Shown here piece after piece: positions 1-64,000 of a stretch of 64,000 bases of DNA. The translations under genes and the position numbers were made by a program. This DNA is from Heliorestis convoluta (GTDB lineage Bacteria; Bacillota; Desulfitobacteriia; Heliobacteriales; Heliobacteriaceae), in contig NZ_CP045875.1 of the NCBI RefSeq assembly GCF_009649955.1, positions 1,283,501-1,347,500 of the forward strand. The letters run 5' to 3'. Below the pieces are notes generated by a model. The model saw only the letters and a list, made by a program, of their open reading frames with translations. It was not told the DNA's origin and searched no databases. Numbering within the stretch: the stretch's first letter is position 1; each line of letters opens with the position of its first letter.

Positions 1-150
1 ATAAAAACTAGCGCTATTATAGCACATGGATCGCCCATACGGTAGGGGGGTATAAAAAACTTAACATATTTGTGAAACTTTTTGCGGGTTCATAATCCGA
101 ATTCTTCTAATTCTTATGTAAGCACTATCTGTCAGCAAACGCCAAAAGCT

Positions 151-813
151 CTACCTCCACTGAATCTCAACCATCCCCTGACTTCGCAAAAAGGCATTGG
201 CCTGAGAAAAAGGGCGACTGCCAAAAAAACCACGATGAGCCGAAAGGGGACTGGGGTGGACCGACTGAATTATAAGATGATGAGCAGCAGTAATCAACGA
301 TTTCTTATCCTGGGCGTTTTTGCCCCAGAGAATAAAAACAACGGGCTTCTCTCGTTCATTCAGCTTGCGAATTACCTGATCGGTAAAAAATTCCCAACCC
401 TTTCCTTTATGCGAATTGGCTTGCCCGGCCCGAACTGTCAAAACCGTATTCAGCAACAAGACCCCTTGCTGTGCCCAGTGCACCAAAGAACCAGAAGAAG
501 GAAAAGGACAGCCTAGATCGCTTTGAAGTTCCTTAAAAATATTTTGCAAAGAAGGTGGCAAAGGTTGACCCGGAGGCACAGAAAAACTCAAGCCATGAGC
601 CTGCCCAGGCCCGTGATAGGGATCTTGCCCTAAAATGACTACTTTCGTATTTTCATAGGAAGTATAATGAAGAGCATTAAAAATATCATACATATCAGGG
701 TACACAAGACCACTCTGGTACTCTTTTTTCAAAAATTTTCGCAGTTCTATGTAATAATCTTTTTGAAACTCCTCTTCCAAAAGAGGAGCCCAATCGTTCC
801 GCAAAATGGCCAT
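151..813 (-). CDS. ung: Uracil-DNA glycosylase, family 1
   Basis: Base-excision repair enzyme that removes uracil from DNA in the cytoplasm. The 220-residue product carries the water-activating motif GQDPYHG at residues 62-68 (Asp64 is the expected catalytic residue) and the second signature [17 protein letters not shown] at about 186-202 (His186). Length is normal for family 1 UNG. The ORF is open to 879, but the ATG at 813 is preferred because AAAGGAG lies about 8 nt upstream and homology begins there. It is divergent from the SLAP-type gene at 1029. Nothing is odd about it. Identity is near certain from the motifs. Confidence 0.97.
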
Positions 814-1028
814 ATCGTCTACTCCTTTCTGAAATTCAATTCCATCTACCCCACCAAAAAGCCTTTTTTTCAAAGACAACGCAGAAACAGGCAGGATTTG
901 GTTAACATACCGAAGAATAATAAACTTTCAAAAATAGATTTATAAAAGGGCGAACCAGAAACTGTCGTCCTCGTCCAAGAATAAGACAAGATAAAGTAAG
1001 ATAAAGACAAGAAAGGCAGGCAAAAGCA

Positions 1029-1733
1029 TTGCAAGGTGAAGTAATCGTAGAAGGTTCCATTCTACTCAACCTAGACGATGTTGTTCAAGTAAGTGCCACC
1101 TTTAAAAATAACTTGAAACAACCGGTCATTTTTGAGGAGATTCCTCTCTTACTTGTCGATAAAAAAGGGAAAATCCTAGCAAAACAAGCTTTCAACCTTT
1201 CTGAGATGGGTCGCATCGCGCCCGGTGAAAAGAAAAAGTGGGATCTCGCTTTTGATCGAAAAAACGTACTCGTAGATCAGATCAAGCAAGACAATTGGGC
1301 CATCCTTTTTGACATGGAAGATATGACCACCGGGCAAAAGGACTTTGAGCTAGAAGGTCTTCCAGAAGGCTATCCACCAGAACAAGAGGAAAAGCTAAAA
1401 GCCATTTTGAAAAAAATGCCCATTGTGAAACCAGGAGAAGTTAGCTTTACACCGCTTCATGCTACTGTGAACAAAGGGCAGTTGCTCGTTGCTGTCATGA
1501 TTCGCAATGGCGGAGAAAAGACCTTAAAAATCGATGCCCTGCCTCTACTCTTGCTAGACGCCCAAGGGGAAGAAGCAGCCAAGGCGCAATTTCAACTTGA
1601 GAATTTTCTTGTCTCACCAGGCAAAGCCCGTCTTTGGACCTTTGTTTTTCCAGAAGAAATGGTACAGAAGAAAAATCCTGATCTGAGCAGCTGGTCTTTG
1701 CAGATAAAAAGTACAACCCCAAAACAAGTATAA
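1029..1733 (+). CDS. SLAP-domain protein (S-layer-associated duplicated domain)
   Basis: The 234-residue protein has two similar halves (about 5-105 and 135-230). Each is a beta-sandwich-like unit of the type 'V.v.V.f.N....i.f..iPLLLvD..G...A...F.L......PG....W.f.F'. This duplicated arrangement resembles the SLAP_DUP family seen with accessory Sec/S-layer assembly in Bacillota. There is no signal peptide or membrane segment, so it may act in the cytoplasm or as a partner of exported surface protein. The start is a TTG with AAAGGCAGG about 8 nt upstream. It ends just before the promoter of the glycosyltransferase gene. The role in S-layer handling is inferred from the family only. Confidence 0.55.
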   Translation: MQGEVIVEGSILLNLDDVVQVSATFKNNLKQPVIFEEIPLLLVDKKGKILAKQAFNLSEMGRIAPGEKKKWDLAFDRKNVLVDQIKQDNWAILFDMEDMTTGQKDFELEGLPEGYPPEQEEKLKAILKKMPIVKPGEVSFTPLHATVNKGQLLVAVMIRNGGEKTLKIDALPLLLLDAQGEEAAKAQFQLENFLVSPGKARLWTFVFPEEMVQKKNPDLSSWSLQIKSTTPKQV

Positions 1734-1763
1734 CTTGTTTTGCCCTGCAATTGTCGCTATAAT
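1721..1763 (+). promoter_or_regulatory. Sigma-A-like promoter overlapping a palindrome
   Basis: TTGTTT (1735-1740), a 17-nt spacer, then TATAAT (1758-1763), about 30 nt before the glycosyltransferase ATG. The -35 box lies inside a perfect 9-bp inverted repeat with a 3-nt centre (1721-1741) that also covers the SLAP stop codon. This is either an operator or a T-poor terminator hairpin. Confidence 0.6.
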
Positions 1764-1793
1764 GAGTATGATTCTGGCAATGGGGGAGAGTCC

Positions 1794-3293
1794 ATGTCCA
1801 GGCCTATCCGAGTATTGCATATAATTGGCGGAGGGGAAATCGGCGGCGCCGAGATTCATATCCTGGACTTAGCCAGACATCTTTCACCTGGGAAAATCGA
1901 GGTGCATTTGTGTTGCCTTTTTCCAGCACCCCTCTTGCAATGGGCAGAGCAGCAAGGGATCCCTGCTGTTGCTGTGCCTATGCGAAGCAAATTCGATCTT
2001 TTCAGCTTATGGAAAGTCGCTCAGGTTATCCGGAAGATTGATCCCCAAATCGTTCACACCCATGGGGTTCGGGCCAATATGATTGGTCGTTTGGCTGCTG
2101 CGCTAGTAGGATCCCGCAAAATCGTTACGACGGTTCACAGTGTATTGGAACACGATTACCCTGATGCAGTTGCACGCCGTCTTAATTTCTGGCTGGAGCG
2201 AGCCACAGCGGGCCTCACCGATCGATATATCGCCATTTCTGACTTTATTAAGCAAAATATTGTTGACCAAGGGATTCCGCGTGAGAAGATCACTGTTATC
2301 CACAACGGCATTGAATTGGAAAAATTCACAGGTCCGTTGCTGTTACCTGAAGAGCCAAAAGGTCTTTGTCCTCGAGAATGTATCGACATAAGAGAATATG
2401 ACTTTGACAGTGAAGAGCTGAGTCTCGATCTAGTAAAAGAACACAGCAAGGTGTCTTTGAAAGAACAAGAAGACATTGCTACTCACCAAGATAGCCTTAA
2501 AAGCGTAGACGGTAAGAGTAGCGAACAAGGTAGCAAAGGCTTTGATGGCAATCCTGAGAAGAGAAAAAAGCCCCAAACAGCCCTTTCCTATTGTGTGAAT
2601 TCTTTTACCCTTGATCAGAGTGCAGCACCGATTTGCCGTGATCAAGAAGCACAGCAACTGCGAGCCCATTATGGTCTCAATGCCTGCACACCTCTTGTCG
2701 GCATGGTTGGGCGTTTTCACCCTGTCAAAGGTCATGAAGTGCTTGTAAAAGCAGCCAAAGAAATCGTAAAGCTTCATCGCGATGTTCGTTTTCTCTTGGT
2801 GGGAGATGGCTTTCACCGCCCAGAGATTGAAAAAATCGTGATCGAAGAAGGCTTGTCGCCTTATTTCATTTTTGCTGGTTTTCGAGATGATGTAACGGTC
2901 ATTTACAGAGCCATCGACATTCTCGCCTTGCCTTCTTTATCAGAAGGTCTCTGTCTGACTGTAATGGAAAGCATGATCAGTGGTTGCCCTGTAGTGGCCA
3001 GTCGTGTTGGAGGAATTCCTGAAGTGATTAGCGACGGCAAAGACGGTGTGCTCGTCCCTGCAGGCGATCCCCTTGCTCTTGCCGCTGGCATTGTGAATCT
3101 TCTAGAGAATCGAGATAAGATGAAACGCCTCAGCCAAGCAGCCATGAAAACAATCGAAGAGCGTTTCACAGTGCAAAAAATGGCAGAACGTACTGAGGCT
3201 TTTTACGAGCATATTGTGAACGAGGACAAGCTAAAACTTACAAATAACAATAAAGCACCCAAAGAAAAGGCAAAAAAGAGCAAGTGGATCTAG
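1794..3293 (+). CDS. Glycosyltransferase, GT4 family, with central insertion
   Basis: A cytoplasmic sugar transferase of the GT-B fold, probably acting in envelope polysaccharide synthesis. The N-terminal Rossmann half starts with VLHIIGGGEIGGAE (8-21). The C-terminal donor-binding half starts at about 301 (LVGMVGRFHPVKG) and contains the EX7E-type motif SEGLCLTVMES. The ORF is open from 1740, but ATG 1794 has GGGGGAG at ideal spacing and starts exactly at the fold. Between the halves, residues about 181-280 form an extra charged, low-complexity segment not usual for the family, so the protein is 499 residues rather than about 380. It is followed 9 nt later by murJ. The substrate cannot be read from sequence. 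Confidence 0.88.
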   Translation: MSRPIRVLHIIGGGEIGGAEIHILDLARHLSPGKIEVHLCCLFPAPLLQWAEQQGIPAVAVPMRSKFDLFSLWKVAQVIRKIDPQIVHTHGVRANMIGRLAAALVGSRKIVTTVHSVLEHDYPDAVARRLNFWLERATAGLTDRYIAISDFIKQNIVDQGIPREKITVIHNGIELEKFTGPLLLPEEPKGLCPRECIDIREYDFDSEELSLDLVKEHSKVSLKEQEDIATHQDSLKSVDGKSSEQGSKGFDGNPEKRKKPQTALSYCVNSFTLDQSAAPICRDQEAQQLRAHYGLNACTPLVGMVGRFHPVKGHEVLVKAAKEIVKLHRDVRFLLVGDGFHRPEIEKIVIEEGLSPYFIFAGFRDDVTVIYRAIDILALPSLSEGLCLTVMESMISGCPVVASRVGGIPEVISDGKDGVLVPAGDPLALAAGIVNLLENRDKMKRLSQAAMKTIEERFTVQKMAERTEAFYEHIVNEDKLKLTNNNKAPKEKAKKSKWI

Positions 3294-3302
3294 GAGTGTA
3301 CT

Positions 3303-4874
3303 ATGCCCAAAGCGAATCGCATCGCCCAAGCCGCAGTCCTCATTATGGTGGTGACGCTGGCAGGGCGTTTTTTCGGTTTTATCCGTGAAATGCTTACGGC
3401 CAACTATTTTCCCGTTGAGCTAGTAGATGCTTACGTCGTTGCCTACACACTACCAAATATTTTTGGCGTTACCATGACAGGCGCTTTTATGGCTGCTTTT
3501 ATTCCTGCCTTTACCAAATTGTTGGTGGCAGATGAAAAAGAAAGAGCCTGGCGCTTGGGCTCTACCATTTTTAACATTGTATTTATCGCTTTTACCTTTC
3601 TGGTCATTCTAGGTATTATTTTTGCGCCCACTGTGGTCAAGCTTATTGCGCCTGGTTTTTCTGGAGAACGTCTAGATCTGACGGTTGATCTTATGCGGAT
3701 TATGTTTCCCACCTTGATCTTTGTCTCCGTGGCGGGCATTACCATGGGAATGCTAAATTCCTATGATCACTTTCTCGTCCCGGCCTTAGGTCCACTGGTG
3801 GCTTCCATGTCAGTCATCGGCGCCATAATTTTTCTTTCGCCGACCATGGGCGTCTATGCCCTCGCTGTAGGCATTTTGTTTGGACTTTTTTTACAGTTGG
3901 CCATACAAGTACCCATCTTACCACGATACGGCTTTCGTTATAAGATGACCATGGATCTAAAAGATCCGCTGGTTCGTCAGGTGGGCTTGTTAATCGTGCC
4001 AGTTATTATTGGCGTAGGCATTGGGCAAGTCAATATTTTAATTGACCGCATCCTTGCCTCTGGATTAGAAGCGGGGAGTATCGCTGCACTAAACTTTGCC
4101 AACCAAGTTATGCAATTGCCCATGGGCATTTTTGTCCAAGCCATTGCTGTGCCTATTTTTCCAGCTCTATCTGCCTTGGTGGCCCGCGGTGACTTTGCAG
4201 GCATGCAACGAGCTTTCGGCCGCGGTACCAACTACTATACCCTTTTGCTCATACCTATGACCGTAGGCATGATGGTCCTAGCTATACCAACCATTCGTTT
4301 GATATTTGAAAGAGGCGCTTTTACGCCAGAAAATACAATTGCCACATCCATTGCGCTCTTCTGGTATGCTTTAGGCATTTTACCTTCCGCCATGCGCGAT
4401 CTATATACGCGTGTCTTTTACGCTCTACAAGATACCAAAACACCTGTAAAAATTGGCGCTTTATCAGTCGCCATACATATTGTGTTAAATCTTTTGCTCA
4501 TTGGTCCCATGGGCCACGGCGGGCTGGCTCTAGCCACATCTATCTCCACAGCCCTCAATATGATCGTTCTTGGCTGGATTTTATGGAAGCGCACTGGTGG
4601 CTGGAACTTGTCCGGTCAACTTGTTGTCTTCGGCAAGACTTTGTTTGCAGCGGCTATCATGGGTGTAGTCGTTTACTTTGTCAATGATTACCTCTACCAA
4701 CTCGTAGGCTACCAGCGAGGATTTGGTGAAATTATCCAACTTGCAGGTGCCATCGGTACAGGTTTTGCCGTCTATGCTTTCCTCGTCTGGATCATGGGCA
4801 TTGAAGAAGTGAACATGGCCATCGATATGGCTCGCGAAAAAGGCGGCGCTCTCATAGCAAAGATTCGTTCATAA
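3303..4874 (+). CDS. murJ: Lipid II flippase MurJ (MviN family)
   Basis: An integral membrane protein of 523 residues that flips lipid-linked peptidoglycan precursor (or a related polyprenyl-linked sugar) across the cytoplasmic membrane. The N-terminus AGRFFGFIREMLTANYF is the family signature. There are about 14 hydrophobic segments, and the conserved stretch RDLYTRVFYALQDTKTPVK occurs at about 366-384. Length matches MurJ. It begins 9 nt after the glycosyltransferase stop with GGAG upstream, so the two are likely co-transcribed. A polysaccharide flippase of the same superfamily is the alternative. MurJ is preferred because of the signature and length. Confidence 0.92.
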   Translation: MPKANRIAQAAVLIMVVTLAGRFFGFIREMLTANYFPVELVDAYVVAYTLPNIFGVTMTGAFMAAFIPAFTKLLVADEKERAWRLGSTIFNIVFIAFTFLVILGIIFAPTVVKLIAPGFSGERLDLTVDLMRIMFPTLIFVSVAGITMGMLNSYDHFLVPALGPLVASMSVIGAIIFLSPTMGVYALAVGILFGLFLQLAIQVPILPRYGFRYKMTMDLKDPLVRQVGLLIVPVIIGVGIGQVNILIDRILASGLEAGSIAALNFANQVMQLPMGIFVQAIAVPIFPALSALVARGDFAGMQRAFGRGTNYYTLLLIPMTVGMMVLAIPTIRLIFERGAFTPENTIATSIALFWYALGILPSAMRDLYTRVFYALQDTKTPVKIGALSVAIHIVLNLLLIGPMGHGGLALATSISTALNMIVLGWILWKRTGGWNLSGQLVVFGKTLFAAAIMGVVVYFVNDYLYQLVGYQRGFGEIIQLAGAIGTGFAVYAFLVWIMGIEEVNMAIDMAREKGGALIAKIRS

Positions 4875-5016
4875 GAGCGTGTGAGCAATGTTCATAGCCA
4901 AGCCACAACGAATCATCCCCTAATGCCCGGACCTACAACGTAACAACAAGCAAGATACACTCGACACTCGAGTAGGCCTTTTGATTTCACTTTTCAGACA
5001 AAGGCAGGTTAGCACA

Positions 5017-5868
5017 GTGACTCTATCAGTCTCTACGCTTAAACTTTTGAACAAGCTATTTCCACAACCAGCCCACCCTTTGAACATGGCCCAGGATGGA
5101 ACAAAAAGCACGGCGCAGTGGCAGATGGAGCGCGGTGGCGAGACCTTGCGCTATTTTCTGCAGGCAGTATCGGAAAAAGAGCTATTTCAAGATCGTACGG
5201 TTCTCGACATGGGCTGTGGGCCCGGTGGTAAGACCTGTTATTATGGGACCCGTGGTGTCAAAAAGGTGGTAGGACTTGACTTACTGCCTGATTTTATCGC
5301 GGAAGCCCAAGCTCTCGCAGAGCAAGAAGGCCTAGGGGAACGCGTTGACTTTGTGGCAGCAGATGCAACAGCCATGCCCTTTGCCGACGAAACCTTTGAC
5401 GTCATTATCGCCAATGACTTTATGGAACACGTAGGCAATCCCGAAGGCGCTTTACGTGAAGCCCACAGGGTCTTAAGAAAAGGGGGGCGTCTCTATGTGA
5501 ACTTCCCACCTTACTACCACCCCTACGGCGCCCACCTATCCGATGCCATCGCCATTCCCTGGGTACATCGCTTTTTCTCCGAAGAAACACTGATTCAAGC
5601 CTACAAAGACCTAGTACGAGCCTATCCAGACGGCGAAAAACGAATCGCCTTTCGCTTTAGCAAAGATGAAAAAGGGCAAGAGTACCTAAGCTACGTCAAC
5701 GGTATGACCATCGAACGCTTCGAAAAAATACTCCAAAAAACACCCTACCTGAAAGTAGCCTATTACCGAGAAGCACCCTTAAGAGACTTCCTAGCCCCCT
5801 TAAGTAAAAACCCCTCTTTACGAGAATACCTCGTCCGCATGGTCGTCGTAATACTAGAAAAAAAGTAA
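5017..5868 (+). CDS. Class I SAM-dependent methyltransferase
   Basis: A soluble methyltransferase of 283 residues. SAM motif I (VLDMGCGPGGKT) is followed by the acidic end of strand 2 (VVGLDLLPDF), the VDFVAADATAMPFADETFDVI motif and FMEHVGNPEGALREAHRVLRKGG, all typical of the Methyltransf_11 type. The reading frame is open upstream to a TTG at 4981. I prefer the GTG at 5017 because AAGGCAGG lies 8 nt before it. It follows murJ by about 140 nt and ends at a strong terminator. The substrate is unknown; small molecules or polyprenyl/sugar compounds are possible. Confidence 0.82.
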   Translation: MTLSVSTLKLLNKLFPQPAHPLNMAQDGTKSTAQWQMERGGETLRYFLQAVSEKELFQDRTVLDMGCGPGGKTCYYGTRGVKKVVGLDLLPDFIAEAQALAEQEGLGERVDFVAADATAMPFADETFDVIIANDFMEHVGNPEGALREAHRVLRKGGRLYVNFPPYYHPYGAHLSDAIAIPWVHRFFSEETLIQAYKDLVRAYPDGEKRIAFRFSKDEKGQEYLSYVNGMTIERFEKILQKTPYLKVAYYREAPLRDFLAPLSKNPSLREYLVRMVVVILEKK

Positions 5869-5895
5869 CGTAAAATCACAAAACGAAGCAACACG

Positions 5896-5940
5896 AAACA
5901 AGCCACCAAAGGAGCCAAGAAGCTCTTTGGTGGCTTGTTT
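5896..5940. terminator. Intrinsic terminator, probably bidirectional
   Basis: A perfect 16-bp stem (5896-5911 with 5925-5940) with flanking A and T runs on both sides, located after the methyltransferase stop. Confidence 0.85.
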
Positions 5941-6099
5941 ATTAGTTGCTTTTGTTCAAACCAGTTCATTTTCTAACCAACCCGCCATGCCTGGATGGGC
6001 GCAACCAAGATGCTACCAAACGAAACGGTCCCCCTACCATCCTGTACCAATCCATGAAAATCAGCTTTTTCCTGATTACGTTGGGGTTACTTCATAGAG

Positions 6100-6214
6100 G
6101 GGCCAGGGCATCACGCTTTCCTCCGCTCTGGACTGGTCCCACGCTGTTACCGCCAGCAAGCTGGCGACAGCTGAGGTCCCAAGTCCCGCTGCGGAAAGCG
6201 TGATGCCCTGGCCC
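6100..6214 (+). ncRNA. Structured element 1: 22-bp outer stem with conserved core
   Basis: The outer arms 6100-6121 and 6193-6214 are perfectly complementary. Inside, a 57-nt core (6130-6186) folds as GGACT/AGTCC, an internal loop with TCCCAC opposite TGAGGTC, a 5-bp helix (6143-6147 with 6167-6171) and a CAAG-capped hairpin (6151-6166). The reverse complement of 6376-6432 has the same core with compensatory changes. I do not recognise the family. A structured RNA or a hairpin mobile element is possible; the strand is nominal. Confidence 0.6.
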
Positions 6215-6346
6215 AGAGGGTTTTTGCTGATTGTTACTTCCGTTGGAGTAGCTTTGCGTAACCTCCTGTTATCCTGTTATGATTACGCAACTGCCTATTG
6301 TATTTGCAATAGGCCAAAACGTAGTCACAACAAGCAAAATGTATCT

Positions 6347-6461
6347 GGGGCAGGCCTTATTCATTCCTGGAGAGAGGACTTCAGACCTCAGCCATCGGCA
6401 GCTTGCTGCCGCTCATGGCGTGGGATGAGTCCGTTCGGAAGGAATGAATAAGGCCTGCCCC
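6347..6461 (-). ncRNA. Structured element 2: same architecture, opposite strand
   Basis: The outer arms 6347-6367 and 6441-6461 are a perfect 21-bp inverted repeat, with a sequence unrelated to element 1's arms. The minus-strand 57-nt core (6432 down to 6376) has the same helix lengths and the same loop sequences (TCCCAC, CAAG, TGAGGTC) as element 1. Two pairs in the 5-bp helix and one in the terminal hairpin have changed on both sides. Confidence 0.6.
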
Positions 6462-6517
6462 CACCACAAAGTATCTATTTTCGTAATTACCTCTGAACCG
6501 ATGTGGCTATTTTCGCG

Positions 6518-8536
6518 CTAGGCACCTTTCGTAACCCCCGAATCAGGCTCACGAAACTTCCAAACCAAGGCCACAAAAAGCCAGAACAAAATAACCATCA
6601 TAGGCACTTCAAAAACATTTTCCACAGCATTATGGAAAACAACACCGGTCAGACCACAAGCAATACCTGTAGCCAAAGCCTTCAAGCGAGGAGGCGCATG
6701 AATGGCCACACCAAAAGCCATGCGCATAACAGCAATCATTAAAGCGATAAAAGAAACAAGACCAATCAGGCCTGTCTCAGCAGCCGTTTTCAAATAATAG
6801 TTATCCGTATAGATTGTGCGATGACCGAGAAGATTTTTGTTATGATCAGCGGCAGCGCCACCAAACTGACCAAGGCCGATCCCTGTTAGTGGCTTTTCTT
6901 GAACTTTATCTAAAGCCATATTCCAGCGGTCAATACGACCCCCTTGGGCTGACTTGTTCATGTAGTCAGGGCTCAACAAATAGCTAACTCGGTCTGCCAC
7001 AGAAGGCAAGGCAATGGGAAGCAAAATAGCGCCAATTAAGAAAGCTGCTATCAAACGACGATCATAAATGGCACCAAAAAGGATAATGCCCAAAGCGAGA
7101 CCGAGCCAGGCGCCACGGGAAAAGGTAACGACCATACAAAGGCCCATAACGGCTGCACAACCTAGATAGAAAAGCCGTTGTGCAGGTGTGCCTCGATAGG
7201 CCAGTGCTAAAGCAATAGGAGTAGAAAGAACAAGTAAACCGCCTAAAACGTTGGGGCTGCCAATAATGGAATAAGCACGTGTGCGAATGCCTACTTCGGC
7301 TTGATCGACCCACGTTGAAGGCATGGGTGCTCCTGTAATGTACTGATAAACGCCATGCAAGGCAATCAGCGTGGTAGCCAGCGTAAATCCAACGAGTAAG
7401 GTAAGCGCTTCTTTGGTATGACGTAGCAATTGTACAGCCAAGTAGAACCAAAGCATATGCTGCACAATTACGCGTAAGCCATCGATGGGAACCTGAATTC
7501 GTGGATAGGTGTAGTCAATGAGAAACATAAAGAGCATAATGGCAATGAAAGCAGTAAGTGCGTAGAATGTGGGATGGTGCTTCCATTGAAAATCTCTTTG
7601 ACTAAGCCAGTGGGCAACAATGGCACCCACCATAAGCAATAAAAGTGCCTCATCCCACCACGTTGGAATGCCAAACATGTTCACCTGCTGTCGCAAAAAC
7701 CAGTCAATAGGGCCATAAAGAGCCAGCGCCCAGAGCCCTAGAATAGGACGGAAAAAGAGCAATTGCAAAGACAGCAGTATCAGGGGCAATACAAGGACGT
7801 AGGGACTGTTAAATCGTACCCACAAAAAGCCAATCACAGCACCAAAAAGCAGAAGAAGACCATACATGACGTAAGCACTGAAGCCTTCCAAAGGTGGCGC
7901 CACCCTATAATTATCGTCAACGTCAACAGAATGAAGAGGCTCATCTTTTTGAAGAGCCGAAGGCACGAAAAAGTCAGTTACTTTTGCAGGCACTGATTTG
8001 TCCCAGATGGCTTGCACCGTGACAAGGCTATTTCGCCAGAGGTAAAATAGGAGCAAGGTCCCGGCAAAGACAAAGGCTTTGAAAAAGGTCATAGCACCAA
8101 GCAAGGCAAGTGCCACCGTTAAACCTACAAGAAAAGCGAGCCCAGCTCGAGCCAGTCCACCTAGTTGCCACCCTTCAGGGCAAGCAAGGTGTCGCACAAT
8201 GGTAGCTACAATGCTTCCCCGGGAGATTTCTTCTAGTAAATCAATGAACTTTAATCGAAGAGAACGCACCGGCTTGGTAAGGGTAGCTCCAAGGGCAACA
8301 ACAAAAGAAGAAGATCGTTGGCGCTGCAAGCGCTCCAGCGGGTCTGAGGAAAAATAGCGCCCCACCAGGCCTCGCGAAGCCCCTTGCGCTGCTTTTTCCA
8401 GATAGCGATGGAAAATGCTAGAACGCCATAATTTTTCAATCTGAAAAAGGCCGCCGTAGAGGTAGAGCAATATTCTTACAAAGAGGCTGTTGACAATTAC
8501 TTGCTGAAGCGTTTGAATGATATTCAGAAGAGTCAC
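6518..8536 (-). CDS. O-antigen ligase/polymerase-like membrane protein (Wzy_C type)
   Basis: A large polytopic membrane protein of 672 residues. The N-terminal about 130 residues are amphipathic and basic. They are followed by about twelve hydrophobic segments, and the central region has the Wzy_C pattern 'RAYSIIGSPNVLGGLL ... FSRGAWLGLALG'. Such proteins polymerise or ligate polysaccharide on the outer face of the membrane. The GTG start at 8536 is uncertain. A GAGGTGA overlaps it, so initiation may be slightly downstream. It is divergent from the glycosyltransferase at 8625, and both are probably in the same cell-surface glycan pathway. The exact reaction (ligase versus polymerase) is not determinable. 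Confidence 0.8.
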   Translation of the reverse strand: MTLLNIIQTLQQVIVNSLFVRILLYLYGGLFQIEKLWRSSIFHRYLEKAAQGASRGLVGRYFSSDPLERLQRQRSSSFVVALGATLTKPVRSLRLKFIDLLEEISRGSIVATIVRHLACPEGWQLGGLARAGLAFLVGLTVALALLGAMTFFKAFVFAGTLLLFYLWRNSLVTVQAIWDKSVPAKVTDFFVPSALQKDEPLHSVDVDDNYRVAPPLEGFSAYVMYGLLLLFGAVIGFLWVRFNSPYVLVLPLILLSLQLLFFRPILGLWALALYGPIDWFLRQQVNMFGIPTWWDEALLLLMVGAIVAHWLSQRDFQWKHHPTFYALTAFIAIMLFMFLIDYTYPRIQVPIDGLRVIVQHMLWFYLAVQLLRHTKEALTLLVGFTLATTLIALHGVYQYITGAPMPSTWVDQAEVGIRTRAYSIIGSPNVLGGLLVLSTPIALALAYRGTPAQRLFYLGCAAVMGLCMVVTFSRGAWLGLALGIILFGAIYDRRLIAAFLIGAILLPIALPSVADRVSYLLSPDYMNKSAQGGRIDRWNMALDKVQEKPLTGIGLGQFGGAAADHNKNLLGHRTIYTDNYYLKTAAETGLIGLVSFIALMIAVMRMAFGVAIHAPPRLKALATGIACGLTGVVFHNAVENVFEVPMMVILFWLFVALVWKFREPDSGVTKGA

Positions 8537-8624
8537 CTCACAATATAAAAGATTCTATCGAACTTTGCTTTTTCCCCTATCTCTAAGGCTTTACAAGTTC
8601 AATAATAAGAAGGATGAAGAAAGA

Positions 8625-9845
8625 TTGAACATTGTGTGTATCGCTGCAGCAGAATGGCATGGCATGTGGGCGCGGGCCCAACAACTTATGGTTCGCCTTG
8701 CCGTGCAGGGTCATAACATCCTCTATGTCGATCCACCCATCACCTATATAGCTCCATTAAAAAACCCAATCCTCTGGAAAAGACGGTGGCGCGAAAAAAA
8801 GGGATTGCAGACGATGGAGCCAGTAGAATATGAGAACGGATCGAGCGACGGAAGGTTACATCGGGAAAGTGGTCAAATCTACCTGTTCAAACCACCGCTT
8901 TTTCTACCTTTTCATGGCATGAAGCGTACCATCAATCGTAAGAATCAAGAAATCTTTGCTCGTAAGCTCGTAGAAGCGCTAGATGAGCTTAACTGGTCCA
9001 AGCCCCTGCTCTGGACCTACTTGCCGGGTACTTGCGACTTTATCAATGCCTCAGAAAGTATCAAGTGGTCGAGCGTGATCTACGACTGTGTCGATGATCA
9101 CGGTGCTTTTACGGGTCTCCATGATCCTCAAGCCATGCAAGAGATGGAAAATGAACTTGCGCGCAATGCCCATGTCGTTTTCGCTTCTGCAAGAGCGCTG
9201 CAAGAAAAAATGGAAAAAGTGCGACGAGACGTTCATCTTGTTCCCAATGGTGCCGATGTAGAGCACTTTCGCCGCCCTCACCAAGATACCATTCAGATGC
9301 CCCTCTCTCCTCAGAAACCACCTCTTGATCTACCTCAAAACAACAAGGGTCTTATCGGCTTTGTAGGAGGCCTTGGTGATTGGATTGACATTGAACTTTT
9401 GGCCAAAGTGGCGCGATATCGAAGAGACTATGATCTCGTGATCATAGGCCCTGTCGAAACAGACATCCGACCACTACAGGGGTTGGAAAACGTCTATTTA
9501 CTCGGTCGTAAGCCTTATCAAGAATTGCCGGCCTATGTGCAACGCTTTCAGGTCTGTCTGTCTCCATTTAAACTCAATGAATTGACTCGAAGTGTCAATC
9601 CAGTAAAAATCTACGAATACCTTGCTGCTGGCTGTGCCGTTGTCTCCACAGCGCTACCGGAAGTAGTGCCTTTTGAACCAACGATAGCTGTTGGGCGCAA
9701 TCATCTCGAGTTCTTACGCCACATCGACGCAGCCCTAGAGCAAGATAGCCCAGAAAAAAGAGCCGAAAGAGTCGCCCTGGCCGAAGAGCATGCTTGGGAA
9801 AGTAGACTGAATCAAATGTGGCAAGCAATAGAAAAAACCTTGTAG
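8625..9845 (+). CDS. Glycosyltransferase, GT-B fold (TuaH/GT4-like)
   Basis: A cytoplasmic sugar transferase of 406 residues. It begins LNIVCIAAAEWHGMWARAQQ, a typical N-terminal strand plus acceptor-side helix. It contains YDCVDDHGAF, VPNGADVEHF at the domain junction, GFVGGLGDWIDIELL starting the C-terminal half, and the donor-site stretch NPVKIYEYLAAGCAVVST. This set resembles teichuronic-acid-type TuaH proteins. The frame is open from 8517, but the TTG at 8625 has AAGGATG upstream and matches the start of homology. It is divergent from the O-antigen-ligase-like gene, with about 90 nt between them. Donor and acceptor are unknown. Confidence 0.82.
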   Translation: MNIVCIAAAEWHGMWARAQQLMVRLAVQGHNILYVDPPITYIAPLKNPILWKRRWREKKGLQTMEPVEYENGSSDGRLHRESGQIYLFKPPLFLPFHGMKRTINRKNQEIFARKLVEALDELNWSKPLLWTYLPGTCDFINASESIKWSSVIYDCVDDHGAFTGLHDPQAMQEMENELARNAHVVFASARALQEKMEKVRRDVHLVPNGADVEHFRRPHQDTIQMPLSPQKPPLDLPQNNKGLIGFVGGLGDWIDIELLAKVARYRRDYDLVIIGPVETDIRPLQGLENVYLLGRKPYQELPAYVQRFQVCLSPFKLNELTRSVNPVKIYEYLAAGCAVVSTALPEVVPFEPTIAVGRNHLEFLRHIDAALEQDSPEKRAERVALAEEHAWESRLNQMWQAIEKTL

Positions 9846-9848
9846 ATA

Positions 9849-9884
9849 TCAGGACTCTTCTCAGGACTCTTCTCAGGACTCTTC
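9849..9884. repeat. Three perfect tandem copies of a 12-bp unit at a stop codon
   Basis: On the minus strand GAAGAGTCCTGA is repeated three times (9884-9873, 9872-9861, 9860-9849). The first copy supplies the last codons and TGA stop of the DUF4330-type gene; the other two lie in the 3' flank. Confidence 0.95.
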
Positions 9885-10382
9885 AATGATCTCTTCTCGA
9901 GAATCTAGAACACGAACTGTCTCTGTGATCCCGAGCAGTTGAATAAACTGTGTTTTCAACCAGTATTCTCGGCCCGCTTTGATTTCTTGAAGGCCTACTC
10001 GTAAGTCAGCTGTCGCCGAACGAGAAACACCGCGTACTGTCACGCGTACATCTTTAAACCGAGGGTCTTCCACAATAACTCGTTCTCCCGTAGCCGTATT
10101 GATCGTATCAATATGAGGGCGTACATCGACAGCAACGATTCTAGCGTCTTCGATAAACCCACCAGCCCCAACAAGGCGATCTTCTGTATTCAAGTTTTCT
10201 AATAAGGAAGGCTCCACTTTTCTAAAAAGGGCAGTAAGCTCTACTTCTGTGACTGTAGTACTGACCATCGTCTTCGTCTTGGTACCCAGTCCGACGACGA
10301 GAGCAATGACAGCCAACAAGATAATCAGATCGAGAGGGTTCACCAGACCGAAGAGACGACCTTTTTCGTCAACGATTTTCAT
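9873..10382 (-). CDS. DUF4330-type membrane-anchored protein
   Basis: A protein of 169 residues. A short basic N-terminus (MKIVDEKGRLFGLVNPLDL) is followed by one transmembrane helix (about 18-35) and an extracytoplasmic beta-rich domain. The pattern 'MkivDekGRlFGlvNplDl' with a single helix is typical of DUF4330 proteins of Bacillota and Cyanobacteria, whose function is unknown. AGGAGG lies about 11 nt before the ATG. It converges with the glycosyltransferase gene, and its 3' end is built into a 12-bp tandem repeat. It is divergent from fabZ. Confidence 0.75.
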   Translation of the reverse strand: MKIVDEKGRLFGLVNPLDLIILLAVIALVVGLGTKTKTMVSTTVTEVELTALFRKVEPSLLENLNTEDRLVGAGGFIEDARIVAVDVRPHIDTINTATGERVIVEDPRFKDVRVTVRGVSRSATADLRVGLQEIKAGREYWLKTQFIQLLGITETVRVLDSREEIIEES

Positions 10383-10417
10383 TGTGACATTGTTCCTCCT
10401 ACTTCATTTGTGATAAT

Positions 10418-10446
10418 TTGACAAGTTTGTCCACTTAGAAGACAAT
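10418..10446 (+). promoter_or_regulatory. Sigma-A promoter for fabZ
   Basis: TTGACA (10418-10423), a 17-nt spacer and GACAAT (10441-10446), 70 nt upstream of the fabZ ATG. The -35 is a perfect consensus. Confidence 0.75.
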
Positions 10447-10515
10447 TAGTTCGACACGAGGTGTCACTGTTCCTTTTTTAAGCTCTTTATTCCAACAATT
10501 TTACAGAGAGGAAGA

Positions 10516-10965
10516 ATGATGAATATGAGGGAAAAAGTGAATCTATCAGCACAGGAAATTCAGGGCATTCTACCACATAGACCTCCTTTTTTACTCATCG
10601 ATAGGATTGTAGAGTTAGAAGTGGGTAAAAGTGCCGTTGCTCTCAAAAATGTTACCATTAACGAACCTTTTTTTCCAGGTCACTTTCCCGGTCATCCTGT
10701 CATGCCAGGCGTATTGATTATTGAAGCACTGGCCCAAACGGGTGCTGTTGCTTTGTTAAAAATGCCAGAATATGCAGGGAAAATTGCCTTTTTTGCAGGC
10801 ATTGATGGTGCTCGTTTCCGCCGACAAGTCGTTCCTGGCGATACATTGCGCTTGGAAGTAGAGATGAAAGCCCTTCGACGCAACATTGGCAAAGCTACAG
10901 GCAAAGCCTACGTCGGAGAAGACCTTGTCTGTGAAGCCGAATTAACTTTTGCTGTTGAAAGATAG
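10516..10965 (+). CDS. fabZ: 3-hydroxyacyl-ACP dehydratase FabZ
   Basis: Dehydrates beta-hydroxyacyl-ACP in type II fatty acid elongation, in the cytoplasm. The 149-residue hot-dog-fold protein has [13 protein letters not shown] near the N-terminus and the active-site region [20 protein letters not shown]. The latter holds the catalytic His (GHFPGH), and the paired Glu lies in EALAQTGA. Length is standard. GAGAGGAAG precedes the ATG. It stands alone behind its own sigma-A promoter rather than in a fab operon. Confidence is very high. Confidence 0.97.
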
Positions 10966-11057
10966 GACGAAAGTCTTGAGTTTGCTCTTTGTAGAAGAAA
11001 AAGAGGGATTTTTTAGTCTTTGAGGAAAATAAATAAGGAATCTAGCGACAGAAGTTA

Positions 11058-11087
11058 TTGATGGCTCAATGGACAATGCAGTACAAT
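11058..11087 (+). promoter_or_regulatory. Probable sigma-A promoter for the tagO-like gene
   Basis: TTGATG (11058-11063), an 18-nt spacer and TACAAT (11082-11087), about 50 nt before the GTG start. Confidence 0.5.
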
Positions 11088-11139
11088 AGCAGTAGACATG
11101 TAGAACTATTAGTGATCTACTTTATAAGGAGGGTTCCAG

Positions 11140-12228
11140 GTGTCGATGGCTCTGGCAGCCACGGCTGCTTTTTTGGTTGCCCTCGCGTTGACCCCCGTAG
11201 CGCGCTGGCTTGCTTTTCGAATTGGTGCTGTTGATAAGCCTTCGGGTCGGAAAGTACACCAAAAGACAATGCCCCGCTTAGGCGGCTTGGCTATCTATGG
11301 TGGATTTGTCTTAACGGTCCTGGCAATGGGATTGTGGAATAGTGATTTTCTACAACTGCCCATTCTAGGATTGCTCGTTGGTGCTACTATTATCGTTGTA
11401 GTAGGAATTGTCGATGATACCTATGATTTACCGCCAAAAGTCAAATTGCTCGGTCAAATACTGGCTGCTGCATCGGTCATACCTTTCGGCATATCCGTAG
11501 ACTTTGTTACGAATCCCTTTCATAACTATCATACTTTCGATTTAGGTTGGCTCCATATACCGATTACGATTTTCTGGATTATAGCAGTTACCAATGCCGT
11601 TAACTTGATCGATGGTCTTGACGGATTGGCTTCAGGTATCGCCACCATTGCTGCTTTGACCATGGCCGTTGTTGCTTGGACACAAGGTCAAGTTCTCGTT
11701 GTTTATTTAGCACTAATCTTAGCGGCTTCCTCTGTCGGCTTTTTGAAGTATAATTTTCATCCAGCTAGAATTTTTATGGGCGATACAGGGGCCATGTTCT
11801 TAGGTTTTTCCTTGGGCTGTCTTTCTATTATGGGTCTTGTCAAAGTTGCAACTGTTATATCGGTCATCATTCCCATCTTAATAGTAGGTATTCCCATTCT
11901 AGACACTGGATTTGCCATTTTTCGGCGGTATCAGAAGGGACAACCAATTTTTCAGGCTGATAAAGATCACTTGCACCACCGACTGCTTGCCCTTGGCTTT
12001 AGCCATCCCCAAACGGTGCTGATTATTTATGCCATTAACACCGTTTTAGGGATTACAGCTATCGTATTGACGGCTGTATCGACGGCGCAAAGCCTTTTCA
12101 TCCTTATCGTGCTGGCTAGTGTTATGTTACTCATGGCCGATCGCCTTGGCATTCTTGGTCGAACCAGCCCAAGTCAAGAAATAACCAGCCGACCCGTAGG
12201 TCTCAAGACAGAAAAAGAAACGTCCTAA
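11140..12228 (+). CDS. tagO: Undecaprenyl-phosphate GlcNAc-1-phosphate transferase (TagO/WecA family)
   Basis: Transfers GlcNAc-1-phosphate to undecaprenyl phosphate, the first step of wall teichoic acid or other envelope glycans, in the cytoplasmic membrane. The 362-residue protein has about 11 membrane segments and the family loops: PRLGGLAIYGGF, DDTYDLPPKVKLLGQ, NAVNLIDGLDGLASG (the Mg2+/catalytic Asp cluster), MGDTGAMFLGF, and HLHHRLL (the His-rich loop). GTG is the start, with AAGGAGGG 6-7 nt upstream. In B. subtilis tagO also lies near degSU. The MraY alternative is excluded by the WecA-type HxHH loop. Confidence 0.93.
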   Translation: MSMALAATAAFLVALALTPVARWLAFRIGAVDKPSGRKVHQKTMPRLGGLAIYGGFVLTVLAMGLWNSDFLQLPILGLLVGATIIVVVGIVDDTYDLPPKVKLLGQILAAASVIPFGISVDFVTNPFHNYHTFDLGWLHIPITIFWIIAVTNAVNLIDGLDGLASGIATIAALTMAVVAWTQGQVLVVYLALILAASSVGFLKYNFHPARIFMGDTGAMFLGFSLGCLSIMGLVKVATVISVIIPILIVGIPILDTGFAIFRRYQKGQPIFQADKDHLHHRLLALGFSHPQTVLIIYAINTVLGITAIVLTAVSTAQSLFILIVLASVMLLMADRLGILGRTSPSQEITSRPVGLKTEKETS

Positions 12229-12353
12229 TTGGGATTACTATTAGGATTTTGCTGGATAGGTCATGAAAGTAAAAAATAGGCCAGGGGAAGACGTGTAACC
12301 GCATCGGCAATCACGTACCCCCATCAAGACTCTAAGATTGTTGGGAGGTATAA

Positions 12354-13004
12354 ATGCTCATGAGTGAGAAGCATGATCATAATAAGCTTCAAGAAGAGAA
12401 ACAAGGTTCTCTCTTCGAAATCGGTTTGACGCAAGAAGAACAGGAGATTCTTTTTGCTTCGAACCGGCCTCAAAAGAGGTCACTGCAAAAATGGGTTAAG
12501 GTTTCCACCTACGGCGTCGCCTTTACGCTTAGTGGTTTCATACTGGGGCAAATGGTTATAGCCAGTGCTGTTACACCCGGTAGCAGTGCCGATCCTCTGA
12601 TTTCTAGAAGTTATCTGAACCGAATCCTCGGTGAACAAACGACGGAAATACATAGTAGAATTGATGCGATTGATCAAAAAGTAGATGTGCTTCACCAGAA
12701 CTTAGAAAAGAGTACCGGTCAAAAAATTGATGTGAAGAACCCAGTCGGTACGCCTCTAACGAACCCAACCCAAGCGGAAGAGGCTTCTAAGCCAGCGCAA
12801 GTCGCTACCGTAACGCCGCTGATTGGCGCTCATATACGCTATGGCCCCGGCACAGACTATGCTAGCATTGTAGGGCTCGAGCATGGGACAGAGATTCTTA
12901 TTATCAGCATTCATGACGGCGTAAACAATGAAAAGTGGTTTAAAGTGAGATTGGCAGATGGTCGTACCGGCTTTATTCGCCAGGATCTTGTAAGGTTACA
13001 ATAA
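12354..13004 (+). CDS. Membrane-anchored SH3b-domain protein
   Basis: A protein of 216 residues with three parts. A hydrophilic cytoplasmic N-terminus (1-45) precedes one transmembrane helix (about 50-70). A short coiled-coil-prone segment (about 85-120) leads to a C-terminal bacterial SH3 domain (about 148-215: VTPLIGAHIRYGPGTDYASI ... WFKVRLADGRTGFIRQDLV). SH3b domains bind peptidoglycan or other wall polymers, so a role at the envelope is inferred. GGGAGG lies 8 nt before the first ATG; a second ATG at 12360 is possible. It is followed at once by a terminator. Confidence 0.75.
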   Translation: MLMSEKHDHNKLQEEKQGSLFEIGLTQEEQEILFASNRPQKRSLQKWVKVSTYGVAFTLSGFILGQMVIASAVTPGSSADPLISRSYLNRILGEQTTEIHSRIDAIDQKVDVLHQNLEKSTGQKIDVKNPVGTPLTNPTQAEEASKPAQVATVTPLIGAHIRYGPGTDYASIVGLEHGTEILIISIHDGVNNEKWFKVRLADGRTGFIRQDLVRLQ

Positions 13005-13014
13005 AGAAAAATAA

Positions 13015-13058
13015 AGAAAAAGCACTCGAAAGGATGACAACTTTCGGGTGCTTTTTCC
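13015..13058 (+). terminator. Intrinsic terminator after the SH3b gene
   Basis: AAAAAGCACTCGAAAG and CTTTCGGGTGCTTTTT form a long stem around a GATGACAA loop and end in a T-rich tract. Confidence 0.9.
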
Positions 13059-13226
13059 TTTTATGACTACTTTCTTAGACCTTATCCTACTTTTTTCGAC
13101 AGAGATCTTCGACGGCTTTTTAAAGACAGCCTGTCTAGAGCTATGTTATCCTTACAAAGGCAGTCAGTGATCCGCCTAGTTCACTGGTTGAGCAGGACAT
13201 ACTTTTTTTGGCGGAGGTGTACCGTT

Positions 13227-13466
13227 TTGTCATTGGCACAGATTCAGATCAAAGCGGAAGGTGAAGTAGACCTTCCTTTTGAGTTGTGGAGCACGTTCCC
13301 GAAGGGCAGTCTCGTTCGATTTTCTCTCGATCAAGATGGGAATATCGTTATGGAACCTATCACCTATCTACGATGTATATCGAATGTTAACAAAAGGGCA
13401 AGAAGGAAAATTAGACCGTATAAGAGAAGGAAAGTAACGGGTAATCTACTTTTAGTCAAAGGATAG
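13227..13466 (+). CDS. Small AbrB/SpoVT-like swapped-hairpin protein
   Basis: The TTG at 13227 has GGAGG 9 nt upstream and gives 79 residues; the longer frame from 13143 lacks a ribosome site. Residues about 5-45 follow the AbrB pattern: EGEVDLPFELWSTFPKGSLV followed by RFSLDQDGNIVMEP, i.e. G...LP.eL....kG..V.F....G.IvM.P. The C-terminal third is very basic (RARRKIRPYKRRK). A DNA-binding regulator is plausible but unproven. It sits 10 nt before the phosphohexomutase gene and is probably co-transcribed with it. Confidence 0.55.
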   Translation: MSLAQIQIKAEGEVDLPFELWSTFPKGSLVRFSLDQDGNIVMEPITYLRCISNVNKRARRKIRPYKRRKVTGNLLLVKG

Positions 13467-13476
13467 GGGGGCTTTC

Positions 13477-14910
13477 ATGACCATTAAATTTGGAACAGAC
13501 GGTTGGCGAGCCATTATGGCCGAAGAGTTTACTTTCGCCAACCTAGAGGTTGTCGTTCAAGCCATCGCCCAGTATGTACAAGAAACGGGCTTGGCGGACC
13601 GTGGCATTGTCATTGGTTACGACAATCGTTTTCTGGCAGAAAGGTTTGCAGAGAGATCGGCGGAAGTCTTAACAGGGAATGGCATCGCAATTATGATGCC
13701 ACAAAAGGCGTTGCCCACGCCAGTGACTGCTTTTGCCATTCAGCACTATGGAGCAGCTGGTGCTATTATGCTCACAGCCAGTCACAACCCGCCAGAATAT
13801 AACGGTATTAAGTTCATTCCTGAATATGCCGGACCAGCTACGCCTGAGATTACCGATCGCATTGAAAGTCTCGTCAGAGACATGGTAGCGCAAAGAGAGG
13901 AAAAGACACTAACAGTTTCTCGACTGCGCTTGAAAGCGGCAGAAGAACAAGGTCTGGTAAAGACCATCGATCCCAAAGAAGCATACCTTGATGCGATAAC
14001 AGGTCTTATAGACTTTGATGCCATCAAGGCATCAGGCTTAAAAATTGTTATCGATCCCATGTGGAGCGCTGGCATTGGCTATATTGAAGCGGCTCTTGAT
14101 CGTTCTGCGATGGAATATAAAGCCATTCACGATTACAGAGACCCTTTGTTCGGTGGAATCATGCCAGAGCCTTCTGAATCGGTGCTGACAGAGTTAAAGG
14201 ATCAGGTCTTAGCCAGTGGCGCGGACCTTGGTCTGGCGTTAGATGGTGATGGAGACCGTTTTGGTATTATGGAAGCCGATGGTACGTACATTAATCCCAA
14301 CCAGGTCTTAACCTTACTTTTCCATCACATGCTGACTCGTCAAGGCAAACGAGGAAAAGTAGCCAGAACAGTGGCTACAACACATATGCTAGATCGAATT
14401 GCGGCCAAAGCAGGCTTAGAAGTCGAAGAAACGCCTGTCGGCTTTAAGTATATTGGACAATCGCTACGCGATCCCGATTGTCTCTTAGGAGGAGAAGAAT
14501 CGGGTGGTCTATCCATTCAGGGCCACTTGCCAGAAAAAGACGGCATCTTAGCATGCCTCTTAATGGCAGAAGTCAAAGCTGTTGCCAAAAAACCTCTCAC
14601 GGAAATACTAGCAGAAATCGCTGCGGAATACGGCACCTTGATCTCGCAACGTTTAGATCTGCATACCTTACCGGAAGAAAAAGCAACAATTCTTCAATCC
14701 TTACAACAATATAGCCCCGCTACCGTGGCAGGACAGACCGTTGTAAAGCGCCTCACCGTAGACGGTGTAAAGTTGCAGCTAGAAAGCGGCGCCTATGCCC
14801 TCGTTCGACCATCGGGCACAGAGCCACTGTTCCGGCTTTATGTAGAAGCCAATAGCAGCGATGAGCTCAAAGCCATACAACAAGACGTGAAAAGCGCTCT
14901 TGGGCTGTAG
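13477..14910 (+). CDS. Phosphoglucomutase/phosphomannomutase family
   Basis: A cytoplasmic alpha-D-phosphohexomutase of 477 residues that interconverts hexose-1- and hexose-6-phosphates for glycan synthesis. All four family sites are visible. The phosphoserine loop is TASHNPPEYNG (Ser102), the Mg2+ loop is DGDGDRFG (Asp256/258/260), the sugar-binding loop is GGEESGG (about 345) and the phosphate-binding loop is RPSGTEPLFR (near 450). GGGGGG precedes the ATG. Whether glucose, mannose or glucosamine phosphate is the substrate cannot be told; the FGTDGWRA N-terminus resembles the PGM/PMM and GlmM-like types. Confidence 0.9.
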   Translation: MTIKFGTDGWRAIMAEEFTFANLEVVVQAIAQYVQETGLADRGIVIGYDNRFLAERFAERSAEVLTGNGIAIMMPQKALPTPVTAFAIQHYGAAGAIMLTASHNPPEYNGIKFIPEYAGPATPEITDRIESLVRDMVAQREEKTLTVSRLRLKAAEEQGLVKTIDPKEAYLDAITGLIDFDAIKASGLKIVIDPMWSAGIGYIEAALDRSAMEYKAIHDYRDPLFGGIMPEPSESVLTELKDQVLASGADLGLALDGDGDRFGIMEADGTYINPNQVLTLLFHHMLTRQGKRGKVARTVATTHMLDRIAAKAGLEVEETPVGFKYIGQSLRDPDCLLGGEESGGLSIQGHLPEKDGILACLLMAEVKAVAKKPLTEILAEIAAEYGTLISQRLDLHTLPEEKATILQSLQQYSPATVAGQTVVKRLTVDGVKLQLESGAYALVRPSGTEPLFRLYVEANSSDELKAIQQDVKSALGL

Positions 14911-15231
14911 CCGCAGCGGAATCTCCTTTGTATTTCTCCAAATTTTACGCCCAATGGCTTAGATAGATAGTTCTATAGAGACAGAGTATATGCTACAATA
15001 GTAGCAACAACCTATTATTTATGAACAACTATTCAATTGTCTGATATTTTACTCGAGCCCAATCTCCCAATCTCCCAAGCTTTTTGCTTCTCTGCGGTTT
15101 CTTAGCAACCGTAGAGTTTTTTTATTCAACCCACTAAATCCCACATCGCGCCAATACATAGCAAATAAAACAATAAGCAGGATCTAGCCTACAATTGTCG
15201 AAATGAAAAAAGTCGGAGGGAGGAAAGTCTA
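14911..15231. other. 321-nt gene-free region with a terminator
   Basis: It holds an intrinsic-terminator hairpin at 15090-15124 (10-bp stem 15090-15099 with 15107-15116, then eight Ts). The last 100 nt must contain the degS promoter, but I see no convincing -35/-10 pair. Confidence 0.7.
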
Positions 15232-16407
15232 TTGGATTTTAATATATTAGATAAGATTGTCCAAGAGACCCTTGGAGCCATGGAAAAAGCCAAAGAACAA
15301 ATTTTTTCCATTGCCGAAGATGCTCGCTCCGAGTGTGCCCGAGTAAAGGAAGAACTGCAAGAAATTCGCGATAAGACCTACCATGTAATTGAGATGGTAG
15401 ACGAATTTTATAGCAGGGAAAGAAAAGCCAGAGTTCGGTTGATGGAAGTCAGTCGCGGTCTGGAGCGATATACAGAAGATGATATTCGCAAAGCATACGA
15501 AGAAGCACAAGAGATACAAGTAAAGCTGGCCGTGCTTAAAGAGCGAGAGCAGCAATTGCGAACAAAGCGCGATGATTTAGAGCGCCGACTTCGCCATCTC
15601 CAAGCCATGGTAGAACGGGCCGAGCAATTGATGTCGCAAATGGGCTTAATCTTAAACTTTATCGGAGGCAACCTCAAAGAAATTACCGGTAAGTTAGAAG
15701 AAGCGCAGTTACGGCAGGAAATTGCCTTGCGTGTTATTATGGCGCAAGAAGAAGAACGTCGTCGTGTCGCTCGAGAAATTCATGATGGACCAGCGCAAGT
15801 GATGTCTAGCATTGTGCTTCAATCTGAGCTTTGTGAAAGACTCATGGATATAGCGCCAGAACGGGTACGCGAGGAGCTACAAGAGCTTAAAAATCTTGTT
15901 AAAGGCAATTTGATTGAAGTGCGCAAGATTATCTATGATTTGCGACCAATGGCTTTAGAAGAAGTCGGTCTCTATGGCGCCATTGAGAAATATCTAGATG
16001 ATTTTGCAGAAAAACATAATGTGATCGTAGAGCATCGCTTTTTAGGAAAAGAGAAGCGCTTAAGCACCCTCTATGAGGTAGCTGTTTTTCGCATGACGCA
16101 AGAAGCTTTAAGCAACGTGGCCAAACACGCTCGAGCCAAAACAGTGAAGGTACAAGTCGAGATGGCTGAAGCTGCCATGACCACACTGATTCGCGATGAC
16201 GGTGTTGGTTTTGACGTGCAAAATGCAGAACAAGACGAGCATTTTGGTTTGCTGGGGATGAGAGAACGAGCTGCTCTATTAGGTGGTTCAGTGGAGATTC
16301 GAAGCAATCTAGGGCAAGGGACAACGGTGATGATTCGCATCCCATTGAAGGAGAGAAAAGATGACGGAGAGCAAAACGGAAAAGATTCGAATCTTGCTAG
16401 CCGATGA
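15232..16407 (+). CDS. degS: Sensor histidine kinase DegS
   Basis: A cytoplasmic two-component kinase that phosphorylates DegU, controlling motility, competence and exoenzymes in B. subtilis. The 391-residue protein has no membrane segment. Residues about 1-170 form the DegS-type coiled-coil sensor. The HisKA_3 box is EEERRRVAREIHDGPAQ (His184), and the HATPase domain shows RDDGVGFD and GLLGMRERAALLGG followed by GQGTTV. TTG is the start, with GGAGGGAGG upstream. Its last 47 nt overlap degU, so the two are translationally coupled. Confidence 0.93.
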   Translation: MDFNILDKIVQETLGAMEKAKEQIFSIAEDARSECARVKEELQEIRDKTYHVIEMVDEFYSRERKARVRLMEVSRGLERYTEDDIRKAYEEAQEIQVKLAVLKEREQQLRTKRDDLERRLRHLQAMVERAEQLMSQMGLILNFIGGNLKEITGKLEEAQLRQEIALRVIMAQEEERRRVAREIHDGPAQVMSSIVLQSELCERLMDIAPERVREELQELKNLVKGNLIEVRKIIYDLRPMALEEVGLYGAIEKYLDDFAEKHNVIVEHRFLGKEKRLSTLYEVAVFRMTQEALSNVAKHARAKTVKVQVEMAEAAMTTLIRDDGVGFDVQNAEQDEHFGLLGMRERAALLGGSVEIRSNLGQGTTVMIRIPLKERKDDGEQNGKDSNLASR

Positions 16408-17152
16408 TCATACGCTGGTCCGTCAAGGGTTACGCAAGATTTTAGAGCTCGATGAGCGAATGGAAGTCATTGATGAAGTGGGCGACGGGCAAGGTGCTGT
16501 CAACATAGCCAGAAAAAATAGCCCTCAAGTTGTTTTGATGGACTTACATATGCCAGGTATGAATGGGATCGAAGCGAGCAAAGTGATCAAAGCAGAGATG
16601 CCTCATATTGGTGTGATTATTCTAACAGCCCATAATGATGAAGAAGAAATTCTGAAAGTAATAGACGTGCCCGTCGATGGCTATCTTCTCAAAGATGTCA
16701 ATCCCAACACATTATATAGTACCATCTACTGTGTAGCCCAAGGAGAATCGGTACTATCGCCTCTGGTTATTACCAAAGCTTTGGCGCAAGCTCGTCTACG
16801 TCCAAGTGGGAAGAAAAGCTTGATAAAAGAAGCAGAAGAAGTACAACCGGCGCAAGAAGAAGCACCTAGACCGACTTCTCGTGAAGAGAATTTTTCGAAA
16901 ACCCCGCCTGCTCCGGACTTGATGACGCAGCGCTTTCGTGAGTCCCATCCAAGCGATGAATTGACAGAACGAGAGCGTGATGTGCTCAATCTAATTGCCC
17001 AAGGCGCTAGCAATGCAACCATTGCCGGTACCCTCTATATCAGTGAAAAAACAGTAAAAAATCATATCACCAATATTTTTCGGAAACTGCAAGTAACAGA
17101 CAGAACCCAGGCGGCCCTTTATGCCATTAAAAGTGGGCTCGTTCGAATTTAA
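16361..17152 (+). CDS. degU: Response regulator DegU (NarL/FixJ family)
   Basis: A DNA-binding response regulator partnered with DegS. The receiver domain spans about 9-125, with ADDH at 14-17, the phosphoacceptor Asp61 in VVLMDLHMPGMNG, and the conserved Lys in GYLLKDVNP. The LuxR-type helix-turn-helix is in the last 65 residues (LTERERDVLNLIAQGASNAT, then ISEKTVKNHITNIFRKLQV). At 263 residues it is about 35 longer than B. subtilis DegU, because a Glu/Pro-rich linker (about 142-195) separates the domains. It overlaps degS by 47 nt and is followed by a terminator. Confidence 0.92.
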   Translation: MTESKTEKIRILLADDHTLVRQGLRKILELDERMEVIDEVGDGQGAVNIARKNSPQVVLMDLHMPGMNGIEASKVIKAEMPHIGVIILTAHNDEEEILKVIDVPVDGYLLKDVNPNTLYSTIYCVAQGESVLSPLVITKALAQARLRPSGKKSLIKEAEEVQPAQEEAPRPTSREENFSKTPPAPDLMTQRFRESHPSDELTERERDVLNLIAQGASNATIAGTLYISEKTVKNHITNIFRKLQVTDRTQAALYAIKSGLVRI

Positions 17153-17153
17153 G

Positions 17154-17214
17154 AAAACCCTGTAATTTTGTGCTCAGAGAAAGTAAGGGGCAAGCACAGA
17201 ATTACAGGGTTTTT
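17154..17214 (+). terminator. Strong intrinsic terminator after degU
   Basis: A stem of about 21 bp (17154-17174 with about 17193-17213, one mismatch), ending in TTTTT. Confidence 0.92.
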
Positions 17215-17304
17215 GCTTTTCTTTTTTCTAAAAGATAAGAAGGAATATGGAATTGAAGGTAGAAAGTAGCAAGTTAAGAAAAAGTTCGGAAAAGGTGAGT
17301 CGCC

Positions 17305-19397
17305 TTGGTCTGTTTGAAAGGTTTTGTCTATGTAGCGCGAGGAAAAGGAAAAAGTTGGCTTGGCTTTACACACGATCCCGCTCTTGATCTGACCATTTTA
17401 CGACAAGAAAACTATGAAACAGTTGTTTCTTTGACGCCTACCCTGCCTGTTGGTGTGGCTTTATATGTACTGCAAGAGCTGCGACAAGTGCGAGATTATC
17501 AACGTTCCAGTGTTTTTCTCCAAGGTGTTGAAAAGGTAGACCAGATCTGGCGTAAAGCGCTTCAAAGCTTAAGTTGGGGAATCGCTCTTCCTGGACTGGC
17601 CAAAGAATCATCACCTCAGTACGCTGGGAAAAAGGTACACCAAGCCGATGAAGAGCTGCGGTACTGGTCACAGCAAGCTGCCAAACTGTTACGAGAGATT
17701 CAGGAGTTGCCCCTTTCTTATCAAGATCAATATGTCTTACATCTTTATGGACCGACAGGACCGATCATTGAAGAAGAAGTCGTAACTGACATGGCCGATC
17801 TACAGATGATTGCGGAAATCTTGGAAGGTCGCATTCTCTATATGGCTGAGATTGAAAAAGCTTTGACCGATCGCTGGCGACAGGAAGGCCTTCCATTTCC
17901 TGCAGGCAACCTTGAAGATATGATGCACCTGTTGGCTCTCGTCGGCGCTGTTGAGATTTTTCCTTCCTTAACGGTAGAAGGCAAAGACAAAGCTCGTTGC
18001 ATTCGTTGTGGTCAAAGTGACCGCATTGTTTTTAGCCCTTGTGTACGTTGTGGCCGAGATAAATGCTATTACTGTGAAGGTTGTCTGTCTATGGGGGAAT
18101 CACGACTCTGTAGACCCTTATACGCTTTGGCAGGCGATGAAGGCTGGCTAGAAAAGTGGGAAGAAAAAGTAATGCCCTATCTCTTCGGTGGCACTGTAGC
18201 CCCTTCATCCCCCAACTTTCTAGGAAAAACGGCACCGGACAACGGTAGCACTTCAAGAGGCTACCCAGCCTGGCCTGTCTTACCTTTTCCACTGACGGAA
18301 GCCCAAGAAGAAGCTGGTGAAGATCTTTTACTCTGGTTGGCAAAAAAGGAGCAAAAAGAAGCCATCGTCTGGGCAGCCTGTGGCGCTGGCAAGACAGAAG
18401 TCGCATTTGCTGCCATTGCCCGCCTATTACAGCAAGGAGGCCGTGTTCTTTTTGCTGTTCCTAGGCGTGATGTAGTTCTTGAGCTAGAGCCGCGAATTCA
18501 GAAAGCTTTCCCCGGTGTATCCATCGTTACGCTCTATGGAGGAAGCACTGGCAAGTATGATCAAGCCCAACTGGTGATAGCGACGACGCATCAAGTGATC
18601 CGCTTTTACCGTGCCTTTGATCTAGTTGTTTTAGATGAAGTAGACGCCTTTCCCTACCAGGGAAGCGAGATGCTTTATCATGCTGTGATGCGATCGAAGA
18701 AAAAAGAAGGACGCATTGTCTTTATGACAGCAACGCCCGACAAGAAGATGAAAGAAAAGATCAAGAAAAAGGATCTTGCTCTTGTTACCATTCCGGCTCG
18801 TCATCATGGCCACCCTGTGCCTGAACCGAAAATGATTATACAAAAAGAATGGCGCTGGAAACGAGAACAGCTTATTTTTCCAGAAAAGCTCCTTCGGTTT
18901 TTGCATCGTAGCGTAGAGGGCGATCTGGCCCAAGTCTTTATCTTTGTTCCTTCTATCTTTCTGGCGCAACGCGTGGGAGAAGCCTGAAAGAAGCAACGAA
19001 GCTGCCACCTTTTAATGACTTTGAGGGGAATTGGGTCGAGTACAGCCACTCACGAGATCCCCATCGAGAAGCGAAACGACAAGGCTTTAGTCGACAGGAA
19101 TTTCCTTTTTTCGTAACGACTTCGATTATGGAAAGAGGCATTACAGTGCCTCGTGCCAATGTGGTCGTCTTATTTGCCGAAAATGAGCGAATCTACGATG
19201 AACGGACACTGATTCAAATGGCAGGACGAGCGGGACGCTCCACAGAACGACCTTTTGGAGAAGCTTGGTTTGTAGGGACGCGCGTCACAGCCTCTATGAA
19301 AGAAGCAGAGCGATCCATTCGCTGGCTCAACGAAGAAGCTCGTAAAAAAGGCTATCTTTATGCAGAAAAAGAAGAAATGGCACAACCTCTCGCTTGA
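17305..19397 (+). pseudogene. comFA: ComFA DNA-uptake helicase, split by one frameshift
   Basis: ComFA is the ATP-driven helicase/translocase of natural transformation. The first frame (17305-18987, 560 residues) holds a Cys-rich zinc module (Cys232, 235, 246, 249, 254, 257, 260), Walker A GAGKT (360-364), DEVD (444-447) and the MTATP motif III. It stops at TGA 18985-18987. The rest continues in the -1 frame as LKEATKLPPFNDFEG, then FVTTSIMERGIT and QMAGRAGRS (motifs V and VI), ending at 19397. One base is missing near 18984. There is no slippery heptamer, so this is a real null allele or a sequencing error. TTG start with AAAGGTGAG. comFB is absent. Confidence 0.88.
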
Positions 19398-20343
19398 AGA
19401 CCATGGGGACCTTTGTGTGTCGCGACGCACAGTCTTGGAAAACACCATGGCGACAGATCCTGTGCCACGCAAAGAGGTGTCAAGGTTGCTACAAAAATTC
19501 TGGGCAGAAGTACAAGAAATGCTCTTTCCCACTTGGCAGGACTGCTCTTGCTGTCAGGATTCTCTCGCCCAGAATGGTCGAAGTTGGGGACGGTCAGGGC
19601 TTTGTCGCAATTGTTTGCTTGAAATTGAAAGATTGAATGAAGAGTTGGTTCAGTGTGACCGTTGTGGGAAGTACTTAAAAGAAGCGCCTTCATCGAAAGA
19701 GCCCTTGTTGAAAGAGTCTTCCGCGAGAGCCCGCAAAGAAAAAGGCACAGAAAGCGTTATTTGCGAGAATTGCCAGAACCAAGCGCCTCTTTTTCTTCAA
19801 GCCTGGAATATAGGGCCTTATGAGGGTCTGTTGCGACAAGCCATTCACGATCTAAAATATAAAGGGCGCCGCGATCTCGCCCTGCCTTTGGGGAAGATAA
19901 TGGCGCAACAGCTCTGGCTCGCTGTACCGAATAGCAGTCTCTTAAACCCCTGGGGCGATCTCAAGGGAGCCTTTCTGGTGCCCATTCCGCTGTACAGCGA
20001 GAAGTTGCTTCGTCGAAACTTTAACCAATCTTTTTTATTGGCCAAAGCGATCGAAGAAGAGACTGCTTTTCCTGTGGCCGATATTTTGCTTCGCCAGGCT
20101 GACACGGAAACACAAGCTCACTTAGGACGCTATGATCGCTTGCGTAACTTAGAAGGCCAGTTTGTGCTTCAGCCACAGGGGCTACTAGGCCAAAAAGGGA
20201 GTAAAACTAAAGCCAAGGCAGCCATTTTGGTAGACGATGTCTACACAACCGGTGCAACAGTAACAGAAGCGACGAAAGTGTTACATCAGGCCGGCATTAC
20301 TTCTGTTTATGTGGTTACAGCTGCTGCGGGAATTGGCTTATAA
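19360..20343 (+). CDS. comFC: ComFC-type phosphoribosyltransferase
   Basis: A competence-associated member of the ComF/GntX family, thought to act in the cytoplasm on single-stranded DNA taken up. The 327-residue protein has two Cys-pair zinc modules (CSCC with CRNC; CDRC with CENC) in the N-terminal third and the PRTase core. The core shows AWNIGPYEGLLRQAIHDLKYKG and VPIPLYSEKLLRRNFNQSFLLAKAI, and the PRPP loop AAILVDDVYTTGATVTEATK sits near the C-terminus. The first ATG overlaps comFA by 38 nt; the ATG at 19447 is a possible shorter start. It is the second gene of the comF operon. Confidence 0.87.
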   Translation: MQKKKKWHNLSLEDHGDLCVSRRTVLENTMATDPVPRKEVSRLLQKFWAEVQEMLFPTWQDCSCCQDSLAQNGRSWGRSGLCRNCLLEIERLNEELVQCDRCGKYLKEAPSSKEPLLKESSARARKEKGTESVICENCQNQAPLFLQAWNIGPYEGLLRQAIHDLKYKGRRDLALPLGKIMAQQLWLAVPNSSLLNPWGDLKGAFLVPIPLYSEKLLRRNFNQSFLLAKAIEEETAFPVADILLRQADTETQAHLGRYDRLRNLEGQFVLQPQGLLGQKGSKTKAKAAILVDDVYTTGATVTEATKVLHQAGITSVYVVTAAAGIGL

Positions 20344-20484
20344 TAAAATGAATAAGAAAAATCACTCTATTTGCAATGTCTTTATCGTAGAAAAATCTCC
20401 ATTCTATTGCCGACAATCTTTTATAAGGGATATAATAAAGAAAAAGCAGAAGTCAAAGCAAGACTTGCGAGGTGGGGCGGTATT

Positions 20485-20907
20485 ATGAACGTCAAAAATT
20501 GTCCGCGTTGTGATCGCATATTTGTCCGTCAACCTGGGGCAAGAAACCTTTGCCCAACCTGTACTCGTGAAGAAGAAGATCAATACGAAGTGGTTCGAAC
20601 TTACTTGCGAAAATATCCCGGTGCAACGGTGATTGAAGTCGTGACAGCCACAGGTGTCGAAGAAACGTTAATCGCCAAGTTTATCAAAGAAGGTCGCTTG
20701 GAGGCATCGTCATCCTTACAAGTAGCCTGGCCTTGTGAGCGATGTGGGACGCCAATTCGTCAAGGAAATCTCTGTGGGAACTGCCAAGAAGAACTGGCGG
20801 AAGAGCTGAGAAAAGCGGCTGGAACACTACAGGAAGCAGGGCAAAAAAGCAATGTAAGAAATCGACGCGATCGTGTATTTACGGCTGATAAAGATAAAAA
20901 AATGTAA
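20485..20907 (+). CDS. yvyF: Flagellar operon protein YvyF (TIGR03826 type)
   Basis: A protein of 140 residues. An N-terminal zinc ribbon (NCPRCDRIF, then CPTC) is followed by the conserved helical segment EVVRTYLRKYPGATVIEVV with IAKFIKEGRLE. A second Cys pair set (CERCGTPIRQGNLCGNC) precedes a basic tail. YvyF is the uncharacterised protein that begins the B. subtilis yvyF-flgM-flgN-flgK-flgL operon. The start is ATG 20485 with AGGTGGGG upstream, although the frame is open further up. A shorter paralogue is at 34555. It is followed by a terminator, so flgM is expressed separately here. Confidence 0.85.
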   Translation: MNVKNCPRCDRIFVRQPGARNLCPTCTREEEDQYEVVRTYLRKYPGATVIEVVTATGVEETLIAKFIKEGRLEASSSLQVAWPCERCGTPIRQGNLCGNCQEELAEELRKAAGTLQEAGQKSNVRNRRDRVFTADKDKKM

Positions 20908-20931
20908 GAAAAATAGTAAGATTCATAACTG

Positions 20932-20952
20932 AGCCGGTTTTCCGGCTTTTTT
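20932..20952 (+). terminator. Intrinsic terminator between yvyF and flgM
   Basis: AGCCGG-TTTT-CCGGCT with a following T run (20947-20952). Confidence 0.8.
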
Positions 20953-20961
20953 CCTTTTCGC

Positions 20962-20989
20962 TAAAGTTTTTTGACCTGCCTTACGATAA
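20962..20989 (+). promoter_or_regulatory. Sigma-28 (SigD) promoter of flgM
   Basis: TAAA (20962-20965), a 16-nt spacer and TACGATAA (20982-20989), close to the SigD/FliA consensus TAAA-N15-GCCGATAT. It lies between the yvyF terminator and flgM. Confidence 0.75.
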
Positions 20990-21050
20990 GTAGATTATAG
21001 AACGCTTGCGGGATATATTTTTTCAGCCTGTAGGTTGGAGGTGAAGGAAA

Positions 21051-21359
21051 GTGAAAATTTCGCCGAACCAGATCCAGCACCTTTTGAAGACGTACGGGGT
21101 AGATCGTGTAGAGAAGAAAAGAGACATCGCTCCTACAGAAAAAGCACAGAAGATGGGCAATGACAAAGTTAGCCTTTCCGAAGATGCTCGCCTATTACAG
21201 GCCGCTTCAAAGGTGATTCGTGAAACACCAGAGCTTCGTGAAGAGATGGTTGAAAAGTTACGGCAGTCCATCAACGATGGAACCTACTCTGTCAGCAGTG
21301 ACAAAATTGCAGAGAAGATGCTAGGTCGTAACGTAGAAGATCCGCTCAAATCGAAATAG
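21051..21359 (+). CDS. flgM: Anti-sigma-28 factor FlgM
   Basis: A small cytoplasmic protein (102 residues) that holds SigD/FliA inactive until hook completion, when it is exported or released. The disordered N-terminal half (about 1-40) is followed by DKVSLSEDARLLQAASKVI and two helices (PELREEMVEKLRQSINDGTY ... SDKIAEKML), the sigma-binding segment. GTG is the start, with GGAGGTG 7 nt upstream. It is first gene of the flgM-flgN-flgK-flgL unit behind a sigma-28 promoter, which implies feedback on its own transcription. Confidence 0.92.
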   Translation: MKISPNQIQHLLKTYGVDRVEKKRDIAPTEKAQKMGNDKVSLSEDARLLQAASKVIRETPELREEMVEKLRQSINDGTYSVSSDKIAEKMLGRNVEDPLKSK

Positions 21360-21377
21360 TCTAAAAGGTGGGGCAGG

Positions 21378-21947
21378 ATGATGAAAAACTTTGAGATCGC
21401 TCCGAGTATCGCTAGCGAACAGGGCAATGCTCGGGAGGATCTTTTTAAACGGTTACAAAGTGTTATGAAGATGCAGTGCCAGATCTTTAAGGGCCTTTCT
21501 TCTTTGGCCAAAAGCAAAGAGAAAGCACTGGTGGAAGCAAATATTCAAGAGATTAAGAAACTAACAGAAGCGGAGAATATGCTAATCACCCAGTCAGGAC
21601 AAGTGGAAAGCTTACGTCAAAAAGTTACAGAAGAGCTTCTCCTGCATCTGGGCGCTTCCACGGAACAACAACAGACTGTCTCTGAGATGCTTCCCTATCT
21701 ACCAGAACCGTGGCGTCCACAGTTGCTAGAGCTAGTAGAAGACCTGCAGAATTCGATTGATTTGTTGTGCAAGCAGAATGAGACGAACAGTCAGCTCATT
21801 CATCAATCCCTCGAGTTTTGCCAGCATTTTCATGAGCTTTTACGCGATGTTGGGGACGAAGAATTCACCTACTCACCCCATCAGAGCCCAAGGAATGCAC
21901 CCGTAGAAAGCAGTCGAAGAGCGAACATTTTCAATAAAAAGATTTAG
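21378..21947 (+). CDS. flgN: FlgN family flagellar export chaperone
   Basis: Predicted cytoplasmic chaperone for the hook-filament junction proteins FlgK and FlgL, encoded just downstream. The 189-residue product is almost wholly helical/coiled coil, with the FlgN-type stretch LKRLQSVMKMQCQIFKGLSS replaced here by FKRLQSVMKMQCQIFKGLSS at about 24-43 and AENMLITQSGQVESLRQKV. The C-terminal tail is disordered. The start may be ATG 21378 or ATG 21381, both behind AGGTGGGG. It is 18 nt after flgM. Assignment rests on both fold pattern and position. Confidence 0.8.
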   Translation: MMKNFEIAPSIASEQGNAREDLFKRLQSVMKMQCQIFKGLSSLAKSKEKALVEANIQEIKKLTEAENMLITQSGQVESLRQKVTEELLLHLGASTEQQQTVSEMLPYLPEPWRPQLLELVEDLQNSIDLLCKQNETNSQLIHQSLEFCQHFHELLRDVGDEEFTYSPHQSPRNAPVESSRRANIFNKKI

Positions 21948-22064
21948 CTTATACATAAAAAAGATAGTAGTAATTCAATTGCATTTTTCTTACCCTGAAT
22001 CGCCATAGAAGCTCTTAAGACATGGAGAGTACAATGGCCTAGCCCTTACTAAAGAGGTGACAGA

Positions 22065-23696
22065 ATGAGTATTTCCAGCTTTTTTGGCTTGTCGATGATG
22101 TCAGGGGCTCTCGGCGCACAAAAAAGAGGTCTTGAAGTTACAGGTCATAACATTTCCAATGCCAATACGCCCGGCTTTAGCCGCCAAAGAGCTGTCTTAG
22201 GTGCAGGAATGCCCCTGCCTATTCCGTCTCTCAACAGACCTTCTATGGTAGGAATGGTTGGAACGGGCGTGCAAGTGGAGGAGATTCGTCGTTATCGCGA
22301 TGATTTTCTCGATTTGCGCTTTCGCAATGAGAATAGAGAGATGGGCTATTGGATGGCCAAAGCTGACACATTGAACAAGCTTGAATATATCTTGAATGAG
22401 CCTTCTGAAGAAGGTTTACAGGCAGTGATGGACCGCTTCTGGGATTCTTGTCAGGATTTAGCCCAAGATCCTTCCAATCGTTCTAACCGAATTGCTGTGA
22501 TCGAACATGGCGTTACCATTACAGAAAGCTTTCGTCATCTTGCCAAAAGTTTCGATGACTTAGAGCGAGAGCTGAACAATGAAGTAGGAATTAAAGTAAA
22601 TCGCATTAACGATGTCGCTGAAAAGATTCGCGACATTAATATGCAGATCCAGCGGGCCGAAGTAGCTGGCGACAACGCCAATGACTTGCGGGATCGCCGC
22701 GATCATCTCCTCGATGAGCTTTCCGACTATGTCGATGTGGCCGTCTATGAACAAGACGATGGTACCGTTCTTGTTCGCTCAGGCAACGGTGTTCTCGTCG
22801 AGGGCATTTATGTGAATAAGCTTACTACGGTCGAGAAACCCGATGATGAGGGCAAAGCATTAAAAGAAATAACCTGGGAATCAGGTCGCGACGCTGTCTT
22901 CTATGGCGGCTCACTCCGTGGTACTTTGGTTTCACGGGGGACCTTAGAAAAGAGCTACTTCCCCGAGATCAATGGTCATGAAAAGAATGGCAATGGCAGC
23001 TATGGCAATGGAAGCAATGGGGAAGCAGGCAATGGCGAAGAAAACGGCGGCACTGTTGAAGCGGCAGCGAAGCCTTTGCAACGATATGGCACCATTGCCG
23101 ATCTGCGTAAAAATTTAGCAGCCATGGCCGAAGCTTTTGTTACAGAGTTCAACAACATCCATAGCCACGAAGATGCACGGAACTTAAAAGATATAAATCT
23201 TACTGATGATGAGAGAAGGCAGTTGCTTTTTTTCGTCAATCGCGACGATCCAACGAATGGAGAAATCAAGTGGGATAATCTGACAGTAAATCGAGAGATC
23301 CGCTTAGATCCTGCCTTGTTCGCAGCAGCGAGAGTCTCAGGCGCTGAAGAGTTTGCCGAAGGTGACAATAAGAACGTCCTGGAGATGGTTCGGCTGCGCT
23401 ACGAAGCCGTTGATCTAGGCAAGTATGGAAAAGCCACTCTCGACAATCACTATAGATCCATTATTTCGCAGCTTGGTGTAATGTCAGAGCAGTCTATGCG
23501 TATGAGCGAGAACCAGATCCGTTTGGTGACGGCCATTGACAATCAACGTCAATCCATATCGGGAGTCTCTTTAGATGAAGAGATGGCGAATATGATTCAA
23601 CAGCAACATGCTTACAATGCAGCAGCGCGTATGCTAACGACGATGGACGATATGATCGATACCATTGTCAGCCGTATGGGGCTCGTAGGTCGTTAA
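22065..23696 (+). CDS. flgK: Hook-associated protein 1, FlgK
   Basis: The first junction protein between hook and filament, exported by the flagellar type III apparatus. The 543-residue protein has the N-terminal rod/hook motif LEVTGHNISNANTPGFSRQR (about 25-44) and a C-terminal helix pair (SISGVSLDEEMANMIQQQHA ... MLTTMDDMIDTIVSRMGL). A Gly/Asn-rich linker (about 305-330) made of NG repeats interrupts the outer domain and is not usual. GAGGTGA lies 6 nt before the ATG. It is followed by flgL. Confidence 0.95.
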   Translation: MSISSFFGLSMMSGALGAQKRGLEVTGHNISNANTPGFSRQRAVLGAGMPLPIPSLNRPSMVGMVGTGVQVEEIRRYRDDFLDLRFRNENREMGYWMAKADTLNKLEYILNEPSEEGLQAVMDRFWDSCQDLAQDPSNRSNRIAVIEHGVTITESFRHLAKSFDDLERELNNEVGIKVNRINDVAEKIRDINMQIQRAEVAGDNANDLRDRRDHLLDELSDYVDVAVYEQDDGTVLVRSGNGVLVEGIYVNKLTTVEKPDDEGKALKEITWESGRDAVFYGGSLRGTLVSRGTLEKSYFPEINGHEKNGNGSYGNGSNGEAGNGEENGGTVEAAAKPLQRYGTIADLRKNLAAMAEAFVTEFNNIHSHEDARNLKDINLTDDERRQLLFFVNRDDPTNGEIKWDNLTVNREIRLDPALFAAARVSGAEEFAEGDNKNVLEMVRLRYEAVDLGKYGKATLDNHYRSIISQLGVMSEQSMRMSENQIRLVTAIDNQRQSISGVSLDEEMANMIQQQHAYNAAARMLTTMDDMIDTIVSRMGLVGR

Positions 23697-23750
23697 GTAG
23701 GTCGTTACAATAGGAAGTCCTTCAAGTGGAATAGTAGGTAGGTGAGATAG

Positions 23751-24653
23751 ATGATTACAAGAGTAACGCAGCAAATGATGAACAATACCTTTATGCGCAA
23801 CTTAGAAGCCAACAATCGACAGATGGAGAAATTACAGTCCCAACTAGCCACAGGAAAAAGCATTGTTCTACCCGGTGATGATCCTGTTGTGGCAGCTCGA
23901 GCCATGTTTTTTCGCTCTAACTTGACAGAAGCGAACAAGTATGTCGACAACGCCTCAAAGGCCCAACTTTGGTTAGATACAACGGAAGGGGCTTTACACA
24001 ATTCAACAGAGGCTTTGCATCGGGTTCGTGAATTGCTTGTCACCGCTTCTAGTGATGCTACCAGTGTAGATGCTCGAAGAGCCATAGCCAAAGAGATTGA
24101 GCAGATGAAAGAACATATCAAGGAGATAGCCAATACCTCTGTGGCGGGACGCCATATCTTCGCAGGGACACATGTGCACAATGAACCAGCTCATGTCGGC
24201 CCCGATGGCAAGATAGAATGGGTGGGCAACGATGGTTTTATTGAGCTTGAAATTGGAATGAACAACTTAATGACCTTGAACATATCAGGGAGTCAAATAT
24301 TTAAGGTAGATGACAAAAGTATTTTTGACGTCCTTGATGAAGTTACGACGAAGTTGTTAGACGGCAACACCCCTTCCAATGAGATCAGTTCTTATCTCTC
24401 GAAAGTCGACGATTTTATGAACAATACGTTAGACTATATGGCCGAAATCGGTGCCCGGCAAAATCGCTTAGACTTTACCATTCACCGTCTTGAAGGCTTG
24501 ATCTTAGGTTTAGAAGAAGCCAAAAGCAATGCAGAAGATGTAAACGCCGCTAAGGTTATTACAGAGCTGCAAATGCAGGAAAATGTCTATCGAGCTTCTC
24601 TATCTGTAGGAGCTCGGATTATTCAACCAAGCTTGGTAGATTTCTTGCGGTAA
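23751..24653 (+). CDS. flgL: Hook-associated protein 3, FlgL
   Basis: The second junction protein, a flagellin homologue of 300 residues. The N-terminus MITRVTQQMMNNTFMRNLEA and the motif SQLATGKSIVLPGDDPVVAA are FlgL signatures. The C-terminal half ends with the flagellin-like helix (NAEDVNAAKVITELQMQENV, then YRASLSVGARIIQPSLVDFL). Standard length. Located 54 nt after flgK with AGGTGAG-type ribosome site. Confidence 0.94.
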   Translation: MITRVTQQMMNNTFMRNLEANNRQMEKLQSQLATGKSIVLPGDDPVVAARAMFFRSNLTEANKYVDNASKAQLWLDTTEGALHNSTEALHRVRELLVTASSDATSVDARRAIAKEIEQMKEHIKEIANTSVAGRHIFAGTHVHNEPAHVGPDGKIEWVGNDGFIELEIGMNNLMTLNISGSQIFKVDDKSIFDVLDEVTTKLLDGNTPSNEISSYLSKVDDFMNNTLDYMAEIGARQNRLDFTIHRLEGLILGLEEAKSNAEDVNAAKVITELQMQENVYRASLSVGARIIQPSLVDFLR

Positions 24654-24710
24654 TGTTATAAGATGAAGCGCTTTGGCTGAGGTGGTAGAGGCATAAAGGA
24701 GATGAGCGGT

Positions 24711-25271
24711 ATGGTTCAGCTTCGTATCGAACAGCAATTTGGGAAAACCCATCTAGATATTAAGCCTCCCGAATTAAAGATTTCTATCCGCTCACCGCAG
24801 CTACAGTTGCAATCCACCGAACCAGAATTGCAGATTCGGCAACAAGAGGGAAGACTACAGATTGATCAATATCCCAGTCGAGCTTCCCTCGGCTATCGAA
24901 ATACCAAAGATCGAATGAAAGATTACGCCCAGGCGGGCCAAAGAGCTGTTCTAGAAGGAACGGCGCGAAGAGCTCGTGAAGGCAATCAGATGATGAAGAT
25001 TGAACAGGGTGGCAATGCCATTGCTGCCATTGCCAAGCAGAGTACCTATAAGCCGCCAAAAGGGTTGAAAATCGCTGCTATCACGCCGCCTTCGATTCAA
25101 TACCAGTCTGGGAAGCTTGATATGAACGTGGTCAGAGGCAAGGTTGATGGTACTTTGCATTGGGGGACTGTGGAAGGGCAGCATAATTGGGGTACTGTTC
25201 GTGGTTATATGGCGCAGCATCCTTCTATTCGGTTTTATACGACGGGGTCGGTTGTTGATCGGCAGTTGTGA
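24711..25271 (+). CDS. yviE: YviE / DUF6470 family protein
   Basis: A protein of 186 residues in the usual YviE position between flgL and fliW. The N-terminal segment carries alternating short strands (LDIKPPELKISIRSPQLQLQ, then STEPELQIRQQEGRLQID), followed by a helical part with Arg/Gln-rich repeats. The C-terminus repeats 'TLHWGTVEGQHNWGTVRGYM'. Function is unknown, and its conservation in this operon suggests a link to FliW/CsrA or filament assembly. The ATG at 24711 (AAAGGAG 9 nt upstream) is better than the one at 24702, which abuts that site. Confidence 0.8.
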   Translation: MVQLRIEQQFGKTHLDIKPPELKISIRSPQLQLQSTEPELQIRQQEGRLQIDQYPSRASLGYRNTKDRMKDYAQAGQRAVLEGTARRAREGNQMMKIEQGGNAIAAIAKQSTYKPPKGLKIAAITPPSIQYQSGKLDMNVVRGKVDGTLHWGTVEGQHNWGTVRGYMAQHPSIRFYTTGSVVDRQL

Positions 25272-25302
25272 ACACATAAGGATAAAGAGGTGTGTAAAAT
25301 AT

Positions 25303-25932
25303 ATGCTCATTGAGACTACGCGCTTTGGTCAAATCGAGGTGAAAGACGAGGAAGTCTATCATTTCTTTAAAGGATTGCCCGGGTTTCCTGATGAGAAAGC
25401 TTTTGTCTTTCTGCCTTATCAGCCGGACAGTCCTTTTGCCTTTTTGCAGTCTACGAGGACGCCGGAGCTTACTTTTTTGCTTGTTGATCCTTTTGTTTTT
25501 TTTCCAGGTTATGAAGTGAAATTGAAGGATGATATGGTGGAGGCGCTTGGTTTGTCGGAGGAGAATCCGGCCCAGGCTTGGAGTATTGTGACCATTCCGG
25601 ATCAGTTTGAGAAGATGACGGCCAATTTGATGGCGCCGATTGTTTTGAATGTTAAGGAGCGTAAAGCGGCTCAGGTTGTGTTGGAGAGGAAAGAGTATAC
25701 GACGCGTCACGCTGTTTTTCCGGAAGGGATTCAAGGGAAAGAGAAGGGCGAAAGTGCTGGAAAGAGTGCCGGTAAAAGTGCTGAGGGAAGTGTTGTGGGA
25801 AGCACTGGTCAGGGTCAGGGTACTGAAAAGAGTAGCGCCTGTGATCGAAAAAGTATAACGAAGAATAGTACGAAAGAAAGTGCTAGTGAGAGCACTCGAT
25901 ATAGCGTTACTTCGGTAGAGGAGGTTCGCTAG
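25303..25932 (+). CDS. fliW: Flagellar assembly factor FliW, with C-terminal extension
   Basis: Binds flagellin and, when free, sequesters CsrA, so that flagellin translation matches export. Residues 1-145 give the complete beta-barrel fold: TTRFGQIEVKDEEVYHF, FKGLPGFPDEKAFVFLP, LTFLLVDPFVFFPGYE, ANLMAPIVLN. The normal protein ends at about 150 residues. Here about 60 more residues rich in Ser, Gly, Lys and Thr follow (from GKEKGESAGKSAGKS on). ATG 25303 is the start, behind GAGGTG; the longer frame to 25144 overlaps yviE. The csrA ATG is 3 nt downstream. Confidence 0.92.
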   Translation: MLIETTRFGQIEVKDEEVYHFFKGLPGFPDEKAFVFLPYQPDSPFAFLQSTRTPELTFLLVDPFVFFPGYEVKLKDDMVEALGLSEENPAQAWSIVTIPDQFEKMTANLMAPIVLNVKERKAAQVVLERKEYTTRHAVFPEGIQGKEKGESAGKSAGKSAEGSVVGSTGQGQGTEKSSACDRKSITKNSTKESASESTRYSVTSVEEVR

Positions 25933-25935
25933 GCT

Positions 25936-26175
25936 ATGCTGGTGTTAACGCGACGGGTAGGTGAGACGATTTTAATTGGCGACAATATCAAGCTTGTTGT
26001 TCTAGAGACAAAGGGAGAGCAGATTCGCCTTGGTATTGATGCGCCTAGAAGTATTTCTGTTCATCGCGGTGAAGTCTATGAAGCGATTCAGCGATCGAAT
26101 CGGGAAGCGATTACATCGATTCCTACGCCACAAGCATTGGGTGATCTTTTGGCAGGGAAAAAGAAGGAATTGTAG
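25936..26175 (+). CDS. csrA: Translational regulator CsrA
   Basis: An RNA-binding dimer that represses flagellin translation at GGA sites; antagonised by FliW. It starts [20 protein letters not shown], with [19 protein letters not shown] downstream (Arg in the RNA-binding edge strand). The 79-residue length fits Gram-positive CsrA. It is 3 nt after fliW, and the gene pair is conserved. The main flagellin leader at 28996-29113 has many GGA motifs, so the cis target is likely in the same window. Confidence 0.96.
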
Positions 26176-26200
26176 CAACGGATCTGGAAAAGAATCCCAT

Positions 26201-26254
26201 CGCCTTGTTGCAAGTTCTTGCATAAATCAACTTGTAAGAAATATTGTTGCGACA
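26201..26254. promoter_or_regulatory. Inverted repeats in the ferritin leader
   Basis: TGCAAG-TT-CTTGCA (26209-26222) is nested in a wider imperfect repeat, CCTTGTTGC with GCGACAAGG, upstream of the ferritin gene. Possible operator or leader hairpin; not a Fur-box match that I can see. Confidence 0.3.
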
Positions 26255-26349
26255 AGGAATAGCTTTTGGTTTCCAAAGGGATTCTGTAGAGAGAAGAGTG
26301 TGATCTTGACCCTTTTGGATGATCCATGAATGAGGAGGTTGTTTTGCTG

Positions 26350-26856
26350 ATGTTTTCCGACAAATTGCAGGCTGAACTCAATCAACAGATCAAAGAGGAG
26401 CTCTATTCTTCGCAAATCTATCTGGCCATGGCGGCCTATTGTGCTGATCAAGATCTCGATGGCTTTGCGAACTTTTTCAAAGTGCAAGCAGAGGAAGAGA
26501 AGTTTCATGCCATGAAGTTTTTTAACTTTATTAATGAAATGGGCGGCCGTGTCTTGATTACGGGCTTTCCTGATCCGCAGAATGAGTACGATTCGATTCT
26601 GGATGTCTATGAAAAAAGCTTGGCCCATGAGAAAATGGTAACCAAGCGGATTTATAAGCTTATGGATCTGGCCATGGACGAGCGGGAGCATGCTACGATC
26701 AGCTTTTTGAAGTGGTTTATTGATGAGCAAGTGGAAGAAGAAGCCATGTTCCAAGGTGTGATCAAGAAGCTGCGATTGATTGGGAAAGATGTGAATGCTC
26801 TTTATATGCTCGATAACGAGATGGCGCAGCGGACTTGGGTGCCGCCGGCGGAGTAG
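26350..26856 (+). CDS. Ferritin (non-haem, bacterial FtnA type)
   Basis: An iron-storage cage protein of 168 residues. Ferroxidase-centre residues are visible in the four-helix bundle: EELYSSQIYLAMAAY on helix A, and the ExxH pair in AEEEKFHAMKFF on helix B (Glu and His ligands). DEREHATISFLKWFIDEQVEEE follows on helices C and D. ATG 26350 (MFSDKLQAELNQQI) is preferred; a TTG six nucleotides earlier in frame is nearer to the GAGGAGG site and is also possible. It has no operon partner and stands between csrA and a MerR-type regulator, interrupting the usual csrA-hag adjacency. Confidence 0.93.
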   Translation: MFSDKLQAELNQQIKEELYSSQIYLAMAAYCADQDLDGFANFFKVQAEEEKFHAMKFFNFINEMGGRVLITGFPDPQNEYDSILDVYEKSLAHEKMVTKRIYKLMDLAMDEREHATISFLKWFIDEQVEEEAMFQGVIKKLRLIGKDVNALYMLDNEMAQRTWVPPAE

Positions 26857-26910
26857 ATTCGATATTTTGCTGAGCTGCAGCCGTTACGGGTGATTCTATG
26901 ATATTGAATA

Positions 26911-26942
26911 AAGAAAACCGCAGAGAACGCAGAGGGTTTTTA
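26911..26942. repeat. CGCAGAG-type intergenic repeat, copy 1
   Basis: AAAGAAAACCGCAGAGAACG followed by CAGAGGGTTTTT. An A-rich start, two CGCAGAG-like units about 9 nt apart and a T-run end. Related copies lie at 28501-28584. Confidence 0.6.
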
Positions 26943-27026
26943 GGCTCTAGATTGTAGCCTAAGACGCCAAGGATGAATAGATTGAATGCAATGTAAGCCT
27001 AGCTTTCATGCAGGAGTGGGTATAGG

Positions 27027-27962
27027 ATGAGCACCAAAAAACGTAGCATTTATAATATTAAAGCGGTTCAACAAATGACGGGGGTGCCCGCTGGCACGTT
27101 GCGGATCTGGGAGCATCGTTATCAAGTGGTGCGGCCGGAGCGCAATCGCAATGGTTATCGTGTTTACTCTCAAGATGATGTACAAATGATTCGCTGGCTT
27201 TCACAGCAAGTCAAAAGCGGTCTAGCAATTGGACAAGCCGTCGAGATGTTGCGTCAACAGCAGGCACAGCAATCGGCGGCTTTGCCATCTCCTGTAGAAG
27301 ATAAGGGCAACCACGTTCTTGGGGACCTTTGGTTGCGAGCCCTTCATGCTTTGAAAGCCTACGATGAAAGAGAAGCGACCCATGCTTTGGAAGAGGCTTT
27401 AAGCTTGTTCAGTGTAGAGCGGGTTGCTTTGGAATTTATGGTGCCTTTGATGGATGAGTTGCGTGGTTCTTATGAGCAAGCGGATCTGAGTCAAAGTCAG
27501 ATGAATTTTGCCAATCATTTTGTCCGTAGTCGTTTGGCCATGGTCATAGGTGGACTTCCTTTTGGTGTAAATAGCTCACTGGTCTTAGCTACAAGTTTGC
27601 CAGGAGAAGTTCATGAGCAAGGGCTGATGATTTTTTCGATATTCTTGAGGCGGCGAGGCTTTCGGGTCATTCCTATTGGCAGTGATCTAAGTGCGGCTGA
27701 AGTAATGGATACAGTTCAAGAACTGCGACCAGCCTGCCTTGCTTTTGCAGTGGAAGAAGAGGAGGACCGTCAAGCAGAGGCTCTTCAAGCTCTTAAAGAA
27801 ATAAAGAGTCAAGCTGATGAAGAGGCTATTCCCCTTCGCTTTGTCATACCCGGTCGTGGTCTTGTGGGCTTAGCGTCTTTAACGGAGGAGGAAGGAATCT
27901 CGGCGATCGGCATGGATTTAAAGCTGTGGGAGCGCTGGCTGGGGAGTACCCTCTTATCGTAA
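27027..27962 (+). CDS. MerR-family regulator with B12-binding domain (CarH/LitR-like)
   Basis: A DNA-binding regulator of 311 residues. The N-terminal MerR helix-turn-helix is YNIKAVQQMTGVPAGTLRIW (about 9-28), followed by EHRYQVVRPERNRNGYRVYS. A helical B12-binding-2 cap (about 95-180) precedes a Rossmann domain that contains GEVHEQG (193-199). That motif matches the cobalamin lower-ligand signature, with His196 as the expected axial ligand. Proteins of this type use adenosylcobalamin as a light or oxygen-state sensor. Its targets are unknown; the neighbouring ferritin gene or the leader region before hag are candidates. No trace of carotenoid genes is in the window. Confidence 0.85.
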   Translation: MSTKKRSIYNIKAVQQMTGVPAGTLRIWEHRYQVVRPERNRNGYRVYSQDDVQMIRWLSQQVKSGLAIGQAVEMLRQQQAQQSAALPSPVEDKGNHVLGDLWLRALHALKAYDEREATHALEEALSLFSVERVALEFMVPLMDELRGSYEQADLSQSQMNFANHFVRSRLAMVIGGLPFGVNSSLVLATSLPGEVHEQGLMIFSIFLRRRGFRVIPIGSDLSAAEVMDTVQELRPACLAFAVEEEEDRQAEALQALKEIKSQADEEAIPLRFVIPGRGLVGLASLTEEEGISAIGMDLKLWERWLGSTLLS

Positions 27963-28125
27963 AGCGTTTCAGCGAGATAATGTAGCAATTGCTCATCTGT
28001 AATTTTTCAAGAAAAATTCATTTTTTCTGAAAAAAGTTCTTCTCTCTTCGCTATAGAGTTGTACAATAGACGTATACTTTTTCGCGAAAATGGATTCTAT
28101 AGATAGAAGGTTGGAGATATCGGTT

Positions 28126-28494
28126 ATGGGAGAAGAACAAGTCAAGTTACGAGAAGCTTTAGAATGGGCTGAATTTGGCCTGGGTGCTTTGATTTTGTGT
28201 CATGTCAAGTTGGAGCAAGGGCACTATGAGGAAGCCATGGATATTGTTACAGATATTGAAGAGCGGTTCTGGGATGTGAATGATGTTCTGGAGATTTTCG
28301 CCGATCAATTGCCGCCCAATCAGCTTATGTTGATCGGGGAAACATTGGCCGAGAGTTTTCGTTTTCTCAGTACGGCCTATGGGGAAGATGATACTTTGCA
28401 AGCGCTGCGGTATATGGAGATAAGTCTTTTGCCTATGTATCAGAAGTGGGAGGAAGAAGTGGAGCGCTGTGTGGTGCCTTTGGTGGCGAATTAG
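28126..28494 (+). CDS. Hypothetical acidic helical protein
   Basis: Not recognised. The 122-residue product is acidic and predicted to be all helical, with TPR-like spacing: LREALEWAEFGLGALILCHV, LEQGHYEEAMDIVTDIEERF, then AESFRFLSTAYGEDDTLQAL. No Cys motifs, signal peptide or membrane helix. ATG 28126 with TTGGAG 9 nt upstream is preferred over ATG 28090, which lacks a site. It stands alone between the MerR/B12 regulator and the hag leader. Coding is supported by codon structure and a good ribosome site only. Confidence 0.6.
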   Translation: MGEEQVKLREALEWAEFGLGALILCHVKLEQGHYEEAMDIVTDIEERFWDVNDVLEIFADQLPPNQLMLIGETLAESFRFLSTAYGEDDTLQALRYMEISLLPMYQKWEEEVERCVVPLVAN

Positions 28495-28500
28495 GAGTTT

Positions 28501-28584
28501 AGAAAAACGCAGAGACGCAGAGGGCGCGGAGGGTTTTTTATTAAGAAAACCACAGAGACACAGGGTGCACAGAGTGTTTTTTTT
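28501..28584. repeat. CGCAGAG-type intergenic repeat, two tandem units
   Basis: Unit one (28501-28540) and unit two (28543-28584) each start with AGAAAA and contain CRCAGAG-like words at 8-9-nt period, then end in six or more Ts. They resemble the single unit at 26911-26942. Confidence 0.65.
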
Positions 28585-28701
28585 ATAAGGATAAATAACT
28601 TGGTTTGTGAACTTTTATTTGTAGGTTGTTTTTGAACATAGTTCGGTCATTCTACATTGTGCTTATTTGGAATGACCGTTGAATTTAAAAAGATTTCATG
28701 G

Positions 28702-28739
28702 AGGCCTCGGTATGGAAGAAGTACCTGGGGTCTTTTTTT
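28702..28739 (+). terminator. Intrinsic terminator, possibly of a small RNA
   Basis: AGGCCTCGGTA pairs with TACCTGGGGTCT (one bulge, two G-U pairs) and a run of seven Ts follows. With the hairpin at 28644-28678 directly upstream and no ORF between, this could end a small RNA. Confidence 0.65.
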
Positions 28740-28995
28740 CATGCTTTTTTGTGCTTCTATGCAATTTTTCATAAACAACTTGTATTTTTTGCAGCTTGTA
28801 CAAGGGGTGAGGAAGGGCTGTATAAAGGAAAAAAGTAAAAGAGCGCTAGTGAATTAAAGTGACAAGGTCTTCTTTTGGATCGCTTTCTCTTTCTTTTGGA
28901 ACTGTCTAGAGGGGCTCATTGCGCTGAATAAGGCGGGCAATGAATGAAAGAATGCTGTCGATGTAATAAGTAAGCAATTCACAATAAGTAACCTG

Positions 28996-29113
28996 CTCGG
29001 ACGGCCGCCGAGAGAGGGTGCTTGGGTGGATTGGGGTATCGGAATCAACAACATTACAGCATAGGCACGGCAAGGATGCTGGCCTAGGAAAAGATCAAGG
29101 AGGAAGATAAGAA
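28996..29113 (+). promoter_or_regulatory. hag leader with seven GGA motifs (likely CsrA target)
   Basis: GGA occurs at 28999, 29028, 29041, 29074, 29087, 29099 and 29102, the last two within the Shine-Dalgarno GGAGGA. The first lies in a small hairpin CTCGG...CCGAG. In B. subtilis CsrA blocks hag translation through such sites. csrA and fliW are 3 kb upstream. Confidence 0.55.
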
Positions 29114-30262
29114 ATGATTATTAACAACAATATTCCAGCGATGAATACGTATCGTCAATTGGGCATTAACCAAGCAGGTGCGCAAAACTCAATGGAAAAA
29201 CTATCCTCAGGTCTTCGTATTAACCGTGCTGGAGACGATGCAGCGGGCTTAGCAATTTCCGAAAAAATGCGTGGACAAATTCGTGGCTTAGACCAAGCAA
29301 GTCGTAATGCTCAAGACGGTATTTCTTTGATTCAAACTGCAGAAGGTGCGCTACAAGAGACTCATTCTATTTTGCAACGTATGCGTGAGTTAGCCGTACA
29401 GGCGTCGAATGATACAAATACTGACGTTGACCGCAATGAAATACAAAAAGAGATTAATCAATTGACCGATGAAATTGACCGTATTGCAAACACAACAGAG
29501 TTTAATACACAAAAACTATTAAATGGAGAAAAAGAAGGATTAAGATCAGCTGCAACAGGTACAGTTAATGTTCAAGCTAATACAAGTGCAACAATAACTG
29601 CTACAGCTGGAGATACAGATGATCTAGATGTAACAGATACTATCATTATAACTCGTGTAAGTAGTGGTTCGACAGATCTTAAAGACGACTTTGTCATTGG
29701 GAATCCATCAGGCGCTACCTTCTCATTAAATGATGCAGCTACGGAACTAACTGGTTTTGGCTCGGAACTTACATTAGCAGGGCTCACTGATATGGGAGTC
29801 GGAGATAGCTTTTCAATCAGTGTTAAAGCTAATGACGATGGCAATGATGACGCATCAAAAGCATTATCATTCCAAATTGGAGCCAATAGTGGTCAAAATA
29901 TTTTAGTTGGTATTGATGATATGAGAGCGGAAGCATTGGGTGTTCGTAATGGTGGAGATGCATTAGATATATCTTCATTTGAAAAAGCAACAGCAGCAAT
30001 TACAACAATAAATGATGCAATTGAAAGAGTTTCAGCTGAACGCTCTAAACTTGGTGCTACACAAAACCGTTTAGAACATACAATTGCTAATCTAGGCACA
30101 TCCGCCGAAAATCTGCAAGCTGCTGAATCTCGTATCCGTGACGTAGATATGGCTCGCGAAGTCATGGATATGACCAAAAACAACATCCTCTCCCAAGCTT
30201 CTCAAGCCATGCTTGCCCAAGCTAACCAAGCTCCACAAGCAGTTCTACAACTCCTAGGCTAA
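29114..30262 (+). CDS. hag: Flagellin (main Hag/FliC type)
   Basis: The major filament subunit, exported and polymerised outside the cell. The 382-residue protein has the complete N-terminal D0/D1 (MIINNNIPAMNTYRQLGINQ ... [20 protein letters not shown] ... NTTEFNTQKLLNG) and C-terminal D1/D0 ([20 protein letters not shown] ... SQAMLAQANQAPQAVLQLLG). The hypervariable middle (about 140-265) is short, acidic and Thr-rich. GGAGGAAG precedes the ATG. First of six flagellin genes in the window, and the only one in the canonical csrA-hag order. Confidence 0.95.
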   Translation: MIINNNIPAMNTYRQLGINQAGAQNSMEKLSSGLRINRAGDDAAGLAISEKMRGQIRGLDQASRNAQDGISLIQTAEGALQETHSILQRMRELAVQASNDTNTDVDRNEIQKEINQLTDEIDRIANTTEFNTQKLLNGEKEGLRSAATGTVNVQANTSATITATAGDTDDLDVTDTIIITRVSSGSTDLKDDFVIGNPSGATFSLNDAATELTGFGSELTLAGLTDMGVGDSFSISVKANDDGNDDASKALSFQIGANSGQNILVGIDDMRAEALGVRNGGDALDISSFEKATAAITTINDAIERVSAERSKLGATQNRLEHTIANLGTSAENLQAAESRIRDVDMAREVMDMTKNNILSQASQAMLAQANQAPQAVLQLLG

Positions 30263-30314
30263 GAACTCCTCAAAGAGTAATTCATTGATAAAAAAAATGA
30301 ATCTCTAAAACGCA

Positions 30315-30352
30315 AAGAGAGCCAGAGAACATTCTTTCTCTGGCTCTCTTTG
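30315..30352 (+). terminator. Terminator between hag and the flagellinolysin gene
   Basis: Perfect 15-bp stem (30315-30329 with 30338-30352) and an 8-nt loop. The T tract is weak, so it may be partial or act as an mRNA 3' stabiliser. Confidence 0.65.
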
Positions 30353-30378
30353 GCTTTACTCTTGAGGTGATGATTAAA

Positions 30379-32241
30379 ATGATAATTAACAACAATATTG
30401 GAGCCATGAATGCCTATCGCTTGCTGAATCAAAATAACCTTTCAGGCAGCAAAGCCATGGAAAAGCTCTCATCAGGCTTACGAATTAACAGAGCCAGCGA
30501 TGATGTAGCAGGGTTAGCCATATCAGAAAAAATGCGAGCCCAGATCAGGGGATTGAACCAATCTACAAGAAATGCGCAAGACGGGATTTCTATGATTCAG
30601 ACGGCTGAAGGAGCCTTGGAGGAAAGTCATAATATTCTTCAGCGTATGAGAGAGCTGGCTGTTCAAGCAGCCAATGATACGAACACAGCAAGCGATCGTT
30701 CCGCCATACAAGCGGAAATCGACCAATTGACCAAGGACATAGACCGAATAGGAAATAATACAGAGTTTAATACGATTAAGCTTCTCAATAGAAACTCTGT
30801 ATCACAAGCAGAAGCGGACGCTATAATATCTAACCTAAAAAAATGGTGGCTTAAAGAAGCAGAAGAGCTAGTTAAAGCAGGCTTTGGATTAGAAGCGAGT
30901 GACATCAACATGAAAGTCGAGATTTTTGATAATCCCTCTAATCCAGCGGCCGCATTGGTCGAAGCATCTTTCCAATCTGCCCCGGGGAATACAATAGGTA
31001 CACCAGACATTACAGGTCAAGGCTCAAACCTAACGCTTAAAATTAATCTCGCTCATTCCAGACCAGTAAATGGTTCTTCTGACGGCGGATCGGGACCGCA
31101 ATATATTAGCCGTGTAATGGCTCATGAAATGGTACATGCTGTTATGATGACAACCATGAACTTTGGCGATTTGCCTATATGGTTTAATGAAGGAACAGCA
31201 GAATTTATTCATGGCGCTGATGAAAGATTAAAAAATAGTATTTATCTTGCAGGTGGAGGCTTAGGCGCAACTCATCTAGATGCTGGTGTGTCTGCTGTTG
31301 TAAATAACATAGGCAGTGGGAACTATAATGATTGGAATGGAACCTCTATAGATTACTCCACTGCTTACCTAGCCGTGCGATACCTTGATTGGCAAATTCG
31401 AGGCACTCAAGATGGGGGAAGGATCAGTGGGGGCACGAATGCAGATAACGATGGAATCAAAGCAGTAATGGATTATTTAAAAAACAATCCAACTCATAAC
31501 TTAGACAGCGCCTTATCTGCATTACATAGTGCCAATAAAATTAGTTTTTCAAGTACAGCAGAATGGATAAATGCCTTCAAAAGCGACATTAACACTTTTG
31601 CTAACATGGAAAGTCAAGCAGGCATTCAATTAAATATGAATGTAGTGAACGGACAATTTGCCCCTGAAACGGATACTGGTTCCATCATAGGATCTGACGT
31701 AACAGGTATTTCAGGTAACGCAAAAACAGCAGAAACCATTCTTCCTCAAACAGACGGAACCAATGCAACGGAAGTCGATCAACCACTAAGCGGCTTTACT
31801 ATAGCCTGGCCTTCCACATCAGAACTACAGAATAACAGTGATCTGAAGATACAAATAGGAGCCAATACTGGGCAAAACATGGCACTTCGCTTTGGTGATA
31901 TGAGATCGACCGCACTTGGAATATCCAATGCAGGAAGTGGCTTAGACTTATCTAGTCATACAAAAGCCTCTAAAGCTATTACAAAGTATGAACAGGCCAT
32001 TAGCTTCGTTTCATCAGAAAGAAGCAAGCTAGGCTCTTATCAAAACAGATTAGAACATACCATTAGAAATTTAGAAAACACAGCGGAAAATCTACAGGCA
32101 TCAGAATCAGCGATTAGAGATGTAGACATGGCCAAAGAAATGATTGCTTTTACGAAAATGAACATTTTACATCAAGCAGCGCAGGCCATGCTAAGTCAAG
32201 CCAATATGCATCCTCAAAGTGTATTGCAATTATTAACGTAA
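30379..32241 (+). CDS. Flagellinolysin: flagellin with zinc-metalloprotease insert
   Basis: A filament subunit that carries a protease on its surface-exposed domain. The 620-residue protein has complete flagellin ends ([20 protein letters not shown] ... [21 protein letters not shown]-terminus [20 protein letters not shown]). Between about 140 and 470 sits a gluzincin-like domain with HEMVH at 249-253 and the downstream NEGTAEF at 270-276. Glu271 is the probable third zinc ligand. This is the layout of the described flagellinolysin family. The ATG at 30379 has GAGGTGA at 8-9 nt spacing. Cleavage specificity cannot be predicted. All three expected zinc/catalytic positions are present. Confidence 0.92.
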
Positions 32242-32244
32242 GAA

Positions 32245-32288
32245 AAACGCTATAATAGCTCTACCTATCCAGAACTATTATAGCGTTT
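32245..32288 (+). terminator. Terminator after the flagellinolysin gene
   Basis: Perfect 14-bp stem (32245-32258 with 32275-32288), A-run before and short T-rich tail after. Confidence 0.7.
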
Positions 32289-32351
32289 CTTAAGATTTTA
32301 TAATAATAAAGAGCTATAGAAATGAATTTACTTCGGCAAGGATGTGAATGA

Positions 32352-32666
32352 ATGGGAAGACAATTTTTAGCCGAATGCAAAAGCTGTGGTGAGAACTTTG
32401 AAGTTCGAGAAGGTGGAGGAAGAGACTTTTTTCTTTTGCATTGCGATAGCTGTGGTCAAGAGAAAGCAATACAAATAGAAGAAATCATGAAAAGAATTCC
32501 CCTAGATAACACAAGCTTATCGATAGAAGAAAAAATTGAAAAATACGCTGGTCGTTGTTGTGTAGGACATTACAGAATTAACGCTAAGTCCCGTTGTCCG
32601 AAATGCAATTCCGATCAATATAGTATCAGTGGTGATGAAAAAACAAGAATTGCTTTCTACGATTGA
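32352..32666 (+). CDS. Hypothetical zinc-ribbon protein
   Basis: Not recognised beyond its metal sites. The 104-residue product has two ribbon halves, CKSC (9-12) with CDSC (31-34), and a second module with Cys69/Cys70 and CPKC (82-85). The rest is mixed helix/strand. AAGGATG precedes the ATG. It lies between two flagellin genes, in the same place class as the small YvyF paralogue at 34555, which suggests small zinc proteins travel with these flagellins. A regulator or chaperone function would be guesswork. Confidence 0.6.
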   Translation: MGRQFLAECKSCGENFEVREGGGRDFFLLHCDSCGQEKAIQIEEIMKRIPLDNTSLSIEEKIEKYAGRCCVGHYRINAKSRCPKCNSDQYSISGDEKTRIAFYD

Positions 32667-32860
32667 CTTTTTAGCATGACCAAAAACAACATTCAGCAAA
32701 TCCCCGACACCCACAACTCAACACAACGATGGGTCACTACATCAAGAAGCTGAAACCCTGTCTTTTTAAAATCTACATACGTAACCATAAGCATGCATGC
32801 AAATAATCCCTACCAATCCCCCTTCCTCGCCTCCTCCCCAACACCTCCAGGAGGTAAAAA

Positions 32861-34468
32861 ATGATCATAAACCACAACGCAGCCTCTTCAAACACCCTAA
32901 CCCAGATAACGAAAAACACCAAAAAACTATCCGTGAACATGCAAAGGCTATCATCGGGACTACGTATCAATACAGCAGCCGATGATGCAGCGGGGTTAAC
33001 CATTTCTAAAAAAATGAGGGGGCAAATTCGAGGACTGCAACAGGCTGACAGAAATATTCTTGATGGAATCTCACTGATTCAGACCGCCGAAGCAGCGCTT
33101 GCCCAAATCCAGAATCCTCAATTACAACGAATGAGAGAATTAATCATTCAAGCCAAAAACGACACTCTAACGACAGATGATAGACAGTTGATTCAACAAG
33201 AGATAGAGCAAATCAAAGAAAGTATCGATGATATTGCCAACAATACGGAGTTTAATGGCATAAAACTACTCAACGGTTCAAACCCCTATGCAACAGAAGC
33301 AGGCGAAAAGGTTTCGCATAAAATCACCAATGTCCTATCTAGTCATCCTGTTGGTGCTACTGGAAATTTTCAATTTGCTACAAATGAAGGTTATCCAACC
33401 ACTTCTCTAGATAACAACCAAAGGCTTGTTTTTGGAAGTGGTGGTACTTCCCATCCCAGTGTAAGAATCGATGGTGAAAGTTATCCCTTGAGAAGTTACG
33501 TGCAACAGCAGACGCAAGTAGTAAATGGCATCCACTCAACCGTTTATAACGTGAACAATGTAGAAATCACACAATCCGTACGAATCGTAGGCCAGTACAA
33601 CGATAAGTATGAAATAAGCTACAACATAAAAAATAAGTCAGACAGTCCCAAGGAAATTGGATTTCAGTTCCACGTTGATACAATGCTAGGAAATGACGAT
33701 CATGCCCCTTTTGTCGTAAATGGCTCGATCATACATAATGAAACAATGTATACAGGCAGTGATATCCCTACAGATTTTGTCGTATACAATCAAACCACAG
33801 GTAGCGGCAGCAATGCGGAGTTTCAAGCCCATGGCATCTTAAAAACCATGGGTGAGTTTATTGTTCATGAAGAACCATCAAAATTTGCCATCGGTCATTA
33901 CAACCGAGTAAGCAGTTGGGATTTTTCACCGAGTGGGACCGTTGGTGATAGTGGCTATAGTGTTTATTGGAATGAGAGGGTCATAGAAAGTGGAAGCTCT
34001 TTTGTTGTTAACACTTTTTACGGACAATCGGTTCCTCCGACGGTAACACCGCCTTCTTTGGAAGAAGAAGATTTTTATGACATCATTCTCCAAATAGGCC
34101 CTAATGAACCGGATCAATACAGGATAAGACTTGTAGATGCTCGAGCGGAAGCGCTAGGCATTCACGATATTTCCGTAGATCCCAAGGATGAAGCGGCACG
34201 AGCACTTCTCAAGCTCGATGCAGCTATTACCAAAGTGTCAACAGCTCGCTCTCTCTTTGGCTCTTCTCAGAATCGATTAGAATACATCACCAAGAACGCA
34301 AGCAATTATGGGCTGAACCTAACGGAAGCAGAATCTCGTATCAGTGATGCCGATCTGGCCGAGGAAGTGGTAGATTTCACAAGAAGGAACATTCAGAACC
34401 AAGCATCGCAAGCCATGTTAGCGCAAGCGCATCAACAGCCCCAAAGTATTTTACAATTACTTCGCTAA
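32861..34468 (+). CDS. Flagellin with about 290-residue beta-rich insert
   Basis: A filament subunit of 535 residues. The ends are conserved but more divergent than in hag: MIINHNAASSNTLTQITKNT, SSGLRINTAADDAAGLTISK; C-terminus QAMLAQAHQQPQSILQLLR. The insert (about 140-430) has alternating strands and Asp/Asn/Tyr-rich turns. One segment reads YEISYNIKNKSDSPKEIGFQ followed by FHVDTMLGNDDHAPF, a pattern reminiscent of carbohydrate-active beta-sandwich/supersandwich proteins. I cannot assign it to a family. No HExxH. AGGAGG before the ATG. Likely an accessory filament subunit displaying a binding domain. Confidence 0.85.
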   Translation: MIINHNAASSNTLTQITKNTKKLSVNMQRLSSGLRINTAADDAAGLTISKKMRGQIRGLQQADRNILDGISLIQTAEAALAQIQNPQLQRMRELIIQAKNDTLTTDDRQLIQQEIEQIKESIDDIANNTEFNGIKLLNGSNPYATEAGEKVSHKITNVLSSHPVGATGNFQFATNEGYPTTSLDNNQRLVFGSGGTSHPSVRIDGESYPLRSYVQQQTQVVNGIHSTVYNVNNVEITQSVRIVGQYNDKYEISYNIKNKSDSPKEIGFQFHVDTMLGNDDHAPFVVNGSIIHNETMYTGSDIPTDFVVYNQTTGSGSNAEFQAHGILKTMGEFIVHEEPSKFAIGHYNRVSSWDFSPSGTVGDSGYSVYWNERVIESGSSFVVNTFYGQSVPPTVTPPSLEEEDFYDIILQIGPNEPDQYRIRLVDARAEALGIHDISVDPKDEAARALLKLDAAITKVSTARSLFGSSQNRLEYITKNASNYGLNLTEAESRISDADLAEEVVDFTRRNIQNQASQAMLAQAHQQPQSILQLLR

Positions 34469-34554
34469 GCTCGTATTCCTAACAACCAACAACCTTTTTC
34501 TCTAGCAAAATAGCCTACCATGCAAAACTAAAAAAAATCCAAAGGGGTGCAATC

Positions 34555-34782
34555 ATGTCTATCAAAAACTGCAAGCGCTGCTATAAAATCTTCGCAAGCA
34601 ACAGAAACGAACAAACACTGTGCCCCCAATGCAATCAAAAAGATAGTGAAGAATTCACCACCATACGCAATTACCTCTACAAATACCCCGGCGCATCCTT
34701 GATTGACATCGTTCATGGTACCGGCATATCAGAAGTTAAAGTAATTCGCTTCATTGAAGAAGGACGGCTATCAAGAAGTTAA
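34555..34782 (+). CDS. Short YvyF paralogue (N-terminal half only)
   Basis: The 75-residue product aligns with the first 75 residues of YvyF (20485). It has the zinc ribbon CKRC (6-9) with CPQC (23-26), the segment TTIRNYLYKYPGASLIDIVH and a final FIEEGRLSRS. The second Cys module and basic tail of YvyF are missing. AAAGGGG lies upstream of the ATG, and the downstream giant flagellin begins 21 nt after its stop, so they are co-transcribed. The retained half is probably the conserved functional unit of YvyF. This gene looks intact rather than degenerating. Confidence 0.8.
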   Translation: MSIKNCKRCYKIFASNRNEQTLCPQCNQKDSEEFTTIRNYLYKYPGASLIDIVHGTGISEVKVIRFIEEGRLSRS

Positions 34783-34803
34783 ATCGAAAGGACAAAGGTA
34801 AAA

Positions 34804-37800
34804 ATGTTTGTAAATGCAAGCGCCTTGCCAATGTTCTTACACAATAAAATAAACCGCAATCAAACAGACTTACAAAAAAGTCTCCAAAGAATTAGCAAAG
34901 GGATGCGAATCAGCAGCGCTTCCGATGATGCCGCCGGACTGGCCATTAGCCAAAAAATGTTGGCCTTGGCAAAAGGCAGCCGTCAAGCCATTCGCAATGT
35001 ACAAGATGCCATCTCCCTTGTTCAAGTTGCAGATGGTGCAATGGATGAAATGTCAACGATGGTGCAACGGATGCGCGAACTATCTGTAAAAGCGGCCAAT
35101 GCTACGAACACAGCCGCAGATAGGAATATCATGCAAGATGAAATAAACCAATTAAAGAAAGAATTACACAATATTGTTGTGAACACCAAATTCAATACGA
35201 TAAACCTACTTTCCAATAAAGAAGTAGACACATATAGCTATGAAAATCGCCTTGCCTCAAAGACAAGCCAACTTACCAGTGACTCTATAGACTCTCCCGT
35301 TCATGCTCAACGGAATCACCTAGGTTATAATCAGCTTAATTATCACTTTCATACACGGACCATCAGTTTTTCTACAGAACCTTTACAAGTAAACAGGGTT
35401 AACAGAGAATCTATCGCTGTGGTTGGTTCAACAGTAATAGAACATCTTCCAAGATGGTCTAGCGATGGCCAATGGATCGTCTTCAATTCCACGAGAGATG
35501 GGGGTCAATACGCTCTTCCTGCAGATTTATCGGAAAGAGATCCACAAGTAAAGCCCCCTGGAGTAACAACAGTAGCCCCTACAAGGATAAGCAGCAATGA
35601 GTTAATGCGATTAAGAGTTTCCGGCTCTACTTTGCTTTTAGAGACAAGAGTCTCTCTAGAAGAAGACTGGGAAACATTGAGAGAGTACAGTGACTACAAC
35701 TATAATCGGGACTTTCACAATGGCTTTGCTTTTTCGCCTGTTGTTGATGAAGAAGGCAATACATCTTTCGTCTACTCTGATAGCAATGGAAACTTAAAAA
35801 AAGTGGACGTGAACATCAACAGCAGAAGCGTAACCCAGGAAGCCTATGATATCATTCCGAACTCCGATCGGTTACACCTTCCGCCTCTCCATAATACCAT
35901 CACACTTTCTACAAGGCCTGATCTCTATCGAATGAACAGTTCTACAGCATCGTTACGCATTTACAAAGTCAATGATGAAGGCGCCCGGGAACTTCTCTAC
36001 TGGGATGGAACAGGAGCAGAACCTCTTGCAGGTTACTACACCGTCTCTAACAATGCCATTACCTTTCATAATGATGCTATCATCGGCGCAGAAGAGATAG
36101 ATGATGCACAGGATTTTTATCGTTTTTTTTATGTTGGTGATGGGACACAAAACGATGTTTATACTGTTTCGATTCCCTCTAATGCAGAAATCTACAACAT
36201 GCATGGTCAAGAAGGACCTCGTTCGTTAAAAATAGAAGTGGGCAACACCACAGTCTCAAGAGATCAACTTTTAGCAGAAAGGCCTGCTGATCCCGAAGGA
36301 ACGACAGGTGTTTTTGTTGATGCTCAAAACAATCGAGTAGAATTTTATGGCGATCTACGCCCTGCTTATCATCAAGATGTATCAATCAGTTACTTTACCG
36401 ATACAGACGGTCAAAATGGAGTTCCGACCTTTACTCTTTTTTCTAATATCGATACGTATAACCTCGATGATTCTGATTTAAGTAGCAACCGCTCCCTCCG
36501 AGTCTTCATCAAGGAAACAGAAATATCTCTCGTTTCAGAGCAAAATCATGAGAACAGCGGCTTCTATTATGACCAAGCAAGCGGTCGAATTCATTTCTAT
36601 GGTGACGCTCGCCCGGACCTTCACGATGATGATCCCACTGTTAGAATTCGCTATGTTAGAGATTATTCTTCATCCAACACGACTTCAGAAGTCTATGGAT
36701 TGCCTTTGAATTCAACGCATCGTCCAGAAATCTATAACTTAGACAATGAAGAGACGCCAAAATCAATTCGCGTCTTTCGCAATATAACCGAAGAAATCCC
36801 CTACTCTAATGTCGATGGTTTTCAATACAATCAAAGCACCAACACCATCGAATTCTACGGCACAAGCAGACCCAACACAGGCGACAGTTATAGAGTCTTT
36901 TTCGTTCAAGCGACGGGAGGTCTTAGCCAAGATGAACTGGTAGAAATCCCTCTTACTCATCGCCCTGAAACATACGGCATAACAGATCCGACAAATCCAT
37001 CTACCTTTCGAGTGCTTGTTGATAATCAAGAAGTGTACTATGATGAAACAAAACAAAATGGCTTCTTTTACAACAGTCAAACAAACCGCATTGAACTCTA
37101 TGGAAGCGCTCGACCAGATGCAAATCCTTCATTTACGCCTGATGTACGAGTCTATTATGCCTATGAAAGTCCTGCTGTCATTGTAGGAAACGATAGCTAT
37201 GACTTTCGACTTCAGCCAACAACGCTTCACTACGGAGTCGATGATTCTTCAGAGCCTAGGGCCCTGCGTGTTTATTACCAAGGAACAGAAGTGCCCTATG
37301 ATCCTGATCAGGGCTTTACCTACAATCCAGATACCAATCTCTTATCCCTACATGGAGAATTTCGACCGAACGCGCAAGATAATGCGGGAGATTACTGGGT
37401 TTACTCTATCCAGGAGAGTGCATTGCAACGTTCCATTCCTCAAAATGCTCAGATCTACAAAGTAATCGTAAATGGCAGTGAAATAGAAGAAGCATCTTCA
37501 GCAGCTGGTGATGGTTACTATTACAACGGTCAACTTGTTCAAATTGTTGGACAGGCTAGACCGAATATAATGAATACAACAAACCAAGTACGACTTGAAG
37601 TGAAATATTATGACTCTATCGATATCGAGCTTGATAACAGCAAACCGCTACATCTTTACTACAACTACTGTTTTTCTGAAAACGACAGCTACGGCACCCT
37701 AGAAATTGATCCAGAGCAATTGGTTGTTCGGTTAAATGGAGTCTTATTAGAACCCGAACAGTTTTCTTTGCAAGGTAGCCAGATTGTTTTAGACAGAGAG

Positions 37801-38268
37801 AAAGTAGCGCTTACCCTAGGAAGCAATCGTATTGATGTGGAGTATCGTGTCCGCCATATAGAGAGTTACAAACCTAACGAATTCACTTTCCAAGTCGGTG
37901 CCCAGACGGGTCAGTCTCTTCACCTTGCTATCTCTTCCTTTGAAGAGATGTTACAACATACAGACGCTGTCTGCGTGTTAACGCCTGAATATGCATCCCA
38001 GGCAATTCCCTATGCAGACAGAGCTCTTCAGTTTATTAGCGAAGAGCGAGGGAAAATAGGCGCTACACAAAATCGACTAGAAGCGATTTCGTCGTTCTTA
38101 ACGGTTACAGAAGAAAATACCAGGACCTCCCTTAGCCGAATTCAAGATGCTGATATAGCGAGAGAAACAATCAATCTTGTCCGGTTAAAGATATTGTCAG
38201 ATGCGCAGCTTGTAATGGTAACCCACGTTCAAGATGCTCATGAAGGGATCTTGGCCTTGTTACGATAA
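34804..38268 (+). CDS. Giant flagellin with seven tandem beta repeats
   Basis: A filament subunit of 1154 residues. The N-terminal flagellin domain (1-135) has SLQRISKGMRISSASDDAAG, with the first residues diverged (MFVNASALPMFLHNKINRNQ). The C-terminal domain is about 1022-1154 (ERGKIGATQNRLEAISSFLT ... ending EGILALLR). The insert (140-1020) starts with a TolB-like strand HLPRWSSDGQWIVFNSTRDG (215-234) and continues into seven repeats of about 75-90 residues (365-936). Each repeat carries IYN..., LRV..., GF.Y....N.IEFYG..RP... and a VYY strand. It may be a minor subunit, since such an insert would be bulky. Follows the YvyF-like gene by 21 nt. Confidence 0.88.
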   Translation: MFVNASALPMFLHNKINRNQTDLQKSLQRISKGMRISSASDDAAGLAISQKMLALAKGSRQAIRNVQDAISLVQVADGAMDEMSTMVQRMRELSVKAANATNTAADRNIMQDEINQLKKELHNIVVNTKFNTINLLSNKEVDTYSYENRLASKTSQLTSDSIDSPVHAQRNHLGYNQLNYHFHTRTISFSTEPLQVNRVNRESIAVVGSTVIEHLPRWSSDGQWIVFNSTRDGGQYALPADLSERDPQVKPPGVTTVAPTRISSNELMRLRVSGSTLLLETRVSLEEDWETLREYSDYNYNRDFHNGFAFSPVVDEEGNTSFVYSDSNGNLKKVDVNINSRSVTQEAYDIIPNSDRLHLPPLHNTITLSTRPDLYRMNSSTASLRIYKVNDEGARELLYWDGTGAEPLAGYYTVSNNAITFHNDAIIGAEEIDDAQDFYRFFYVGDGTQNDVYTVSIPSNAEIYNMHGQEGPRSLKIEVGNTTVSRDQLLAERPADPEGTTGVFVDAQNNRVEFYGDLRPAYHQDVSISYFTDTDGQNGVPTFTLFSNIDTYNLDDSDLSSNRSLRVFIKETEISLVSEQNHENSGFYYDQASGRIHFYGDARPDLHDDDPTVRIRYVRDYSSSNTTSEVYGLPLNSTHRPEIYNLDNEETPKSIRVFRNITEEIPYSNVDGFQYNQSTNTIEFYGTSRPNTGDSYRVFFVQATGGLSQDELVEIPLTHRPETYGITDPTNPSTFRVLVDNQEVYYDETKQNGFFYNSQTNRIELYGSARPDANPSFTPDVRVYYAYESPAVIVGNDSYDFRLQPTTLHYGVDDSSEPRALRVYYQGTEVPYDPDQGFTYNPDTNLLSLHGEFRPNAQDNAGDYWVYSIQESALQRSIPQNAQIYKVIVNGSEIEEASSAAGDGYYYNGQLVQIVGQARPNIMNTTNQVRLEVKYYDSIDIELDNSKPLHLYYNYCFSENDSYGTLEIDPEQLVVRLNGVLLEPEQFSLQGSQIVLDREKVALTLGSNRIDVEYRVRHIESYKPNEFTFQVGAQTGQSLHLAISSFEEMLQHTDAVCVLTPEYASQAIPYADRALQFISEERGKIGATQNRLEAISSFLTVTEENTRTSLSRIQDADIARETINLVRLKILSDAQLVMVTHVQDAHEGILALLR
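35896..37611 (+). repeat. Seven diverged protein repeats in the giant flagellin
   Basis: Units at about residues 365-445, 455-535, 543-620, 632-705, 714-788, 800-868 and 876-936. The best-conserved line is GFxYxxxxNxIEFYGxxRP followed by a VRVxYxx strand. Diverged at DNA level, so an old duplication under selection. Confidence 0.8.
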
Positions 38269-38401
38269 ATCTTGGAGGAAGTTTCTTCACTACAAGGCTT
38301 CAACATAGCTCCCCAAAAAAGCACTAAAAAAGAGCAGGAAATACTTTCAAAGCGTAGAACTTCCCAATTAACTAGACCTCTAAGAATAGGGAGGCCTTTG
38401 A

Positions 38402-39376
38402 ATGAGTATTTTTACATCGATTAAAATAGAGAACTTCACAGTTTTTGAAAGCACTGATCTAACGTTCTCACCAGGAATTAATATTTTTATTGGGAAAAAT
38501 GGCACGGGAAAAACGCACCTGTTAAAGGTGCTTTATTCAGCAGGTAGCATTGCTGGAAAGAATGAAGATTTTTCAGACAAACTGATACGCAATTTTTTAC
38601 CAATGGATCGCAGGTTAGGCAGGTTAGCCCGAAGAAAAAAAGGTTCAACAACGACGCAGCTTGAAATTAAAGGAAACCAAGGAAGCCAACTCAATATTAA
38701 ATTTACGAATCATTCCAAAACAGCCCCCGCTGAAGAAGAAAGTAGAGAGTGGAAAGAGAAAAAAATTAGTACAGCCTATATTCCAGTGAAAGAGATGCTT
38801 GCCAATGCACCGGGCTTTCGTTCTTTATACGCCACTCGAGAAATTTTTTTCGAAGAAATATACGCAGACATTATTGATCGCGCCTATCTTCCCTTAAAGA
38901 GAGGTCCTTTAGAAGAAGTACGAGAAAAGCTTCTTTCAAAAATCGAAACAGTTATGGAAGGAAAAGTTCAGGCAAAAGGTGAGACTTTTTTCTTAAAGAA
39001 TAAACAAGGAGAGTTAGAGTTCACACTTTTGGCAGAAGGTTTTAGAAAGCTTTCTTTGTTATGGCTATTGATACAAAATGGGACGATTTTTAAAGATTCA
39101 GTTCTTTTCTGGGATGAGCCTGAAGCAAACCTCAATCCCCAATTGGTTCAAGTGATTGTAGAGATTATGCTTGAACTTCATCGTACCGGTGTTCAGATAT
39201 TTTTAGCGACTCACAATTATGTCATCCTAAAGGAATTCTCTCTTCAGCAGCAAAAAGAAGACCAATTGCGTTATTACGCCCTCTATAAAAACGATGAAAA
39301 TGACAGTGTACAAGTGTCAACATCTGACGATTACGGGATGATAGAAAATTCTATTCTAGATACTTATCAGGCATAG
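38402..39376 (+). CDS. AAA/ABC-type ATPase (RecF/OLD-like), function unknown
   Basis: The 324-residue protein starts IKIENFTVFESTDLTFSPGI followed by Walker A GKNGTGKT (31-38). It has the Walker B/D-loop stretch SVLFWDEPEANLNPQLV and the H-loop FLATHNYVILKEF, as in AAA_21/AAA_15 ATPases. An in-between helical region replaces a coiled-coil arm. It has no nuclease or TOPRIM domain, so it would need a partner. It starts after a 130-nt gap from the giant flagellin and sits before the AAA/TOPRIM cassette. Not a flagellar protein by family. A defence-associated role is inferred from family and context. Confidence 0.75.
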   Translation: MSIFTSIKIENFTVFESTDLTFSPGINIFIGKNGTGKTHLLKVLYSAGSIAGKNEDFSDKLIRNFLPMDRRLGRLARRKKGSTTTQLEIKGNQGSQLNIKFTNHSKTAPAEEESREWKEKKISTAYIPVKEMLANAPGFRSLYATREIFFEEIYADIIDRAYLPLKRGPLEEVREKLLSKIETVMEGKVQAKGETFFLKNKQGELEFTLLAEGFRKLSLLWLLIQNGTIFKDSVLFWDEPEANLNPQLVQVIVEIMLELHRTGVQIFLATHNYVILKEFSLQQQKEDQLRYYALYKNDENDSVQVSTSDDYGMIENSILDTYQA

Positions 39377-39411
39377 TTCACGGAGGGCTTACCTGTATCG
39401 TGTCACGAATT

Positions 39412-39439
39412 AAAGATCCTGCATAAGGGGTCTTTTTTC
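39412..39439 (+). terminator. Terminator-like direct repeat, copy 1
   Basis: A 28-bp sequence identical to 41653-41680. It contains AGATCC...GGGGTCT and six Ts. It lies just after the first AAA gene. Confidence 0.85.
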
Positions 39440-39500
39440 TATATATATAGGGTGCAAGCCAACAACCACAAGCATCTAGAAAAAAATCCCAAGATTAAAA

Positions 39501-39529
39501 TTGAAGAACAAAAGATAATCTGGTAAAAT
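39501..39529 (+). promoter_or_regulatory. Sigma-A-like promoter for the AAA/TOPRIM cassette
   Basis: TTGAAG (39501-39506), a 17-nt spacer and TAAAAT (39524-39529), 100 nt upstream of the AAA start. Confidence 0.5.
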
Positions 39530-39628
39530 TATCGTAAGAATAATCGATTGTAGTCGCATTACAAGGGTGGAAAGAACCTCGGAGCGTAGAAGAGATAGAT
39601 GATCAAAACTCTCAGGGGGAACAACAAT

Positions 39629-40891
39629 ATGATTTCAAAAATAAGCTTACGCAACTTCAAAAACTTCAAACAAGCCGACCTCGATATGGGCAAGGTAACT
39701 ACTCTGCTAGGAACGAACGCTTCTGGCAAAAGCAATATAAGAGATGCTTTTCGTTTTTTACACGGTCTCTCTAGAGGATATAACCTAGCTGAAATTCTAG
39801 GTCAAAAATGGGTAGATGGGATATTTCAGTGGAGTGGAATTCGCGGAGGAACTCGCGAAACAGCCTTTCTTAATAGTAAAACTTTTAGCTTATCTGCGCA
39901 CTTCGATTTAGAAGAAGAAAAAGAAAGGTTCAATATCAAATACACGATAGAAGTAGAGCCTTTATATGGTGATAATATACCACGAGTTATTTATGAGTCC
40001 CTTAGTTGCAATCAAGAAACCATCTATGAATCAACAGGAGAAAATTCTGCCGATGCCTTTCAACTGCCTGTTAAAGTAATAACTGGAGGAAGATATAGAA
40101 GAGGTCACAGGGAGAGCTGCGTATCCAATCAACCTGCTTTAACACAGTTGTTGAGCAAAATTAACCATAGGAGAGATACTAAGGGACTCTATGCACAGAA
40201 AGTAATTACAAAAACAATAGCAGCCTTAAAACAGATGCAGTTTTTTGATTTTAGCCCAGAAGCTATGAAAAAACCTTCCATACCAGGACAAACCACTTTA
40301 AGTGACCGAGGAGATAACTTATCTTCTGTGATGCAAGCAATATGCAAAGAAGAGATCCAAAAGAAAAAATTACTGGAATGGCTTAATGAATTAACACCCA
40401 TGGATGCTGTAGATTTTGAATTTCCCTTACAATTAGATGGAAAAACATTGATAACACTTGTAGAAAAGAATGGCAATAAAGTATCGGCTCATAGCGCTTC
40501 TGACGGTACTTTGCGTTTTTTAGCTATAATTACAGCTCTTTTTCAAAGCAATCAAGCAAAAATATACTTTTTTGAAGAAATTGAAAATGGGATTCATCCC
40601 ACTAGACTACAATTACTTCTCCAACTTATGGAAGGAGAGGCTCGGCATAGAAAGATTCAGCTTATAACAACAACTCATTCGCCTCAATTGTTACGTTTGC
40701 TAAGTAAAGATAGTTTAGACTATGCATCTCTTGTATACCGACTTCCTTATCAAAATCACGGGAAGATAAAAAAAATCAAAGATATTTTTGAGCAAGGTCT
40801 AGACTCAGATGAAAACCAAGATATTGCGAACCTAATGGAGTCTGGATGGCTTGAGGATGTTGTGTACTTCAATGATTCGGAGGAGAATTAG
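39629..40891 (+). CDS. AAA-15/21-type ATPase, first gene of a two-gene cassette
   Basis: The 420-residue protein opens MISKISLRNFKNFKQADLDM, with Walker A GTNASGKSN (28-36). It ends with the ABC-like features IYFFEEIENGIHPTRLQLLL (Walker B) and TTTHSPQLLRLLS (H-loop). This is the ATPase class found in OLD, RloA, AbiL and PARIS (AriA) systems. ATG 39629 is chosen (AGGGGG about 10 nt upstream) over 39599. Its stop directly abuts the next gene's ATG, so the pair is coupled. A phage-defence or stress function is the best inference. Confidence 0.8.
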   Translation: MISKISLRNFKNFKQADLDMGKVTTLLGTNASGKSNIRDAFRFLHGLSRGYNLAEILGQKWVDGIFQWSGIRGGTRETAFLNSKTFSLSAHFDLEEEKERFNIKYTIEVEPLYGDNIPRVIYESLSCNQETIYESTGENSADAFQLPVKVITGGRYRRGHRESCVSNQPALTQLLSKINHRRDTKGLYAQKVITKTIAALKQMQFFDFSPEAMKKPSIPGQTTLSDRGDNLSSVMQAICKEEIQKKKLLEWLNELTPMDAVDFEFPLQLDGKTLITLVEKNGNKVSAHSASDGTLRFLAIITALFQSNQAKIYFFEEIENGIHPTRLQLLLQLMEGEARHRKIQLITTTHSPQLLRLLSKDSLDYASLVYRLPYQNHGKIKKIKDIFEQGLDSDENQDIANLMESGWLEDVVYFNDSEEN

Positions 40892-41464
40892 ATGAATGTT
40901 TTAATTATTCCGGAAGATTTCAGGAAAGATCAATATATTCTCCAACCGATTATTAATGCTATGTTTGAAGGCATGGGAAAAAAAGCTAAAATACGAGTTT
41001 GTCAAGAACCCTTACTAGGTGGAATCAGCCAGGCAACTAAAACTGAAAACATTGCAAAGATCCTCAAGAAGTACAAAGGAATGGTTGACTTATTTCTCTT
41101 ATGCGTAGATCGAGATGGTAAGCAACATCGCAAACAACGACTAGAAGAGCTCGAACATTTTGCGTCAACTCTATTGGCTGAAAAAGCCTTTTTTATTGCA
41201 GAAAATGCATGGCAAGAACTAGAGGTGTGGATTTTAGCTGGCCATACAATGCCATCTCAGTGGCGTTGGAAAGATATACGCAACGAAACGAATCCGAAAG
41301 AAATGTACTACTTACCTTTTGCAAAGCAATGTAAGCTCTTAGACTCACCTGGAGAAGGTAGAAAAATACTCGCAGCTGAAGCAGCAAGAAATTATAACCG
41401 TATTGCAAAACTCTGTCCTGAAGATATAGGAGCATTAGAGAACAGAATTAGAGCTGTGATATAA
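40892..41464 (+). CDS. TOPRIM-like (DUF4276/RloB-like) partner protein
   Basis: The 190-residue protein has the layout of small OLD-type TOPRIM partners. An acidic site occurs near the N-terminus (LIIPED, Glu8), a DxD is in FLLCVDRDG (Asp73, Asp75) and the conserved ENAWQELEVWILAG lies at 104-117. Proteins of this class act with an AAA ATPase, as AriB with AriA or RloB with RloA, and some cut tRNA or DNA. It starts at the base after the ATPase stop. The assignment to DUF4276/RloB is by pattern only. The next feature is the second copy of the 28-bp direct repeat. Confidence 0.65.
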   Translation: MNVLIIPEDFRKDQYILQPIINAMFEGMGKKAKIRVCQEPLLGGISQATKTENIAKILKKYKGMVDLFLLCVDRDGKQHRKQRLEELEHFASTLLAEKAFFIAENAWQELEVWILAGHTMPSQWRWKDIRNETNPKEMYYLPFAKQCKLLDSPGEGRKILAAEAARNYNRIAKLCPEDIGALENRIRAVI

Positions 41465-41652
41465 ACTGTCTACATATTTGGAACAGGACGTATGGTAACA
41501 CAATAAAGAAGAAGTCGTCCTATGGCATAATACGTCTATATCATAGGGACCGCCAACCGACGAGGTAGTCGCTATACGGCAGAGGACTTGCATAGACTAC
41601 ATAACAGGTCAGATGTAATCACTCCATAATCAATGGCGCCCTAACCTATCGA

Positions 41653-41680
41653 AAAGATCCTGCATAAGGGGTCTTTTTTC
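41653..41680 (+). terminator. Terminator-like direct repeat, copy 2
   Basis: Identical over 28 bp to 39412-39439, 2,241 bp away. The two copies bracket the AAA/TOPRIM cassette. Confidence 0.85.
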
Positions 41681-41742
41681 GCTTCTATCAGCCCTCTAAA
41701 AAATAAACCTCCACAAAATCCCTTTCAGGAAAAAAATAATGC

Positions 41743-41770
41743 TAAACTTTTTTCCCGAATCACCCGATAT
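41743..41770 (+). promoter_or_regulatory. Sigma-28 promoter of flaG-fliD-fliS-fliT
   Basis: TAAA (41743-41746), a 16-nt spacer and CCCGATAT (41763-41770). Only one base differs from the GCCGATAT consensus. It is 55 nt before the flaG ATG. Confidence 0.82.
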
Positions 41771-41824
41771 AAATAAAAAGATAGGCATTAAAGGGGACGA
41801 TGTTACGCTAGGGAGGGCGAAAAG

Positions 41825-42253
41825 ATGGATGTTTCAAGGATTAAAAAAATCGACATCCCCATCATAGACAATCGCACGCAGAAAGTAAGCCCAGATCAAG
41901 GGACCGCCATAGATCCGATGAGAAACGCAACGATGAAAAAAATGACAACGAACAATGTTGCAACCAACAGTTTTGCTAGAATGAACAACTTTGAAAACAA
42001 AGCCGAATTCTTAAAAGAAGAACCTATCGATGAAGAACAATTGAAAAACTCCGTCGAGGAAACGAACAAAGCTCTGTCTTCGTTAAATACATCGTTGCAG
42101 TTTTCCATTCATGAAGGGACAGACCGCATGATGGTGAGGGTCATCGACATGAAAGATCACAGTGTCATTAAAGAGTTGCCACCACGAGAGTACTTAGACA
42201 TGGTAGCGAGAATTCGCGACATGATAGGAATTTTTCTTGATACCCGAGCATAG
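41825..42253 (+). CDS. flaG: FlaG family protein
   Basis: A 142-residue protein; FlaG affects filament length in several bacteria. The first half is disordered and basic. The conserved FlaG core is at about 75-142 (ALSSLNTSLQFSIHEGTDRM, MVRVIDMKDHSVIKELPPRE). It is in the standard place before fliD, behind a sigma-28 promoter. GGGAGGG precedes the ATG. Length is slightly above typical because of the N-terminal part. Confidence 0.9.
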   Translation: MDVSRIKKIDIPIIDNRTQKVSPDQGTAIDPMRNATMKKMTTNNVATNSFARMNNFENKAEFLKEEPIDEEQLKNSVEETNKALSSLNTSLQFSIHEGTDRMMVRVIDMKDHSVIKELPPREYLDMVARIRDMIGIFLDTRA

Positions 42254-42265
42254 GGGGGATTAGGT

Positions 42266-43954
42266 ATGACCATTCGTTTCGGAGGCATCGCCTCAGGCCT
42301 TGACACAGAAAGCATGATCAAAGAAATGATGCGTGCGCACCGAATGCGAGCCGATAAGATTTTCCATGAAAAGACACGAACAGAATGGCGAAAAGCAGAA
42401 TACAACAGCTTACGCAATGACATATTGAACTTTCGGAATAAGCTATTTGATAACTTTCAAGTTAATTCTAGTAAGTTTAATCCGAAGAGTGTTATTTCTT
42501 CTAATACGTCGATTTTGACGGCCACGGCGAGTACTGAAGCTGGGAATGTGACGAATCGGGTTGAAGTGAAGAGTTTGGCTAGTGGGGTTAATTTGGCGAG
42601 TGGTAGTGAGATTAGTAAAAAAGATGATCAAGGAAATATCAACAGAAGTAATCTAGCAGCGCAGCTTGGGCTAAATTTATCTGGAACTGATCTTCGAACA
42701 AAGCAAGTTGGTGACGATGAAAATGTAAAATACTTCACAATGAATATCAACGGCAAAGAAATCGAAGTAATGCCGGAAAAAGATACTATGCAGGACTTAG
42801 TTAGAAAAATCAATAGAGCTGATGCTGGCGTACATGCTGTCTATGATATGAATCATGATCGCTTTTTCTTGCGGACTACAGGTACTGGAGAAGAAGCTAA
42901 AATCAGATTTGATATTCCGACACAGAAACCATCGGAGAACGGTGAGGAGCTTGTTAATAAATTACCAGGAACAATTACAGCAGAACGAAGTGCTGTAACA
43001 AATCTTTTTAATGCCTTATTAAATCCAAAGGGAAACGATGGGGAACCTGTTTTACATTTTAATGAAGAAGGCGAAGAGCAGGGAGTTGGGTGGTTTATTA
43101 CAAAAGGTACCACCACTGAACTTAAAGGCAAAAACGCCGAAATCTCCGTCAACGGCATCAAGTTCGAAGGCGCCACCAACAACATCTCCGTCGCTGGCAT
43201 CACCTACAACCTCCAAAGCCTAACGCCTGATAACGAGCCTATCACCATCACCATCAACAACGACATCAACAAAGCCGTAGATACAGTCAAAGAATTTGTC
43301 GATTTATACAACAGCCTGGTCGGCACCATTCAAGATAAGCTGAAAGAACCCTTCCATCGCGATTTTCACCCGCTCACCGATGAGCAAAAAAGAGAGATGA
43401 GCGATAGAGAAGTTGAACAATGGGAAGAAAAAGCAAGAAGCGGCATGCTACGCAACGATGCTGGCTTAAGTCGCTTTCTATCTAACTTGCGTCTAGATAT
43501 CTCCAACCCCATTGAAGGCTTATCCGAAGATTCTCAATACAAATCCCTCGCTTCCATCGGCGTCACCACAGGGCAATGGTCGAGTGGCGCAGTCCTCGAG
43601 ATAAACGAAAACAAACTTCGAGAAGCCCTAGCCAACGACCCCGATGTGCTTAACAAGCTCTTTCGCGGCGATGATGGCATGATCAGTCGCTTGCGAGAAA
43701 GAGCCCTTGACATGACGGACAGAACTCGAGGCTACTTATACAACCTAGCAGGCACAACAGACGAAGCCGACCCCAACAGTTCCCTCGGCAGACGTTTGAA
43801 CAACTTTGAAAGACAGCTTGCCGACTTTGAACGACGCATGAAAATGGTGGAAGACCGCTACTGGAAACAGTTCACAGCCATGGAAAAAGCCATGGACCAA
43901 ATGAATAATCAAAGCAATTGGCTCATGATGCAATTTATGAACCCCAATGGCTAA
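42266..43954 (+). CDS. fliD: Filament cap protein FliD
   Basis: The distal cap that inserts flagellin subunits at the filament tip. The 562-residue protein opens IRFGGIASGLDTESMIKEMM. The C-terminal FliD domain has TVKEFVDLYNSLVGTIQDKL, GMLRNDAGLSRFLSNLRL, SLASIGVTTGQWSSGAVLEI and a final coiled coil (RRLNNFERQLADFERRMKMV). GGGGGGA-type site upstream. Normal length. The D2-D3 middle section (about 130-330) is diverged, as usual. Twelve nt after flaG. Confidence 0.95.
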   Translation: MTIRFGGIASGLDTESMIKEMMRAHRMRADKIFHEKTRTEWRKAEYNSLRNDILNFRNKLFDNFQVNSSKFNPKSVISSNTSILTATASTEAGNVTNRVEVKSLASGVNLASGSEISKKDDQGNINRSNLAAQLGLNLSGTDLRTKQVGDDENVKYFTMNINGKEIEVMPEKDTMQDLVRKINRADAGVHAVYDMNHDRFFLRTTGTGEEAKIRFDIPTQKPSENGEELVNKLPGTITAERSAVTNLFNALLNPKGNDGEPVLHFNEEGEEQGVGWFITKGTTTELKGKNAEISVNGIKFEGATNNISVAGITYNLQSLTPDNEPITITINNDINKAVDTVKEFVDLYNSLVGTIQDKLKEPFHRDFHPLTDEQKREMSDREVEQWEEKARSGMLRNDAGLSRFLSNLRLDISNPIEGLSEDSQYKSLASIGVTTGQWSSGAVLEINENKLREALANDPDVLNKLFRGDDGMISRLRERALDMTDRTRGYLYNLAGTTDEADPNSSLGRRLNNFERQLADFERRMKMVEDRYWKQFTAMEKAMDQMNNQSNWLMMQFMNPNG

Positions 43955-43990
43955 TCGAAAATGAATCGTAATTTTTAAGGAGGCTTCATA

Positions 43991-44551
43991 ATGAGCGGAA
44001 GTTATGGTGCATACAAAACCAATTCCCCTACGGGAACGTATGCCGTCAACCATCGACCTATAAAAATCAACAACCCCACGATGCCCAAGCCGGTTTCATC
44101 GGGGCAGACGGCTTCTTCAGGATCCGACACACCTTCGCCAAATCCATCAGCACCACCGGCCGCCGCCAAGCCTGCTAGTACCTATCAGACCCAGCAAGTT
44201 CTCACCCGTCCCAAAGAAGAATTGCCATTGCTGCTTTACGGTGGTGCCATCCGTTTTATCAATCAGAGCATTCAAGCGATTGAAAAAGGGAACCAGCAAG
44301 AAGCTCATAACAGCAATTTGCGTGCCCAGGACATCGTAACAGAACTGCGCTCAACCTTGGACATGAACATCGAAGTCTCAAAAAGCCTCTCCGCGCTCTA
44401 TGAGTACATCCAATATCGCCTTGTCCAAGGCAATATCCAAAAAGATATAGCCCAACTCGAAGAAGCGCGCACCATGTTTGAAGAAATGCGCGACACCTGG
44501 GCACAAGCTGTGAAAATTGCCCGTAAAGAACGAGGTGTCGTTAATGAATAA
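43991..44551 (+). CDS. fliS: Flagellin chaperone FliS with N-terminal extension
   Basis: A cytoplasmic chaperone binding the C-terminus of flagellin before export. The FliS helical bundle occupies about 70-180 (LPLLLYGGAIRFINQSIQAI, NSNLRAQDIVTELRSTLDMN, LYEYIQYRLVQGNIQKDIAQ). Residues 1-68 form an added Pro/Ser-rich segment with PPAAAKP; ordinary FliS is about 130 residues. AAGGAGG lies upstream of the ATG. A second FliS-like gene is at 56580. The stop overlaps the start of the FliT-like gene. The extension might help discriminate among the unusual flagellins, but that is conjecture. Confidence 0.9.
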   Translation: MSGSYGAYKTNSPTGTYAVNHRPIKINNPTMPKPVSSGQTASSGSDTPSPNPSAPPAAAKPASTYQTQQVLTRPKEELPLLLYGGAIRFINQSIQAIEKGNQQEAHNSNLRAQDIVTELRSTLDMNIEVSKSLSALYEYIQYRLVQGNIQKDIAQLEEARTMFEEMRDTWAQAVKIARKERGVVNE

Positions 44552-44936
44552 AGCTCTGTACGACAGCGAAGGATACCCGCTTCGTTCAGAGAAAGAATTA
44601 TGGCACGATTACCTCTTCCTGACCAAAGAGATTCACAAAAGTCTCGACGGTCAGGAAGGGGAAATGCTCCTAGAACTACTGAATCAACGAGAAGAGCTGC
44701 AAAAAAGAATCGAAGCAGAACAAGAAAAGATTGTACAGCAAGATCCCGCCACACCATTTTTCCTAAAAACAGAAGAAGGAAAGAAATTTTTCTACGATAT
44801 TAAAGCCTTGAACGATCAGATCACCATAAAACTGCGACAACAAAGCAATAAACTCCAACAACATAACGAAGTATCCCGCGCCTACGAAGGTGCCAACGTT
44901 TCCATGGCAGGAATGCATATGGACCGACAGCGCTAG
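44544..44936 (+). CDS. fliT: FliT-like flagellar chaperone
   Basis: A coiled-coil protein of 130 residues in the normal fliT position (chaperone of FliD). Features: YPLRSEKELWHDYLFLTKEI at the N-terminus, EMLLELLNQREELQKRIEAE in the middle, and a long C-terminal helix rich in Gln/Lys. ATG 44544 lies in an ATGAATAA overlap with the fliS stop and has GAGGTG 8 nt upstream. The call depends more on position and helix pattern than on motif identity, as FliT is poorly conserved. Confidence 0.7.
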   Translation: MNKALYDSEGYPLRSEKELWHDYLFLTKEIHKSLDGQEGEMLLELLNQREELQKRIEAEQEKIVQQDPATPFFLKTEEGKKFFYDIKALNDQITIKLRQQSNKLQQHNEVSRAYEGANVSMAGMHMDRQR

Positions 44937-44956
44937 CGAAAAATCAGCCAATTAAC

Positions 44957-45047
44957 AAGCCACTTCTTACTGATAGAACTATCTACGTCTAATGTCAACA
45001 TGGGTAATGACAGACTACAGGTAGACCAGGAGAAGGGGCTTTTTTTT
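44957..45047 (+). ncRNA. Nested RNA structure ending in a terminator
   Basis: Outer stem 44957-44972 with 45027-45041 (two mismatches), middle stem 44982-44989 with 45013-45025 (one bulge), and inner stem TGTCA/TGACA (44993-44997 with 45008-45012), then eight Ts. This is more elaborate than a plain terminator of the fli operon and may be a small RNA or regulated leader. Confidence 0.5.
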
Positions 45048-45228
45048 ATAACTTGTGAAAGATGAAACTTTTTCAAGATTGTAGTATAATATAGAAAATA
45101 ACATTCACAAAGTTGCAACAAAGGATCGAAGCAATAGCAAACGCAATGGCATGATGGATACCCCTATATAAAATTTTAAATAGATAGAGAAGGTTGGATG
45201 TTTTTAATATAGGAGAGGAGGGGTTCTT

Positions 45229-45675
45229 ATGCTCAATCGTGTTGGTCATAGAATCTACAACAATCCTTACTGGGATCCTCGTTTGTCTACCATTGCAATC
45301 GGTTCTCCGATTCAGGCTGTCTCCGCAATCACGAAAACAGTGCCTATCATTGATCCACCGCGTTATCCTTTCAGTCCAACGGAAGATCAAGGTAGCAAAC
45401 CTTCAATTCCCTGGTCTCCGCCTACGTCAACTTCTTCAAAACAAACGGTAGATCCGAGAAAAAACGAAACAATGCTTGATGGGAAAAGCTTAGCGATAGA
45501 CTACCATGAGCTTCAAGAAGTGATTGCGGAGCAGATGGAAGAAGAAACAGTGACTGATCATGGAAGTGGATCTATTCATCAGAAGATGCATCAATATATG
45601 TTTTTTATTGATAACGGAGCAATTGAGCCTCCCCACCAAGGAGAGGCTGGGAAATATTTAAACTTTTTCATTTAG
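45229..45675 (+). CDS. Hypothetical protein
   Basis: Not recognised. The 148-residue product has a Pro/Ser/Thr-rich middle (about 40-85: PRYPFSPTEDQGSKPSIPWS) and an acidic helical C-terminal part (YHELQEVIAEQMEEETVTDH). It ends GEAGKYLNFFI. No signal peptide or membrane helix is evident. GGAGAGGAGGGG lies directly upstream of the ATG, so translation should be strong. Its position between fliT and a sigma-28-driven gene suggests a late-flagellar link. It is followed by its own terminator. A TATAAT at 45085-45090 could serve as -10, but no good -35 is seen. Confidence 0.55.
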   Translation: MLNRVGHRIYNNPYWDPRLSTIAIGSPIQAVSAITKTVPIIDPPRYPFSPTEDQGSKPSIPWSPPTSTSSKQTVDPRKNETMLDGKSLAIDYHELQEVIAEQMEEETVTDHGSGSIHQKMHQYMFFIDNGAIEPPHQGEAGKYLNFFI

Positions 45676-45697
45676 AGGCGCAGGCCTCTTTTTTTTG
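45674..45697 (+). terminator. Intrinsic terminator
   Basis: AGAGGC (45674-45679), 4-nt loop, GCCTCT (45684-45689), then eight Ts. It overlaps the stop of the hypothetical gene. Confidence 0.75.
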
Positions 45698-45766
45698 TGT
45701 CTTTTGTGTTTTTTCCAAGGTCTTTTTCTTTCTAAGGTTAGTCATGTCAAAAAGATCTTTTTTCTG

Positions 45767-45794
45767 TAAAGTTTTTCGCTCTTTCCTACGATAC
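45767..45794 (+). promoter_or_regulatory. Sigma-28 promoter of the 45835 gene
   Basis: TAAA (45767-45770), a 16-nt spacer and TACGATAC (45787-45794); very like the flgM promoter, including the GTTTTT after TAAA. Confidence 0.72.
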
Positions 45795-45834
45795 CTATAA
45801 CAAGTGAATTTTGCAGAGGAAAGGAGCTGGTTGT

Positions 45835-46500
45835 ATGTCAATTACAGCAAGTGGTATGGGTAGAACCGGTTATGACCCGATGCAACAATACAATCGCAAT
45901 CAAGCCAATCAAGGCAAAACTGAGGGTAAAGCACTAGTCAAAGAAAGAGCTGCGCAGGGAAAAGAAGGGACGCCTTCTGCCACGACAGAGACCAAAGCTC
46001 TTACTGATAAAGCTGACAAAGTAGAGTTAGGAGGGCAGGAGCTTTCATCGGTGACGTATAAGCCCGACTGGGGAGAGATTCAACGTCTGAAAGCGGCAAC
46101 AGAGCAGCGAATGGCGAAGCTGATCGAAACGGTTCGCCAACTGGTAGAAAGCCAGGGCATGCGCTTTATGGGGCTGGAAAAAGTGCAGTGGGACAAGATC
46201 GAAGTGCCTGATGAAGTGCGTGCGCAAGCGGCCGCCGACATTGCCGACGATGGTCCTTTTGGCGCTCCAAAAGTAGCCGATACGATCATTCAGTTTGCTG
46301 TAGCCATATCAGGGGGCGATCCGGAAAAAGTGCCTTTGCTACGGCGAGCGGTAGAAGGTGGATTCAACCAAGCCAAAAGGATGTTAGGCGAACTTCCAGA
46401 AGTATCGAAAAGGACGCATGCACTGATCATGGAAGCTTTTGACGAATGGGAAAAAACAGGGCAGGTTCCGCAGCGATCAGAGAACTTTAAGAAGCCATAG
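45835..46500 (+). CDS. Conserved hypothetical protein under sigma-28-type promoter
   Basis: A 221-residue protein of unknown function. Residues 1-80 are disordered (Gln/Asn/Thr-rich). The C-terminal domain (about 90-215) has VQWDKIEVPDEVRAQAAADI, DGPFGAPKVADTIIQFAVAI and SGGDPEKVPLLRRAVEGGFN, then MEAFDEWEK. I recall similar C-terminal domains in uncharacterised proteins of motile bacteria but cannot name the family. ATG 45835 has AAAGGAG upstream; the frame is open from 45811. Its own sigma-28 promoter and terminator (46532-46555) make it a monocistronic late-flagellar gene. Confidence 0.7.
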   Translation: MSITASGMGRTGYDPMQQYNRNQANQGKTEGKALVKERAAQGKEGTPSATTETKALTDKADKVELGGQELSSVTYKPDWGEIQRLKAATEQRMAKLIETVRQLVESQGMRFMGLEKVQWDKIEVPDEVRAQAAADIADDGPFGAPKVADTIIQFAVAISGGDPEKVPLLRRAVEGGFNQAKRMLGELPEVSKRTHALIMEAFDEWEKTGQVPQRSENFKKP

Positions 46501-46531
46501 CACCGGCTCCTTTTTCATACTTTCTATGCAA

Positions 46532-46555
46532 AGTCGCTACGCAGCGGCTTTTTTT
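46532..46555 (+). terminator. Intrinsic terminator
   Basis: AGTCGCT (46532-46538), loop ACGC, AGCGGCT (46543-46549), then seven Ts. Confidence 0.8.
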
Positions 46556-46602
46556 CTAATTTTGACACCTTGTGAGCTAGATTCGGGAGGCGTTTTCGTA
46601 AG

Positions 46603-49600
46603 ATGAGAATAGATATTTTTCAGCAAAAGGGACAAAGACAAGTATCTGGAGAAATCCCCGTAGAGTGGAAGTCCGGAGATGTTTATAAAGGAACGATTCG
46701 TGAAAGATTGTCATCTCATGAAGCGCTTGTACAAATTGGACAAAGAAATATCAAAGTACAATTTGATAGCCAGGTACCATCGCAAGAACGGGTTACCTTA
46801 GAAGTGCTTGATCAAAAAGGAGAAATTCCGCGCGTTCGAGCTGTCGCAGATTCAACGATGCAACAGCAAACTTCACAAGCTTCGACACAAAGTACGAATA
46901 TTCAAAGCGCAAGCCAAGGGCTTTTCGCTTCATCGGAAATGCGACAAGCAACCCAAATGCTTTTAGAACGAGGCATCCCTCTTACCAAGGACAACTTATC
47001 GGATCTGAAAGTATTCATTGAAAAAGGGCCTGATACGCTACAGAAACGGATGGAAACAGTGCAAACCATTGCGAATAAAGGCCTTGAAGTAACGCTGAAT
47101 CATTTGCGACCTGTCCACGCAGCTTTGCATGGACCTTCTTTTGGTTCTATTTTGCAAGAAACAGCCCAAGCGGTGGATCCGGAATTTAGTAACCGCTTGC
47201 AACAACTTGCTTCGGAGCGAATTGATCGAGAAAGAGCGCAAGTACAGCAGTCACAAACACAGTTACAACAAGCAGCAACGCGAGAAGCCTCTGCTCAAAA
47301 CAGAGAAGTAACAACACCAAGCAGAGAAACAACACAATCACAACAACCGCAGCAGAGCCGAGAGCAGAACGCCCAAAGTCGAGAAGCAATCACGCAAGCA
47401 AGAACAGAAGTACAAAGAGAAGCAAGCCTAGACAGAGCTTTGCAACAAGTAAGAGACCAAATCATCAACAACCCACGAGTTGACCGAGAAACAGCAACAA
47501 GAATCGAGCAAGCAAGCAACGAAAGCAGAGAACTCCAACAACAAGGCCGAGAAATAGCAGCAAGAGAAAGACTCACGCAAGCACTCGATCAAGCAGAAAG
47601 AGAACTAACGCGCCAAGAAACAACAGCAAGAGAAAGAACGCAAGCAACGCAACCCCAATCACAGCCACAGCAAACAGCAGCGCGAGAAATCTCTGCTCAG
47701 AACAGAGAAATAGCAACACCAAGCAGAGAAACCGCCCAACCTCAACAGCAAACAGCAACGCAAGAAGCCACTACTCAAAATAGAGAAGCAGCAACACAAA
47801 GCAGAGAAACAACACAATCCCAACAACCGCAGCAACAACCACAGAGCCGAGAGCAGATTGCCCAAAGCAGAGAGGCAATCACGCAAGCAAGAGCAGAAGT
47901 ACAAAGAGAAGCAAGCCTAGACAGAGCTTTGCAACAAGTAAGAGACCAAATCATCAACAACCCACGAGTTGACCGAGAAACAGCAACAAGAATCGAGCAA
48001 GCAAGCAATGAAAGCAGAGAACTCCAACAACAAGGCCGAGAAGTAGCAGCAAGAGAAAGACTCACGCAAGCACTCGATCAAGCAGAAAGAGAACTAACGC
48101 GCCAAGAAACAACAGCGAGAGAAAGAGCGCAAGGATCGCAGCCACAGCAAGTAGCAACGCGAGAAATCTCTGCTCAGAACAGAGAAATAGCAACACCAAG
48201 CAGAGAAACCGCCCCACCTCAACAGCAAACAGCAACGCAAGAAGCCTCAACTCAAAACAGAGAAGTACCAACACCAAGCAGAGAAACCGCCCAACCTCAA
48301 CAGCAAACAGCAACGCAAGAAGCCTCGACTCAAAACAGAGAAGTAACAACACAAAGCAGAGAAACAACACAATCACAACAAGCGCAGCAACAACCCCAGC
48401 AGAGCCGAGAGCAGATCGCGCAAAGCAGAGAAGCAATCACGCAAGCAAGAGCAGAAGTACAAAGAGAAGCAAGCCTAGACAGAGCCTTGCAACAAGTAAG
48501 AGACCAAATCATCAACAACCCACGAGTTGACCGAGAAACAGCAACAAGAATCGAGCAAGCAAGCAATGAAAGCAGAGAACTCCAACAACAAGGCCGAGAA
48601 GTAGCAGCAAGAGAAAGACTCACGCAAGCCCTGGACCAAGCAGAAAGAGAACTAACGCGCCAAGAAACAACAGCAAGAGAAAGAGCGCAAGGACCGCAAC
48701 CGCAACAAGCAGCAACGCGAGAAATCTCTGCTCAGAACAGAGAAATAGCAACACAAAGCAGAGAAGCAACGCAACCGCAATCACAGCCACAACAAACAGC
48801 AACGCAAGAAGCTTCTACTCAAAACAGAGAAGTAACAACACCAAGCAGAGAAACAACCCAATCACAACAACCGCAGCAACAACCACAGAGCCGAGAGCAG
48901 ATCGCCCAAAGTCGAGAAGCAATCACGCAAGCAAGAACAGAAGTACAAAGAGAAGCAAGCCTAGACAGAGCTCTACAACAAGTAAGAGACCAAGTCATCA
49001 ACAACCCACGAGTTGACCGAGAAACAGCAACAAGAATCGAGCAAGCAAGCAACGAAAGCCGAGAACTCCAACAACAAGGCCGAGAAGTAGCAGCAAGAGA
49101 AAGACTCACGCAAGCACTCGATCAAGCGGAAAGAGAATTAACGCGCCAAGAAGTAACAGCGAGAGAAAGAGCTCAAGGATCGCAACCACAGCAAATAGCA
49201 ACAAGAGAAGCAACTATCCAGAGTAGAGAAGCAGCCCAACCCCAACAACAAACAGCAACGCAAGAAGCCTCAACTCAAAACAGAGAAGTAACAACACCAA
49301 TCAGAGAAACAACACAATCACAACAAGCGCAGCAACAACCACAGAGCCGAGATCAGATCGCCCAAAGTCGAGAAGCAATCACGCAAGCAAGAGCAGAAGT
49401 ACAAAGAGAAGCAAGCCTAGACAGAGCTTTGCAACAAGTAAGAGACCAAGTCATCAACAACCCACGAGTTGACCGAGAAACAGCAACAAGAATCGAGCAA
49501 GCAAGCATCGAAAGCAGAGAACTCCAACAACAAGGCCGAGAAGTAGCAGCAAGAGAAAGACTCACGCAAGCCCTGGATCAAGCAGAAAGAGAACTAACGC

Positions 49601-52600
49601 GCCAAGAAACAACAGCAAGAGAAAGAACGCAAGCAACGCAACCGCAATCACAACCACAACAAACAGCAACGCGAGAAATCTCTGCTCAGAACAGAGAAAT
49701 AGCAACACCAAGCAGAGAAACCGCCCAACCGCAACAGCAAATAGCAACGCGAGAAGCCTCTACTCAAAACAGAGAAGCAGCAACACCAATCAGAGAAACA
49801 ACCCAATCACAACAACCACAGCAACAACCACAGAGCCGAGAGCAGATCGCGCAAAGTCGAGAAGTCATCACCCAAGCAAGAGCAGAAGTACAAAGAGAAG
49901 CAAGCCTAGACAGAGCTCTACAACAAGTAAGAGATCAAGTCATCAACAACCCGCGAGTTGACCGAGAAACAGCAACAAGAATCGAGCAAGCAAGCAACGA
50001 AAGCAGAGAACTCCAACAACAAGGCCGAGAAGTAGCAGCAAGAGAAAGACTCACGCAAGCACTCGATCAAGCGGAAAGAGAATTAACGCGCCAAGAAGTA
50101 ACAGCGAGAGAAAGAGCTCAAGGATCGCAACCGCAATCACAGCCACAACAAGCAGCAACGCGAGAAATCTCTGCTCAGAACAGAGAAATAGCAACACCAA
50201 GCAGAGAAGCAGCCCAACCGCAATCACAACAAACAGCAACGCAAGAAGCCTCAACTCAAAACAGAGAAGTAACAACACCAATCAGAGAAACAACACAATC
50301 ACAACAAGCGCAGCAACAACCCCAGCAGACCCGAGAGCAGATCGCCCAAAGTCGAGAAGCAATCACGCAAGCAAGAGCAGAAGTACAAAGAGAAGCAAGC
50401 CCAGACAGAGCCTTGCAACAAGTAAGAGACCAAGTCATCAACAACCCACGAGTTGACCGAGAAACAGCAACAAGAATCGAGCAAGCAAGCAACGAAAGCA
50501 GAGAACTACAACAACAAGGCCGAGAAGTAGCAGCAAGAGAAAGACTCACGCAAGCCCTCGATCAAGCAGAAAGAGAACTAACGCGCCAAGAAACAACAGC
50601 AAGAGAAAGAACGCAAGCAACGCAACCGCAATCACAGCCACAACAAGCACAGCAACAACCACAGAGCCGCGAACAAATCACCCAAAGCCGCGAAACAACA
50701 ACCCAAGCAAGAACAGAAGCACAAAGAGAACCAAGCCTGGACAGAGCCATACAACAAATAAAAGACCAAGCAACCAACAACCCAAGAGCAAACGAAATTA
50801 CCAACAAAATCGACCAAGCCATCAACGAAGCTCGCAACAGAATCAACCAATCCATAGAACGAGCCGAAAAAGAACTACTCCAAAAAGAAAAAACAACCCC
50901 CAAAAGAACCGAGCCCACACAGCCGCAACCACCCCGAGAACAAATCACCCAATCCCGACAAATCCTAACCGAGACAAGAAACGCAATCCAACAACAACCA
51001 AGCATAGACAGAACCCTGCAACAAGTCCGCGACCAGATCATCAACAACCTAAGAGTCGATCGACCAACCGCCGAAAGAATCGAAACCGCTCTGTACCAGG
51101 CCCAAGCTAGAATCACAGAAGCCATCACACAAGCCGAAAGAGAACTAGCTCGCCAAGAAACTCCAACACAACTAAGCCAAAACAGAGAACCCCATGCTCA
51201 AACAAGAGAACAAATCAGCCAATCCCGACAAATCCTCACCGAGACAAGAAACGCAATCCAACAACAACCAAGCCTAGACAGAGCCCTACAACAAGTCCGT
51301 GACCAGATCATCAACAACCCCAAAGTCGATCAAACAACAGCCGACAAAATCGAGCGAGCCACCAACGAAGCGCACCAATACCAACAACAAGGACGCGAAA
51401 TCGTAGCCCGCTACGTACTTACCCAGGCCATCGACCAAACCAACAAAGAATTATCACAACAACAACCCATCGCCAGAGAACGAAGCCAAACAACGACACA
51501 GCCCCAACCCACCCAACAAAGAGAACCAATTACACAAAATAGAGCCCCCCTCCCTCAAACGCAAGAACAAATCAACCAGAGCCGACAAGCCTTACATCAA
51601 GTAAAAAATGATCTTCACCGCGAGAACAACCTAGAGCGAGCCATCCAACAAGTACAAGATCGAGTCATCAACAACCCCAGAGTCGATCAAACAACAGCCG
51701 ACAAAATCGAGCGAGCCCTTAACGAAACCCGCCAATACCAGCAACAAGGCCGCGAAGTCGTAGCCCGTTACAAACTCAGCCTAGCCCTCGATCAAGCCGA
51801 AAAAGACTTGGCCCGCCAAAGTCAAGACACAACCACCAGAGAACGAAACCAAAGCACACAACCACAACCAAGCCAAAGCAGAGAACCCCTTCCCACAAAC
51901 ACACAAAACAGGCATAACGCTCAACCCATCCAACCTTCCACACAAACTACACAAAGCATCACTCCAACCAGCAACAACACGCAACCAACACCAACAGAAC
52001 GCCCCCAAACCCAAAATCAACCCCAACCCGAACCCCGCCCACAGCAACAACCTCAACCAACACAACCAACCTCGAACCAAGAAAAACTCACCCAAGCCAT
52101 TGAACAATCCAACAAAGACCTAACCCCACAAGAAACAGAAACTAAAGACCCAACCCAACAAAAAGCACAATCACAACAAAATATCCAACCCCAACAAAAC
52201 ACCCAACCTCGCGAACCCCAGCCCCCCAACCTCATCCAAGAAACAGCCAACCAAGAATACCAATTCAACCAAGAAACCCTAGCCGCCCTCAAGCTCACCT
52301 CCAAAGACATCGTCGTCACCGAAATCACCCAGCGACTCAACGAAGCAGCCATCCACTTCCGAGACACAAAGCGAGAAATCAACCGCAACATCGACAAAAT
52401 CACCCAACTCGCCCAATCGACCCGCATGAACATCTACCCCCACGTAAAACAAGCGCTCCAATCGGCCATCGACCTCCTCGATCGAGCCATCCTCAAAAGC
52501 GACATCACCCTCTTCACAGACATGAAAATGGAAAAACAACTCATGCAAGCCAGTACAGATCTGGCCGAAGCCCGCAAACACCTCGAAAAAGGTGATAATG

Positions 52601-53553
52601 CCAAAGCCGTCGAAATCCTCAACAACGTCAAAAAAATGCTCGAAAAGATGAACTTCCGCCCCGCCGAAGTAAAAATCCAACACATCCTTACCAAAGAAAG
52701 CCTACTAGACAGACCTGCCGAACCGCGATATCATCAAATATCACAACAGCTCGTAAACGTCGCTAAAATGCTACAAAGCCCAGAACCATCAGCTCGCAAC
52801 ACCTTCGAAGCCCTTCGCGCCCTCGGACTAAACTACGACAGCGAAGTGGCCCAAAATATCTCCAACACATCCAACAAATCAACACCCACCACCAATAGCA
52901 ACAGCAACCCCAACAACCTCACAAACACCAACCAATCCAACACCCCCCATAATCCCAACAACCCTAACAACCCCCAGTCCGAACAAGAAAGACTCCAACA
53001 AAACATGAAATCCATCCTTATGCAACTCACCCGAGGCGAAGGAACCACAGGCCGACAAGAAGGCCCCATGGATCAAGCGCTCCTTAACCTCACAGGCCAA
53101 CAACTGCTCAGCAAATTCGAAGGCCACAGCAACCTACAAACCATGCTCTTCGACATCCCCCTCTTACTCGGAGACAAACTAGAAAGCGTCAAAATCTACG
53201 TCAACTCCCACAAAAACGGCCAAAAAATCGACTGGGAAAACTGCAACATCTACTTCCTCATCGAAACAGGCAAAATGGGCGACACCGGCATCCTCCTCAC
53301 CGCCACCGACCGCAACCTCTCCATCACCCTCAAAAACGACAGCCCCGACTTTGTCCAAAAAGCCGAACCCATCATCGAAAAAAGAAAAGAACACCTCGAA
53401 GCAATCGGCTATAGCGTCGCCAACCTAAAGCTAACCCACCTCACCGACGATAAAGAAAAAGAAGCACCCCCCCAAGAACAAGAACCCAAAGCAACAACAT
53501 CGCCTTTGCGAGCCTACCAGAACAGTGTCAGGGGGTACGACTACAAAATATGA
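46603..53553 (+). CDS. Giant FliK/YlqG-like hook-length control protein
   Basis: A 2316-residue protein with recognisable ends. The N-terminal 80 residues form a small beta domain (WKSGDVYKGTIRERLSSHEA, LVQIGQRNIKVQF), then a helical module (QATQMLLERGIPLTKDN ... LRPVHAALHG). Residues about 226-1746 are eleven repeats, extremely rich in Gln, Arg, Glu, Thr and Ala. From about 1877 comes a helical domain, and the C-terminus (about 2150-2316: LLNLTGQQLLSKFEGHSNLQ ... IDWENCNIYFLIETG) is like the FliK hook domain. The FlhB-C-like gene follows with an ATGA overlap, as in B. subtilis ylqG-ylqH. FliK proteins are normally 400-600 residues. A molecular-ruler role is inferred. Confidence 0.75.
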   Translation: MRIDIFQQKGQRQVSGEIPVEWKSGDVYKGTIRERLSSHEALVQIGQRNIKVQFDSQVPSQERVTLEVLDQKGEIPRVRAVADSTMQQQTSQASTQSTNIQSASQGLFASSEMRQATQMLLERGIPLTKDNLSDLKVFIEKGPDTLQKRMETVQTIANKGLEVTLNHLRPVHAALHGPSFGSILQETAQAVDPEFSNRLQQLASERIDRERAQVQQSQTQLQQAATREASAQNREVTTPSRETTQSQQPQQSREQNAQSREAITQARTEVQREASLDRALQQVRDQIINNPRVDRETATRIEQASNESRELQQQGREIAARERLTQALDQAERELTRQETTARERTQATQPQSQPQQTAAREISAQNREIATPSRETAQPQQQTATQEATTQNREAATQSRETTQSQQPQQQPQSREQIAQSREAITQARAEVQREASLDRALQQVRDQIINNPRVDRETATRIEQASNESRELQQQGREVAARERLTQALDQAERELTRQETTARERAQGSQPQQVATREISAQNREIATPSRETAPPQQQTATQEASTQNREVPTPSRETAQPQQQTATQEASTQNREVTTQSRETTQSQQAQQQPQQSREQIAQSREAITQARAEVQREASLDRALQQVRDQIINNPRVDRETATRIEQASNESRELQQQGREVAARERLTQALDQAERELTRQETTARERAQGPQPQQAATREISAQNREIATQSREATQPQSQPQQTATQEASTQNREVTTPSRETTQSQQPQQQPQSREQIAQSREAITQARTEVQREASLDRALQQVRDQVINNPRVDRETATRIEQASNESRELQQQGREVAARERLTQALDQAERELTRQEVTARERAQGSQPQQIATREATIQSREAAQPQQQTATQEASTQNREVTTPIRETTQSQQAQQQPQSRDQIAQSREAITQARAEVQREASLDRALQQVRDQVINNPRVDRETATRIEQASIESRELQQQGREVAARERLTQALDQAERELTRQETTARERTQATQPQSQPQQTATREISAQNREIATPSRETAQPQQQIATREASTQNREAATPIRETTQSQQPQQQPQSREQIAQSREVITQARAEVQREASLDRALQQVRDQVINNPRVDRETATRIEQASNESRELQQQGREVAARERLTQALDQAERELTRQEVTARERAQGSQPQSQPQQAATREISAQNREIATPSREAAQPQSQQTATQEASTQNREVTTPIRETTQSQQAQQQPQQTREQIAQSREAITQARAEVQREASPDRALQQVRDQVINNPRVDRETATRIEQASNESRELQQQGREVAARERLTQALDQAERELTRQETTARERTQATQPQSQPQQAQQQPQSREQITQSRETTTQARTEAQREPSLDRAIQQIKDQATNNPRANEITNKIDQAINEARNRINQSIERAEKELLQKEKTTPKRTEPTQPQPPREQITQSRQILTETRNAIQQQPSIDRTLQQVRDQIINNLRVDRPTAERIETALYQAQARITEAITQAERELARQETPTQLSQNREPHAQTREQISQSRQILTETRNAIQQQPSLDRALQQVRDQIINNPKVDQTTADKIERATNEAHQYQQQGREIVARYVLTQAIDQTNKELSQQQPIARERSQTTTQPQPTQQREPITQNRAPLPQTQEQINQSRQALHQVKNDLHRENNLERAIQQVQDRVINNPRVDQTTADKIERALNETRQYQQQGREVVARYKLSLALDQAEKDLARQSQDTTTRERNQSTQPQPSQSREPLPTNTQNRHNAQPIQPSTQTTQSITPTSNNTQPTPTERPQTQNQPQPEPRPQQQPQPTQPTSNQEKLTQAIEQSNKDLTPQETETKDPTQQKAQSQQNIQPQQNTQPREPQPPNLIQETANQEYQFNQETLAALKLTSKDIVVTEITQRLNEAAIHFRDTKREINRNIDKITQLAQSTRMNIYPHVKQALQSAIDLLDRAILKSDITLFTDMKMEKQLMQASTDLAEARKHLEKGDNAKAVEILNNVKKMLEKMNFRPAEVKIQHILTKESLLDRPAEPRYHQISQQLVNVAKMLQSPEPSARNTFEALRALGLNYDSEVAQNISNTSNKSTPTTNSNSNPNNLTNTNQSNTPHNPNNPNNPQSEQERLQQNMKSILMQLTRGEGTTGRQEGPMDQALLNLTGQQLLSKFEGHSNLQTMLFDIPLLLGDKLESVKIYVNSHKNGQKIDWENCNIYFLIETGKMGDTGILLTATDRNLSITLKNDSPDFVQKAEPIIEKRKEHLEAIGYSVANLKLTHLTDDKEKEAPPQEQEPKATTSPLRAYQNSVRGYDYKI
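47281..51840 (+). repeat. Eleven-copy tandem repeat inside the FliK-like gene
   Basis: Seven near-identical units of 455-560 bp have their LDRALQQVRDQ core at 47431, 47919, 48478, 48964, 49419, 49909 and 50404. Four diverged shorter units follow (about 50740, 51007, 51278, 51632). Each encodes a helical segment REQIAQSREAITQARAEVQR ... RELQQQGREVAARERLTQAL plus a Gln-rich spacer of variable length. Confidence 0.9.
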
Positions 53554-53846
53554 ATTACAAATGGATTAACCAAAAAAAGAAAAAAGACCACGCCAGCCCA
53601 TCAGCCGCTGCCATCAGCTACGATGACAGCAAAGACCAAGCACCCAAAATCATCGCCCAAGGCAAAGGCCAACTGGCTGCCAAAATCATCGAAATGGCCA
53701 AAGAAAAAAACATCCCCGTTCAAGAAGACGCTCTCCTCGTCGAAAACCTTATCGACATGGACCTCGGAGAAAACATCCCCCCCCAACTCTACCTGGTCAT
53801 CGCTGAAATCCTACTTATGCTAGAAGAAATGGAAAAAAAGGTCTAA
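53550..53846 (+). CDS. ylqH: FlhB C-terminal-like protein (YlqH/FlhX type), copy 1
   Basis: The 98-residue protein equals the cytoplasmic export-switch domain of FlhB/YscU. It has AAAISYDDSKDQAPKIIAQG (the strand after the cleavage site), LAAKIIEMAKEKNIPVQEDA and IPPQLYLVIAEILLMLEEM. The NPTH autocleavage motif is absent, as in free-standing FlhX proteins. Its ATG overlaps the FliK-like stop (ATGA), so the two proteins are made together and probably interact at the export gate. A close second copy is at 56274. A terminator follows. Confidence 0.88.
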   Translation: MNYKWINQKKKKDHASPSAAAISYDDSKDQAPKIIAQGKGQLAAKIIEMAKEKNIPVQEDALLVENLIDMDLGENIPPQLYLVIAEILLMLEEMEKKV

Positions 53847-53873
53847 AAAACAACAAAAACCTAGAAAAAAGCC

Positions 53874-53924
53874 AAAAAAGCCCCTTTCCCGAAAGTAACA
53901 AAATTCGGTAAAGGGGCTTTTTTT
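53874..53924 (+). terminator. Strong intrinsic terminator after copy 1
   Basis: About 19-bp stem (53874-53893 with 53904-53923; one C-T mismatch), flanked by A and T runs. Confidence 0.9.
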
Positions 53925-53936
53925 CATAACAATGAA

Positions 53937-53964
53937 TAAAGTATTTCACCTCTTTCTTCGATAA
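53937..53964 (+). promoter_or_regulatory. Sigma-28 promoter of the second FliK-like gene
   Basis: TAAA (53937-53940), a 16-nt spacer and TTCGATAA (53957-53964), 78 nt before the ATG and right after the terminator. Confidence 0.72.
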
Positions 53965-54041
53965 ATATAAATAACGAAACTTTTTTCACAAACACACGTA
54001 AAAAAATCCCTTCGTAGTTCAGCTAGGAGGCCAGAAACAGC

Positions 54042-56277
54042 ATGAAAATAGACAGCTATGTAAATCAAAAAAAACAACTTGGCGAACAGCCTCTCGATAT
54101 AAAACCAAGCGAAACCCCTAAAGGAACAAGCAAAGAAGGCCTGTCCACGAGCGAACAACGCCCCGCAACAACGCCTACGCAAAACGAAGCCCTTCTCTCA
54201 ACCAAAGAAATGAAACAAGCCACCCAAACGCTCCTTCAACGAGGCGTCCCCCTCACCAAAGAAAACCTCCAAGACCTCAAAGCCTTTCTAGAAAAAGAAC
54301 CAGGCACAATCCAAGAAAAAATGGCCACCATCCAATCGCTAGCCAACAAAAAGCTAGACGTTACCACAACCAACCTTCGCCCCGTCCATGAAGCACTTCA
54401 CGGTCAACCCGTAGGCCAACTTCTCCATAACCTCACAGCAACAGCTACAGCAGACCCAGAAATCCTCAACAAAATACAAGAAACAATCCCACGAAGCGAC
54501 CAGACACCCCAAGCACCCCAAGCAGCCCAAACAGTCCAGACAGATCAACGCACCGGCAGCCTCATCGAACAAACAGCCAACCAAGAATACAGACTCAACC
54601 ACGAAACCGTAGCCGCCTTAAAACTTCCCACCAAAGACATCGTCGTCTCCGAAATCACAGCACGCCTCAACGACGCCGCCAACCAATTCCGCGATCTCAA
54701 GCGCGAAATCAACCGCAACCTCGACAACATCATCCGCGTCGTCCAACCGACCCGAGCCAACGTCCACCAACAAGTCAGCCAGGCCTTAGAATCAGCCATC
54801 GACCGCCTCGATCGCGCCATCTTAAAAAGCGACATCACCCTCTACAGCGACATGAAAATGGAAAAACAACTCATGAAAGCCAGCACCGACCTCGCCGAAG
54901 CCCGCCAACACCTAGCCAACGGCAACAATGCCAAAGCCGTAGAAATATTCAACCAAGTCAAAGCAATGCTCGATAAGATGAACTTTCGCCCCGCCGAAAT
55001 CAAAGTACACCACATGCTCACCAAAGACCCTTTTCTCCAACAAAACCAACCGCCTCGCATCGAAACGCAACCCCAACCACCTATGCACCAACAATCACAA
55101 AACCAACTGCAAACAGCACAACAACCACACCAAGCCCAACCACAGCCTCCGTCACAGCCACAAGGGCAATCGCAACTACATACACAACCCCCAAGCCAAC
55201 ATCAACTACAACCACAACCACACCAACAGCCCCATACAGACACAACCACACCTACATCCCCCAACCGCCCCGAACCCTCAGCACGACAAACCTTCGAACT
55301 CATCCGCGCCCTAGGCCTTAACCACGATAGCGAAGTTGCCCAAAGACTCGTCGCCCTCCCCCAAAACAACAAACAAAACCAGACCTACAACCAAAGCCAA
55401 CTCCAATACCTGCGCCAAAACGCCCAAAACCCAACAACAAACCCCACCACCACAAACTCCATCCCAACCTCTATCTTCCTTCAACCCCTCCTATCCCAAC
55501 GAATCCCCATCCCTGCCATCCCAACAGCACCTCCAACTCAACCAGCAGCGCCAACACCCGCAGCCCCTTTAACCACCCCCCAACAGACACATCAACACCA
55601 CAAACGTCAACAACACAAGCTCAAACCCCACCACCCCCAACCACGCCAACATCAACAACACAAACGGCAACACCACTCGCAACAGCCCTAGCCCCCGACC
55701 TCCCACCAGAGCAAAACCTAAAAATCCACCCTCCTCCAACTCCTCCGCGCCACCAACACCGCCGCCCCCCGAACCGACGAGTGCGTCTCTGACCCTATCA
55801 TGGAACAACTCCTCCTCAACCTCACCGGACAACAACTTCTCAGCAAGCACGAATCCAACCCCAACCTCCAATCCTTCTACTTCAACCTCCCCCTACCGTC
55901 GGAGAAAGCTAGAAACCGTCAAAATCCACGTCAACGCCCGCAAAAAAGGTCAAAAAATCGACTGGGAAAACTGCAACATCTACTTCCTCCTAGAAACCAA
56001 AAGCCTCGGCGAGACAGGCATCCTCATCAACAGCACCGAACGCAACCTCTCCATCACCATCAAAAACGACAACCCCAACTTCACCAACCGAGCCACCCCA
56101 ACCGTTGCCAAATACAAAAAACATCTGGAATCAATCGGCTACAACGTCATAGGCGTAAAGTTTTCTAAGCTAAATCCCGATAAAGAAAAAGAGACACCCC
56201 AGCCAGCACCACCAGAACCACAACAGAACAAAGCACCCAAACCCAACCAAGGCAGGGGGTACGACTTTAAAATATGA
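54042..56277 (+). pseudogene. Second FliK/YlqG-like gene, broken by three frameshifts
   Basis: A paralogue of the 46603 gene without the N-terminal beta domain and without the long repeats. Shared parts are the helical module (MKQATQTLLQRGVPLTKENL ... LRPVHEALHG), the TANQEYRLNHETVAALKLPT domain and the hook-like C-terminus (LLNLTGQQLLSKHESNPNLQ; IDWENCNIYFLLETKSLGET). Frame 1 stops at 55691. Reading continues only if one base is restored in a C-run near 55580, one is removed near 55730 and one near 55908, ending at TGA 56275-56277. Two of the three sites are C-rich runs, so sequencing error is possible; otherwise it is a decaying copy. Confidence 0.82.
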
Positions 56278-56564
56278 CCTACCAATACCTCAACGGGAAA
56301 AAGAAAAAAAAGCTCGCCCGACCGAGTGTCGTCCTACTTCGCTACGAAGAAGGCAACGACACTCCCACCGTGAGCGCCCAAGGCACAGGCCATATAGCAC
56401 AGCAAATCATGAACCTAGCCAAAGCAAACAACATACCCATAGAACAAAACAGTCAACTTCTAGATAACCTCCTCGACATGGACTTCGGAGACCAAGTACC
56501 GCCCCAATTCTACCAAGTCCTCGCCGAGACCCTGCTGATGCTCAAAGAAATGGAAAAAAATTGA
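56274..56564 (+). CDS. FlhB C-terminal-like protein (YlqH/FlhX type), copy 2
   Basis: A 96-residue paralogue of the 53550 protein: SVVLLRYEEGNDTPTVSAQG, IAQQIMNLAKANNIPIEQNS, DMDFGDQVPPQFYQVLAETL. It lacks NPTH too. Its ATG overlaps the TGA of the frameshifted FliK-like gene in the same ATGA arrangement, showing that the whole two-gene module was duplicated. It looks intact even though its partner does not. GGAGG after its stop serves the next gene, the second fliS, 15 nt downstream. Confidence 0.87.
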   Translation: MTYQYLNGKKKKKLARPSVVLLRYEEGNDTPTVSAQGTGHIAQQIMNLAKANNIPIEQNSQLLDNLLDMDFGDQVPPQFYQVLAETLLMLKEMEKN

Positions 56565-56579
56565 CGGAGGTGCCCCACT

Positions 56580-57005
56580 GTGACCCAACAACTCACAGAA
56601 GCAGAACTACTCAAAAAAACCCCCCAAGAACTGACCAGCCTTTTATACCAATCAGCTCTCACCAAACTAGAAAAAGCCATGGAAGCCATCGACGAAAAAA
56701 ACTACATAGAAGCCAACACCCTACTTCAAAAGTGCAACGACATCCTGCACAGACTCGGCGGCGGCCTTAACTACGAAGCCGGTCCCTTAGCCGAACAACT
56801 TGAAGACATCTACAACTACATGGCCGAAAAACTAATCCAAGCCAACCTGAAAAAGAACAAAGCTGACATCGAAGAAGTACACCGCCTCCTCACAACCATC
56901 GCCCAAGCCTGGGAAGAAACAATCAACAAAGGTCCCAGCGCCAAAAGCGTACAGATGAGAGCCAAAGCAACAGCCTACGAACGCAACCTTTTCTACGAAG
57001 ATTAA
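56580..57005 (+). CDS. Second FliS-like flagellin chaperone
   Basis: A 141-residue FliS homologue of normal length without the Pro-rich extension seen at 43991. Conserved features: PQELTSLLYQSALTKLEKAM, EANTLLQKCNDILHRLGGGL, EDIYNYMAEKLIQANLKKNK, LTTIAQAWEETI. GTG start with GGAGG upstream. It lies directly before the flagellin pair at 57139 and 58292, whereas the first FliS lies after fliD. A dedicated chaperone for that second flagellin lineage is a reasonable inference. Confidence 0.87.
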   Translation: MTQQLTEAELLKKTPQELTSLLYQSALTKLEKAMEAIDEKNYIEANTLLQKCNDILHRLGGGLNYEAGPLAEQLEDIYNYMAEKLIQANLKKNKADIEEVHRLLTTIAQAWEETINKGPSAKSVQMRAKATAYERNLFYED

Positions 57006-57138
57006 CATAAGCCCCTATCGCCCAAGACAGACGCCATCAATCGTCCCTGTCCCATCAGTCCCTTAAGTTCCATAGTCCCGCAACGAGGCTCCGACAGCAT
57101 CAAGCAAGACAGCAGAGTTGAAGGGAGAACACAGACTG

Positions 57139-58059
57139 ATGAGAATCAACAACAACGTACAAGCACTGAACGCCTATCGCAATTTGTCGAATAACCAACA
57201 AGCCATATCAACGCACCTTCAAAGACTATCTTCAGGTCTGCGCATCAACAGTGCCTCCGACGATGCCGCCGGCCTAGCCATATCAGAAAAAATGCGATCC
57301 CAGATCCGAGGGCTCGCCGCTGCCGAACGCAACACCCTAGACGGCATCTCCCTTATCCAAACAGCCGAAGGCGCCCTCGACTCGGTCCACCAAATGCTCC
57401 AAAGAATGCGCGAACTGGCCGTACAAGCCGCCAACGGCACCTACGCTGAAATAGACCGTGAAGCCATTCAAGAAGAAGTAAACCAACTTCTCTCTGAAAT
57501 CAACCGTATTGGCAACACCACCGAATTCAACACGCGCAATCTCTTAGACGGATCCATGGGAGAAGATGGAGAAATACTAATACTACAAATCGGCGCCAAC
57601 GAAGGCCAAGCCATGGGAATTAACATAGAAGACAGCCGTGCAAGAGCCTTAGGTCTTACTCTCCCTGCCGATAACGATGGAGATGCCGATGGAAGCTTCT
57701 ACAATAGCATGGCAACCGTCACCAACGTCTTAAGTGATGAAGTAGAATACGAAAGAGCCCTAGACTTTACAAATTTTGAAAATGCCGCCAACGCCATCAC
57801 TGCAATCGACAACGCCATCAACAAAATCTCAACAGAAAGATCCAAGCTAGGCGCCATCCAAAACCGACTCGAATACACCGCAACGAACTTACAAGTCTTC
57901 ACCGAAAACATTACCGCCTCCGAATCCCGCATCCGCGACGCCGACATGGCCTTAGAAATGAGCAGCCTAACCAAAAACAACATCATAACCCAAGCCGCCA
58001 CGGCCATGCTCGCCCAAGCCAACCAATTGCCCCAAGGCGTATTACAATTGTTGCAGTAA
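57139..58059 (+). CDS. Flagellin, compact type
   Basis: A 306-residue filament subunit, the smallest here. N-terminus MRINNNVQALNAYRNLSNNQ, SSGLRINSASDDAAGLAISE; C-terminus ESRIRDADMALEMSSLTKNN, AQANQLPQGVLQLLQ. Only about 80 residues separate the conserved ends, so it lacks a true D2/D3. The terminal sequences (RGLAAAE, QLPQGVLQLLQ) pair it with the giant flagellin at 58292 rather than with the 29-38 kb group. ATG 57139 with AAGGGAG about 11 nt upstream; the frame is open from 57118. Followed by a very strong terminator. Confidence 0.94.
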   Translation: MRINNNVQALNAYRNLSNNQQAISTHLQRLSSGLRINSASDDAAGLAISEKMRSQIRGLAAAERNTLDGISLIQTAEGALDSVHQMLQRMRELAVQAANGTYAEIDREAIQEEVNQLLSEINRIGNTTEFNTRNLLDGSMGEDGEILILQIGANEGQAMGINIEDSRARALGLTLPADNDGDADGSFYNSMATVTNVLSDEVEYERALDFTNFENAANAITAIDNAINKISTERSKLGAIQNRLEYTATNLQVFTENITASESRIRDADMALEMSSLTKNNIITQAATAMLAQANQLPQGVLQLLQ

Positions 58060-58095
58060 ATCAAAAAATATACGATAAAAATTAAAAAATAAAGC

Positions 58096-58147
58096 ATGCA
58101 AAAGAAGAAGCACTAGACTGTTAAGTCTAGTGCTTCTTCTTTTGCAT
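58096..58147 (+). terminator. Perfect 23-bp terminator hairpin
   Basis: 58096-58118 pairs perfectly with 58125-58147 around a 6-nt loop; T-rich 3' arm. Confidence 0.9.
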
Positions 58148-58197
58148 ATTTAAATAGAAAAACAAACCAATTCATTAAAAATTAAAGACAAAGCCAC

Positions 58198-58224
58198 TAA
58201 TTCAATATTGAAAAACAACGATAA
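58198..58224 (+). promoter_or_regulatory. Possible sigma-28 promoter of the giant flagellin
   Basis: TAAT (58198-58201), a 15-nt spacer and AACGATAA (58217-58224). Weaker than the other four: one mismatch in the -35 and two in the -10. Confidence 0.4.
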
Positions 58225-58291
58225 AAAATATAGATGATACTTCATAACCCCAACAAAAACTAACAAAACCTTTTAAGGAGTGGAATCATAT

Positions 58292-61200
58292 ATGCGTATT
58301 AACCATAATATTCAAGCGTTAAACGCTTATCGTCAATTAACGCAAAATCAAACGACTATATCCAAACATTTAGAAAAACTATCGTCGGGCTTACGCATCA
58401 ACCGCGCTGCGGATGATGCTGCAGGGTTGGCTATTTCGGAGAAAATGCGTTCGCAGATTCGAGGGTTGGCTGCAGCGGAGAAAGGTACGCTAGATAGTAT
58501 TTCTTTGATTCAGACGGCGGAAGGTGCACTTGATAGTATTCACAGTATGTTGCAACGGATGCGGGAGCTCGCTGTGCAAGCGGCCAATGATACTTATACC
58601 GAAGATGATAAAGCGGCGATTCAAGAAGAAATCAATCAGCTTACTTCTGAAATTAACCGGATTGCGGAGACAACGGAGTTTAACAAGCGGAATTTGCTGA
58701 ATGGTGGCGTAGCGATTACTGGTGGCAAAGGCATCGCCGACCCAGATGCTATTGCATATGGAACAGGAATGTCCAACTTAACAATCGATAGTAATTCTAA
58801 GCTAGACGCAGGCAACTATCGAATTGACGTAACCAGTGAAGTCACAAATCTTGTTTCCAACGGACAATCTATTCAAGGGAACATTGGAAACCCTTCTGTA
58901 ACCCAACAGGCAACAGTATTGGGAGAAGGTAGCTACAAAGTCGAAATTGCTTATGGTGCGGTAAAAACACTTGACGGTGCCCCAGTTGATGGTAACAACC
59001 TTTTAGGTGGAACTTCCCCGATTGCTATCCAAAGTACATCCACATTGAAAGATCAAGAGCACAATATTGATGTAACCAAACAAACTGTAGTTTCAGCAAC
59101 AGAAGTTAATAGAGCTGGTATCAGCAATGTAGATGGCTCACAAGCAGCGGCAGGTACGTACAGTATTCAAACTTCAGTGGTACTAAATTCAGGAGCGATT
59201 ACTAGTGCTGGTGGAGCCGAACAAATCATAGATGCAACTTCAGGAGCCATATCTAATCTCTCTATAGCACAAGATTCTGCTTACTTGCATACTGAAGATT
59301 ACACAATTGATGTAGTACAGTTGGGCTCAGCAGGAGCTCTAATGACCGCTGCCGAAGAATTGAGCAGTCCAGCAGAAGAAAATGCTAAAGTAACAGCTAC
59401 AAGCGCTTTGAGTGGTCCTTCAGTAAACTTACAAAATTTAACCTTAAAAATTAATGGTACTACATTTACGTTAGGTGATGGTCGTGCTGTACACGCATTA
59501 GGTACCGTTGATTTAACTGACTATAATGACAGAATAGATCTTCGTGATGCTTTGCAATCCGATTTAGATTATACTTTTGGTTCAAATAAGTTCAAAGTAG
59601 GTCTTGATAATGATTGGAAGCTAACAATTGAAGGTATAGCTGATAATGATGTTGTTATAGGTGCTGCAGCGGGCAATACAGCACTTGGCTTTGCTGGAAC
59701 CGAATTTTCTACCTATACTTCCCCGACTACAGATTTAAAGAGCTTAGTAGACTTTAAACTCAATGACAAGGTAATAACACTAACAAATGTTAAAGCTTTA
59801 GGTGAGGTTAACCTTTCTGAAGCAGCAGGCAGAGCAGCAGTTAAAGCAGCATTACAAGCCGATATCAACGCTGTTTTTACAGGTGAAGCAGATACGCACG
59901 ATGGTGCGACTTTTACAGTAGGTCTTGATGGTGGCAGATTAACAATCCAAAATAATGACAGAGCACTTGGTAAAGAAGTTATAATAGAAAATACGACCGG
60001 CAATGATATTAGTCTACTTGGTTTTACGACAAATAATCTAGGTGATGCAAATAAAGCTGAAACAACATACAGCACTTTAAACAACGTGGAACTAAGATTC
60101 GACTTAAGAAAAAATGTAGAAAAAATTGAATCATCCTCTGCTACTTTTACCAACAACGCAGGCTCCACCGCAATTAAACTAGGTGACATTAGTTTCAACG
60201 TCAATAACAAAGCTGTGTATTTAAGCGATTCGATTCCTACTAATGATACGAGTAAGAGCACTTACCACGGTAACACTATTACATTTGGCACAAATTCCAT
60301 ACAATACCAAGTAGAAGTAAAACAAAACGGCGCCGATGCTCAGGTTGTGACAGTGAATCAAAATCATAACGATTTACAGACAGTAACATTTGCCGATGCC
60401 AGCAAATTCTCTTTTCATATTAAAGGTGACTCATTCTTAGGTGATGAGCCCCTTCACTCTGTTGTCACATCTGTCGATAACTACAGTGTAAAGTTATATG
60501 AATCTGGCACAGGTACAATAAACCATACCACAACAGAGCTAGCTGTAGCAGGGATAAAAGAAGGTGTAGACACCTATACCATCACCAATGATTTTTCCGC
60601 AGGCCAAACGATAACCATAGCCGGCAAAACATTCACAGCGGTAAATGGTACTGCCGATGCTGCCAAAGGACAGTTTTCTGTTGATGGGAATATCCAGGAC
60701 ACAAGAACCAGTTTACTATTGGCACTAAACCACACTAATGGTTTTGATGGAAAATTCACAGCAGCGGTAGGTACTGAAGATAATGTCTTCACTCTAACCG
60801 AAGTCGGTACAAATGGCAAAAATGCAGGTGGGGCTACAATCGCAGGAGGAACAGCAGTCGGAGACGCCTACACATTCACAGGAACAGCTGCAGTAAATGA
60901 TCTAAAACACATTGCATTAGGCACTGGAGGAACAGGCCTATTTGTAACACTAGATCGTGATAACGTATTTGCGTTAGAAAATGGTGCTGTAAGTTCAATT
61001 AAGTTTGAAGTAAATACTGCTGAAGAATATTCTGCTCAAGTGTTAACAGCTGGTGGTGGTGTAGTCCAAAATTCTGGCCGATTCACATTAGACAGCAATA
61101 ATGCTAGTGATGCTAAGTCGATTGAGTTAGGCAATGGTGTTGAATTTAATTATGTCTATGCAGACCTCGCTGAAGCAGGAAACCTGTTCTTCTCTGTAGG

Positions 61201-61888
61201 TAAGGGCGAAGAAGTATTTAACATGAAACTCTTTAGCACAGATGATGTCGAAAAACAAATTGGTGCAGAGACATTCAACAAAGGTGATAAAGTTTCTTTT
61301 GCTAATCACGGACTAAGCATTGATACACACTTTGTGGATACTACATCTGGCCAAAGCACAACCTTTGAAGTTGAAGATACTACGGTCAATAAATCTCTCT
61401 CTATGCAAATAGGTGCTAATCAAGGGCAAAGTTTCTCTGTAGATATAAACAAAATGACTTCTAAAGCATTAAAAATCAGTAGCGATGCTTCGAGCGGTGA
61501 TCCTGGTGTTCCAGGCGCTGCCTTTACAGAAATAGCAGGCGTCACAGCTGGAATAGCTGGTAAAGAAAATACCAAAACAGAGTATGCTCTAGACGTATCC
61601 GATCACACCAAAGCCGCTGCAGCCATCACCGTTATCGACAATGCCATCAGAGATGTATCTCTAGAACGCTCCAAACTCGGCGCCTTCCAAAACCGCCTAG
61701 AATACACCGTAACCAACCTAAAAACCTTCAACGAAAACCTAACTGCCTCCGAATCCCGCATCCGCGACGCCGACATGGCCCTAGAAATGACCAACTTCAG
61801 CAAAAACAACATCATCAACCAAGCCGCCACCGCCATGCTCGCCCAAGCCAACCAACTTCCTCAAGGTGTACTACAACTTCTACAATAG
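58292..61888 (+). CDS. Giant flagellin (1198 residues) with long adhesin-like insert
   Basis: A filament subunit with canonical ends: [41 protein letters not shown]-terminus ERSKLGAFQNRLEYTVTNLK, AQANQLPQGVLQLLQ. The insert (about 145-1030) is Thr/Gly/Asn/Asp-rich and beta-patterned. It includes short repeated strands (YRIDVTSEV, HNIDVTKQ, DYTIDVVQ) and two homologous modules of about 100 residues encoded near 59430-59720 and 59730-60070, each with INGTTFTL/LNDKVITL and FKVGLDNDWKLTI/FTVGLDGGRLTI lines. No protease motif. ATG 58292 with AAGGAG 12 nt upstream, or GTG 58280. Lacks Cys. One of the longer flagellins one would expect to see. Confidence 0.92.
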   Translation: MRINHNIQALNAYRQLTQNQTTISKHLEKLSSGLRINRAADDAAGLAISEKMRSQIRGLAAAEKGTLDSISLIQTAEGALDSIHSMLQRMRELAVQAANDTYTEDDKAAIQEEINQLTSEINRIAETTEFNKRNLLNGGVAITGGKGIADPDAIAYGTGMSNLTIDSNSKLDAGNYRIDVTSEVTNLVSNGQSIQGNIGNPSVTQQATVLGEGSYKVEIAYGAVKTLDGAPVDGNNLLGGTSPIAIQSTSTLKDQEHNIDVTKQTVVSATEVNRAGISNVDGSQAAAGTYSIQTSVVLNSGAITSAGGAEQIIDATSGAISNLSIAQDSAYLHTEDYTIDVVQLGSAGALMTAAEELSSPAEENAKVTATSALSGPSVNLQNLTLKINGTTFTLGDGRAVHALGTVDLTDYNDRIDLRDALQSDLDYTFGSNKFKVGLDNDWKLTIEGIADNDVVIGAAAGNTALGFAGTEFSTYTSPTTDLKSLVDFKLNDKVITLTNVKALGEVNLSEAAGRAAVKAALQADINAVFTGEADTHDGATFTVGLDGGRLTIQNNDRALGKEVIIENTTGNDISLLGFTTNNLGDANKAETTYSTLNNVELRFDLRKNVEKIESSSATFTNNAGSTAIKLGDISFNVNNKAVYLSDSIPTNDTSKSTYHGNTITFGTNSIQYQVEVKQNGADAQVVTVNQNHNDLQTVTFADASKFSFHIKGDSFLGDEPLHSVVTSVDNYSVKLYESGTGTINHTTTELAVAGIKEGVDTYTITNDFSAGQTITIAGKTFTAVNGTADAAKGQFSVDGNIQDTRTSLLLALNHTNGFDGKFTAAVGTEDNVFTLTEVGTNGKNAGGATIAGGTAVGDAYTFTGTAAVNDLKHIALGTGGTGLFVTLDRDNVFALENGAVSSIKFEVNTAEEYSAQVLTAGGGVVQNSGRFTLDSNNASDAKSIELGNGVEFNYVYADLAEAGNLFFSVGKGEEVFNMKLFSTDDVEKQIGAETFNKGDKVSFANHGLSIDTHFVDTTSGQSTTFEVEDTTVNKSLSMQIGANQGQSFSVDINKMTSKALKISSDASSGDPGVPGAAFTEIAGVTAGIAGKENTKTEYALDVSDHTKAAAAITVIDNAIRDVSLERSKLGAFQNRLEYTVTNLKTFNENLTASESRIRDADMALEMTNFSKNNIINQAATAMLAQANQLPQGVLQLLQ

Positions 61889-61894
61889 CAAAGA

Positions 61895-61930
61895 AAAGAC
61901 CGGAGAGAGAAATCTCTCCGGTCTTTATTT
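61895..61930 (+). terminator. Perfect 14-bp terminator with GAAA loop
   Basis: 61895-61908 pairs with 61913-61926 around GAAA, followed by a T-rich tail. It may also serve the convergent gene at 61977. Confidence 0.9.
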
Positions 61931-61976
61931 TGGTGCGTACTGGAAAATCCTCCAAAGGGAGTCTTTTCGTAAGCGC

Positions 61977-62582
61977 TCAACCAGCAAAGGGGTCGTTCCC
62001 ATCAATTTCAGTCTCAAAAGATCCTAGTTTGGTAAACCAATAAATATAGTCTTTTACGATATTTTGAAGGTACATTGATCTTTCGTTATTGTTATAACCT
62101 TCTAACCTAATATACGTCCCTGTTTTTGAAGCAGGATTACAGGGCTTAATCCTTGGAGTATGTAATTTTCCTGCATTAAGATCATTAAAAGGTCGATTAC
62201 ATATTGATTCATAAGAACCAGATTCATGATGAGTTATGACATAAACCGTATCTGAACGAAGGTAGATTTTTGTTCCGTGACCTTTCTCTCCAATTTTTGA
62301 AGAGTCGTTCTTTGATGCGGAATTTCCCAGTGCCCAAAAATTCTTTTCTAGGATCTCATGAGACATGCCAACTCCGTTGTCTTGTAACTCTATTACCAAC
62401 TTATAATATCCATCAATATTCATTACACTAAAACTTATTTTTATATACGTAGCTTTAGCGTCAAAAGAATTAGAAATAGCCTCTCTTACTACTTCTAAAG
62501 GATTGCCAAAATCGCTGGCTATCTCTAAAAACTCATAATGCTCGTTTACGTACGGCTTAATCTTGGTCCAATTGTCACCCAT
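61977..62582 (-). CDS. GHKL-type ATP-binding protein (HATPase_c_3), probably truncated
   Basis: The 201-residue product shows the N-box EVVREAISNSFDA, the G1 box LQDNGVGMSHEIL and the lid/G2 region KIGEKGHGTKIYL, as in MORC/Hsp90/MutL-type ATPases of stand-alone bacterial proteins. Those I know of are much longer. Here the ORF ends just after the ATPase fold (ETEIDGNDPFAG) and only about 50 nt from the flagellin terminator, so the C-terminal part seems lost. ATG 62582 has GGAGG upstream. It is divergent from an Mrr-like endonuclease gene. This neighbourhood suggests remains of a defence locus. Confidence 0.7.
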   Translation of the reverse strand: MGDNWTKIKPYVNEHYEFLEIASDFGNPLEVVREAISNSFDAKATYIKISFSVMNIDGYYKLVIELQDNGVGMSHEILEKNFWALGNSASKNDSSKIGEKGHGTKIYLRSDTVYVITHHESGSYESICNRPFNDLNAGKLHTPRIKPCNPASKTGTYIRLEGYNNNERSMYLQNIVKDYIYWFTKLGSFETEIDGNDPFAG

Positions 62583-63021
62583 ACTATACCTCCTCCAAGA
62601 AAACAACAAGTCATTTGGTTTACATTTCGATATCTTGTTTTATTTCCCTTTTTTACTTTGACAATAATACTCATTTTTTCATATTTAGAGCTAGTGCTCC
62701 AAATATGTATAGAAAGGTAAAGCAAGTAAAAAAGAACAGCTTTAGCTGTTCTTTTGTGTCCACTACCTATCCCCTATTGGTTATTCCGATATCAGAGATC
62801 GACTGCTCCCATGATGGCTGGGCCTTCTACGGAAAAAATGAGCCCTTACTCAATGCCATACCCGTTCGAGACTGGCGACTGTCAACGGACTTCGAAACGA
62901 GCGAAACTCATTGACATTTTGCTTTTAAAATTAATTTTTCCACCAAAGAAGGAAATAAACCCTACCGAATGGAATTAATTGTATGGTTTTTAATTAAAAC
63001 GATTGAAGGGTGGTGGGTTTT
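62583..63021. other. 439-nt gene-free region between divergent genes
   Basis: AT-rich, with a short palindromic run GAACAGCTTTAGCTGTTC (62734-62751). The small ORFs at 62615-62978 lack ribosome sites and domain features. I see no insertion-sequence ends. Confidence 0.55.
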
Positions 63022-64000
63022 GTGGTGGAAAATAAAGAGAAAATTTTAGAAACGCTAAGCGTCTTAGAACATAACTTTGGGCCTCAACAAGAATTTTTAT
63101 TAGACGATGGTACTGGTGAAAAAAAAGATGTCATTTTTAGAGTTGTTTACTATTATTGTAATCTATTCAAGCAAGATTCATTAGAAACCAATAATATCGT
63201 TGGATTAATATGTTTTTTAAGTAATCGCTTTAATATAGAAATTGATGGAGACGAAGAACTAGAAGAACTGCATACTTTCATTGTAGCAGGAACACAGCAT
63301 ATTCTAGATAAGGAAAAGGAATCTTCTTGCAATTTAAATGATGACATCCTTCATAAATCTAATAAACCCGGCATTAATTTTGAAAACCAAGTGCTGAACT
63401 TGGTTCGTAAAATGGGGTTTGAGGCTTCATCAACAAAATCAACAGCTGACGGTGGGGTAGATATTGTAGCTTATTCAAATCAACCATTGATGAAGGGAAA
63501 GTATATAATACAATGTAAAGACTGGAAGGCACCAGTTGGCGAACCACCAGTCCGTGATTTATACGGAGTTGTTCATTCCGAAAGAGCTAATAAGGGAATA
63601 CTTATTACAACTTCAACATTTACCTCTTCGGCAGTAAAATTTGCAGAAGATAAACCCATAGAATTAATTAATGGTGCTGAGTATTATCAGCTTATTTCTG
63701 ATTATCAAGTAGGTTCAAATATTTCTTATGAACCGTTTAATGATGATTTTGAAGATCCTACTGAACGAGAAAATGCTTACCTATCTCGTGGTTATTGCTC
63801 AGTTATTTATTTAGGAAAAAAATATTATTCCTCACAGCAATTAATTGAAGAAGATTTAATCAAAGAAGGTTCTTCAGATTCCGTTGTATTTGCAAGAGTC
63901 AAAGCTTCACCAAATTCAATATTTCTCGATTTAAAAAATGTTTCATATTCTTTTGAAAACGTAACTTTTTCGTTGCTTGATATAGATAGTAATAGTTGGT
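63022..64000 (+). CDS. Mrr-type restriction endonuclease, cut by the window end
   Basis: The reading frame from GTG 63022 stays open to the window end (326 codons). Residues about 117-215 form an Mrr_cat endonuclease domain: NFENQVLNLVRKMGFEASST, then ADGGVDIVA (Asp147), YIIQCKDWKAPVGEPPVRDL (Gln164-x-Lys166) and GILITTSTFTSSAVKFAE. D...QxK is the catalytic signature of type IV/Mrr enzymes. An N-terminal helical region (1-115) and a beta-rich C-terminal region follow no family I know. GAAGGGTGGTGGG lies upstream. Likely a defence nuclease; the 3' end is outside the window. Confidence 0.8.
   Translation, partial: MVENKEKILETLSVLEHNFGPQQEFLLDDGTGEKKDVIFRVVYYYCNLFKQDSLETNNIVGLICFLSNRFNIEIDGDEELEELHTFIVAGTQHILDKEKESSCNLNDDILHKSNKPGINFENQVLNLVRKMGFEASSTKSTADGGVDIVAYSNQPLMKGKYIIQCKDWKAPVGEPPVRDLYGVVHSERANKGILITTSTFTSSAVKFAEDKPIELINGAEYYQLISDYQVGSNISYEPFNDDFEDPTERENAYLSRGYCSVIYLGKKYYSSQQLIEEDLIKEGSSDSVVFARVKASPNSIFLDLKNVSYSFENVTFSLLDIDSNSW

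What the first reader, a model, noticed from the sequence alone, without database searches (positions are those of the whole stretch)
6100..6461. Two oppositely oriented structured elements with compensatory base changes
Both elements have a perfect 21-22-bp outer stem of unrelated sequence around a 57-nt core of identical length and layout. In the core, loops are conserved (TCCCAC, CAAG, TGAGGTC). Helices differ by paired changes: GCTGT/ACAGC versus GCCAT/ATGGC, and CGCCAG/CTGGCG versus CGGCAG/CTGCCG. Covariation plus conserved loops is the mark of a selected RNA (or a single-strand hairpin recognised by a protein). I checked mentally against hammerhead, twister, HDV, c-di-GMP riboswitch and attC patterns and found no match.
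Basis: partly seen in the sequence, partly recalled or inferred. Interest (0 to 1): 0.82.

Follow-up and report, generated by a model that had tools for sequence, protein, structure and literature searches.

The report
REPIN-like mobile hairpin pair in Heliorestis
The two odd hairpins are one copy of a previously undescribed non-coding repeat that has spread to at least 144 hairpins (about 57 inverted pairs) across this heliobacterium's genome; it behaves like a jumping DNA palindrome whose stems change in step while its core stays almost frozen, so it is probably not a classical RNA gene.

Summary
Two long stems enclose equal cores, with paired helix changes and conserved loops. The locus is not a stand-alone RNA gene. 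The window lies in a 3,218,981-bp genome, which matches Heliorestis convoluta HH. I found 144 distinct copies of the hairpin there, 114 of them in inverted pairs 233-257 bp apart. The unit is a non-coding composite of about 460-500 bp, intergenic where examined. A congener has 13 single hairpins, most with their own stem. Two sister-genus genomes have 5 each, nearly all just 3' of 23S rRNA. The other 79 class genomes tested, Rfam, phages and plasmids have none. Cores differ 0.6-1.3% between copies, arms 5-9%, the spacer 15%. In the congener stems pair within a copy (88%) but not between copies (48%), and G.T and A.C mismatches are equally rare, so I see no sign of one-strand RNA selection. All four H. 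convoluta units in one syntenic stretch are absent from the congener, and one congener copy is absent here. At least 14 copies carry an uncompensated apical helix yet spread. Best reading: a non-autonomous mobile palindrome doublet, REPIN-like in organisation, but much larger, without GTAG feet and without a linked Y1/RAYT transposase.

The parts
6100..6214 (+). Hairpin A: 22-bp outer stem (6100-6121 / 6193-6214) around the conserved core
   Evidence: core model hit 6119-6197 (+), 89.1 bits
6347..6461 (-). Hairpin B: homologous core with a largely different outer stem, inverted relative to A
   Evidence: core model hit 6364-6443 (-), 83.8 bits
6215..6346 (.). Spacer between A and B, with a small hairpin CCTATTGtatttgCAATAGG at 6294-6313; 14.7% mean pairwise difference between units
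5986..6099 (+). Left flanking module: CATGCCTGGATGGGCGCAACC (short dispersed repeat R) ... CTGATTACGTTGGGGTTACTTCATAGAG leading into hairpin A; the most variable part of the unit
6462..6496 (+). Right end of the unit, CACCACAAAGTATCTATTTTCGTAATTACC, shared by most copies and often followed by another R module

Best explanation
It is a non-autonomous mobile DNA palindrome. The functional unit is a ~115-120-nt hairpin: a conserved ~57-nt core of three stacked helices with fixed internal loops (TCCCAC / TGAGGTC) and a CAAG-type tip, on a long outer stem whose sequence is free but must pair. In H. convoluta two such hairpins in inverted orientation, A and B, with a ~130-bp spacer form a composite that has been copied to ~57 intergenic sites, as REP doublets (REPINs) are. 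Inferred mechanism: the hairpin forms in single-stranded DNA (for example on the lagging strand), and a host or transposon enzyme reads the core loops and acts on the pair as two ends of one mobile unit. Shown: copy number, paired inverted arrangement, frozen cores against drifting spacer, cis-specific pairing of the arms, lack of strand bias, presence/absence between species. Inferred: that the acting form is ssDNA, that movement is by transposition, and the enzyme.
For: Copy number: pattern 112 core hits, control 0; covariance model 149 hits with the scoring cap reached. 144 distinct hairpins were read in G000, 114 in inverted pairs, spacing 233-257 bp. Between units, cores differ 0.6 and 1.3%, arms 5-9%, spacer 14.7%, left module 35%; the best-matching units (about 94-95%) share no flanks. 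Congener: arms pair 0.88 within a copy against 0.48 between copies, 9 copies. Two-sided changes 35 cells, one-sided 2; arm mismatches G.T 16, A.C 12 among distinct arm pairs. Occupancy differs at the MurJ-methyltransferase-polymerase locus in both directions, and three more units have no counterpart. One 23S 3' site is empty in G003. 57 clusters examined are intergenic, convergent 19 against divergent 7. REPINs share inverted doublets, conserved ends, free spacer and compensatory changes (PMC3116915).
Against: No mobilising enzyme found: the one Y1 transposase in G000 belongs to a TnpA/TnpB-type element with no hairpin nearby, G001 has three Y1 genes without a hairpin nearby, and G002/G003 have none. 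No clean target duplication was found. Single hairpins are not significantly more decayed than paired ones (p 0.17). Orientation against assumed replication direction is not significant (p 0.12, origin position assumed). At least 14 copies with a broken apical helix still spread. In the sister genus the hairpin sits almost only beside 23S rRNA, which a free mobile element does not predict.
Confidence: 0.6

Rival explanations
1. A selected RNA element: the hairpin works in transcripts (3'-end stabiliser, processing site, protein-binding RNA), and the inverted pair ensures one correctly oriented copy whichever way it is transcribed.
For: Covariation with conserved loops; in the sister genus the hairpin lies in the 23S rRNA 3' precursor and is presumably transcribed; more often between convergent than divergent genes.
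Against: No G.U excess on either strand; no Rfam match; no promoter-like site; sites not shared between sister species; broken tips tolerated.
Confidence: 0.17
2. A host DNA-structure or gene-end element (bidirectional terminator, gyrase or nucleoid site, cruciform) kept by selection at each site, like proposed REP/BIME roles.
For: Cores almost invariant in many dispersed copies; intergenic with a convergent bias; strand-symmetric.
Against: Four of four units in the compared stretch are absent from the congener, and all copies are absent from the other heliobacterial genera tested; units are often placed after an existing terminator-like hairpin rather than replacing one.
Confidence: 0.12
3. 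Stem pairing is kept by mutation, not selection: replication template switching corrects quasi-palindromes, and gene conversion among copies freezes the core.
For: Paired changes almost without G.T/A.C intermediates; divergence rises outward from the hairpins.
Against: Loops, which such correction cannot preserve, are conserved across two genera; A and B cores stay distinct despite many copies; this explains maintenance, not dispersal.
Confidence: 0.1

Closest known systems
REPIN / BIME (REP doublets mobilised by RAYT Y1 transposases)
   Same: Intergenic non-coding palindromes in inverted pairs; conserved end units with a freer spacer; compensatory changes; high copy number (PMC3116915).
   Different: Each unit is a ~115-120-nt multi-helix hairpin rather than 20-40 nt; no constant GTAG or CGTC foot; no linked RAYT; found in heliobacteria, outside the phyla listed for GTAG repeats in PMC3733652.
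MITEs
   Same: Short, non-coding, dispersed, inverted terminal units, presence/absence between relatives.
   Different: No parent transposon found, no clean target duplication; the conserved part is an internal hairpin core rather than terminal repeats.
bcr1-type Bacillus cereus repeats
   Same: 100-400-bp dispersed chromosomal repeats limited to one bacterial group, with mobile-element features and up to 130 copies (PMC6542083).
   Different: bcr repeats are tied to a TTTAT motif; here the unit is a doublet of homologous hairpins with different stems. Sequences were not compared.
Rickettsia palindromic elements
   Same: Large palindromic repeats (family recalled from general knowledge; PMC3733652 notes a CGTC foot in RPE); here, in the sister genus, the hairpin sits in an rRNA transcript.
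   Different: No copy seen inside a protein gene here; no CGTC tag noted; not compared by sequence.

Membership tests
REP/REPIN with RAYT | Doublets in inverted orientation as the dispersed unit | tested here: met
   114 of 144 hairpins read are in inverted pairs; spacing 233-257 bp
REP/REPIN with RAYT | 20-40-nt palindrome with GTAG (or CGTC) at one foot | tested here: not met
   Hairpins are ~115-120 nt; the left foot varies (ATAGAG, GTGCAG, TTGCAG, GTAGAG, GTACAG)
REP/REPIN with RAYT | A Y1 transposase gene flanked by the repeat | tested here: not met
   PF01797: one gene in G000, three in G001, none in G002/G003; no hairpin in the fetched loci around them
MITE | Non-coding element with inverted terminal units | tested here: met
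   A and B are 71% complementary over 80 nt; only short chance ORFs inside
MITE | Target-site duplication | tested here: inconclusive
   Unit ends are variable mosaics of R modules; no clean duplication seen
MITE | Related autonomous transposon | tested here: inconclusive
   No transposase-like ORF in the two wider-spaced hairpin clusters examined or beside the congener copies, judged by eye on ORFs; the whole genome was not scanned for all transposase families
Known structured RNA (Rfam 15) | Match to a covariance model | tested here: not met
   Window at gathering score, 6050-6520 at E<=10, and copies from other genomes
Functional RNA | Strand-specific wobble pairs in helices | tested here: not met
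   G.T 16 against A.C 12 in distinct arm pairs; 2 one-sided against 35 two-sided cells in the core
Functional RNA | Expressed as a discrete transcript | not testable with these tools

The most novel reading that the evidence does not exclude
A structural hairpin of the rRNA operon (3' flank of 23S, where the sister genus has nearly all its copies) became a high-copy mobile element in Heliorestis, a bacterial counterpart of SINE origin from a structural RNA, moved by an enzyme outside the Y1/RAYT class that reads a frozen core on stems of free sequence.
Probability: 0.12. Interest if true: 0.78.

Novelty: new variant of a known kind. Interest (0 to 1): 0.47.

Why it matters
It is a large, undescribed repeat family in a phototrophic Firmicute; the genome paper does not mention it in the passages searched (PMC7143216). 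It also warns against reading covariation alone as a functional RNA: hairpins in dispersed DNA repeats can show strong covariation with conserved loops. The roughly 11- to 25-fold contrast between core and spacer divergence among copies in one genome, and stems that pair best in cis, make the question of what keeps DNA palindromes paired directly testable. If the unlinked mobiliser is found, it may be an uncharted enzyme.

Tried and rejected
Rfam at gathering and at E<=10: nothing. A first pattern with wrong spacing found nothing and was replaced. Exact pattern over genome contigs: nothing; records near the window's own genome may be left out there, and the pattern spacing was the faulty one, so this says little. 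Phage and plasmid collections: nothing. Deviant 5S rRNA, considered because of the place next to 23S: rejected, since genuine 5S genes are found elsewhere (upstream of 23S in G000) and the hairpin has no three-way junction. Y1 transposase as partner: no linkage. Autonomous version with an ORF between hairpins: none seen in two wider-spaced clusters. Replication-strand bias: not significant. attC: not tested formally; set aside because the conserved part is central rather than terminal.

Full report
WHAT IS THERE. The window is G000:C1:1283501-1347500 of a single-contig genome of 3,218,981 bp, the size published for Heliorestis convoluta HH (PMC7143216); the species name rests on that match. 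Hairpin A (6100-6214, +) and hairpin B (6347-6461, -) have long stems around cores of the same layout. Both fold well below shuffled sequence on either strand (z -9 to -10.9). Rfam is silent.

COPIES. The core pattern hits the genome 112 times (58/54 by strand) with no control hit. A covariance model from A, B and congener copies gives 149 hits, with the limit of 150 scored candidates reached. In the stretches fetched I read 144 distinct G000 hairpins; 114 lie in inverted pairs, the pairs spaced 233-257 bp. The dispersed unit is therefore a composite: left module, hairpin A, ~130-bp spacer, hairpin B, right end. It has no coding capacity beyond short chance frames, and 57 clusters examined lie between genes, convergent 19, divergent 7, tandem 29. 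The genes were my own longest-ORF calls, not an annotation.

DISTRIBUTION. Among 83 genomes of the class the core occurs in four: G000; its congener G001 (13 single hairpins); and two genomes of a sister genus (5 each). Other heliobacterial genera tested have none. In the sister genus nine of ten copies sit a few tens of bases after the 23S rRNA 3' end, before a CTGTGTAGTTTT segment, mostly near contig ends broken in rRNA; the tenth keeps the outer flank only. In G000 the same segment follows 23S without a hairpin, and the segments before and after 23S look complementary, as in a 23S processing stem (by eye). One site in G003 is empty (L138). Congener copies lie between housekeeping genes by inspection of ORFs.

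WHAT IS CONSERVED. Over 35 aligned composites the mean pairwise difference is 0.6% (A core), 1.3% (B core), 5-9% (arms), 14.7% (spacer), 35% (left module) and 25% (right end); the closest units are about 94-95% alike with unrelated flanks. The copies are thus not young, yet their cores are frozen. Across four genomes 10 of 22 core pairs have two-sided changes (35 cells) against 2 one-sided cells. Related sequences are not independent, so I estimate only some 6-8 independent events. In G001 the stems differ strongly from copy to copy, but each pairs with its own partner: 0.88 in cis, 0.48 in trans. In the sister genus cis is 0.92 and trans 0.82, a weaker contrast because stems are alike. Among distinct G000 arm pairs G.T (16) and A.C (12) mismatches are about equal, so neither strand looks like the selected RNA. 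This is moderate evidence: counts are small, and other mismatches (87) are commoner than either.

BROKEN TIPS. Eleven A copies share CAAGCTACTGATRCGCTGAGG in place of CAAGCTGGCGACAGCTGAGG, and several B copies share CAAGCTGCGTGAAAGGCTGAGG. Both weaken or destroy the apical helix. Since the variants are themselves multi-copy, an intact tip is not needed for dispersal of the pair.

MOBILITY. In G001 the orthologous locus (methyltransferase 87% identical) has no composite between methyltransferase and polymerase, and has a single hairpin with another stem between MurJ and methyltransferase, where G000 has none. Short stretches resembling an outer arm (CATTGTCTGGACCGG in G001; GGTCCGGGCATTA in G000) may be scars; this is suggestive only. 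Three further G000 composites nearby (1274102, 1275659, 1281480) have no counterpart in the syntenic G001 stretch. Loss in G001 is not excluded for any one site.

INTERPRETATION. The pattern matches REPINs: inverted doublets, conserved end units, freer spacer, compensatory changes (PMC3116915). It is not a member of that family by the tests possible here: unit size, foot motif and linked Y1 transposase all fail. I file it as a new variant of the mobile-palindrome kind, with an unidentified mobiliser. Recognition of ssDNA hairpins is an inference. The rival that template-switch correction keeps stems paired is live for the arms, but does not explain the conserved loops.

Noticed in passing
L131, L133, L134, L136, L137 (G000 near 3.4-4.5 kb, 1.53 Mb, 3.215 Mb): Short rRNA fragments in which a 16S 5' part runs straight into a 23S 3' part; either real internal deletions of rRNA operons or collapse in the assembly. 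L135 joins a repeat module to 23S.
   Followed up: partly
G000 778368-782074 (L130, L141, L145): 5S rRNA genes (two) lie upstream of 23S on the same strand, an unusual operon order.
   Followed up: no
5986-6006 and many G000 loci, e.g. L046, L017: A second short dispersed repeat, CTATTTTCGTRYTAACCNNNCATGCCCGGTCGGGCACAACCAANGATGAAAA, flanks the units and also occurs in tandem; intergenic regions look like mosaics of several modules.
   Followed up: partly
L015, L030 (first hairpin), L005: Units that lack hairpin B but keep spacer and, in L015 and L030, the right end, as if the hairpin had been deleted nearly exactly.
   Followed up: partly
L110/L229 (G002:C194): Hairpin with the usual outer rRNA flank on one side, but ATPase-like coding sequence instead of 23S on the other; the other species keeps 23S there (L119).
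   Followed up: partly
5896-5940: Perfect 16-bp inverted repeat, terminator-like, just after the methyltransferase gene and before the unit; several other units also start right after such a hairpin.
   Followed up: no

Follow-up and report, generated by a model that had tools for sequence, protein, structure and literature searches.

How a type III export ruler couples length, or time, to a switch in export is still debated, and one locus of Heliorestis convoluta HH, a photosynthetic soda-lake bacterium, poses this question through a ruler-like protein of giant size. The window analyzed here, a 64,000-nucleotide stretch (1283501–1347500) of contig NZ_CP045875.1, carries on its forward strand, at 46603..53553, a single open reading frame of 2316 codons with an ATG start and zero internal stops. 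A preliminary description had read the product as a FliK-like protein whose repeats expand a hook ruler. Is this giant indeed FliK-like, and if so, does it measure hooks or serve another step of flagellar export? We designate the family "FliK3", a name coined in the present analysis, and the giant itself FliK3a.

Eleven beads in one reading frame

A direct-repeat search of the frame recovered a 300-nt block seven times, each copy 92–94% identical to the first, with start-to-start spacings of 489, 558, 486, 456, 489, and 495 nt, each divisible by three, and with further diverged copies 3′ of the seven; TRF reported a period of 489 bp (score 3502). The periods given in the preliminary description (488, 559, 486, 455, 490, and 495) were each within 1 base of these spacings. 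A profile built from the units identified exactly 11 full copies, confirming the earlier count of seven near-identical and four diverged repeats, along with a weak partial 12th match at residues 1820–1847. On the forward strand, the seven near-identical units lie at residues 259–342 (47377..47628), 422–505 (47866..48117), 608–691 (48424..48675), 770–853 (48910..49161), 922–1005 (49366..49617), 1085–1168 (49855..50106), and 1250–1333 (50350..50601), and are joined by Q/T-rich linkers of 68–102 residues. The diverged units 8 to 11 follow at residues 1362–1432 (50686..50898), 1451–1522 (50953..51168), 1541–1623 (51223..51471), and 1660–1743 (51580..51831), units 8 and 9 being shortened. Overall, the repeat region measures 1485 residues, close to the roughly 1500 first proposed, with 20% Q and zero Cys, Trp, or Phe; growth in ruler length by near-identical repeats is thus supported at the level of sequence.

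Unit 1 was modelled by AlphaFold2 as four helices (residues 250–341, pLDDT mostly >90), and we refer to the repeat unit, predicted to be an 84-residue four-helix bundle, as a bead. Across the seven near-identical units, pooled pN was 0.016 and pS 0.133 (the pairs are not independent), and pairwise dS ranged from 0.035 to 0.344, indicating that the protein sequence of the unit was kept while synonymous changes built up, i.e., that these beads are under purifying selection. The genome was assembled with Velvet from 454 GS20 (14×) and Illumina GAIIx (35×) reads (PMC7143216), and the bead copy number should therefore be read as a short-read-assembly figure.

Domain architecture and family identity

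Beyond the beads, four further domains were delineated in FliK3a, all on the forward strand. From an input of 28 aligned N-terminal parts, AlphaFold2 predicted a small beta-barrel at residues 27–81 (46681..46845), for which Foldseek returned OB/S1-type folds with weak scores, and a helical domain at residues 104–231 (46912..47295), conserved among FliK3 proteins and separated from the first bead by a disordered stretch. The core model (mean pLDDT 63) comprised a helical middle domain, conserved and placed at residues 1900–2030 (52300..52692), and a beta-rich C-terminal domain with one long helix, a predicted FliK/YscP-type switch domain at residues 2169–2284 (53107..53454), the remainder being largely disordered. 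Compared with solved structures, the top-ranked Foldseek match of the core model was the switch domain of PscP (probability 1.00, TM 0.56 of the target, E 0.045). In VIA-align, the middle domain yielded generic helical-bundle matches only, the FliK fold being absent from that list, and the FliK3 sequence profile gave no match below E 0.15 against the PDB.

Family searches placed the protein indirectly. FliK3a had zero family matches in Pfam and NCBIfam, and neither the whole protein nor its core alone matched Flg_hook (PF02120) at E ≤ 0.01; at the same threshold, 11 of 38 FliK3 core sequences did match (best 1.7e-7). In profile comparisons, the FliK3 C-terminal domain matched a YlqG-type FliK-like profile at 99.3% (E 1.8e-20, 146 columns), this YlqG-type profile in turn matched canonical FliK at 96.2%, and the FliK3 profile matched canonical FliK directly at 30% only. 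Judged from these comparisons, the giant is FliK-like and nearest to the YlqG branch. The initial FliK-like reading is supported by the YlqG-type profile, by PscP as best structural match, and by the next gene, which encodes an FlhB C-terminal domain.

The last 441 residues of FliK3a were conserved in 6/9 genomes of its family (counting E < 1e-40) and, in a named genome collection, at 38 loci, whose hosts range from Bacillales to a Peptostreptococcaceae MAG. At E ≤ 1e-50, the full core had matches in 5/398 genomes of an evenly drawn sample of the phylum and in 26/299 genomes of an equivalent sample of the class of Lederbergia.

A conserved cassette with a detached FlhB domain

FliK3 heads a conserved set comprising FliK3, FlhX3, FliS, flagellin, and DUF327. 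Across the 38 loci, which were found without using neighbor genes, FlhX3 lay downstream of FliK3 in all 38 and overlapped it in 31, FliS and flagellin were present in 36, and DUF327 in 35. DUF327 alone was missing at L090, L096, and L099, but these loci end near there. FliS and flagellin were absent at L100 and L105, and the cassette was also incomplete at L140, L149, and L150; at L100, L105, and L149, FliK3, FlhX3, and DUF327 were retained without a cassette flagellin. Among 20 further loci, picked partly for long FliK3 and including two (L152 and L153) from genomes already represented by L072 and L069, FlhX3 was found at 19, FliS at 17, flagellin at 18, and DUF327 at 9. At the Ammoniphilus resinae locus (L072 8723–11460), an FlhX3-like gene lies on each side of FliK3. 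The cassette of Heliobacteriaceae genome G005 includes a 237-aa protein (L061 13470–14183) with about nine tandem "LLERQDKLEQGQA" repeats.

In the window, the neighbors of the giant are fliD, fliS, and flagellins. FlhX3a (98 aa, 53550..53846, +) starts within the end of FliK3a (ATGA) and matched Bac_export_2 at positions 262–334 only (E 4.7e-17). Aligned with FlhB of the same genome, FlhX3 begins to match only after NPTH and has neither this motif nor the membrane part, and by this alignment it is the FlhB C-terminal domain as a separate protein. Further downstream on the same strand are a FliS-type flagellin chaperone (56580..57005, TIGR00208), the cassette flagellin of 313 aa (57118..58059, Pfam), and a second, very large flagellin of 1202 aa (58280..61888, Pfam and NCBIfam), and DUF327 is found elsewhere in the genome, not near the cassette. 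Two ATPase-like genes at 38402–40891, between a flagellin and flaG, have partial similarity to retron and MADS defense ATPases, well under curated cut-offs.

FliK3 and FlhX3 were duplicated together within the window (FliK3b-FlhX3b, 54042–56564). FliK3b (54042..56277, +) is a tandem paralogue of FliK3a, to which it was sister in the middle-domain tree (support 98/90), and is without beads and beta-barrel. Its frame is broken by an in-frame stop at 55689–55691 and a frame change near 55900. Since its C-terminal domain has stayed well conserved and the genome includes 454 reads, both recent decay and sequencing error are possible causes of this break. It is followed by FlhX3b (96 aa, 56274..56564, +), a second detached FlhB C-terminal domain according to its alignment and its Bac_export_2 match (E 3e-12).

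Candidate late-type promoters before some FliK3 genes

We next evaluated candidate promoters with a sigma-D consensus that we take to be TAAA-N14..16-GCCGATA. The sample was 54 FliK3 upstream regions, obtained after seven duplicate, truncated, or broken loci were excluded, two loci were swapped for longer ones, and upstreams <250 bases were dropped. A sigma-D-like site with ≤1 mismatch preceded 13 of these 54 genes and was lacking before 41, compared to a mean of 0.8 and a maximum of 3 genes over 20 rounds of dinucleotide shuffling (an earlier count under other limits gave 17/53). By the same test, sites were found before 30/49 cassette fliS genes, 17/85 flagellin-type genes, 1/52 FlhX3 genes, and 0/40 DUF327 genes. 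When 20 scrambled motifs were used instead, one with an intact −10 box scored 10/54 and the other 19 scored 0 to 4.

Directly before FliK3a, no sigma-D-like site was detected, the best candidate having 3 mismatches. Candidates with 2 mismatches lie on the forward strand before FliK3b (53937..53963) and upstream (45767..45793) of the 229-aa ORF that precedes FliK3a (45811–46500, no Pfam match), and the latter may serve as a promoter for the giant. Given the promoters of its relatives and this possible read-through, we infer late expression of FliK3a.

The giant is probably not the hook ruler

The proposed role in hook length was not supported. H. convoluta has an ordinary FliK of about 530 aa located ~1.8 kb from its one hook-type gene, with an ORF 3′ of this FliK that we read by eye as FlgD; the giant is not among the hook genes, where its place is taken by this other FliK. 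A separate FliK above the Pfam cut-off was likewise present in 9/9 genomes of the search among relatives and in 8/8 Bacillales genomes with FliK3, and in the genomes examined, canonical FliK had frames of 333–594 codons. A second flagellar system with its own hook was also considered and ruled out, as three hook/rod D1 proteins, read as FlgE plus two rod proteins, were found in 24/25 genomes, and two in the incomplete G003. A hook-length ruler giving unusually long or adjustable hooks would be in keeping with the FliK-like switch domain and the long repeat region, and insertions in Salmonella FliK are described as lengthening hooks (PMC6972891). However, because the genome has its own FliK beside the hook gene, FliK3 is grouped with FliS and flagellin instead of hook genes, and relatives carry late-type promoters, the giant is probably not the hook ruler, and we consider such a role very unlikely.

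Bead number and length vary across relatives

Using the bead profile in --max mode on a set of about 44 proteins, and accepting E values down to 0.01, we obtained at least one match in FliK3 of 31/38 loci, usually one and several of them weak. Within the Heliobacteriaceae, bead number was 11 in the window, 5 in Heliobacterium mobile, 3 in G005, and 1 in Heliorestis acidaminivorans, and no bead was detected with the unit profile in Heliophilum fasciatum (G004). Bead copy number thus differs between species, and the sequences suggest that a domain present once in most relatives gave rise to the beads by tandem duplication in frame.

FliK3 length was 612–854 aa in the untruncated loci among the 38, except for H. 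mobile (1309 aa); the G005 protein has 1428 aa, FliK3 elsewhere reaches up to 1936 aa, and 7 of the 26 strong matches in the class sample had open frames >1000 codons. The FliK3 of L135 (1885 aa) displayed ten matches to the same bead as the giant. Six other loci (L136–L141) carry tandem units of their own, with 4, 3, 8, 4, 1, and 2 matches, respectively; no profile match linked these units to the bead (1.8%), and they were kept separate for this reason. Long FliK3s occupied separate places on the middle-domain tree, some of whose branches are long or weakly supported, indicating from the sequences that FliK3 was lengthened repeatedly.

About 11 flagellin-type matches were counted in the H. 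convoluta genome (12 to Flagellin_C, one of which is weak and FlgL-like), with flagellins at window positions 29114–38268 and 57118–61888, and two of its flagellins exceed 1150 aa. That bead number tracks flagellin number (11 versus about 11 here) was ruled out by G714, with about 10 bead matches and about 2 flagellins, and by G004, with no bead and about 5 flagellins. In this survey, in which FlgL rows were assigned from weak scores and length, genomes whose cassette holds a flagellin had at least one more elsewhere (G003 being incomplete), and G067 and G717, whose cassettes are without FliS and flagellin, apparently have a single flagellin each. Such a distribution agrees with a cassette organized around additional flagellins, and yet, because of these last two genomes, the function must extend beyond licensing a second flagellin.

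A candidate late switch in export specificity

The C-terminal domain of Salmonella FliK, itself a ruler, is described as acting on FlhB (PMC6972891), and FliK as removing, i.e., ejecting, the cleaved FlhB C-terminal domain (PMC13344023). Since FlhX3 corresponds to this very domain as a separate protein, our proposal is a further lock and key that operates late: the giant would be an expanded FliK3 that switches the secretion specificity of the flagellar export apparatus at a late stage, with its own FlhX3 as the lock. Specifically, FlhX3 would occupy or mimic the seat that belongs to the cleaved C-terminal domain of FlhB, FliK3 would be exported once the hook is finished, and its C-terminal domain would then act on FlhX3, changing the export substrates of the gate and probably licensing the cassette flagellin. 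The eleven beads would either lengthen the ruler or, unfolding one after another, slow its export, making the switch later or more certain. As a helix, the repeat region would span about 220 nm, and in fully extended form about 550 nm; a hook, at about 55 nm, is far shorter. Export, binding, and timing are all inferred from sequence here, and we hold this reading tentatively, with a little under an even chance of being right.

A more specific form of the late switch would make it a second measured checkpoint in the flagellum of these Bacillota. Once the hook is complete and FliK has removed the cleaved C-terminal domain of FlhB, FlhX3 would refill the empty seat, reloading it as a lock; late-expressed FliK3 would then reach through the hook into the beginning of the filament and eject FlhX3, so that at a fixed distance export would turn to a different flagellin or class of substrates. 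This distance would be tuned by the bead number, grown independently in several lineages. Spatially ordered flagellins are described in Shewanella putrefaciens (PMC6299084). We regard this elaboration as doubtful, with a small chance of being correct.

Other explanations would assign the beads a different meaning. They may form a kinetic timer instead of a ruler, each having to unfold before export, a delay that would allow the C-terminal domain to act irrespective of how long the structure is. The confident four-helix prediction for unit 1 is consistent with this, and in Salmonella, mutations that make FliK export slower cause the switch to flip even when there is no hook, and it has been proposed that export pauses at a folded segment of FliK (PMC13344023); a pure brake, however, would not need long linkers, and those between units 1–7 are long as well. 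We consider a timer rather unlikely while granting it an appreciable chance. Comparable weight goes to an accessory role resembling that of YlqG and YlqH, in which FliK3 and FlhX3, as a spare pair or a regulatory one, would modulate FlhB, e.g., by restraining export, without any measuring and with beads as a near-neutral expansion. Under this explanation, the persistence of FliK3, FlhX3, and DUF327 without a cassette flagellin at three loci and the wide variation of bead number among close relatives (0 to 11) would be expected, whereas purifying selection on the repeated beads and a bead match kept at most loci argue against it. Finally, the copy number itself may be an assembly artefact, the true array holding more or fewer beads, given short reads, Velvet, and units this similar. 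We think this unlikely, as the units differ at many synonymous sites, linker lengths differ, the frame is open throughout, and relatives carry arrays too.

Relation to known systems and significance

Like FliK (PF02120), FliK3 combines an N-terminal part and an extended middle with a predicted C-terminal switch domain broadly similar to that of FliK, and its putative partner is an FlhB C-terminal domain. Unlike FliK, it lies outside the hook operon and has its own FlhX3 instead of, or beside, FlhB, and the giant differs further by its repeated beads and its 2316 aa, compared to 333–594 codons. The closest profile to FliK3 is that of YlqG-type proteins, named after the YlqG/YlqH pair of Bacillus subtilis, and a pair of this type is found in the H. 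convoluta genome (L002). There, too, a FliK-like protein is followed by an FlhB-C-like gene, but this protein has about 490 aa, is not associated with flagellin, and YlqG-type matches are confined to the C-terminal part of the FliK3 query, leaving out its middle domain. The YscP/PscP needle rulers of injectisomes, which include the best match of the C-terminal model, have the ruler plus switch-domain design predicted for FliK3, whereas FliK3 belongs to a flagellar gene set. FlhX3 resembles Helicobacter FlhX (HP1575), a "spare part" that is also a stand-alone FlhB C-terminal domain, and differs in being paired with a dedicated FliK-like protein, fliS, and flagellin. Searches of open-licence papers listed none whose title or opening abstract lines describe the FliK3-FlhX3-FliS-flagellin-DUF327 set.

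FliK3 proteins are a naturally occurring set of ruler-like homologs whose detected beads number between zero and eleven, and each lies beside a detached domain of the FlhB type, i.e., of the domain thought to be the target of such rulers. The conserved set also ties DUF327 to flagellar export. If the late switch proposed here is real, flagellar export would pass through two or more programmed transitions, and where a species has several flagellins, their order would be under dedicated control.
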